Shown here: positions 1 to 32,205 of the stretch, piece after piece | Numbering within the stretch: the stretch's first letter is position 1 | Layout of the letters: each line of letters opens with the position of its first letter | Origin: Hyphomicrobiales bacterium | GTDB taxonomy: Bacteria > Pseudomonadota > Alphaproteobacteria > Rhizobiales > Beijerinckiaceae | Assembly (NCBI GenBank): GCA_028290405.1 | Contig: JAQGJX010000131.1 | Coordinates: forward strand, 1 to 32,205 | Length of the DNA stretch: 32,205 bases | Direction of reading: 5' to 3' | Notes under the pieces: model-generated | What the model was told of the DNA's origin: nothing | Database searches by the model: none | The model's input: only the letters and a program-made list of their open reading frames with translations | Translations under genes and position numbers: made by a program

Positions 1-849
1 ATGGTGTTCCAGTCCTACGCGATCTGGCCGCACATGACGGTGTTCGACAACGTGGCCTACCCGCTGCGCATCCGTCGCCGTCCCGCGTCGGAGATCGCCG
101 AGCGGGTGAAGGGCGCGCTGAAGCTCGTCGAGATGGACGCCTACGCGGACCGGCCCGCGCCGCTTCTTTCGGGCGGCCAGCAGCAGCGCGTCGCCATCGC
201 GCGCGCTCTCGTGTTCGAGCCCGCCGTGCTGCTCCTCGACGAGCCCTTGTCGAACCTCGACGCGCGCCTGCGCACGCAGACCGGCGACGAGTTCCGGGCG
301 CTGCAGAAGCGCCTCGGCATCACCAGCCTTTACGTCACCCATGACCAGAGCGAGGCCATGGCGCTGTCGGACCGCGTCTGCGTCATGAGCGGCGGCAAGA
401 TGCTTCAGGTCGGCCCGCCGGAGGAAATCTACCAGCGCCCGGCGAACCGCGCCGTTGCGGCCTTCTTCGGCTCGCCCAACTTCGTCGAGGCCAGCGTCGT
501 CTCCTGCGAACCCGACGGGGCTCACGGCTTTCGCCTCGCCGTGCAGGGCGCCGGCTGGGCAGGCCCCTGCCATGCGCGCGTGGAGGCCAGGCCGGGCTCT
601 GACGTGCTCGTCATGGTGCGGCCGGAGAACATGCGCATCGCGGACGCGGACGCGGCCACGGTCGGCGGCGCGATGGTGTGGGACGCGCGCGTGGCGCAGT
701 CCATCTTCCGCGGCACCCATCGCTCGCTTGTGGTGGACACCAGCGCGGGCCGGCTGAACGTGGACGTGCCGGCCATCCGCAACCCCGACGTGGGCTCCAC
801 CATCAAGGTGATGGCGGCCGAACACCTCGCCTGGGCGGTTCCTGCGTGA
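1..849 (+). CDS. ABC transporter ATP-binding protein, 5'-truncated by the window edge
   Basis: This is the ATPase subunit of an ABC importer, working at the inner face of the membrane. The visible 282 residues start at the Q-loop (Gln4 of [10 protein letters not shown]). They continue with the LSGGQ signature (56-60), Walker B VLLLDE (76-81), the D-loop SNLD and the switch His114 (THDQ). A C-terminal region from about residue 160 looks like a TOBE domain. Walker A is absent only because the window begins at base 1, so the ATG there is almost certainly an internal Met. The arrangement fits the spermidine/putrescine, iron(III) or sugar importer class (PotA/FbpC/UgpC type). The stop overlaps the GTG start of hyuA (GTGA at 846-849). 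That predicts co-translation and suggests the importer brings in the substrate of the hydantoinase-type enzyme. The substrate itself cannot be read from this subunit. Confidence 0.93.
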
Positions 850-2921
850 AACGCTACCGCATAGGGATCGACGTCGGCGGCACCCATACCGACGTGGTGC
901 TGACCGACGCCTCCGCTGCGTCCTACCGCATCGAGAAGCTTCCCAGCACGCCGCACAATCCCGCCATCGCGGTGCTGGCGGGCGTGGAGCGGCTGCTGGC
1001 ATCCGGCGTGGAGCCGCACGAGATCGATTTCTTCGGTCACGGCACGACGGCCACCACCAACGCGCTGCTCGAGATGAACGGCGCGAAGACCGGCGTGCTC
1101 ATCAACGCGGGCATGCGCGGCGTGCTCGAGGTGCAGAGCCAGGGACGCGACGGCTGGAGCACGTTCGATCACTTCTTCCAGCGCCCGGAGCCGCTGGTGC
1201 GCCCGGCTTTCGTGCGCGAGATCCACGGCCGGGTCGATTATCGCGGGCATGAAATCGAGCCGCTGGACGAAGCGGCCGTGCGGGAGGCCGCGCGCGCGCT
1301 GCACGCGCAGGGCGTCGTTTCCTTCGCGGTCCTGTTCCTGTTTTCGTTCATGAACGACGCGCACGAAAAGCGCGCCGCGGCGTTGATCCGCGAGGAGGCG
1401 CCGGGCGCCTTCGTGTCCTGCTCCAGCGCCGTGCTGCCGCGCATCCGCGAGTGGCCGCGCTATTCCACGACCATCGTCAACGCCTATCTGGCCCCCGTGC
1501 TGGCGCGGTATTGCGCCGACGTTGCGGAAGGCCTCGACGGGCTGAACGTCACGACGCGCCAGCGCTTCCTGATGCAGTCCAACGGAGGCGTCATGCCGCT
1601 GGCGGCGGACGCCGAGGCGCATACGGTGCGCACGCTTCTGTCGGGCCCCGCGGCGGGCGTGCGCGGCGCAAGCTATCTGCTGGGCCAATTGCAGGGCTGG
1701 CGCAATCTCGTCACGATGGACATCGGCGGCACGTCCTGCGACATCGCCTTCATCGAAGGGGGCGAGCCGCTGGAGCATGCGGACGGGGTGATCGACGGGC
1801 GCATCGTGGGCGCGCCCGCGCTGGACATCGCCACGGTGGCGGCGGGCGGCGGCTCCATCGCGCAGCTTGACGCCGCAGGCATGCCGCAGGTCGGCCCGCG
1901 CAGCGCCGGCGCCTCGCCCGGCCCCGCCTGCTACGGACGCGGCGGCGCGCAGGCCACGGTGACGGACGCCGACCTTGTCTGCGGCGCGCTCAATCCAGAC
2001 TTCTTCCTCGGCGGCAAGGCCAAACTCGATCTGGCCGCGGCCAGCGACGCGATCCGGCGCACCATCGCGGAGCCCATGGGGATCGACGTGGTGACGGCCG
2101 CGAGCGGAATCGTGCGCATCGTCAACGCGCGCATGACGGACGCCATCCGCATCGAGGCCGCCAAGAAAGGCGTGGACCTCAGCGACCACACGCTCGTGCC
2201 GTTCGGCGGCGCGGGCCCCGTGCACGCCGCGCAGGTGGCCGAGGACCTCGGCGTGCCGCGCGTGCTCGTGCCGCGCAATCCTGGCGCGTTCTCGGCGCTG
2301 GGCCTGCTGTGCACCGACGTGCGGCATGATTACCTGCGCTCGGAACTGGCCGCCCTGGGCGAGCTTGCGCCCGCGCACGCGCATGCGTGCTTCGCGGACC
2401 TTGAAGCACGTGCGCGCGCCGAGCTTGCGGCGGAAGGGCTTTCCGCCTCAGGCGCGCAGTTCGCGCGCGCCTGCGACATGCGCTACGCCGGGCAGGGATA
2501 CGAATTGCGCGTGTCCCTCGACGGGCTGCCCGAGCCGCTCGACGCCGACGCGCTGGCGGCGCTGGAAGAGCGTTTTCACGCGCAGCACGCCGCCGTGCAT
2601 GGGCACTCGGCGAAAGATACGCCGGTGGAGATCGTGAGCTATCGCGTGCGCGCCTCCGCCCCCATGCCCAAATACGCGCCCACGGCGGAAACCGCTGCGC
2701 CGCAAGGCCCCGCGCCGCGCCCGCATGGCTCGCGCCGCCTCACGCTTGGCCCCGGGCGCACCGTGGAGGCCGCCCTGTGGCGGCGCGAAGAGCTGAGCGC
2801 CGGGTGGACCGGCGAGGGGCCGGCCATCGTGGAGCAAGTGGATTCCACCACCATCGTGCCGGACGGCTGGTCCGTGCGCTGCGACGCCTGGGGCAATCTC
2901 GTGCTTGAGAGACGCGCATGA
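846..2921 (+). CDS. hyuA: Hydantoinase/oxoprolinase subunit A (HyuA family)
   Basis: The 691-residue protein belongs to the HyuA / N-methylhydantoinase A / acetone carboxylase beta family, ATP-dependent enzymes that open cyclic amides such as hydantoins or 5-oxoproline. The GTG at 846 is chosen because the family N-terminus, with the phosphate-binding motif IGIDVGGTHTD (6-16), begins directly there. A longer open frame upstream only overlaps the ABC gene. Other family blocks are GHGTTATTNALLE (64-76), the second ATPase-fold motif MDIGGTSCD (291-299), the PGPACYGRGG segment (358-367) and FGGAGPVHAAQVAEDLG further on. Length is normal for a separate A subunit. It overlaps the ABC gene by 4 bp and hyuB by 4 bp (ATGA). 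Family membership is secure, but the exact substrate (hydantoin, oxoproline or another lactam) is not decided by sequence. Confidence 0.95.
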   Translation: MKRYRIGIDVGGTHTDVVLTDASAASYRIEKLPSTPHNPAIAVLAGVERLLASGVEPHEIDFFGHGTTATTNALLEMNGAKTGVLINAGMRGVLEVQSQGRDGWSTFDHFFQRPEPLVRPAFVREIHGRVDYRGHEIEPLDEAAVREAARALHAQGVVSFAVLFLFSFMNDAHEKRAAALIREEAPGAFVSCSSAVLPRIREWPRYSTTIVNAYLAPVLARYCADVAEGLDGLNVTTRQRFLMQSNGGVMPLAADAEAHTVRTLLSGPAAGVRGASYLLGQLQGWRNLVTMDIGGTSCDIAFIEGGEPLEHADGVIDGRIVGAPALDIATVAAGGGSIAQLDAAGMPQVGPRSAGASPGPACYGRGGAQATVTDADLVCGALNPDFFLGGKAKLDLAAASDAIRRTIAEPMGIDVVTAASGIVRIVNARMTDAIRIEAAKKGVDLSDHTLVPFGGAGPVHAAQVAEDLGVPRVLVPRNPGAFSALGLLCTDVRHDYLRSELAALGELAPAHAHACFADLEARARAELAAEGLSASGAQFARACDMRYAGQGYELRVSLDGLPEPLDADALAALEERFHAQHAAVHGHSAKDTPVEIVSYRVRASAPMPKYAPTAETAAPQGPAPRPHGSRRLTLGPGRTVEAALWRREELSAGWTGEGPAIVEQVDSTTIVPDGWSVRCDAWGNLVLERRA

Positions 2922-4585
2922 CATCCGCAGCCCTCAAGGTCGACCCCGTCACGGTGCAGATCCTGCGCAATCGCATCGGCGGCCTGATGGAGGAGATGGC
3001 GCACCATTTCTTCCGCTCGGGCTATTCGACCATCGTGCGCGAGTCGCGGGATTTTTCCTGCGTCATCGTGGACCGGCAGGGCCGCCTCATCGCCTCGCCG
3101 CCGATGTTCTACCACGCGACCGCCTATTACCACCTGGCGCAGAAGATCATAGAGCTCTACGGCCAGAGCGGTTTTCGCGACGGCGACGTGTTCGTCGGCA
3201 ATCATCCCTACGAGGCGTTCACGCCCCATGCGCCCGACATGGCCGTCATGGCGCCCATCATGGCCGATGGGGAGCTCATCGGCTTTTCGGCCGCCATCGC
3301 CCACAAGGCCGACATCGGCGGCACGGTGCCGGGCTCCTCGTGGGGGCAGGCGACGGAGATCTTCCAGGAAGGCCTGATGCTGCCGCCCATGCGCCTGTAT
3401 CAGGCGGGCGTTCTGCTGGAGGACATCGAACGGCTCATCGCCGCCAACAGCCGCCAGCCCCGCCTCGTGCTGGGCGACCTGCGCAGCCAGACGGGCGCAG
3501 TCCGGGTCGGCCGCGAGCGCATGCAGGCGCTCGCCAAGGCGCATGGCGCAAGGGTTTTGTGCGCCGCGCTCGACGAGATGATCGAGGCCGCGGGGCGCGA
3601 AATGGCGGCGGCCTTCGCAAAGCTGCCGGACGGCGACAGCGAGGCGGAAGCGTTTCTCGACAACGACGGCGAGCAATCGCAGGCGCCCGTGCGCATGCAC
3701 GTGCGGGTGCGCGTGCGGCAGGGCCGCGTGCGCTTCGACTTCTCGGACTCAAGCCCCCAGGGGCGCAATCCGGTGAACCTGCGCCCGCCGCTCGTGGAGG
3801 CCTGTTGCTTCCACGCGCTCATCTGCCTGCTCGATCCCGCCCTGCGCTATTCCGACGCCGCAAAGCCGCTCGTCGAGATCGTCGCCAAGCCCGGAACGGT
3901 GCTCAACGCGCTGCCGCCCGCGCCGTGCTCGTCCTACATGAAGAGCTGCCAGCGGCTCATCGACGTGCTGATCGAGGCCCTGAATCCGTTCTGCCCCAGC
4001 CGCGCGGCGGCCCATGCGGGCGGCAGCGGCGGCTCCATCGTGGTCGCCTACGGCGACGGGCCTAGGCGCGTGCATCACAACCAGCATGAAATCTTCGGCT
4101 CCGCGTACGGCGGCGGCGCGGGGCATGACGGCGCGTCCGGCACCACGGTGCATCTGTCCAACATCTACGTGACGCCGATCGAGATCATCGAGACGGAGTT
4201 TCCCGCCCGCGTCACGCGCTTTGAACTGATCCCGGATTCCGGCGGCGCGGGCCAATGGCGCGGCGGGCTGAGCTTCGCGCGCGAATACGAGGTGCAGCAG
4301 CCCGCGACCGTGCTGTATCGCGGCGACAAGACGAAGTATCCGCCGCGCGGGCTGGCGGGGGGGCGCGACGGACGCACCAGCCGCTTCCTGCTCGATCCCG
4401 GCGGCCCGGACGAACGCCAGACGCCCGCCAATTGCAGGGTCGAACTGAAGCCCGGCGAGCGCTTTCGCATCGAGGCGCCGGGCGGGGGCGGCTTCGGCGA
4501 TCGGGCGCTGCGCGACCCGAAAGCCGCGGCGCGCGACGTCGAGGACGGCTACGTTCGCGAGACGACCGAAGCCCCGCCTCAATAG
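2918..4585 (+). CDS. hyuB: Hydantoinase/oxoprolinase subunit B (HyuB family)
   Basis: The 555-residue protein is the B-subunit partner of HyuA; together they form an ATP-dependent cyclic-amide hydrolase in the cytoplasm. It opens with the family segment VTVQILRNRIGGLMEEM and contains GDVFVGNHPY, HAPDMAVMAPI and HKADIGGTVPGS. The C-terminal half is glycine-rich and ends with an APGGGGFGDR motif typical of HyuB. The ATG overlaps the hyuA stop (ATGA), a classic coupling for subunits made in equal amounts. Its last 7 bases overlap the end of the convergent dehydrogenase gene, so there is no room for a terminator between them. Length is within the usual 500-600 residue range. The substrate remains unassigned. 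Confidence 0.95.
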   Translation: MTSAALKVDPVTVQILRNRIGGLMEEMAHHFFRSGYSTIVRESRDFSCVIVDRQGRLIASPPMFYHATAYYHLAQKIIELYGQSGFRDGDVFVGNHPYEAFTPHAPDMAVMAPIMADGELIGFSAAIAHKADIGGTVPGSSWGQATEIFQEGLMLPPMRLYQAGVLLEDIERLIAANSRQPRLVLGDLRSQTGAVRVGRERMQALAKAHGARVLCAALDEMIEAAGREMAAAFAKLPDGDSEAEAFLDNDGEQSQAPVRMHVRVRVRQGRVRFDFSDSSPQGRNPVNLRPPLVEACCFHALICLLDPALRYSDAAKPLVEIVAKPGTVLNALPPAPCSSYMKSCQRLIDVLIEALNPFCPSRAAAHAGGSGGSIVVAYGDGPRRVHHNQHEIFGSAYGGGAGHDGASGTTVHLSNIYVTPIEIIETEFPARVTRFELIPDSGGAGQWRGGLSFAREYEVQQPATVLYRGDKTKYPPRGLAGGRDGRTSRFLLDPGGPDERQTPANCRVELKPGERFRIEAPGGGGFGDRALRDPKAAARDVEDGYVRETTEAPPQ

Positions 4586-5568
4586 CCGCCGATGATCGGC
4601 AGGACTTCGCCGGTGATGTAACTGGAGCATTGCGCGGACGCCAGGAACACGAAGGCGGGCGCGATCTCTTCTGGTTGCGCGGCGCGCTTCATGGGCGTCT
4701 TCTGGCCGAATTCCGCGACCTTCTCGGCGGGCCTGTCGGCGGGATTGAGCGGCGTCCACACGGGCCCCGGCGCCACCACGTTCACCCGGACGCCGCGCTT
4801 GATAAGGCTCGCCGACAAGGCCTTGGCGAAAGCGTGGATGCCGCCCTTCGTCATCGAATAATCCAGCAGCTCCCCGCTGCCGCTGATGCCCGTGACGGAC
4901 CCGGTCATCACGATGGCGCCGCCCTCCTGCATGAAGGCCAGCGCCTCGCGGGCCATGTAGAAATAGCCATAGAGGTTCGTCTTGATGGTGCGGTCGAAGT
5001 GCGCGTCGGTCAGTTCGGAAATGTCGTTCACGTGCTCCTGGAAGGCGGCGTTGTTCACCAGCACGTCGATCTTGCCGAAAGTCGCCTGCACGCGGCGCAC
5101 TGCGTCGCGGCAGAAGGCCGGGTCGGCGACGTCGCCGGCGATCAGCATGCAGCGGCGGCCCTCCTTCTCCACGGCGCGCTTGGTTTCCTCCGCGTCCGCA
5201 TGTTCGTTGAGATAGAGCACCGCCACGTCCGCGCCCTCGCGGGCGAACAGCGTCGCCACCGCGCGGCCTATGCCTGAATCGCCGCCGGTCACGATGGCGG
5301 CCTTGTCCTGCAGCTTGCCGGAGCCCTTGTAATAGGGCGCGTCGTACATGGGCTGGGGATCGAGCGCGCGCTCTTCGCCGGGCTTGGCCAAGTGCTGCTC
5401 GGGAAATCCTTCCGGGTATTTGCGCGCCCCGGCCTGCATGGCCCCTTTCTTTTCGCCGGACTCCTGCCGGTGCGCGTCCCGGTCGTCGATGCGGGCCTGC
5501 ACGGCGCGCTCCTCTTGCGCCGTTGTCTCGGCCTGTCCGGCGTGACGATCCTGCGGGGCGGTGGCCAT
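4579..5568 (-). CDS. SDR-family oxidoreductase, general-stress (YghA/YdaD-like) type
   Basis: This 329-residue NAD(P)-dependent short-chain dehydrogenase/reductase has the Rossmann motif TGGDSGIG (94-101), NNAA (172-175), Asn198 and the catalytic YSMTK (Tyr237, Lys241), with serines at 224/226. The C-terminus [12 protein letters not shown] is typical. An N-terminal extension of about 85 hydrophilic, charged residues precedes the fold, as in the YghA and Bacillus YdaD (general stress protein 39) group, and has no signal peptide. The ATG follows an AGGAG ribosome site (5576-5580 on the complement). A sequence resembling an EcfG stress-sigma promoter lies just upstream, in keeping with a stress role. 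The 3' end overlaps hyuB by 7 bp. The physiological substrate is unknown; aldehydes or sugars are possible. Confidence 0.93.
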
Positions 5569-5604
5569 GGGTGCGCTCCTTCGGGTATGGAGAGAATTCG
5601 TCTC

Positions 5605-5629
5605 AACCCCAAGGAGCGCGCCGCGTTCC
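5605..5629 (-). promoter_or_regulatory. Candidate EcfG (general stress sigma) promoter for the SDR gene
   Basis: On the minus strand, GGAAC (5629 to 5625) is followed after 16 bases by GGTT (5608 to 5605). Alphaproteobacterial EcfG promoters are described as GGAAC, a 16-17 base spacer, then CGTT, so one base of the -10 element differs. The -10 element lies about 36 bp before the dehydrogenase start, a normal leader length. The match is by eye, with no start-site data. Confidence 0.45.
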
Positions 5630-5650
5630 CATCAAGGTGCGTCCGCCTCC

Positions 5651-6388
5651 ATGCCGCGCTTCAAGCTGACCATCGAGTATGACGGAGGACCGTTCGTGGG
5701 CTGGCAGCGGCAGGCCAACGGCGTGTCGGTGCAGGGCGAGCTTGAGCGCGCCGTCCTGGCCTGCACGGGGTCGCCCGCGCTGGTCGCCGGCGCGGGCCGG
5801 ACGGACGCGGGCGTCCACGCCACCGGGCAGGTGGCGCATATCGACCTGGAGCGCGCGTGGGACCCGGACAAGCTGCGCGGCGCGCTGAACTTCCACCTGC
5901 GCCCCAGCCCCATCGCGGTGCTGGAGATCGACCGGGCGGCGGATGATTTCGACGCCCGCTTTTCAGCCGTGCAGCGTCATTACGTCTACGCCATCCTCAA
6001 TCGTCGCGCCCCCGCCGCGCTCACGCGCAACGCCGTGTGGCACGTGGCGCGGCGGCTGGACGCCGACGCGATGCACGCGGCCGCTCAGGCGCTGATCGGC
6101 AAGCATGACTTCACGACCTTCCGGGCGTCCGAGTGCCAGGCGGCCTCGCCAGTCCGCACCATGGAGAAGCTGGCGGTGGTGCGCACGGGCGATCTGGTGG
6201 AGATCCATGCGTCGGCGCGCTCGTTCCTGCATCACCAGATGCGCTCCATCACGGGCTCGCTGGAGCATGTGGGCTCGGGCAAGTGGCGGGCGGAGGATCT
6301 GCGCGCCGCGCTCGCCTCCAGGGACCGGGCGCGCTGCGGCACGGTCGCGCCCCCCCAGGGCCTGCGGCTCGTGCGGGTGGATTACTAG
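5651..6388 (+). CDS. truA: tRNA pseudouridine(38-40) synthase TruA
   Basis: TruA isomerises uridines 38-40 in the tRNA anticodon arm. The 245-residue protein starts [12 protein letters not shown], has the WQRQ motif (18-21), and carries the catalytic Asp52 in [15 protein letters not shown] (47-61). A later [10 protein letters not shown] segment and a C-terminal GLRLVRVDY are typical. The frame is open further upstream to 5561, but the conserved N-terminus and usual length (about 245) fix the ATG at 5651; an AAGG lies about 12 bp before it. It is divergent from the stress dehydrogenase, and its stop codon overlaps that of the convergent membrane-protein gene (6385-6388). Confidence 0.97.
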
Positions 6389-6963
6389 ACCAGCGCGTTG
6401 CGCAGCAGCGCCGCCAGCCCGGCCTGTCCAAGCACAAGGAGCGCCGCCACCCCGCCCGACACGTTGAGGATCGTCTTCGCCGCGAACCATTGCAGGTTCA
6501 ATACCAGCGCGGCGGCGGCGATCACGTAGATGGTCGCAAGGCCGCGCGGCGCGAGGCCGCCCGCGTACAGCAGGGCGGGCAGGGCGAGGAACGCCGCCGC
6601 CAGCGCGCCCGCCCAGTTGAGCGTGATGACGAAGGCCACGAGGCGCTTGCGCAGGCCCAGCAGGTCCGACAGCGCCCACCCGGCCAGCAGGGGCGGCGCC
6701 CATATGCACAGGAAATCCACCAGCGCCCGCCAGACCGGAGCGAAATCCGCGAACAGCCCCGCGCCCGGCCGCGCGAGGCCAAGGTCGGCGCGCTCGCCCG
6801 CCACCAGCGCCACGAACGCCGGGCCGGCGACCCCCACGGCCCCGAACGAGCGCCAGAAGCCTTCCGGGCTGTAGTCGAACCAGCGCTGGCCCTCCGGGCG
6901 GCGTTGCAGCAGGTCCCACGATCCGCGCAAAGAGCGGGTGGCCTCCTCGGCGAACAGCGGCAT
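6385..6963 (-). CDS. Uncharacterised multi-pass inner-membrane protein
   Basis: The 192-residue protein has a hydrophilic N-terminus of about 36 residues containing [20 protein letters not shown]. Four or five hydrophobic stretches follow, at roughly 37-57, 78-100, 108-136, 142-163 and 170-187. No catalytic motif was recognised and I cannot name a family; it loosely resembles small YIP1-like proteins. The ATG at 6963 is preferred over longer upstream frames because a GGAG lies about 8 bases before it and the upstream sequence reads as Arg/Gly/Ala-rich noise. It lies 95 bp downstream of the pentapeptide-repeat gene on the same strand and may share its transcript. The stop codon overlaps that of truA. 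Confidence 0.8.
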
Positions 6964-7058
6964 GGGGAGCTCCGGGTGAGGACGCGTCGTCGGACGTTCG
7001 TCCCACCAACTCGGAAGCGAGCGTTTGGTTGAAGCTGGACCTGACGAAAAGTCGAGGC

Positions 7059-8531
7059 TCAGCGTCGCCCGGCCGGACACGCGTAGCGCAGCCCCGCGGC
7101 ACGGTAGCCGCGCTGGCATCCCTCGCTCAGGTAAAGCTCGATCCCCCGCCGGCACGTCTCGGCCAGCGCATTGCCGGCGCCGGGGGCGGCGATTCGCCGC
7201 GCGACGTCGAGCATGTCGGCGAAGTCGCCCCATTCGGCTGCGGCGGCTGCGTCCCGCCGGGCGCGCGCGGGCGGGGGCCCGCAGGAAATCGACGCGCCTG
7301 CGATCTGCGCCTGAAGCAAGCTGTGCAAGCCGGGCGCCGAAGCGTCGCCGGCCTCGCCCGCGCCCCGGTGGCTCAGGGTCAGCCGCAGGGTCTTGAGCGA
7401 GGCCCCTTCCAGGCGCGGGCCGGAGCGGCTGACGGCCAGCTCCAGCGCGCCCGCGTCCGCTCCCGTGAGCCGCGCGTTGCGCAGGTCCGCGCCCTCCAGC
7501 GCGGTAAGCGCGCCGCTGGCGCCCTCGAAGCTCGCTTCCTTGGCGGAGGCGGGGGCGAACTGCGCGTCGAATCCGCTCGCGCCGTCGAAATCCGCCCCGT
7601 CGAGGATCGCCTTGGTGAAGTCGGCTCCCGCCAGGAGGGCATTGGCGAACAGCGCGCCGCGCACGTCGAGCTCGCTGAAGGACACGTCGGCGAGGTCCTT
7701 GCCGCGATAATCCAGCGCGAAGCGCCCGCCGCACAGGTCCAGCGGCGCCAGCAGGTGCGCGTCCGGATCGAACCCTTGCGGAAAGCGCGTCGCGCAATCC
7801 ACCCGCGCGCCAGCCAACTGGACGCCGCGGGCGACGACGCGCGACAGGTCCGCGCCGCGCAGGTCCGCGTTCAGGAAGCGCGCCCGGTCCATGCGGGCCG
7901 CGCCGAAGCGCACCGCGCGCATGTCCGCGAAGGCGAAATCCGCGTCGGTGAAGTCAGCGCCGCTGAAATCCGCCGCCACCGCCCTTGCGCGCACGAAGCT
8001 GGCGCCCCGGGCCGACAGCAGGGGCGCGCGGGCGCGGATGAACGAGGAGCCATCGAACGAGGCGCCCGCTGCCTGCGCGCCGTCCAGGATGGCGCCGTTC
8101 AGCAGGCTGCGGCGAACCTCGGCGCCCCTCAGGTCCGCGCCGTTCAACTGCGCCCGCGCGAAGGCCACGGAGTCGAGCCGCGCGCCGGTCCAGAGGGAGC
8201 GCGGCGCATGGGCCTCGACGATTTCGAGCCCGCTCAGCGCCAAGCCGGAGAGGTCCTGCAATTCCAGCGGCACGCCCGTGAGGTCCACCAGGGTGCGTTG
8301 CCCGGAGGGCGCTCCCGCCGCGCCGCGCTGGGCTTGCGCGCGCAGCAGCAGGGCGCGTCCGTTAGCGGGCTCCAGCGCGAGCGCGCTGGCGAACGCCGCC
8401 TCCGCCTCCTCGAAGCGCCCCGCCTGCAGCAGCGCCTCGCCGCGCTGGTCCTCGTCGCGCGACGTGAGGGCGCTTGCGGGGGCCGCAAGGCCCAGCAACA
8501 GGCACAGGGAGAGGAGCCCAATGCGTTTCAT
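7059..8531 (-). CDS. Exported pentapeptide-repeat protein with a TPR-like start
   Basis: The 490-residue protein begins with a signal peptide (MKRIGLLSLCLLLGLAAPASA, n-, h- and c-regions clear over 1-21, cleavage predicted after ASA). A short TPR-like helical pair follows (about 28-68: GEALLQAGRFEEAEAAFASAL). From about residue 80 to 385 it has degenerate pentapeptide repeats of A(D/N/S)LxG type, for example LNGADLRGAEV, FSGADFTDADF and LRGADLSR. These should fold into a right-handed quadrilateral beta-helix. The last 75 residues are helical, with four cysteines that could form disulfides in the periplasm. Pentapeptide-repeat proteins are usually cytoplasmic, so export is notable. The partner or function is unknown. 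It lies 22 bp after prmB on the same strand and is probably co-transcribed. Confidence 0.88.
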   Translation of the reverse strand: MKRIGLLSLCLLLGLAAPASALTSRDEDQRGEALLQAGRFEEAEAAFASALALEPANGRALLLRAQAQRGAAGAPSGQRTLVDLTGVPLELQDLSGLALSGLEIVEAHAPRSLWTGARLDSVAFARAQLNGADLRGAEVRRSLLNGAILDGAQAAGASFDGSSFIRARAPLLSARGASFVRARAVAADFSGADFTDADFAFADMRAVRFGAARMDRARFLNADLRGADLSRVVARGVQLAGARVDCATRFPQGFDPDAHLLAPLDLCGGRFALDYRGKDLADVSFSELDVRGALFANALLAGADFTKAILDGADFDGASGFDAQFAPASAKEASFEGASGALTALEGADLRNARLTGADAGALELAVSRSGPRLEGASLKTLRLTLSHRGAGEAGDASAPGLHSLLQAQIAGASISCGPPPARARRDAAAAAEWGDFADMLDVARRIAAPGAGNALAETCRRGIELYLSEGCQRGYRAAGLRYACPAGRR

Positions 8532-8553
8532 GGCTGGCCTCGCGGGCTTTCCG

Positions 8554-9477
8554 TCAGCCCTGCAGGTCGGCGGCGCGCAGGAAGAACACTTCGCCGGCGC
8601 TCTCCTGCGTATCCAGCCAGAGCAGGGGCAGGTGCGGGAACTCCGCCTCGAGCAACTCGCGTCCGCGGCCGATCTCGCACAGCAGCGCGCCGGTCGGCGT
8701 GAGGTGGTCGGCCGCCTCGCGCAGGATGCGCCGCACGATGTCCAGCCCGTCCTCGCCCGAGCCCAGCGCCATGGCGGGCTCGTGGGCGTATTCGGGCGGC
8801 AGTTCGGCCATGGCCTGCGCGTCCACGTAAGGCGGATTGGTGACGATGAGGTCGTAGCGCCGGCCCTTCACGGGGGCGAACAGGTCGCCTTCCAGCAGAT
8901 GCAGGCGCTCGGCCGCGCCGCTCTCGGCGATGTTGCGGCGGGCGACGTCCGCCGCGTCGTGGGACAGCTCGACGGCGTCGATCTGCGCATAGGGGAACAC
9001 GCGGGCGGCCAGAATGGCGAGCGCGCCCGAGCCGGCGCACAGGTCCAGCACGCTCTCCACCGCGTCGGGATCGTCCACCAGCGCGCCGTCCTCCCCGGCG
9101 AACAGGCCCGAGAACAGAAGCTCGCCGATGAAGGAACGGGGCACGATCACCCGCTCGTCCACGTAGAACGGCACGCCCCTGATGTAGGCCTTGTTCAGCA
9201 GATAGGAGGCGGGCTTGCGGGTCTCGACGCGCGCCTCGATCAGGCCAGCCAGCCGCTCGCGCTCGCGCGGCAGCAGCTTCGCGTCAAGGAACGGGTCCAG
9301 CCGGTCGATGGGCAGGCGCAGGCCCTCCAGCACCATGAAGGCGGCTTCGTCCATGGCGTCCGTGGTGCCGTGTCCATACACGAGGCCCGCCTCCTCGAAG
9401 CGGCTCACCGCCCAGCGCAGGTAATCGCGCAAGGTCGTCAGCTCCCGCGTCACGTCCGCATCCCGCGCCATCGCCAT
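8554..9477 (-). CDS. prmB: 50S ribosomal protein L3 N5-glutamine methyltransferase PrmB
   Basis: This SAM-dependent enzyme methylates a glutamine of ribosomal protein L3. In 307 residues it shows an N-terminal helical domain (about 10-100), the SAM-binding motif VLDLCAGSGALAI (143-155), an acidic loop DAVELS (167-172) and the catalytic NPPYVD (214-219). The N-terminal domain and IVPRSFIGELL resemble PrmB rather than PrmC (HemK), although the two are paralogues. The ATG at 9477 has AAAGGA directly upstream; a second in-frame ATG two codons later is possible. It is divergent from the fumarylacetoacetate-hydrolase-family gene across 246 bp and leads the prmB/pentapeptide/membrane-protein run. 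Confidence 0.92.
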   Translation of the reverse strand: MAMARDADVTRELTTLRDYLRWAVSRFEEAGLVYGHGTTDAMDEAAFMVLEGLRLPIDRLDPFLDAKLLPRERERLAGLIEARVETRKPASYLLNKAYIRGVPFYVDERVIVPRSFIGELLFSGLFAGEDGALVDDPDAVESVLDLCAGSGALAILAARVFPYAQIDAVELSHDAADVARRNIAESGAAERLHLLEGDLFAPVKGRRYDLIVTNPPYVDAQAMAELPPEYAHEPAMALGSGEDGLDIVRRILREAADHLTPTGALLCEIGRGRELLEAEFPHLPLLWLDTQESAGEVFFLRAADLQG

Positions 9478-9723
9478 CGTTCCTTTTGCAAGCCGTCCGT
9501 GCTGCAGGGGCTTCGTTTAGGCGCTGGGGCCGGGCGGGGCAAGCGGCGGGGAAATGCGCAGCTCGGGCGTGGCGCGCCATTGTCTCTGCGGCGGGCGCGG
9601 GCTAGTAATCGAGCCCTTAAGAAAAGCGGGAGGAAGACGGCCCTGGACAGAATGCGCGGCCCTTGCTGCGCGCAGGCTCGCCGCTCCGCTCGAGATGTTT
9701 CGCCATAAAGGCAGGAGACGAGC

Positions 9724-10581
9724 ATGAGACTGTGCCGGTACGACGACGACAGGCTGGGCGTGGTGATCGGGGACCAGGTCCACGACGTGACCGCCGCGCA
9801 GGACGAGATCCGCAAGTCCGCCCGCTACGACATGATGGGCGACGCGGTGATCGCCGCCCTGCCGGAATGGCGCGCGCGCATCGACGCGATGGCCAAGGCC
9901 GCCCCCGGCAAGCCGATCGCGTCCGTAAAGCTGCTGCCCCCGGTGGCGCGCCCCTCCAAGGTCATGGCCGCGCCGACCAACTACAAGGCCCACATCGCCG
10001 AGATGGCGGCCCGCCAGGGCACCGCTCCGGAAGCCCACCGGGGCATCTCCGCCGCCGGCATCTTCCTCAAGGCCAATTCGTCCATCGTCGGCCAGTCTGG
10101 CGTCATCCCGCTGCGCTTTCCTGACCGGCTCAACGAGCACGAACTCGAGATCGTCGCGGTGATCGGCAAGACCGGCACGAACATCCGGTACGAGGACGCG
10201 CTGGACTATATCGCGGGCTATTGCATGGGCCTCGACATGACCGTGCGCGGCAAGGAAGACCGCAGCTTCCGCAAGTCCGTGGACGGCTATTCGCCCGTCG
10301 GTCCCTGGATGGTGACGGCCGACGAGATCGCCGATCCCGACAAGCTGCCCATCGAGCTCACCGTCAACGGCGTGACGAAGCAGAAGTCCAACACCGACAA
10401 CCTCATCTACGACATGCGCAAGCTGATCGAGTTCGCCTCGAGCTTCTACACGCTGCATCCCGGCGACTATTTCTTCACCGGCACGCCCGAGGGCGTCTCT
10501 CCCGTGAAGCCCGGCGACTGGGTGTCGGCGGCCTGCCCGGCCATCGGCGAGTTGAAGATCCAGGCCGTCGCGCAGGCCTGA
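9724..10581 (+). CDS. Fumarylacetoacetate hydrolase (FAH) family protein
   Basis: The 285-residue protein has the FAH fold used by 2-hydroxyhepta-2,4-dienedioate isomerases, acylpyruvases and 2-keto-4-pentenoate hydratases. It has an N-terminal cap (1-70) and the entry motif KVMAAPTNYKAH (79-90). The metal-binding glutamates are in NEHELEIVAVIGK (Glu140, Glu142), Asp171 is in MGLDMT, and FTGTPEGVSPVKPGD lies near the end. The ATG follows GGCAGGAG (9710-9717). A strong terminator follows at 10591. The neighbouring amidohydrolase and binding protein suggest a short catabolic pathway that splits or decarboxylates an aromatic ring-cleavage product. The precise reaction (hydrolase, hydratase or decarboxylase) cannot be told apart by these motifs. 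Confidence 0.92.
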   Translation: MRLCRYDDDRLGVVIGDQVHDVTAAQDEIRKSARYDMMGDAVIAALPEWRARIDAMAKAAPGKPIASVKLLPPVARPSKVMAAPTNYKAHIAEMAARQGTAPEAHRGISAAGIFLKANSSIVGQSGVIPLRFPDRLNEHELEIVAVIGKTGTNIRYEDALDYIAGYCMGLDMTVRGKEDRSFRKSVDGYSPVGPWMVTADEIADPDKLPIELTVNGVTKQKSNTDNLIYDMRKLIEFASSFYTLHPGDYFFTGTPEGVSPVKPGDWVSAACPAIGELKIQAVAQA

Positions 10582-10590
10582 CGTGACTGC

Positions 10591-10622
10591 AGGCCGCGCC
10601 GGCTTTCGCCGCGCGGCCTTTT
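10591..10622 (+). terminator. Rho-independent terminator after the FAH-family gene
   Basis: A 9-bp perfect stem (10591-10599 with 10611-10619) has inner GGC/GCC pairs that leave a TTTC loop. TTTT follows at 10619-10622. It sits 10 bp after the stop codon, so most transcripts should end before the amidohydrolase gene unless there is read-through or a second promoter. Confidence 0.85.
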
Positions 10623-10646
10623 CCACATGAGCGATCTGGAGACCCC

Positions 10647-11606
10647 ATGTTCAAGAACTTGCCCGTCGTGGCGCTGGAAGAGCATTACTGGGACCGCGAG
10701 GTCTCTGAAAACAGCCCCGGATACGGCGCCCCGCGTTCCGAGCGGCAGTTGAAGCAGCTCTTCGACTTCGACGAGATGCGCCTGGGCGAAATGGACAAGA
10801 ACGGCGTGGACGTTCAGGTCATTTCCCATGGCGCGCCGTCCGTGCAGCGCGTCAAGGGCCAGCTCGCCATCGACCTCGCGCGCCGCGCCAACGATCGCCT
10901 CGCCGAGCAATGCGCCCGCCATCCCACGCGCTTCTACGGCTTCGGCATCCTGCCCACCGACGTGCCGGAAGCGGCCGCGGCGGAGCTGGAACGCTGCGTG
11001 CGCGACCTCAACTTCCGCGGCGCCATGGTGCACGGCCTCTCCAACGGCCGCTTCATGGACCACCAGGATTTCTGGCCGATCTACGAGCGCGCCGAAGCCC
11101 TCGAGGTGCCGGTCTATCTGCATCCCGCCACGCCCGACGAGCGCGTGACGGAGGCCTATTACGCCGATTACGTGCAGGCGTTCCCGATGGTGATCCGCCC
11201 CGCATGGGGCTTCACGGTGGAGACCGCCACGCTGGCCATTCGCCTCGTGCTGTCAGGCGTGTTCAAGAAGCACCCGAAGATGCAGTTCGTGCTCGGCCAT
11301 TTCGGCGAGACGCTGCCCTACCTGATGTGGCGCATCGACCAGGCGCTGTCGCGGCCCGGGCAGGAGGCGATGAGCTTCCGCAAGACGTTCACGGAGCATT
11401 TCCACATCACCACAAGCGGGCATTTCTCCACGCCCGCGCTGGTGTGCGCCATGATGGAGCTGGGCATGGAGCGCATCATGTTCTCCATCGACTGGCCCTT
11501 CGTGCCCAACGAGCCCGCGATGGAATGGGTGAACACGCTCCAGTTCAGCGAAGGCGACATGCGCAAGTTCCTCGGCGGCAACGCCCAGAAGCTGCTGAAG
11601 CTCTAG
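10647..11606 (+). CDS. Metal-dependent amidohydrolase-family (decarboxylase-like) protein
   Basis: This 319-residue TIM-barrel protein belongs to the amidohydrolase-2 group that includes gamma-resorcylate decarboxylase, ACMS decarboxylase and LigW-type enzymes. Candidate metal ligands are Glu11/His13 in ALEEHYW, His159 in VYLHPAT, His218 in LGHFGETLPY and Asp282 in FSIDWPF. These positions match the non-oxidative aromatic decarboxylases more closely than the hydrolases of this superfamily. The ATG follows CTGGAGACCCC, a good ribosome site. It lies between the FAH-family gene and a Bug binding protein on the same strand, so decarboxylation of an imported aromatic acid is a reasonable guess. 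The substrate is not determined. Confidence 0.9.
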   Translation: MFKNLPVVALEEHYWDREVSENSPGYGAPRSERQLKQLFDFDEMRLGEMDKNGVDVQVISHGAPSVQRVKGQLAIDLARRANDRLAEQCARHPTRFYGFGILPTDVPEAAAAELERCVRDLNFRGAMVHGLSNGRFMDHQDFWPIYERAEALEVPVYLHPATPDERVTEAYYADYVQAFPMVIRPAWGFTVETATLAIRLVLSGVFKKHPKMQFVLGHFGETLPYLMWRIDQALSRPGQEAMSFRKTFTEHFHITTSGHFSTPALVCAMMELGMERIMFSIDWPFVPNEPAMEWVNTLQFSEGDMRKFLGGNAQKLLKL

Positions 11607-11629
11607 CTGCGGCAGCACGGGAACGAGGG

Positions 11630-11653
11630 CGGGGCTTGCGCAGGCGAGCCCCG
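11630..11653 (+). terminator. Hairpin between the amidohydrolase and Bug genes, possible terminator
   Basis: A 7-bp GC-rich inverted repeat (11630-11636 with 11647-11653) has a 10-base loop and is followed by GTCGTCGTTC rather than a clean T run. It lies 24 bp after the amidohydrolase stop and about 50 bp before the Bug start. It may be a weak terminator or an attenuator that lowers Bug expression. Confidence 0.4.
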
Positions 11654-11704
11654 TCGTCGTTCAATGACCAGCAAAGCGCGGCCCTCAGGCCGCCCGGAGG
11701 AAAC

Positions 11705-12742
11705 ATGATCCACGCCCGACGCCTCGTCACCAGGCTGGCGCTCTGCCTGCCGATTATCCTGTCCGCCGGCCTCGCGCGCGCCGATGAGGTCGCCGACTTC
11801 TACAAGGGCAAGCAGATCACGCTGCTGATCGGCACCTCGGCCGGCAACGACTACGATTTCCGCGGTCGCCTCCTGTCGCGCCATCTGGGCCGGCACATTC
11901 CCGGCAATCCCACCATCGTGCCGCGCAACATGCCGGGCGGCGGCGGCATCGTGGCGGCGAACTGGATGACGAACCTGGCGGCGCGCGACGGCACGGTGCT
12001 GCACATGATCATGCAGAACATGATGTCCGCGCAGGCCATGGGCGTGGGCGGCGTCGAGTTCGACACGCGCAAGTTCATCTGGATCGGCAACACCACCGAC
12101 ACCCCCAACGTCACCAACGCCTGGTACAAGTCGCCCGTGCGCACCATCGACGACGCGCGCAAGACCGAGCTGGTGCTGGGGGCCCCCATGGGCACGGCGG
12201 GCGTGATGTACGCCACGCTGATGAATGCGCTGGCGGGCACGAAGTTCAAGATCGTCACCGGCTATCCGGGCGGCAACGAGGTCAACCTCGCCATGGAGCG
12301 CGGCGAGGTGGAGGGCCGCGGCTCGAACTCGTGGGCGTCGTGGAAGAGCACGAAGCCCGAATGGCTGGCCGACAAGAAGGTCATCCCGCTGGTGCAGGTG
12401 GGCCTGAAGCGCCACGCCGACCTGCCGGACGTGCCGCTGTTGCTGGAGCTCGCCACGAACGATCTCGACCGCGACGTGCTCACCTTCCTGTCGTCCGACA
12501 CGGCGCTGTCCCGCTCGCTGGTCACCACAACCGACGTGCCCGCGCCCCGCGTGCAGGCGCTGCGCCGCGCGTTCGACGCGGCCATGAAGGACCCTGCGCT
12601 GCTGGGCGAAGCCGACAAGGCCAAGATGGACATCAGCCCCAACACCGGCGAGGAGTCCCAGCAGGTGGCGCTCTCCATCGTCAACGCGCGTCCCGAAGTC
12701 ATCGCGCGCGCCAAGGCGATTCTGGGCGACCTCGTCCGCTAG
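11705..12742 (+). CDS. Tripartite-tricarboxylate-type (Bug family) substrate-binding protein 1
   Basis: This 345-residue periplasmic solute receptor has a signal peptide (1-26, ending LARA). The mature part opens with FYKGKQITLLIG and contains PGGGGIVAANW and a ligand-pocket block ending AMERGEVEGRG. The true start is the ATG at 11705, preceded by GGAGGAAAC; the frame continues upstream only as noise across the amidohydrolase gene. Blocks shared with the protein at 16757-17803 (GTKFK.ITGYPG, AMERGE, hexa-histidine-free GKHIPG-like turns) place the two in one subclass, apart from the three classical Bug proteins in the window. No TctA or TctB membrane subunit is nearby. By position it probably binds the compound handled by the FAH-family enzyme and amidohydrolase. 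Confidence 0.9.
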   Translation: MIHARRLVTRLALCLPIILSAGLARADEVADFYKGKQITLLIGTSAGNDYDFRGRLLSRHLGRHIPGNPTIVPRNMPGGGGIVAANWMTNLAARDGTVLHMIMQNMMSAQAMGVGGVEFDTRKFIWIGNTTDTPNVTNAWYKSPVRTIDDARKTELVLGAPMGTAGVMYATLMNALAGTKFKIVTGYPGGNEVNLAMERGEVEGRGSNSWASWKSTKPEWLADKKVIPLVQVGLKRHADLPDVPLLLELATNDLDRDVLTFLSSDTALSRSLVTTTDVPAPRVQALRRAFDAAMKDPALLGEADKAKMDISPNTGEESQQVALSIVNARPEVIARAKAILGDLVR

Positions 12743-12761
12743 GCCGGCATCGGCGCAACGA

Positions 12762-12794
12762 ACGCCCGGGGCTTGCGCTCCGGGCGTCCTTGTT
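12762..12794 (+). terminator. Rho-independent terminator after Bug protein 1
   Basis: Perfect 8-bp arms (12762-12769 with 12780-12787) flank a 10-base loop and are followed by CCTTGTTT. It sits 20 bp after the stop codon. The facing minus-strand gene ends at 12801, so the same stem may act in both directions, though the minus-strand side lacks a T run. Confidence 0.8.
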
Positions 12795-12800
12795 TCCAGC

Positions 12801-13289
12801 CTATTGGGCGTCGCGCGAGGTCACGAAGGCCTTCCGGGCCTCCACGAGCCGCTCGGCGTGTTCGCGCGGAATCTCGATGACCATGCCGGCCGGCAGCAGC
12901 GCGCCGCGCACGTCCTCGTCCTCCAGCAGGCGCACGACCAGCGTCGCCGAGACGCCGTCGTCTTCCGGCGCGCCATTGGCGCCCTCGCGCGCCGTCGCCT
13001 CGTCCTGCACGGCGGCCGCCTCCGCGACGGGAGCGCCCTCTTGTTCTCCCGACGGCGGCTTTTCCTGGACCGCAGGCGCTTTCTCGCGCGGGGCCGCGGC
13101 GTCGGCCCGGGCGAGGTCGCGCCACAGCCGCACCAATTGCAGCCGCCGCTCCAGCAGGGCGGGCGTCTGCCGGGTCTTCGACCGAGCGCTGTCCAGCAGG
13201 CCGCGCACCTTCGCGATGGCGGCTCCGTGGTCGCCTTCGGAGAGGGCGGCCACCTTCGCGGCGAGTTCGGTCGTCGACATGTCGCTCAT
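12801..13289 (-). CDS. Uncharacterised acidic protein with a disordered linker
   Basis: I do not recognise this 162-residue cytoplasmic protein. It has a helical N-terminal part (1-60, with LLERRLQLVRLWRDLARA). A low-complexity linker rich in Ala, Pro and Glu follows (62-113). A compact C-terminal part (114-162) contains VVRLLEDEDVRGALLPAGMVIEIP. The ATG at 13289 is preferred because GAGGA lies 5 bases before it; an in-frame ATG at 13307 would directly follow the adenosine kinase stop and has no ribosome site. It begins 18 bp after the stop of the truncated adenosine kinase gene, so it was probably second in that operon. The truncation may have removed its original promoter. Confidence 0.75.
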   Translation of the reverse strand: MSDMSTTELAAKVAALSEGDHGAAIAKVRGLLDSARSKTRQTPALLERRLQLVRLWRDLARADAAAPREKAPAVQEKPPSGEQEGAPVAEAAAVQDEATAREGANGAPEDDGVSATLVVRLLEDEDVRGALLPAGMVIEIPREHAERLVEARKAFVTSRDAQ

Positions 13290-13307
13290 GGAGTCCTCAA
13301 AGGTCAT

Positions 13308-13484
13308 TCAGATCAGCCCGTGCGCCAGCGCGAGCGCATGCAGGTCGCCCTCCGGCCGCGGCCCGTAGTGCTGGGTCACCTCCGCTGCGGCGAGCGCGCC
13401 GAGCCGCACGCAGGCCGCATGGTCGGCCCTGCGGGTCATGCCGAACAGGAAGCCCGCGATGAACTGGTCGGCTGCGCCCCAACC
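13308..13484 (-). pseudogene. Adenosine kinase (PfkB family) 3' remnant
   Basis: Read on the minus strand, this stretch gives about 57 residues ending in TGA at 13308. It resembles the C-terminus of bacterial adenosine kinases. The PfkB signature is present as GAADQFIAGFLFGMT (usually GAGDxxxAGFL), with the catalytic Asp kept. It is followed by RLGALAAAEVTQHYGPRPE, matching the usual LGALAAAEVISHYGARPE ending. Upstream of about 13484 the match stops in all three frames. Only about 230 bp separate it from the next gene, so some 270 residues of the kinase, including the substrate-binding part, are missing. It is a broken gene; the identification is from memory of the family, not an alignment. 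Confidence 0.75.
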
Positions 13485-13718
13485 CAAGGACGTCGAAGCG
13501 GCGTCGCGACATCGAGATCTCCGGCGATCTCGCGTGCGCGGCCTTCCGGGGCGGTTACAAAACTTACAATGCGGCGGCCAAGGTCTGGTTTCATTGGAGA
13601 TATCGCACGCCGTCTGTAAGCGGCCAAGATAAACGAGCCTATTTATACTGCCTCAGTTAGCGGCGGATTTTCGGCTTTCGCGCGCATTCGCCAGCCACGA
13701 TCCCGCATCCCGAGCCTG
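13485..13718. other. Lower-GC scar with no recognisable gene
   Basis: This 234-bp stretch lies between the adenosine kinase remnant and the small exported protein. The segment 13553-13665 is visibly richer in A and T than its surroundings (for example TTACAAAACTTACAATG and CTATTTATACTGCC). Short frames open on both strands but match nothing I know. No terminal inverted repeats, tRNA or transposase motif were seen. It may be the scar of a deletion or of a lost mobile element. Confidence 0.5.
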
Positions 13719-14129
13719 CTATTTCGCCTTGCAGCGATAGTAGCGCGTCTCGAGCTCCGGCACGCCTGCAAAGAAGCGCGCCATGCTGTTGTCGTCCAGC
13801 GCCCTGACGCTGAACTGCATGGTGGACAGCGCCACGTCGTCCGAGCACGAGGCGATGAGGTGAACGTTCGCGCCTTCGTTGCGGGTCGAGGTGATGTTGC
13901 ACGAGGTCGTCTTGCCGGTGATCCTCCGGCCGGTGATGATGAAGCCGCTGCCGAACGAGTCCGAGTTCTTCCGGAAGCTCGTCCTGCCGCCCTTCGTGGC
14001 GAACACCTTGTCGCACAGGCTCGCGTCGGACGCCCAGACGCCCGTCATGTCGAACGCCCGCGCGGGCGCGGCGAGGAAGGCCGAGGCGAGAAGCGCCCAC
14101 GCCAGGAGCACGGATGCTTGTGGGTTCAT
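13719..14129 (-). CDS. Small exported cysteine-containing protein
   Basis: The 136-residue protein has a clear signal peptide (1-25, ending APARA) and a mature domain starting FDMTGVWASDASLCDK. Four cysteines (39, 77, 95, 133) suggest two disulfides in the periplasm. I know similar small unnamed proteins from Hyphomicrobiales but no function. The ATG overlaps the stop of ppsA (ATGA at 14126-14129), so its translation is probably coupled to that of PEP synthase, an odd partnership for an exported protein. The domain pattern GVW...C...SFRKNSDSFGSGF could form a small beta-barrel; this is inference. Confidence 0.8.
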   Translation of the reverse strand: MNPQASVLLAWALLASAFLAAPARAFDMTGVWASDASLCDKVFATKGGRTSFRKNSDSFGSGFIITGRRITGKTTSCNITSTRNEGANVHLIASCSDDVALSTMQFSVRALDDNSMARFFAGVPELETRYYRCKAK

Positions 14130-16579
14130 CGACGTCTCTCCTTCTGTCGGGCTGCGCGCGGCGCCATAAGGCGGGCGTCGTCACGATGGATGGGGGCGAC
14201 GCCCAGACGCGCCTCCGCGCTCGCGACGGCCCTTATGGTGGCGACGAAACTGTCGGGATTGAGCGACATGGAATCGATGCCTTCCTCAACGAGGAATTCA
14301 GCGAAGTCGGGATAATTGCTGGGCGCCTGTCCGCAGATGCCGATCTTGATCCCGGCCGCGTGCGCCTTTGCGATGGCTTCGCGGATCATCCGTTTCACGG
14401 CCTCGTTGCGCTCGTCGAACAGCGCCGCCAGTTCGCCGGAATCGCGGTCCACCCCAAGCACGAGCTGCGTGAGGTCGTTCGACCCGATGGAGAATCCGTC
14501 GAAGCGCTTGGCGAACTCTTCCGCGAGGATCACGTTCGAGGGGATCTCGCACATCATGTAGACCTGCAGGCCGCTGCGTCCGCGCTCCAGCCCGTGTTCG
14601 GCCATGACGGCGAGCACGCGGTCGGCCTCCTCGGGCGTGCGGCAGAAGGGGATCATGACGATGATGTTCGCGAGCCCGATGACGTCTCGCGCCTTGCGCA
14701 GCGCCGCGCACTCGAGCGCGAAGGCCTCGCGATAGGAGTCGTGGTAGTAGCGCGAGGCGCCGCGCAGGCCCAGCATGGGGTTCTCCTCCTGCGGCTCGAA
14801 GAAGGCGCCGCCGACGAGATGCGCGTATTCGTTGCTCTTGAAGTCGCTGGTGCGCACGATCACCGGATGGGGATGGAACGGCGCGGCGATCTTCGCCACG
14901 CCCTGCGCAAGAGTATCGACGAAATACGCGATCTTGTCGTCATGCCCAATGGTGAGCTCCTCGATGCGCTGACGGGTGCGGCCGATTTCGATCTTTTCGG
15001 GATGCAGCAGCGCCATCGGGTGAATCTTGATGATGTCGCTGATGATGAACTCCATGCGCGCCAGCCCTACGCCCTTGGCGGGCACGCGCCACCATTGCAG
15101 CGCCATGGCGGGGCTGGCGATGTTGACCATCATCTGCGTGCGCGTCTCCGGCAGGCCCTCAAGGTCCACCTGCGTTTCCTCGAACGCCAGCACGCCGTCG
15201 TACACGAACCCCTGGTCGCCTTCCGCGCAGGACAGCGTGATCGGCTGGCGGTCGCGCAGCACATGGGTGGCGTCGCCCGTGCCCACGACGGCGGGCACGC
15301 CGAGCTCGCGGCTGACGATGGCCGCATGGCTCGTCGCGCCGCCGTGGTCGGTGACGATGCCCGCCGCCTGCTTCATGATGGGCGCCCAGTCGGGGTCGGT
15401 CATCCGGGTCACCAGGACGCCGCCGGGCCTGAAGCGCGCGATGTCCTGCGCCCGCTCGATCACGCAGGCCTCGCCGGTCGCGATCATCTGGCCCACCGCC
15501 GCGCCGGTCACCAGCGGCGGGCCCTTGTGCTTGAGCCGGTAGGTTTTGAAAGCGGCGGCGGGCCTGCCAGATTGAACCGTTTCGGGGCGCGCCTGCACCA
15601 TGAAGAGCTCGCCGGTTTCCCCGTCCTTGGCCCATTCCATGTCCATGGGCCGGCCGTAATGGCGTTCCACGATCACCGCCCAGCGGCCCAGCCGCAGGAT
15701 GTCCTCGTCGCTCAGCACATAGGCGCGCCGCTCGCGCGCGCTCGTGTCCACCAGGGCCGTGCGGGCGCTGCCGCCGCGCGCATAAACCAGCTTGCGGGCC
15801 TTGCCCCCCAGGCTCTTCTCGATGATGGGCGCGAGCCCGGGGTCCGCCAGCAACGGCTTGAACACGAGGTACTTGTCGGGATCGACCGTGCCCTGCACGA
15901 CGGTTTCGCCGAGCCCCCACGCAGCGCTGATCACGGCGACGCGAGGGAAGCCGGTCTCCGTGTCGATGGAGAACATCACCCCCGAGCCCGCAAGATCGGA
16001 GCGCACCATGCGCTGCACGCCGATGGAGAGAGCCACGCTCATGTGGTCGAACCCCATGGCGTCGCGATAGCTCAGCGCCCGGTCGGTGAAGAGCGAGGCG
16101 TAACAGCGGCGGCATGCGTCCAGCAGCGCCCGCTCGCCCGAGACGTTGAGGAAGGTCTCCTGCTGGCCCGCGAAGCTCGCGTTCGGCAGGTCCTCGGCCG
16201 TGGCGCTGCTGCGCACCGCGACCGCCAGCGCCTCCACCCCGGCGCGTCGGCGCAGTTCGCCGTAAGCCTGCGTGATCGCGGCTGCGAGATCGGGCGGCAA
16301 GTCCGCTTCCAGCAGCAGCGCCCGCATGGCGCCCCCCGCTTGCTGAAGGCTGATCTCGCCCGCCTTCCACGCGGCGATCTGCGCCCGCAGCTCGGGCTCC
16401 AGCGCGTTGGCCGCCAGATGCTCGCGATAGGCGTCCGCCGTGGTGGCGAAGCCGTCCGGCACCCGCACGCCCTCCCGGGCGAGGGTTCGAACCATCTCCC
16501 CCAGGGAGGCGTTCTTGCCGCCCACGCGGGCGACGTCGACGTTTCCGAGGGTCTCGAACCACGCGATCAGGTGAGCCAT
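14126..16579 (-). CDS. ppsA: Phosphoenolpyruvate synthase PpsA
   Basis: PpsA converts pyruvate and ATP to phosphoenolpyruvate, AMP and phosphate, the entry to gluconeogenesis from three-carbon acids. The 817-residue protein has the N-terminal ATP-binding domain (VGGKNASLGEM, 19-29), the swivelling phosphohistidine domain with His418 in GGATSHAAIV, and the C-terminal PEP/pyruvate barrel with Cys749 in ICGQAPS. Both catalytic residues sit close to their E. coli positions. The frame extends to a TTG at 16594, but the ATG at 16579 opens the conserved sequence MAHLIAWFETLG. The upstream ribosome site is weak. The short C-terminal tail ARQKERRR is charged. It overlaps the next gene by 4 bp. Its presence fits growth on organic acids, as the many nearby binding proteins suggest. 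Confidence 0.97.
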   Translation of the reverse strand: MAHLIAWFETLGNVDVARVGGKNASLGEMVRTLAREGVRVPDGFATTADAYREHLAANALEPELRAQIAAWKAGEISLQQAGGAMRALLLEADLPPDLAAAITQAYGELRRRAGVEALAVAVRSSATAEDLPNASFAGQQETFLNVSGERALLDACRRCYASLFTDRALSYRDAMGFDHMSVALSIGVQRMVRSDLAGSGVMFSIDTETGFPRVAVISAAWGLGETVVQGTVDPDKYLVFKPLLADPGLAPIIEKSLGGKARKLVYARGGSARTALVDTSARERRAYVLSDEDILRLGRWAVIVERHYGRPMDMEWAKDGETGELFMVQARPETVQSGRPAAAFKTYRLKHKGPPLVTGAAVGQMIATGEACVIERAQDIARFRPGGVLVTRMTDPDWAPIMKQAAGIVTDHGGATSHAAIVSRELGVPAVVGTGDATHVLRDRQPITLSCAEGDQGFVYDGVLAFEETQVDLEGLPETRTQMMVNIASPAMALQWWRVPAKGVGLARMEFIISDIIKIHPMALLHPEKIEIGRTRQRIEELTIGHDDKIAYFVDTLAQGVAKIAAPFHPHPVIVRTSDFKSNEYAHLVGGAFFEPQEENPMLGLRGASRYYHDSYREAFALECAALRKARDVIGLANIIVMIPFCRTPEEADRVLAVMAEHGLERGRSGLQVYMMCEIPSNVILAEEFAKRFDGFSIGSNDLTQLVLGVDRDSGELAALFDERNEAVKRMIREAIAKAHAAGIKIGICGQAPSNYPDFAEFLVEEGIDSMSLNPDSFVATIRAVASAEARLGVAPIHRDDARLMAPRAARQKERRR

Positions 16580-16682
16580 GACGCTATCCCGCAAGCTTCT
16601 GCGGCATCAGGCGCTTGCTTGGGCCACATGGCATTGCGTGAAATCAAATTTGCGCCCGCCCGCGGTGAAGCCCTCGCGCCAC

Positions 16683-16703
16683 TCCCTCCCCTCAGGGGAG
16701 GGA
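16683..16703. repeat. Short intergenic palindrome, possible dispersed element
   Basis: CCCTCCCC-type arms (16683-16692 with 16694-16703) form a 10-bp perfect inverted repeat around one base, followed by GGGTGGGGGAGG. It lies in the 177-bp gap between ppsA and Bug protein 2. Similar pyrimidine/purine palindromes are common dispersed extragenic elements in alphaproteobacteria. It could also end transcripts from the Bug gene, but has no T run. Confidence 0.5.
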
Positions 16704-16756
16704 CGGGTGGGGGAGGCCGGGCGCTTGCGGGATCCAGCCAGGTTCCCGTGAAGCGC

Positions 16757-17803
16757 TTACTTCAGCGCGGCGCGGGCGCGGGCGACTTCGGCTTCGGGCG
16801 TCGCGTAGATGGATTCGACCAGCTTCTGCACGTCGGCCCCCGAGACCGGGTCGACGCCGAGCTTCAGCTTTTCAGCCTCGGCCAGAAACTCCGGGTCCTT
16901 CATGGTCTCGTCGAACGCCTTGCGGTAGGCTTCCACGCGCTGCGGCGGCGTGCCCGGCGGCAGCACGTAGGGGCGGCCGAATTCGAGCTGGTTGAAGATC
17001 ACCCCCAGGGTTTTCCGGTCCGCCTCGGTCTTCACGTAGTTGAAGATCGTCGGCACGCCCATCCGGTTGAGCAGCGGGTCGCCGTCAGGCGAGGAGATCT
17101 GCGCGATGATGCGCACCTTCTTCTGTTCCAGCCACGGCTGGTAATTGCTGATGAAGCTCGTCCACTGGATGCCGCAGATGCCGCTCGTCTCGCCGCGCTC
17201 CATCGCCAGCGCGGCCTCGCGCGAGCCGGGATAGCCGGTGATCATCTTGAACTTCGTGCCCATCACGTTGTTCAGCACGGTCGGGTACTGGCGAATGGAC
17301 GACGTGACGCCGGACGTGCCGACGATCAGCTCCTTCGAGAACATGTCCTCGAACGTCTCGACGCCCGACGTGTGCCAGGCGACGCAGATGCTGGTCTCGC
17401 GATTGGCGCTGCCGATGTAAATGAACTTGCGCGGATCGAACAGCGTCGCGGAGGCGTCGCCGATCAGCGGCTCCATGATGGCGCCCATGAACAGCGCGCC
17501 GAACGTGCTGCCGTCCTTGGGCAGCTTGTTGTAGAGCAGGTTGGCGGCCGTCAGGCTGCCCGCGCCGTCGAGGTTGCGCGCCACGATGTTGGGTTTGCCC
17601 GGCAGGTGCTTGCCGATGTGCCGCGACAGCGCGGAGGCGTAGATCCCATAGCCGCCGCCGGGCGCCGAGCCTACGAGGAAGTTCACGTTCATGCCCGTGA
17701 AGAACTTCTCGTTGTCGTTCAGCGCTTGCGCGTGGACAGGGGCGGCGAGCAGCGCGGCGGCGCCCGCGGCCATGAGGGTCTCGATGAAGCGCGTCCTGGT
17801 CAT
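16757..17803 (-). CDS. Bug-family substrate-binding protein 2
   Basis: This 348-residue exported solute receptor has a signal peptide with Arg residues at the start (MTRTRFIETL) and a predicted cleavage after VHA (about residue 25). The mature protein contains NVNFLVGSAPGGGYG, RHIGKHLPGKPNIVARNLDGAG and a KMITGYPGS...AMERGE block shared with Bug protein 1. The start at 17803 has GGAGGGGAGA upstream; the longer frame to 17854 begins in an Arg-rich stretch and is rejected. It follows ynfA by 55 bp on the same strand and precedes ppsA by 177 bp. No TctA/TctB genes accompany it. The ligand is unknown, probably a small carboxylate. Confidence 0.9.
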   Translation of the reverse strand: MTRTRFIETLMAAGAAALLAAPVHAQALNDNEKFFTGMNVNFLVGSAPGGGYGIYASALSRHIGKHLPGKPNIVARNLDGAGSLTAANLLYNKLPKDGSTFGALFMGAIMEPLIGDASATLFDPRKFIYIGSANRETSICVAWHTSGVETFEDMFSKELIVGTSGVTSSIRQYPTVLNNVMGTKFKMITGYPGSREAALAMERGETSGICGIQWTSFISNYQPWLEQKKVRIIAQISSPDGDPLLNRMGVPTIFNYVKTEADRKTLGVIFNQLEFGRPYVLPPGTPPQRVEAYRKAFDETMKDPEFLAEAEKLKLGVDPVSGADVQKLVESIYATPEAEVARARAALK

Positions 17804-17858
17804 GCGTGTCTCCCCTCCATGGCGCCGTGTGCGGCGTCGTCGTCGTTGCAGCATACGC

Positions 17859-18185
17859 CTATGCGGCGCGCGGACCGAGCAGGATGAGGGCGGCGCCCGA
17901 AAGGCACGCGCCCGCTCCCAACAGATCCCAGCGGTCGGGAACCGTCCCTTCCACCAGCCATAGCCACGCCAGCGAAGCCGCGATGTAGACGCCCCCGTAG
18001 GCCGCGAAGGCGCGCCCGGCGGCGTCGGCCTCGACCCGCGTGAGCAGGTACGCGAAGGCCATCAGCGACAGCGCGCCCGGCGCCGCCCACCAGGCGGGCT
18101 TGCCCAGCCGCAGCCACGCCCAGAACGCGAAACACCCGGCGATCTCCGCCAGCGCCGCGCCCATGTAGAGCAGCGCCGTGCTCAC
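17859..18185 (-). CDS. ynfA: YnfA/UPF0060 family membrane protein
   Basis: The 108-residue protein has four hydrophobic helices and the family motifs [17 protein letters not shown] (7-23), [15 protein letters not shown] and a [14 protein letters not shown] ending, which match the YnfA family of small-multidrug-resistance-like proteins in motif and in length (108 in E. coli). The GTG at 18185 overlaps the isochorismatase-fold gene's TGA (GTGA), which argues for coupling and against the longer frame starting at 18239. Its function in this operon could be export of a product or of a toxic intermediate; this is inference. Confidence 0.92.
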
Positions 18186-18814
18186 GCGCCGTCCCAGACG
18201 CGGCTGATCTGCGCGACGTCGGCAACGGGGCTGGTCCATGAGCGCAGGAACGCGATGCTGCGCGCCTGCGCTTCGGCCGTGTAGGAGCCGGTGGCGTCTT
18301 CGGCGATGACCGAATAATAGCCCAGCGCGGCGGCGTGCCGGGCGGTGAATTCAATCCCGATGTCTGTGGCCACCCCGGCCAGCACAAGGGTCTTCACGCC
18401 CAGGGTTTTCAGACGGAGGTCGAGGGGCGTGTCCACGAACAGCGAGGGCTGGCTCTTGGGCAGCACGATGTGATGGGGCGCGGGCTGAAGGCCGTCGACG
18501 AATTCCGTCTCCTCCATGCCTTCCTGCATGGCGGGCGCGAGCTTGCCGGGATGATCCACCTTCTGCTTCTTCATCAGGAAGAGCTGGAACGGCCCGCACA
18601 TGAGATCGAGCGGCGGCAGAACATGGCGGCTCCAGATGACCGGCACGCCATTGCGTTCGGCGGCCGCCAGCAGGGCTTGGGCGGCGGCGATCACACGGTC
18701 CGCATGCAGGGCCTTGCCGGCGAGGCCCTTCTGGAAGTCCCACATCACCAGCGCGGCCTGCGAGGGCGCGAGGAAATCCTCCAGCTTCAAGGGGATGTCG
18801 CAACGCCCGCTCAT
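18182..18814 (-). CDS. Isochorismatase-fold hydrolase lacking the usual nucleophilic Cys
   Basis: The 210-residue protein has the fold of cysteine hydrolases such as nicotinamidase, N-carbamoylsarcosine amidohydrolase and ureidoacrylate hydrolase. Asp26 (VMWDFQKG) and Lys120 (VLPKSQPS) of the usual Asp-Lys-Cys triad are present. The nucleophile position in [15 protein letters not shown] (147-161) is Gly153, where GVATNICVE is usual. True isochorismatases (EntB, PhzD) also lack the Cys and use Asp and Lys for vinyl-ether hydrolysis, so this could be a non-amidase. A related possibility is an inactive or re-tasked member. The ATG overlaps the stop of the binding-protein gene (ATGA at 18811-18814), and its stop overlaps ynfA. 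Confidence 0.9.
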
Positions 18815-19725
18815 GCCCGCAACGCCTCCATGGCCCGCTCGTAATAGCTTTCGTCAATGAAGCTGGAGGGGTCCGCGAGCCGTGGGTGCGCGCCCTCCGG
18901 TTCCGCGCGGGTGGCCAGCACGTTGTCGAACCCCGCCCGGTCCAGCCGCGCGTCGATGGCGAAGCCGAACGCGGGCTGCAGCAACTGCGCGCGCGTGCCG
19001 GCCGCGACGTCGCGCGCCAGGTCGAGCCGCTCAGCCAGCATGTCTTCTGCTTGCGCCCCATGGGCGTCCTCGCGCAGCCAGCGCAACGCCTCCACGTAGG
19101 CGGCCATGTAGGCCTCCAGCGCAGGCGCGTTGGCCCTCGCCCATGCGGCCAGCACGAACGCGCCGCCCGCCTGATAGGGGCCGAGGCGATCCACCAGCCG
19201 TCCAAGGCTGCGCATGCCGCGCAATTGCGCCTCCGCCGAGAACGGCGGGTTCAGCACGGCTCCGGCGTTGTCCACGTCGGCGATCATGGCCTTGAGGCGC
19301 CGGGCGCCGTTGCCCACCGCCCGGAACGCATAATCCACCCCGTACGCGAGGCCCTCGCGCGCCAGCATCTTGCGCGCCAGCAGCGCATAGGCGGTGTCGG
19401 GCGAATCCACCGCCAGCGTGCGTCCGCGCAGGTCCTCGAATGTCTTGATGTGGGGCTGCACGATGAAGTCGTTCATGCCGCTCTCGCCGCCCATGACGAT
19501 GAGAACGTCCTGTCCGGCGGCGATCATCGACAGCGCGTTGTCCACCGCCGCCTGCACGATGTGGATGGCGCCGCCCGCAAGGCGCTCGCGTTGCAGCTTT
19601 GAGCTTTCCGTTTCGTCGATCGCGACGTCCAATCCGCGCCGGGCGAAAAACCCCTGCCGCTGCGCGACCCAGAGCGGCAGCGCCTTGGCGTTGGGGAACG
19701 TGCTGACGACGAGCGCCGGCATCAT
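18811..19725 (-). CDS. NMT1/THI5-like (NitT/TauT-type) binding protein without a signal peptide
   Basis: The 304-residue protein has the bilobed substrate-binding fold of aliphatic sulfonate, nitrate and thiamine-precursor receptors: STFPNAKALPLWVAQRQGFFARRGLDV (9-35), then the hinge block KTFEDLRGRTLAVDSPDTAYA. It begins MMPALVVSTF directly at the first beta-strand and has no hydrophobic leader. A longer frame to 19836 exists, but it is Arg/His-rich and overlaps the upstream gene. The start at 19725 overlaps that gene's stop (ATGA). Without a leader it should stay in the cytoplasm, where relatives such as THI5 act as enzymes; there are no ABC permease or ATPase genes beside it. Function is unknown. 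Confidence 0.85.
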   Translation of the reverse strand: MMPALVVSTFPNAKALPLWVAQRQGFFARRGLDVAIDETESSKLQRERLAGGAIHIVQAAVDNALSMIAAGQDVLIVMGGESGMNDFIVQPHIKTFEDLRGRTLAVDSPDTAYALLARKMLAREGLAYGVDYAFRAVGNGARRLKAMIADVDNAGAVLNPPFSAEAQLRGMRSLGRLVDRLGPYQAGGAFVLAAWARANAPALEAYMAAYVEALRWLREDAHGAQAEDMLAERLDLARDVAAGTRAQLLQPAFGFAIDARLDRAGFDNVLATRAEPEGAHPRLADPSSFIDESYYERAMEALRA

Positions 19726-20216
19726 CGCGGATCGCGAATGGGGGGGCCATTCTTGATGTTGAGCTGCTTCTGGCGCGCCGCGTCGAAGTCGTCGTCGCAC
19801 ATCAGGCCGGCGCGGCGGATGCCCTCGATGGCGCACAGGTCGTCCACCTCGTTCACGTCGCCCGTCACGCCGATGGCGCCGATGATCTCGCCGTGTTCGT
19901 CACGGATGAGCTGGCCGCCGGCCTCCAGGAAGATCGGCCCGTCGGCAAGCTCGCGCAGCGTGTCCATGAAGGGCGGCTTCTCGCGCGATTTCTGCAGCAC
20001 CATGCGCGAGGAGCGATGCAGCGCCAGCGCCGCGAACGCCTTTCCGCGCGCGATCTCGAAGCGCATCAGCGAGGCGCCGTCCTGCTTCAGGAACGCCTTC
20101 ACGCGTCCGCCCGCGTCCAGCACGATGGCGGCGAGCGCGTGGGCCTGCATTTCCTCCGCGCGCTCGAACGTCTTCAGGATGATGGCCAGCGACTGGTCCA
20201 TGCTGATGCCGCGCAT
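19722..20216 (-). CDS. GlcG/HbpS-like (DUF336) family protein
   Basis: The 164-residue protein has the GlcG/HbpS fold: an N-terminal helix (LAIILKTFERAEEMQAHAL), VLDAGGRVKAFLKQDGA (33-49) and a later GAIGVTGDVNEVDDLCAIEGI block. Family members include a heme-binding protein in Streptomyces and the GlcG protein of glycolate operons. They often stand next to catabolic enzymes and may bind small ligands or act on unstable intermediates. No signal peptide is present. The ATG at 20216 has GGAGACG upstream; an alternative Met five codons later is possible. It overlaps the binding-protein gene by 4 bp and follows the PPOX-fold gene by 39 bp. Confidence 0.9.
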   Translation of the reverse strand: MRGISMDQSLAIILKTFERAEEMQAHALAAIVLDAGGRVKAFLKQDGASLMRFEIARGKAFAALALHRSSRMVLQKSREKPPFMDTLRELADGPIFLEAGGQLIRDEHGEIIGAIGVTGDVNEVDDLCAIEGIRRAGLMCDDDFDAARQKQLNIKNGPPIRDPR

Positions 20217-20255
20217 ATCGTCTCCGCTTGTCGGTCTCGAGTGTGAAGGGCCGGA

Positions 20256-20681
20256 TCAGCGCAGCGGCTTGCCGCGCACGTCTTCCGCCTTGGTGAGGCG
20301 GATGAGCACGCCGATGCCGGCGTCCGCGCCGTCATGGGTGGCTTCGCGCTCGTTGAGACGCGCAAAGATGGCGTCCCGGATGGCGCCGTCCTCGTGCAGC
20401 TCCGCCTCGCCGTGAAAGCGCAGGACGCCGGACTCCAGCCGTCCATCCCGCTGGGCCGCCATGTTGCTGTAGACGACCACCACGCGCGGGTTCGCGCGCA
20501 GGTTCACGAGCGCCGTCTTCTTCGCGCGCTCCCAGTAGGCGAGATGATCGTCGTCGAAGATCATCATGCTGCCCTTGGGGCTCACGTTGGGCCCGTCCGG
20601 GCCCTCGGTGGCGAGAAGGCACACGTAGCCCTCGTCCCAGGCGTTGGCGACGAGCTTCTTGACTGTGGCGCTGAAAGGCAT
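20256..20681 (-). CDS. Pyridoxamine 5'-phosphate oxidase-fold (FMN-binding split barrel) protein
   Basis: The 141-residue protein has the split-barrel flavin fold: LLATEGPDGPNVSPKG (22-37), IFDDDHLAYWERAKKTALVNLRANPRVVVVYSN (41-73) and a RFHGEAELHEDG strand pair. The PNVSPKG strand and the spacing before the ANPRVVV strand fit small FMN- or F420-type proteins rather than PdxH itself. It is cytoplasmic. AAGGGGAACGG precedes the ATG. It starts 10 bp after Bug protein 3 and precedes the GlcG-like gene by 39 bp, so it probably belongs to the same transcript and may serve as a small oxidoreductase in the pathway. The cofactor and substrate are not shown by sequence. Confidence 0.88.
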   Translation of the reverse strand: MPFSATVKKLVANAWDEGYVCLLATEGPDGPNVSPKGSMMIFDDDHLAYWERAKKTALVNLRANPRVVVVYSNMAAQRDGRLESGVLRFHGEAELHEDGAIRDAIFARLNEREATHDGADAGIGVLIRLTKAEDVRGKPLR

Positions 20682-20691
20682 GCCGTTCCCC

Positions 20692-21678
20692 TTATTCGAC
20701 GCGCAATTCGAGCGCTTCGACCATTTTCTTCCACTGCGCGTATTCCTTCGTCATGAAGGCCTCGGCGGCGGCCAGGTCGCCGCTCATGGGATCGAAGCCG
20801 ATGCTGCGCAGTTTGGCCTGTACGGCGGGCTCGCTGGCGATGGCGTCGATCTGCTTGTTGAGGTCGCCCACCAGGCCCTTGGGGGTGGCGGGCGGCGCGA
20901 AGAAGCCCACCCACGACAGCGACGTGAAGCCCGGATAGCCCGCTTCGGCGAACGTCGGCACGTCCTTCACCACGTCGTTGCGCTTGTCGGACGCGATGGC
21001 CAGCCCGCGGATGTCCCCGCTGGCGACCTGCGCGGCGAAGCCGGACAGCGACGAGATGACCATGGGGATGTGCCCGCCCAGCAGGGCGTTCGTGGCGTCC
21101 GGCCCACCCCGGAAGGGGATGTGCTTGGGGTTCGCCTTCAAGACGAACTTGAAGAAATACTCGCCCGCGATGTGCGAGCCGGTGCCGATGCCGGCGGTGC
21201 CGAACAGCACCTCCTGGTCCTTGGCGTTGGCGACGAACTCCGCGATGGTCTTCGCCTTGTCGTTCTTGTTGAGCGCGAACACTTCCGGCGTGGTGGCCAC
21301 GATGGAGATCGGCATGAGGGTCTGGGCCGAGAAGCCCTTGTTCCTGTACAGCGTCTCGTTGATCGGCAGGGCCGCCGTGGTGACCAGCAGCGTGTTGCCG
21401 TCCGGCGCGGCGGCGATGACCGCCTTGGCGGCGATGTTGGCGCCTGCGCCCGGGCGGTTCTCCACCACCACGTTGCGCCCGGTCTTCTCGCCGAGCCGCG
21501 CGCCGACGATGCGGGCGATGGAATCCGCCGACCCGCCGGCCGCAAAGCCGACAAGGAGCGTCAGCGGACCGGCCGCGGGAGCCTGCGCGTGCGCAAGGCC
21601 GGGAGCGGCCAGAAAACCCAGCGCCGCAAGGGCCCCATGCAGCGCGTTGCGGCGGTGCGTCGTGCGGACTCGTGTCAT
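20692..21678 (-). CDS. Bug-family substrate-binding protein 3
   Basis: The 328-residue exported receptor is of the classical Bug type. Its signal peptide (1-31, MTRVRTTHRR then a hydrophobic core, ending AHA) has an arginine-rich n-region without a clear twin-arginine consensus. The mature part begins PLTLLVGFAAGGSADSIAR and includes VVVENRPGAGANIAAKAV, FGTAGIGTGSH, IPFRGGPDATNALLGG and VGFFAPPATPKG. The ATG at 21678 is supported by AGGGGAACGCC; the long upstream frame is noise across dadA. It lies 95 bp downstream of dadA and 10 bp before the PPOX-fold gene. Nearby TctA/TctB genes are absent. The ligand may be the substrate of the downstream enzymes. Confidence 0.93.
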   Translation of the reverse strand: MTRVRTTHRRNALHGALAALGFLAAPGLAHAQAPAAGPLTLLVGFAAGGSADSIARIVGARLGEKTGRNVVVENRPGAGANIAAKAVIAAAPDGNTLLVTTAALPINETLYRNKGFSAQTLMPISIVATTPEVFALNKNDKAKTIAEFVANAKDQEVLFGTAGIGTGSHIAGEYFFKFVLKANPKHIPFRGGPDATNALLGGHIPMVISSLSGFAAQVASGDIRGLAIASDKRNDVVKDVPTFAEAGYPGFTSLSWVGFFAPPATPKGLVGDLNKQIDAIASEPAVQAKLRSIGFDPMSGDLAAAEAFMTKEYAQWKKMVEALELRVE

Positions 21679-21742
21679 GGCGTTCCCCTGTCCCTGTGAG
21701 CGCGAAGCGGCCTGATTTCGCCGCGTCCATCGGCCCTGTCCC

Positions 21743-21755
21743 GCACGGACCGTGC
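21743..21755. promoter_or_regulatory. 13-bp palindrome upstream of Bug protein 3, possible operator
   Basis: GCACGGACCGTGC is a perfect palindrome around one central base. It lies in the 95-bp gap between dadA and the Bug gene, about 65 bp upstream of the Bug start. It could be an operator for a promoter that starts the 20692-to-17859 transcript, or a chance hairpin in GC-rich DNA. Confidence 0.25.
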
Positions 21756-21773
21756 CAGACTTCGCCGTCCGCC

Positions 21774-22955
21774 TCAAGGCGCGGCCTGGGCCGTGCTTTC
21801 GATTTCGTCCGCGATCAGTTCCGCGGTCGCCGCCGACAGCGTCCAGCCCAGATGGCCATGGCCGGTGTTGAAGTACACCTTGGGGTTCCTGGAGCGCCGC
21901 ACCACGGGCAGCATGCTGGGCGTCATCGGCCGCAGGCCCGCCCATGGCTCCACATGCTCCGTGCTCATGGAAGGAAAATTGCGCCGCACCCAGTTCACCA
22001 GCGGCTGAACCCGCGCGTGCGGGATGTCGTAGTCGATTCCCGCCAGTTCCGCCGTGCCGGCGACGCGAAAACGCGATCCCAGCTTGCACGAGACGATCTT
22101 GGCCTCGTCGTCCAGCAGGCTCACCTGCGGGATCGTGTCGGGATCGGCCTCGATGGTGATGCTGTAGCCCTTCACGGGATAGATGTTGAGCGGATCGCCC
22201 GCCTGCCGCGACAGCGCGGCGCTCTCCACGCCCGCGCAGATCGCCACCGCGTCGTGCTCGCGCGTCAGCGCCGCAAGGTCCGGGGCCTCCGCCTCGTAAT
22301 GGAAGGACACGCCGTATTTGGACGCCAGCACGTCCGCCAGGCCGACGCAGAACTTGTGGATGTCGCCGGTGGCGTCCTCTGGGGTGTGGATGCCGCCGAT
22401 CACGCCGTCGGCCTCAAGGCGCGGCTCGATGGCCTTCACGCCCGCAGGGTCCAGCACCGTGCGGCCGACGCCGGTCTGCTTGTAGATGGACGCGTTCGCG
22501 CGCAGCGCCGCCTTGAAATAGAACTCGTCCTTGTAGACGTGCAGAATGCCCTTCCGGGTCAGGTCGAACGCGATCCCTTCCTCTTCGGCGATCTGGAAAT
22601 AAAGCTCGCGCGAGCGCAGCCCCAGGCGGATCGTCTCGATGGTGTGGCGCTCGTAGGTTCCGTTGATCGTGTTGAGCAGGAACTCCGCGATCCACTTGTA
22701 TTTCGCCAGCGAAGGGGAGGGGTGGATGAGCAGCGGCGCGTCCTTGCGCAGCATCCACTTCATGCCTTTCACGACGTTCGGCCAGGTGTTCCACACCTCG
22801 CTGTTGCTGACCGAGAACTGTCCGCCGTTGGCGTAGGACGTCAGCATGCCCGCATAGCGCCGCCGCTCGTAGACGCTCACCGCATGGCCGCGCCTCGCCA
22901 GCGCGTAGGCCGTGGTCACCCCGGTGATTCCCGCGCCAATGACCGCGATGCGCAT
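21774..22955 (-). CDS. dadA: D-amino acid dehydrogenase (DadA-like FAD oxidoreductase)
   Basis: The 393-residue protein is a FAD-dependent, membrane-associated enzyme that oxidises D-amino acids to 2-oxo acids and ammonia and passes electrons to the respiratory chain. It opens with the FAD-binding motif MRIAVIGAGITG (1-12) and has SYANGGQFS and KGMKWMLRKDAPL segments typical of DadA. It ends with WAGLRPMTPSMLPVV and a second FAD-contact block, NTGHGHLGWT. It is some 40 residues shorter than E. coli DadA (432). The ATG at 22955 begins the conserved motif and the preceding frame to 23084 is noise; AAAGGGA lies upstream. It is divergent from the PrpF-like gene. No alanine racemase gene is beside it, so the natural substrate may be another D-amino acid. 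Confidence 0.9.
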   Translation of the reverse strand: MRIAVIGAGITGVTTAYALARRGHAVSVYERRRYAGMLTSYANGGQFSVSNSEVWNTWPNVVKGMKWMLRKDAPLLIHPSPSLAKYKWIAEFLLNTINGTYERHTIETIRLGLRSRELYFQIAEEEGIAFDLTRKGILHVYKDEFYFKAALRANASIYKQTGVGRTVLDPAGVKAIEPRLEADGVIGGIHTPEDATGDIHKFCVGLADVLASKYGVSFHYEAEAPDLAALTREHDAVAICAGVESAALSRQAGDPLNIYPVKGYSITIEADPDTIPQVSLLDDEAKIVSCKLGSRFRVAGTAELAGIDYDIPHARVQPLVNWVRRNFPSMSTEHVEPWAGLRPMTPSMLPVVRRSRNPKVYFNTGHGHLGWTLSAATAELIADEIESTAQAAP

Positions 22956-23185
22956 GGATGTCGTGTCCCTTTCCGGAGCGAACGGCGCCGGACCGTCGGC
23001 GGCCTGTCGGCGTGCGTCGGACCGGTCCTCGAAAGATAGTGTCGCGCACCGGAAAGCGACAGGGCGGCTCAAGGCCGAGACCAAGCCGTCCAGGGAAAAA
23101 CAACTTGGGGCGATCAGGCGCCGCGCCGCCTATTGAACCGGAACGAGCATCAAATCCGCTATTTTTTGCATTTTCCGCATAGCCG

Positions 23186-23202
23186 ATCATCAGGTAAATG
23201 AT
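23186..23202. promoter_or_regulatory. ATCAT-N7-ATGAT dyad in the divergent control region
   Basis: In the 242-bp gap between dadA (-) and the PrpF-like gene (+), a lower-GC patch (about 23140-23202) contains this interrupted dyad, the shape bound by many LysR-type regulators. The right arm covers the first possible ATG of the PrpF-like gene, so either translation starts later or the site overlaps the coding region. A TTGAAC at 23133 could be a -35 box, but no good -10 box is at the right spacing. Confidence 0.3.
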
Positions 23203-24337
23203 AGGCATGAGCCACATTGATCCTGATCTTGCATCAACAGCGATGCGCGACGCGCCCCGTCCCCCCGCCCGCGGCCTTCGCCGCGTCCCCTGCGTGCTGA
23301 TGCGCGGCGGCACCTCCCGGGGCCCGTTCTTCCTGGAGAGCGATCTCCCGGCGGGCGAGGCGGCCAGGGACGCGTTCCTGCTGAACGTCATGGGCTCCCC
23401 CCATCCGCTCCAGGTGGACGGCATCGGCGGCGCGAATTCGCTCACCAGCAAGGTCGCCATCGTGTCCCGGTCGTCGCGGCCGGACGCGGACGTGGACTAT
23501 CTGTTCGCCCAGGTCTCCGTGGAGCAGCCGCTCGTCGACACAAGCCCCAATTGCGGCAACATGCTCTCCGCCGTGGGGCCGTTCGCGCTGGAGATGGGCC
23601 TCGTCCCCGCGCAGGACGGCGAGACCACCGTGCGCATCTTCAACCGCAACACGTCGAGCCTCGTCGAGGCGGTCATCCAGACGCCCGGCGGCGCGGTGGC
23701 GTATGACGGCGACACGGCGATCGACGGCGTCGCCGGCGCCGCCGCCCCCATCGGCCTCAGTTTCGGCGACGCCGCCGGTGGCAAGACGGGCGCGCTGTTT
23801 CCCAGCGGCGAGCGCCGCGAGGAGATCCACGGCGTCGGCGTGACGCTGATCGACTACGCCATGCCGATGATGCTGCTGGCGGCTTCCGACGTCGGCCTGA
23901 ACGGCGACGAGACGCCCGCGCAGATCGACGCCGACCGCGACCTCTACGTGCGCCTGGAAGCCATGCGCATGGAGGCCGGGCGCCGCATGGGCCTCGGGGA
24001 CGTCACCGGCCGGGTGATCCCCAAGATCGGCCTGCTGTCCGCGCCCCGCAGGGGCGGCACGATCACCTCGCGCTATCTGGTGCCGGACTCCTGCCACCGC
24101 GCCCATTCGGCCACGGGCGCGCTGTGCGTCGCCGCCGCCTCGCGCCTTGAGGGCACGGTCGCCTTCGCGCTCGCCGCGCAGGCCGAGGGTCCGGTGGTCG
24201 TCGAGCATCCCAGCGGCGCCATCCCCATCGCCCTCACGGCTCATGCCGAGGGCGTCAGCCGCGCGGCCTTCGTGCGCACGGCCCGTCGCATCTTCGAAGG
24301 CAATCTCCTCGTTCCCGCGGCGCTTTACGACACGTGA
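23198..24337 (+). CDS. PrpF / 4-oxalomesaconate tautomerase-like isomerase
   Basis: The 379-residue protein has the two-lobed diaminopimelate-epimerase fold of PrpF (2-methylaconitate isomerase) and GalD (4-oxalomesaconate tautomerase of gallate breakdown). Motifs are VPCVLMRGGTSRGPFF (30-45), DGIGGANSLTSKVAIV (74-89) and the catalytic-type Cys119 in SPNCGNML. The C-terminal part has HRAHSATGALC. Neither a PrpC/AcnD pair nor gallate genes are in the window, so the sequence alone does not decide which isomerase it is. Start choice is uncertain: ATGs at 23198, 23207 and 23243 are in frame, none has a strong ribosome site, and conserved sequence begins only near residue 29. It precedes a Bug gene by 41 bp, so the two probably form an operon for uptake and use of one tricarboxylate-like compound. 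Confidence 0.9.
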   Translation: MIGMSHIDPDLASTAMRDAPRPPARGLRRVPCVLMRGGTSRGPFFLESDLPAGEAARDAFLLNVMGSPHPLQVDGIGGANSLTSKVAIVSRSSRPDADVDYLFAQVSVEQPLVDTSPNCGNMLSAVGPFALEMGLVPAQDGETTVRIFNRNTSSLVEAVIQTPGGAVAYDGDTAIDGVAGAAAPIGLSFGDAAGGKTGALFPSGERREEIHGVGVTLIDYAMPMMLLAASDVGLNGDETPAQIDADRDLYVRLEAMRMEAGRRMGLGDVTGRVIPKIGLLSAPRRGGTITSRYLVPDSCHRAHSATGALCVAAASRLEGTVAFALAAQAEGPVVVEHPSGAIPIALTAHAEGVSRAAFVRTARRIFEGNLLVPAALYDT

Positions 24338-24378
24338 TCCGTTCGCCGCGTCCAAACCCGAAAAGAGAGGGAAGAAGC

Positions 24379-25362
24379 ATGTCCATCCGAGCCGCCGTGG
24401 CGACCTTTCTCGCATCCATCTCCTGCGCGGCCCTTCTGGGCGCCGCGCCCCTCGCGGCGCAGGAGTTTCCCTCCCGGCCCCTGAAGCTGATCGTGCCCTA
24501 CGCGGCCGGCGGCGGCACCGACGCCATCGCGCGCCTCGTGGCGCAGGCGGTGGGCGAGCGGCTCGGCCAGACCATGGTGGTGGAGAACAACGGCACGGCG
24601 GGCGGCAACGTCGCCTCGCAGATCGCCGCGTCCTCGCCCCCTGACGGCTACACCGTGCTGATGGCCAACCAGGGCCCGATGGTGGTGAACCCGCACCTGT
24701 TCAAGAACATGAAGGTCGATCCGCTGGAAGCGTTCGACCCCGTCACGCTCATCACCTCCGCGCCGCTGGCGCTGGTGGTGCCCGCCAAGTCGCCCATCAA
24801 GGACGTGAAGGAGTTCATGTCCACAGCCAAGGCGAACCCGGGCAAGTTCAGCTACGGCAGCGCCGGCAACGGCTCGGCCAGCCATCTGGCCGTGGTGCTG
24901 CTGGGCCAGCTTGGCGGCATACAGACCACGCACGTGCCCTATCGCGGCGCAGGCCCGGCGTTGAACGATCTCGTCAGCGGGCAGACGGACTTCATGATCA
25001 CCACCATGCCCTCGGTCGCAGGCTTGCTGGAAGGCGGCAGCGTGCGCGCGCTCGCCCTCAGCACGGCCACGCGCTCGGCCAAGTACCCGGACGTGCCCAC
25101 GCTCGCCGAAAGCGGCGCGCCCGGCTACGAGACCGGAGCCTGGTACGGCTTCGTGGTCCCCAAGGGCACGCCCGCGCCCGTCATCGAACGCCTGCGCAAG
25201 GCCACCATCGAGGCGATCAACACCGACGTCGTCAAGGGCCGCTTCGCCAACGAGGGCGCGGCCCCCATCGGCTCCACGCCCGAGGATTTCCGCAAGATGA
25301 TGGAAACCGAGTCCAAGCGCTGGGCGGACGTCGTGAAGGCGGCGAACATCACGCTGAACTGA
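24379..25362 (+). CDS. Bug-family substrate-binding protein 4
   Basis: The 327-residue exported receptor has a signal peptide (1-27, ending PLAA before QEFPSRP). The classical Bug sequence follows: LKLIVPYAAGGGTDAIARL, MVVENNGTAGGNVASQ, YGSAGNGSASHLA, VPYRGAGPALNDLVSGQ and WYGFVVPKGTPAPVIERL. The ATG at 24379 follows GAGAGGGAAG; the longer frame from 24334 is rejected. It is 41 bp after the PrpF-like gene, so it likely brings in the substrate or precursor of that isomerase. A strong terminator follows at 25379, closing this two-gene operon. Confidence 0.95.
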   Translation: MSIRAAVATFLASISCAALLGAAPLAAQEFPSRPLKLIVPYAAGGGTDAIARLVAQAVGERLGQTMVVENNGTAGGNVASQIAASSPPDGYTVLMANQGPMVVNPHLFKNMKVDPLEAFDPVTLITSAPLALVVPAKSPIKDVKEFMSTAKANPGKFSYGSAGNGSASHLAVVLLGQLGGIQTTHVPYRGAGPALNDLVSGQTDFMITTMPSVAGLLEGGSVRALALSTATRSAKYPDVPTLAESGAPGYETGAWYGFVVPKGTPAPVIERLRKATIEAINTDVVKGRFANEGAAPIGSTPEDFRKMMETESKRWADVVKAANITLN

Positions 25363-25378
25363 TCGTGGGGTGAACCAA

Positions 25379-25404
25379 GGGCCGGATTGTCTCCGGCCCA
25401 TTTT
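25379..25404 (+). terminator. Rho-independent terminator after Bug protein 4
   Basis: Perfect 8-bp arms (25379-25386 with 25392-25399) enclose a 5-base loop and are followed by ATTTTC. It lies 16 bp after the stop codon and separates the PrpF-like/Bug operon from the esterase gene. Confidence 0.85.
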
Positions 25405-25447
25405 CATAACCGCATTGAAGAAACGCTCATTTGGGGGGGAATTTTAT

Positions 25448-26581
25448 ATGGCGTTGAAGCCCGTTTCCATGCTCGCCGCCGGGGCGTTCGCCCTCGTCCA
25501 TGCGCTTGCAGCCCATGCGGCGGAGGGGATTGCGACAAGCGCCGCGCAGCGCTCGTTCTTCTTCGCGGGAGGCGCTTACACGGGCGAGCCCGGCAAGGAA
25601 ATCATGCGTGGGCAGATGTACGTGGAATATCTCGCCCCCGCCAAGATCACCCAGCCCTATCCGCTCGTGCTCATTCACGGCGCCGCGCAAACAGCGACCA
25701 ACTGGATGATGACCCCGGATGGGCGCAAGGGCTGGGCGGAGTATTTTCTGGAGCAGGGTTATGGGGTCTACATGGTGGACCAGCCAGCGCGAGGCCGCTC
25801 GGCCTGGCACCCCAACGTTGACGGAGCGTTGCGCATGTACACGGCTCCGCAACTGGAGCGGCTGTTCACGGCGCCCGAAGCCTTCAACCTGTGGCCGCAG
25901 GCGAAAAAGCATACGCAATGGCCTGGCGCGGGCGACAAGAAGGGCCGCATGGGCGACCCTGTCTTCGACGCATTCTACGCCACGCAGGTGCAATCGCTCG
26001 CCGGCGATGGGGAAACTCAGGACCGCATGCAGGCGGCGGGCGCTGCGCTGCTGGACCGCATCGGCCCCGCCATACTCCTTACGCACTCGCAGTCCGGCCT
26101 CTTCGGCTGGGTCATCGCGGAAGCGCGGCCCAATCTGGTCAAGGGCATCATCGCCGTGGAGCCCAGCGGGCCTCCGTTTGAAAACGCCGTGACAGGCACG
26201 ACGAAAGCGCGCGCATGGGGAGTGACGGACATTCCCATGACCTATGATCCGCCCGTTTCAGCCGCCGCCGACCTGAAGACGCAGAAACAGGACAAAGCCG
26301 ACGGACCAGATCTTGTCGCTTGCACGCTGCAGGCGGAGCCTGCGCGCAAGCTGACGAACCTCGCCTCCATCCCCACGCTGGTCGTCGCCAGCGAGGCCTC
26401 CTATCACGCCGTGTACGACCATTGCACCGCCCGGTTTCTCCAGCAGGCGGGCGTTCCGGCCGAGTTCCTGCAACTTGCCGACGCGGGCATTCGCGGCAAC
26501 GGCCACATGGTGATGCTGGAGCTCAACAATCTCGAAATCGCCGCGCAACTTGCGAAATGGGCGCAGGCGAACGTCAGGTAG
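25448..26581 (+). CDS. Exported alpha/beta hydrolase, esterase-713-like
   Basis: The 377-residue periplasmic hydrolase has a signal peptide (1-25, ending AHAA). It shows PLVLIHGAAQTATNW (72-86, oxyanion-hole HG), DGRKGWAEYFLEQGYGVYMVDQPARGRS, the nucleophile Ser214 in LTHSQSGLFG (211-220), Glu238 in IAVEPSGPP and His353 in RGNGHMVM. The 24-residue gap between Ser and Glu equals that of Ser206 and Glu230 in Alcaligenes esterase 713, as I recall it, so Glu rather than Asp is probably the acid of the triad. The ATG at 25448 follows a GGGGGGA track. Codon use looks less GC-rich than in its neighbours. The LysR gene follows by 37 bp. The substrate is unknown, though esters or lactones are likely. 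Confidence 0.92.
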   Translation: MALKPVSMLAAGAFALVHALAAHAAEGIATSAAQRSFFFAGGAYTGEPGKEIMRGQMYVEYLAPAKITQPYPLVLIHGAAQTATNWMMTPDGRKGWAEYFLEQGYGVYMVDQPARGRSAWHPNVDGALRMYTAPQLERLFTAPEAFNLWPQAKKHTQWPGAGDKKGRMGDPVFDAFYATQVQSLAGDGETQDRMQAAGAALLDRIGPAILLTHSQSGLFGWVIAEARPNLVKGIIAVEPSGPPFENAVTGTTKARAWGVTDIPMTYDPPVSAAADLKTQKQDKADGPDLVACTLQAEPARKLTNLASIPTLVVASEASYHAVYDHCTARFLQQAGVPAEFLQLADAGIRGNGHMVMLELNNLEIAAQLAKWAQANVR

Positions 26582-26598
26582 CTGTCTGCGAATTTAGT

Positions 26599-26624
26599 GC
26601 GCATGGTATCATTCCGCCATGCGC
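26599..26624. promoter_or_regulatory. 8-bp inverted repeat covering the LysR start codon
   Basis: GCGCATGG (26599-26606) and CCATGCGC (26617-26624) are perfect complements with 10 bases between them. The right arm includes the LysR ATG (26619-26621). As RNA it can form a hairpin that hides the start codon; as DNA it could be an autoregulatory site. No ribosome site is visible just upstream. Confidence 0.5.
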
Positions 26625-27515
26625 ATCAATTTCGAACTCCTGGACCTGCGCGCCTTTCTGGCGGTCATCGATCTGGGCGGCTTCCACAAGGCCGCCGACA
26701 ACCTTGGAATGTCGCAGCCAGCGCTGTCGCGGCGCATTCAGGGGCTGGAGGCGTCCCTGGGGGCGCCGCTGTTCGAGCGCTCGACCCGGCGCGTGTCGCT
26801 CACCGCCGTCGGCCGCGAGTTGGAGCCGCTGGTGCGGCGCATGATCGACGAGTTCGAGACCTCGCTGCTGTCCCTTGGCGACGTCGGACGCGCCCAGCAG
26901 GGGCAGGTGACCATCGCGTGCATTCCCACGGCGGCGTTCTATTTCCTGCCCCGGGTCGTGCAGGCGTACAACGCCATCTATCCGAAAATCCGCTTCCGCA
27001 TCGTGGACGAAGGGGCCAGCGAATGCCTCGCCAGCGTGGCGCGCGGGGAGGTGGAGTTCGGCCTGAACCTCATGGGCGCGTCGGACCCCGACCTCACCTT
27101 CACGCCGCTGGCGGACGATCCGTTCGTGCTGGCGTGCCGGCGCGATCACCCTCTGGCGGCCGCCGACGATCTCTCGTGGTCGGACCTGGCGGGCATGCCG
27201 CTCATCGGCGTCAGCCGGGCCAGCGGCAATCGCGTGCTGCTCGACGCGGCGCTCTCCAAGAGCGACATCCAGCTGCAATGGCTGTGCGAGGTGAACCATC
27301 TGTCCACGTCGCTGGGGCTGGTGGAGGCGGGGCTGGGCGCCTCCGTCCTGCCGCGCCTTGCGACGCCGCAGGAGGATCATCCCATCATCGTCACCAAGCG
27401 CATCAAGGACCCGATCGTGACGCGCACCATCGGCATCGTGGAGCGCCGGCGTTCGCGGCTTTCGCCCGCCGCGCAGCGCTTTCGCGACATGCTGGCGGCA
27501 AGCTGGAGCGACTGA
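26619..27515 (+). CDS. LysR-family transcriptional regulator
   Basis: This 298-residue regulator has the N-terminal winged helix-turn-helix (about 5-65: LLDLRAFLAVIDLGGFHKAADNLGMSQPALSRRIQGLEASLGAPLFERSTRRVSLT), here given as one domain with its key block SQPALSRRI at 32-40. A two-lobed ligand-binding domain follows (about 90-298, with VTIACIPTAAFYFLPRVV). The start at 26619 matches the family N-terminus. It lies downstream of the esterase gene on the same strand and faces the Bug protein 5 gene tail to tail across 6 bp. LysR proteins typically control a neighbouring gene or their own promoter, so the esterase, the PrpF-like operon or the Bug operon are candidates. The effector is unknown. 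Confidence 0.94.
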   Translation: MRINFELLDLRAFLAVIDLGGFHKAADNLGMSQPALSRRIQGLEASLGAPLFERSTRRVSLTAVGRELEPLVRRMIDEFETSLLSLGDVGRAQQGQVTIACIPTAAFYFLPRVVQAYNAIYPKIRFRIVDEGASECLASVARGEVEFGLNLMGASDPDLTFTPLADDPFVLACRRDHPLAAADDLSWSDLAGMPLIGVSRASGNRVLLDAALSKSDIQLQWLCEVNHLSTSLGLVEAGLGASVLPRLATPQEDHPIIVTKRIKDPIVTRTIGIVERRRSRLSPAAQRFRDMLAASWSD

Positions 27516-27521
27516 GCGCGC

Positions 27522-28505
27522 TTACTGCGTGCCCTCGATGCCCGCCTTGCGCACAACGTCCGTCCAGCGCGCAATCTCCGTCTTCACGAAAGCCTGCAGC
27601 TCGGGCAGGGACGGGGAGGGCACGGGCAGCATGCCGGCCTTTTCGATCTGCGCCTGGGTCGCAGGGTCGCTCATGACGGCGGCCAGATCGCGGTGCAGCT
27701 TTTCGACGATGGCGGGCGGCGTCCCGGCGGGGGCGGCGACCATCTGCCATGAGGCGACGTCGAAGCCCGGCAGCGTGTCGTTGATCGGCGGCACGTCCGG
27801 CAGAGAGGCGAGCCGCGCGGCGGTGGAGACGCCGAGCGCCCGCACCTGGCCGCCCTGGATCTGCCCGATGGCGGGGCCAAGGTCCACGAACATCAGCGGC
27901 ACATGGCCGGCGATCACGTCGTTGAGCGCGGGCGCGCTGCCCTTGTAGGCGACGGGCTGCATGTTGAAACCCGCCATGCTCTTGAGCAGTTCGGCGAAGA
28001 GGTGATGCGGCACGCCCGGGCCCGCCGTCGCGTAGAACAGCGGATTGGGCTGCGCCTTCGCGTAGGCGATGAGTTCGGCCACCGACTTGACGGGCAGCGA
28101 CGGGTTCACCACCAGCACGAAGGGCGTGCGGGCGGGAATGGCGAGCGGAATGAAATCGGCCGCGGGATTGTAGGGCAGGCTCTTGTAGAGGCTGACGTTG
28201 ACCGCCATCGTGGAGCTTGGCGCAATCATCAGCGTATAGCCGTCCGCAGGCGCCTTGGCGGTCGCCACCGCGCCCACCACGCCGCCGGCTCCCACGCGGT
28301 TCTCCACCACGAAGCCCCGGCCCCATTTGGGCTCGAGATGCTGGCTGAGCGTGCGCGCGAGAATGTCGCCTGCGCCCCCGGCCGTAAACGGCACGATCAT
28401 CGTGATGGGTTTGGCCGGAAAGTCCTGCGCCAGGCCCGCAGCCGGCGCCAGCGCCCCCGCCATGAAGCCAGCCAGCAACGCCCGTTTCGACAAGAGCCAC
28501 GCCAT
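27522..28505 (-). CDS. Bug-family substrate-binding protein 5
   Basis: The 327-residue exported receptor has a signal peptide (1-26, MAWLLSKRALLAGFMAG then an Ala-rich stretch, ending GLAQ). The classical Bug blocks are ITMIVPFTAGGAGDILART, VVENRVGAGGVVGAVA, YATAGPGVPHHLFAELL and VAYKGSAPALNDVIAGH. The ATG at 28505 has GGGAGGGA upstream; the frame to 28622 overlaps the acyltransferase gene and is rejected. It begins 17 bp after the acyltransferase stop on the same strand, so the two may share a transcript although their roles look unrelated. The stop lies 6 bp from that of the LysR gene. No TctA/TctB genes are near. Confidence 0.95.
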   Translation of the reverse strand: MAWLLSKRALLAGFMAGALAPAAGLAQDFPAKPITMIVPFTAGGAGDILARTLSQHLEPKWGRGFVVENRVGAGGVVGAVATAKAPADGYTLMIAPSSTMAVNVSLYKSLPYNPAADFIPLAIPARTPFVLVVNPSLPVKSVAELIAYAKAQPNPLFYATAGPGVPHHLFAELLKSMAGFNMQPVAYKGSAPALNDVIAGHVPLMFVDLGPAIGQIQGGQVRALGVSTAARLASLPDVPPINDTLPGFDVASWQMVAAPAGTPPAIVEKLHRDLAAVMSDPATQAQIEKAGMLPVPSPSLPELQAFVKTEIARWTDVVRKAGIEGTQ

Positions 28506-28521
28506 CGAATCCCTCCCGCTT

Positions 28522-29739
28522 TCAAGTTGCGCGCAGAGTGTCCGTATTCGCCCCGCCGGGCAAGTGGCGGCCCTGCGCCAGCAAGGCGCGGGAGATGTCC
28601 CGGGAGGGCTTTTCGAGCGCATGGAACACGATCGCCGCGAAGGCGAGCGCCAGGGCGAGAATGAACGCGTTCGCCAGCGCGGCTTCGGGAAGGGAAAGCT
28701 GCGGGGCGAAAACGCCCTCGAGCGCGGCTTCCGGCCGCCTCAGGCCAAGGCGCAGCGCCTGCGTGACGCCCCAGACGACCAGCGTGTGGGACATGTAGAG
28801 CGAGTACGAGATGGAGCCGAGCCACGCGAGCGCGCGCCCGTTGAGCGCCCCGCGCGTCCAGCCCGGCCCGCAGCTCACCGCGCAGACCAGCAGCGCGGCC
28901 GCGAGCGGCAGCATCAGCGGATCATAGGCCGTCCCGCCCTTGAAGTGCAGGAAGGCCAGCATGGCGGCGAACGCCGCAGGCAGGCCCCACCCCGGCGCCG
29001 CAAGAGGCGCGCGCTCCAGGCCCGCCGCCACAAGGCAGCCCAGAAAGAACCCCGCCATGCAGCGCAGCAGCAGCGCGTAATCGGCGCCCGCGCCCGTGGC
29101 CAGCAGGGCGACGCTGGCGCACAGGATCGCCGCATGCGCGGCGGGCGCGGCGCGGCGCGCCGTCAGGGCGAGCGCCGCGAACGCCAGGTAGACGTAGAAC
29201 TCCGTGCTGATCGACCATGCGGCGGCGTTGAACGTCAGCTCGGCGCCTGTCGGCCCGATGGCTTGCAGCAACAACGCATGCTGGGCGAACGCCGTCCATG
29301 TGTTGCCGGAGCCTGCGAGCGGCCCGGGGCCCTCCAGCCCCAGTCGCGCAGCCGCGAACCGCTTGGCCAGCTCCACGCACGCCCACGCCAGCAGGAACGC
29401 CGCATGGACCGGATAGAGCCGTCCGAACCGCAGGGCCTGGAAGCGCGCCAGCGCCGCGAGGCTGTCGATGCGCCCCCCGTAGGCCCTGTGCATCACGAAG
29501 CCCGAGAGGACGAAGAACACGTCCACCATCAGGTAGCTGTTGCGGACGATGGGGAGCCCCCAGAGCTGCGCGTTCCATCCCGGCAGGTGGTGCAGGACCA
29601 CCAGAAGCGCCGCGAGGCCCCGGATGCTTTCCAGCTCCATCAGCATGGGCCGGACGCCCGCCGCGGCGGGCGCCGCCGCGAGAGACGCGGGGCGGGATGC
29701 GGCGGGGTCGCACGCGGGCGCGCAGGTTTGGAGTTGCAT
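28522..29739 (-). CDS. Acyltransferase-3 (OafA/YrhL-like) membrane protein
   Basis: This 405-residue multi-pass inner-membrane acyltransferase typically adds acetyl or other acyl groups to surface sugars or lipids. The family start LESIRGLAALLVVLHHL (36-52) carries the conserved His pair. It is followed by DVFFVLSGFVM (73-83), an FGRLYPVH segment (106-112) and ISYSLYMSHTLVVWG near the end, with about ten hydrophobic helices. An ATG at 29739 has a GGAG 7 bases upstream, although the first 30 residues are Ala/Pro-rich and a start at the MLMEL methionine is possible. It lies 101 bp after yihA on the same strand. The acceptor cannot be told from sequence. Confidence 0.92.
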   Translation of the reverse strand: MQLQTCAPACDPAASRPASLAAAPAAAGVRPMLMELESIRGLAALLVVLHHLPGWNAQLWGLPIVRNSYLMVDVFFVLSGFVMHRAYGGRIDSLAALARFQALRFGRLYPVHAAFLLAWACVELAKRFAAARLGLEGPGPLAGSGNTWTAFAQHALLLQAIGPTGAELTFNAAAWSISTEFYVYLAFAALALTARRAAPAAHAAILCASVALLATGAGADYALLLRCMAGFFLGCLVAAGLERAPLAAPGWGLPAAFAAMLAFLHFKGGTAYDPLMLPLAAALLVCAVSCGPGWTRGALNGRALAWLGSISYSLYMSHTLVVWGVTQALRLGLRRPEAALEGVFAPQLSLPEAALANAFILALALAFAAIVFHALEKPSRDISRALLAQGRHLPGGANTDTLRAT

Positions 29740-29808
29740 CGGCGGGCTCCAGCCGCAGGAGGCGGCCGGGGCTCACGCTAAAGCTCAAGGTTGAAGATTT
29801 GGTGGATC

Positions 29809-29828
29809 GCGCAACCCGGCAGTTGCGC
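29809..29828 (-). terminator. Weak hairpin after yihA
   Basis: GCGCAAC (29809-29815) pairs with GTTGCGC (29822-29828) across a 6-base loop, 13 bp downstream of the yihA stop on the minus strand. No T run follows, so termination would be inefficient or Rho-dependent. Confidence 0.3.
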
Positions 29829-29840
29829 GGATTGCGCCCG

Positions 29841-30527
29841 CTACCGGTCTCCCGTGACCTGCGCGAGAAGGCGCGCGATGGCGGCGCGCAGCTCGGGAAC
29901 GCCTTCGCCGGTCGCCGACGACGTGAAGATCACCTCGGGAAACGCCGCCGGGTGCTTGCTCAGCGCCTCAAGGGTCTCGGCGATGCGCGTCTCGACGTCG
30001 GACATCTTCACCTCGTCGCGCTTGGTCAGCACGACCTGGTAGGAGACGGCGGCGCGGTCGAGGGTGGAGAACATCTCCTTGTCGACCTCTTTCACCCCGT
30101 GGCGTCCGTCGACGAGCACGAAGACGCGCGCCAGCGTGGCGCGACCGCGCAGGTAGCCGTTCATCAGCTTCGTCCAGGAGTTGATCTTCTCCTTGGAGGC
30201 GGCCGCATAGCCGTATCCCGGCATGTCCACGAGGCGCAGCCGCTCCTCGCCGATGGGGCCGCCCAGCGCGAAGAAATTGAGCTGCTGGGTTCGGCCGGGC
30301 GTGTTGGACGTGCGCGCCAGCGTCTTGCGGTTGGTGAGCGCGTTCATCAGCGAGGACTTGCCGACGTTCGAGCGGCCCGCGAAGGCGATCTCGGGCTGCG
30401 CCTCGGGCGGCAGCCCGTCGATCTTGGCGGCCGCCCAGAAGAAGTCGCACGGGCCCGCGAACAGCAGCCGTCCGGCCTCGCGCATCTGCAAGGAATCGTC
30501 GCGCGCGGGCTCTTCAGGTTCACTCAA
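29841..30527 (-). CDS. yihA: Ribosome biogenesis GTP-binding protein YihA/YsxC (EngB)
   Basis: This essential-type GTPase takes part in assembly of the large ribosomal subunit. In 228 residues it carries G1 GRSNVGKS (51-58), G2 [11 protein letters not shown] (76-86), G3 DMPGYGYA (101-108), G4 TKRD (168-171) and G5 SSATG (203-207). The frame opens with a TTG at 30527 that has AAGG 9 bases upstream; the first in-frame ATG is 14 codons later and has no ribosome site, so TTG is preferred but not proven. It lies 30 bp after yidC on the same strand, the order usual in Hyphomicrobiales. Confidence 0.95.
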
Positions 30528-30557
30528 CGCATCTGGCCTTTTTGGCTGCGGCCCGGC

Positions 30558-32205
30558 TCACGCCGGGGTCGCGGGCTTGCGGCGGAACAGTCCCGAGAGA
30601 TTGTCCCAGAGCTCGATCTTCACGCCCTGCCGCTTCATGATGAAGTACTGCTGTGTCACCGACAGGGCGTTGTTCCACGTCCAGTAGATGACGAGTCCCG
30701 CCGGGAAGGCGCCGAGCATGAAGGTGAAGATCACCGGCATCCAGGCGAACATGGACTTCTGGATCGGGTCCGTCGGCTCCGGGTTCATCTTCATCTGCAC
30801 GAACATCGTGAAGCCCATGACGATGGGCCACACGCCGAGCCAGAGAAACTGGCCGAGCACCGGCACGTGCGTCGGATCCCAGGGGATCAGGCCGAACAGC
30901 GTGAAGAGGTTCGTGGGATCGGGAGCGGAGAGGTCCTGCACCCAGCCGAAGAAGGGCGCGTGACGCATCTCGATGGTGATGAAGATGACCTTGTACAGCG
31001 CGAAGAACACCGGGATCTGGATGATCACGGGCAGGCAGCCCGCGACCGGATTGATCTTCTCGCGCTTGTAGAGCTCCATCATCTCCTGCTGGAGCTTCTG
31101 CTTGTCGTCCTTGTAGCGGTCCTGCAGCGCCTTCAGTTCAGGCTGCACGGCCTTCATCTTCGCCATCGACTCGTAGCTGCGGTTGGCGAGCGGGAAGAAG
31201 GCGGCCTTCACCAGCACGGTGACGACCAGGATGGCGACGCCGAAATTGCCGACGAAATGATAGATGTAGTCGATCAGCCAGAAGAGCGGCTTGGTGATGA
31301 AATAGAACCAGCCCCAGTCGATCATCAGCTCGAAGTTCTTGATCCCGAGCTTCGTCTGGTAGGCGTCGATCACCTGGCTTTCCTTGGCGCCCGCGAACAC
31401 CAGATGCGTGCTCTCGACGGTGGCGCCCGGCGCGACGGTGCGGCCCTCCTCCAGGAGGTCGGACTGGTAGACGCGGGCCGGCGCCGTGCCGGTGGCGTTG
31501 AAGCGGCCCTCGTAGGTCACGCCCTGCTCGGGGATGACGGCGGTCGCCCAGTACTTGTCGGTAAGGCCCACCCAGCCGCCCGCGCCCTTCATGAGGCGCG
31601 TGGCCTTGGGCTCCTTCTCGATGGAATCGTAGGTGTATTCCTGCACCCGCGAATCGCCCACGACGCCCACGAAGCCTTCGTGCAGCACCACGTAGCCCGC
31701 CGTGGCGGGCTTGCCGACGCGCGAGGTCAGCGCATAGGGGTGCACGGTGACGGGGGCGGCGCTCTTGTTCTCGACCGAATTGCGGATGGTGAACACGTAC
31801 TGCTCGTCCACCGAGATCACGCGGCGGAACACGAGGCCCGCGCCGTTGTCGAAGGTGAGGGTGACGGGCGTCGCGGGCGTCAGCGTCTCGCGGTCGGCGG
31901 TCCACACCGTGTCGGCGCCGGGCGCCTGCACGTTGGTCCCGGCGGGAACCACGAAGCCGCTCTCGATGAAGTAAGGATCGGGGCCGCCTGCGGGATTGAG
32001 CAGGGAAATGGTCGGGCTCGTGGGCGAGATGGTCTCGCGGTAGTTCTTCAGCCGCACGTCGTCGAGGCGGCCGCCGCGCAGGTTGATCGAGCCGGTGAGA
32101 TTGGGGGAGTCCAGCTTCACGCGGGGCGCGGCGGCGAGCGCCTGCTCGCGGGTCTGGGCTGAGGGGGCGACGGCGGCGGGCGTCGGCGCGCCGGTGACGG
32201 CGGGC
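30558..32205 (-). CDS. yidC: Membrane protein insertase YidC, 5'-truncated by the window edge
   Basis: YidC inserts and folds inner-membrane proteins, alone or with SecYEG. About 549 residues are visible; the first membrane helix and start codon lie beyond base 32205, and the frame stays open to the edge. The visible part has a Pro/Ala-rich linker, then the large periplasmic beta-domain (about 31330-32120). The conserved insertase core follows: [21 protein letters not shown] near 31290, [15 protein letters not shown] near 31180, and [17 protein letters not shown] near 31020. The C-terminal helices end [15 protein letters not shown]. The GTG near 32120 is internal. It precedes yihA by 30 bp, so the two are likely co-transcribed. 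Confidence 0.96.

Follow-up and report, generated by a model that had tools for sequence, protein, structure and literature searches.

A conserved GlcG, NMT1 and Bug2 gene core at an array of overlapping genes in a Hyphomicrobiales bacterium, and its possible role in carboxylate uptake and catabolism

Four consecutive genes on contig JAQGJX010000131.1 of a Hyphomicrobiales bacterium (assembly GCA_028290405.1) are joined to one another by 4-bp overlaps, raising the question of whether the proteins that they encode work together. A preliminary description of the window, by which we mean the whole 32,205-nucleotide stretch of DNA that was analysed, proposed that the four proteins are probably made together and that, with two genes upstream, they could form an uptake, conversion and export unit for a small nitrogen or carboxylate compound. 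The genes that bear on this proposal are as follows.

16757–17809, minus strand: Bug2, a divergent TctC-type receptor; core gene with orthologs in 20 of 26 loci
17859–18185, minus strand: YnfA (UPF0060), a small membrane protein with a GTG start (NF002586, 132.2 bits)
18182–18814, minus strand: ISO, a YecD-like protein with an isochorismatase fold and no catalytic Cys; accessory module gene (PF00857, 134.4 bits)
18811–19725, minus strand: NMT1, a leaderless NMT1/THI5-like solute-binding fold of 304 aa; core gene (PF09084/PF13379)
19722–20216, minus strand: GlcG, a GlcG/HbpS-like (DUF336) protein of 164 aa; core module gene (PF03928, 80.6 bits)
20256–20681, minus strand: PPOX, a PPOX-fold (PNPOx_N) protein whose gene pairs with Bug1 (PF01243, 47.5 bits)
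20692–21663, minus strand: Bug1, a TctC receptor (PF03401, 176.6 bits); 21663 is the start of the translated stretch, not a start codon, and the 5' end is not fixed
21774–23084: a D-amino-acid dehydrogenase gene
23198–24337, strand opposite to the module: PrpF, separate and divergently placed in the window

The layout is as first described. The three 4-bp overlaps are exact to the base on the minus strand (ATGA at 19722–19725, ATGA at 18811–18814 and GTGA at 18182–18185), the upstream gaps are 39 bp to the PPOX gene and 10 bp from there to Bug1, whose stop lies at 20692, and all of the family assignments (PF03928, PF09084/PF13379, PF00857 and PF02694) score above the Pfam gathering thresholds. 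Neither a riboswitch or other RNA element (at Rfam gathering scores) nor a tRNA was found in the window.

The GlcG alignment was scanned against named genome contigs, which yielded 27 loci whose record titles place them in the Beijerinckiaceae, the Roseiarcaceae, the Xanthobacteraceae (L112 only) or among unplaced Rhizobiales/Hyphomicrobiales. Twenty-six of these were scored. The excluded locus, L112, consists of a GlcG fragment and one flank only; no module gene accompanies this GlcG relative (60% identity) within the 9 kb that can be read. Loci L049–L085 overlap the named loci L086–L111 and were left out of the 26-locus counts, and contigs that end early (L086, L091, L093, L097 and L108) make the counts of downstream genes lower bounds. 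NMT1 accompanies GlcG in 24 of the 26 loci, always on the same strand, at a distance of at most 1.2 kb in 23 and of 6.2 kb in L105, while L094 and L098 have the module but lack NMT1. Bug2 is found in 20 loci; its place lies beyond the contig end in L086, L091, L093 and L097, and L092 and L095 hold only a 38% homolog. ISO and LysR are each present in 7 of the 26 loci, Bug1 in 9 (at least 60% identity) and PPOX in 8, every time with Bug1. A PEP-mutase/isocitrate-lyase-type gene lies between GlcG and the next module gene in 11 loci, and the same 11 carry PrpF. GlcG, NMT1 and ISO occur together in six loci (L086, L087, L088, L093, L099 and L100) and all four overlapping genes (GlcG, NMT1, ISO and YnfA) in none of the 26. 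Thus, relatives do conserve a neighbourhood in the pairing of GlcG with NMT1, whereas the four genes are never neighbours in them, which counts against the set of four and leaves the core standing. Bug1 and PPOX, also proposed as parts of the unit, accompany it in a subset of loci only. The core is GlcG, NMT1 and Bug2, and three of the four overlapping genes belong to the conserved group.

The association was also recovered from the NMT1 side: among 61 genomes, NMT1 homologs of at least 54% identity lie near GlcG in 14 of the 14 other genomes that have a full-length match, and two genomes with split NMT1 matches show the same proximity to GlcG on their pieces. Three layouts were seen. In layout A, Bug1–PPOX is followed by a reversed PrpF, in some loci with LysR, and then by GlcG–PEP-mutase–NMT1–ISO–Bug2, with gaps in several loci. 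Layout B consists of a reversed LysR followed by GlcG–NMT1–Bug2, and layout C of GlcG–Bug2–NMT1; the core therefore survives in two gene orders, GlcG–NMT1–Bug2 and GlcG–Bug2–NMT1. The window holds the layout A gene set without the PEP-mutase gene and without PrpF or LysR between PPOX and GlcG, and with YnfA inserted between ISO and Bug2. L087 likewise has neither the PEP-mutase gene nor PrpF/LysR at that place, and is without PPOX as well; GlcG lies directly beside NMT1 in L087 and in layout B, as it does in the window. The absence of the PEP-mutase gene from the window may reflect loss here or gain elsewhere.

Which compound such a gene set might serve is suggested by its receptors and by the enzymes that join it in relatives. 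Bug1 passes the TctC model PF03401, while Bug2 scores 16 bits on TctC, below the cut-off of 27, with three related paralogs at 31.5–43.5 bits; the Bug2 N-terminus is signal-peptide-like by eye. The core module showed no component of a membrane transporter, and eight TctA matches, two partial, were counted in this genome. Of the module PrpF proteins, that of L050 (same contig as L088) was the one scanned; it reaches 513 bits on the 4-oxalomesaconate tautomerase model, for which the cut-off is 440, and this points to ring-cleavage acids. The window PrpF, a relative of the module PrpF (57% identity), scores 487 bits on the same model, and the PrpF that lies beside ISO in a different setting (L066) scores 437.5 bits, below the cut-off, its start possibly clipped by the gene caller. 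Catabolism of the protocatechuate 4,5-cleavage/gallate type uses 4-oxalomesaconate tautomerase and tripartite receptors. The module resembles it in having Bug receptors, LysR, an acid lyase and a PrpF that passes the tautomerase model, and differs from it in that the module neighbours scanned revealed neither a ring-cleavage dioxygenase nor a hydratase or known aldolase. Because the window has no PEP-mutase gene and its PrpF is only separate and divergent, its own pathway may be incomplete. Of the ligands first suggested, a small carboxylate that is taken up and converted fits the receptors found here and the PEP-mutase and PrpF genes found in relatives; a nitrogen compound drew no support from the analyses run.

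We tentatively read the locus, at a little short of an even chance, as one form of a lineage-specific module for taking up and breaking down a small carboxylate, probably one that arises from aromatic ring cleavage, with NMT1 in a sensing role. In such a scheme, whose ligand class, sensor and transporter partner we infer, Bug2, and Bug1 where present, would capture the acid in the periplasm and pass it on to a tripartite permease whose genes lie at another place in the genome. Leaderless NMT1 would bind the same or a derived acid in the cytoplasm and report its level, in the manner of the CmpC domain considered below, and GlcG, also cytoplasmic, would bind a reactive intermediate, as EfgA does formaldehyde. 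ISO would process the acid, and fuller versions of the module would add a PrpF tautomerase and a lyase of the PEP-mutase/isocitrate-lyase type.

NMT1 scores 42.1 and 40.6 bits against PF09084 and PF13379, respectively, and its AlphaFold2 model (pLDDT 94.7) shows a binding-protein fold. Its best Foldseek match is 3qsl, and the CmpC regulatory domain (ranks 3–4; 9uai and 9uak), SsuA, Thi5 and DszB all fall within the first 20 matches; mutants H66G and C27S are named in the structure titles for Thi5/DszB. The protein had been called leaderless, and indeed there is no hydrophobic stretch in the frame above its start. By hydropathy and by eye rather than by a dedicated predictor, 20 of the 24 readable NMT1 N-termini, window included, have no leader of the kind that exported solute-binding proteins carry (the L108 N-terminus is unreadable), and in 9 of the 24, window again included, the upstream frame is stopped at most 24 codons before the PNAK motif. 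Three orthologs (L103, L106 and L107) have a clear signal peptide, which means that not every member would act in the cytoplasm, and the leader of L087 is doubtful as its upstream frame overlaps GlcG.

The sequences of the leaderless proteins also set them apart. All 22 core and 7 sister leaderless sequences share K14, R46, N85 and N159, which six of six signal-bearing relatives lack. Five further residues, S8, N12, Q58, E81 and N139, do not vary within the core but are different in the sister group, so that the ligands of the two groups may not be the same. The sister group (L063–L067, L076 and L077) is 39–44% identical to the window protein and looks leaderless. Its NMT1 adjoins an ABC permease in six of the seven loci, six of the seven also hold a second NMT1 paralog (c11), the L066 copy of which starts with a signal-peptide-like stretch, and PrpD, FAH, VOC and PEP-mutase genes occur in those loci that are long enough.

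A precedent for a solute-binding fold in the cytoplasm is the C-terminal regulatory domain of CmpC/NrtC, the structural neighbour of NMT1 noted above, which has been described as a presumed solute-binding regulatory domain (PMC11349869). NMT1 differs from that domain in standing alone rather than being joined to an ATPase. Moreover, CmpC and NrtC belong to bicarbonate/nitrate ABC transporters, whereas the core module showed no ABC subunits; in the sister group some do lie nearby.

Leaderless NMT1 could instead catalyse a step that falls between uptake and the PrpF/lyase reactions, as a decarboxylase, desulfinase, dehydratase or Thi5-like synthase; we consider this alternative unlikely but deserving of weight. 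Thi5 and DszB are enzymes built on the same fold, the polar residues K14, R46, N85 and N159 are specific to the leaderless lineage, and most readable N-termini have no leader, with that of L087 as one more, doubtful case. Thi5 and DszB use His and Cys in catalysis, however, and no His or Cys is conserved in at least 95% of the 22 core NMT1 sequences. Further, the three orthologs that have an export signal carry the same four residues, and the sister group lies mostly beside importer genes.

The preferred reading of NMT1 as a sensor has a broader and more doubtful extension, in which the leaderless proteins would be a stand-alone cytoplasmic receptor lineage, derived from exported binding proteins, with a putative new carboxylate pocket formed by the same four residues. 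Such receptors would gate or report tripartite or ABC import, would have a DUF336 partner in one branch and would have regained a signal peptide in a few members. A leaderless-first, signal-regained order is tentatively suggested by the NMT1 tree together with the leaderless sister group, in a tree that has long branches (L072, L166 and L110) and weak support at the forks around the window protein.

Two other leads on NMT1 were set aside. The best full-length plasmid matches to NMT1 are about 34% identical or less, and two plasmid homologs (Rhizobium AB2/73 and Achromobacter pA81) have a signal peptide and lie near VOC and FAH genes; such neighbours fit aromatic catabolism, but the homologs are too distant for a substrate to be transferred. 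An identity as dihydroxyphthalate decarboxylase was considered as well, for which the available portion of PMC6362003 offers no family link.

GlcG belongs to the DUF336/HbpS-GlcG family by its PF03928 score (cut-off 25), as do EfgA, HbpS, the PduO C-terminal domain and E. coli GlcG. Unlike these, the window GlcG falls in a distinct subfamily by alignment-model score, with 330 bits in the window versus at most 143 bits in other genomes (class sample of 385). The protein varies unusually little: the 17 aligned orthologs are 74–89% identical, all start with Met-Arg and align over 164 columns with zero gaps. EfgA (6bws) is the closest solved relative, a weak match of 36.8 bits. In a register worked out by hand, GlcG residues K59, T118 and D125, which are invariant in 18 of 18 sequences, align with EfgA residues K57, S114 and D121; GlcG thus keeps all three ligand residues, with Thr replacing Ser. 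In EfgA these residues hold formaldehyde, and they are reported to be largely conserved across DUF336 (PMC8153426). As the residues are so widespread in the family, their presence argues weakly for an aldehyde as the GlcG ligand. GlcG matches on plasmids (Shinella and Mesorhizobium) lie near D-amino-acid dehydrogenase genes, and the window has such a gene, but it occurs in 0 of the 26 module loci and the link was dropped.

ISO passes PF00857, and its AlphaFold2 model (pLDDT 82.8) matches RutB in Foldseek with an E value of 5.6e-14; the isochorismatase fold is one that it shares with EntB, VibB and PhzD. It had been described as lacking the nucleophile, and this is borne out: of the Asp-Lys-Cys triad, D26 and K120 are kept, and Gly153 has taken the position of Cys in all 14 aligned sequences, window included, which makes a usual cysteine-type amidase unlikely. 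A profile search of the PDB placed E. coli YecD (1j2r) first; YecD, itself deposited as a hypothetical protein, has the same fold and a Gly at the same place. A single-sequence search ranked RutB first and YecD fourth, and the ISO score against NF008517/PRK11440, 73.9 bits, is below the cut-off of 195. Judged by sequence, a Cys-less isochorismatase fold is thus an already known state, that of YecD, and isochorismate seems an unlikely substrate in this setting. In L066, L072 and L073, ISO has PrpF as its partner in a different setting, and in L069–L071 none of the searched module genes lies beside it.

How much do the overlaps themselves say? A start that gives a 4-bp overlap is available in 5 of the 18 co-directional gene pairs called in the window and in 58 of the 322 called in relatives, as counted with a crude gene caller of our own that missed YnfA and Bug1. 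Overlaps are therefore common enough that a single one is weak evidence. Inside the module they are commoner than this background, 28 of 70 junctions on the same strand and less than 400 bp apart allowing one in the 26 loci, although the loci are related and the events not independent. At the NMT1 start, 15 of 23 loci have a 4-bp overlap with the stop of the gene before, and that gene is not always the same one: the overlap occurs behind PEP-mutase (9 of 9), Bug2 (4 of 9) and GlcG (2 of 5; L090 and L095). The NMT1–ISO junction has the overlap in three of six loci. The recurring overlap at the NMT1 start lends some support to coupled translation, and to that extent to the suggestion that the proteins are made together. 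It also makes the reading of the locus as a module slightly likelier, and mere synteny slightly less so.

Synteny by descent alone, with the genes neighbours through kinship, no pathway in common and overlaps that reflect genome compaction, strikes us as quite improbable. By their record titles all 26 loci come from one order-level group, 4-bp overlaps are common in general, and flanking genes are shared by L050, L052, L068 and L078 and by L057 and L061. Nevertheless, the other annotated loci differ in their flanks, the order of the core genes changes while the gene set stays, and PEP-mutase and PrpF appear and disappear together; the overlap behind three different genes tells against kinship alone as well.

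YnfA is assigned to its family by PF02694 (108 bits) and by a score on NF002586 above the equivalog cut-off of 114. A functional unit of uptake, conversion and export that takes in YnfA along with the other three genes is very improbable: the GTGA overlap ties YnfA to ISO and Shigella YnfA is described as an efflux transporter (PMC9295541), but YnfA is present in 0 of the 26 module loci and, in 16 of 60 other genomes searched, stands apart from the module, and Bug2 directly follows ISO in five of the seven other ISO loci, the contigs of the remaining two ending there. The export arm of the proposal is thus left without support, and YnfA is probably a local insertion private to this genome, a hitchhiker outside the module that the carboxylate reading concerns.

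No description of this gene combination was found in the open-licence literature searched. The families are known, and what appears from sequence comparison to be new is the conserved core combination and not the four-gene unit; a perfect 4-bp overlap can attach a stray gene to a conserved set. The module ties DUF336, a family with few characterised members, to a receptor and a cytoplasmic binding-fold protein across two dozen genomes, and leaderless and signal-bearing NMT1 proteins together would provide a natural series that leads from periplasmic binding proteins to intracellular sensors or enzymes.

A PEP-mutase-type lyase gene and a PrpF gene occur together in an identical set of 11 of the 26 related loci scored for the module, whose core genes are GlcG, NMT1-like and Bug2 (L086, L088, L091, L093, L094, L096-L100 and L111). 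The two products likely form a two-step pathway. Other catabolic and receptor genes are found in the window and in one module variant:

Window 21774-23084, D-amino-acid dehydrogenase-type gene, near the GlcG gene
Window 23198-28622, a PrpF gene, two TctC receptor genes, and genes for an alpha/beta hydrolase and a LysR regulator
L058:1204-2901 (same contig as module locus L095), ThDP-dependent decarboxylase-like gene

All 26 module loci lack a D-amino-acid dehydrogenase-type gene. Such a gene does lie close to a GlcG gene on the Shinella (L163) and Mesorhizobium (L164) plasmids, with malate synthase G between the two on the latter. The decarboxylase-like gene sits between the NMT1 gene and a divergent Bug gene in the L095 version of the module, and a gap of comparable length occurs in L092.

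Three orthologs of the leaderless NMT1 protein (L103, L106 and L107) carry a signal peptide, which, judged by the tree, was apparently regained, once or more. More distant relatives include an NMT1 homolog that is only 36% identical, on contig C26 of the related genome G016 (this contig matches the window's length of 32,205 bases, probably by chance), and the following:

L162 about 8800-9750, decayed NMT1 relative (45%), Caballeronia plasmid

Near this decayed gene, none of the module genes that were searched for turned up.

Among loci of the sister leaderless NMT1 group, the NMT1 gene is paired with ABC permease and ATPase genes in L063-L067 and L077. L063-L067 also contain a second NMT1 paralog, a CapA-like gene, two PrpD-like genes and an FAH gene; the L077 stretch ends early, and these extra genes are not visible there. 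The arrangement resembles a split version of CmpC/NrtC, ATPases with a fused cytoplasmic solute-binding-like domain of putative regulatory role.
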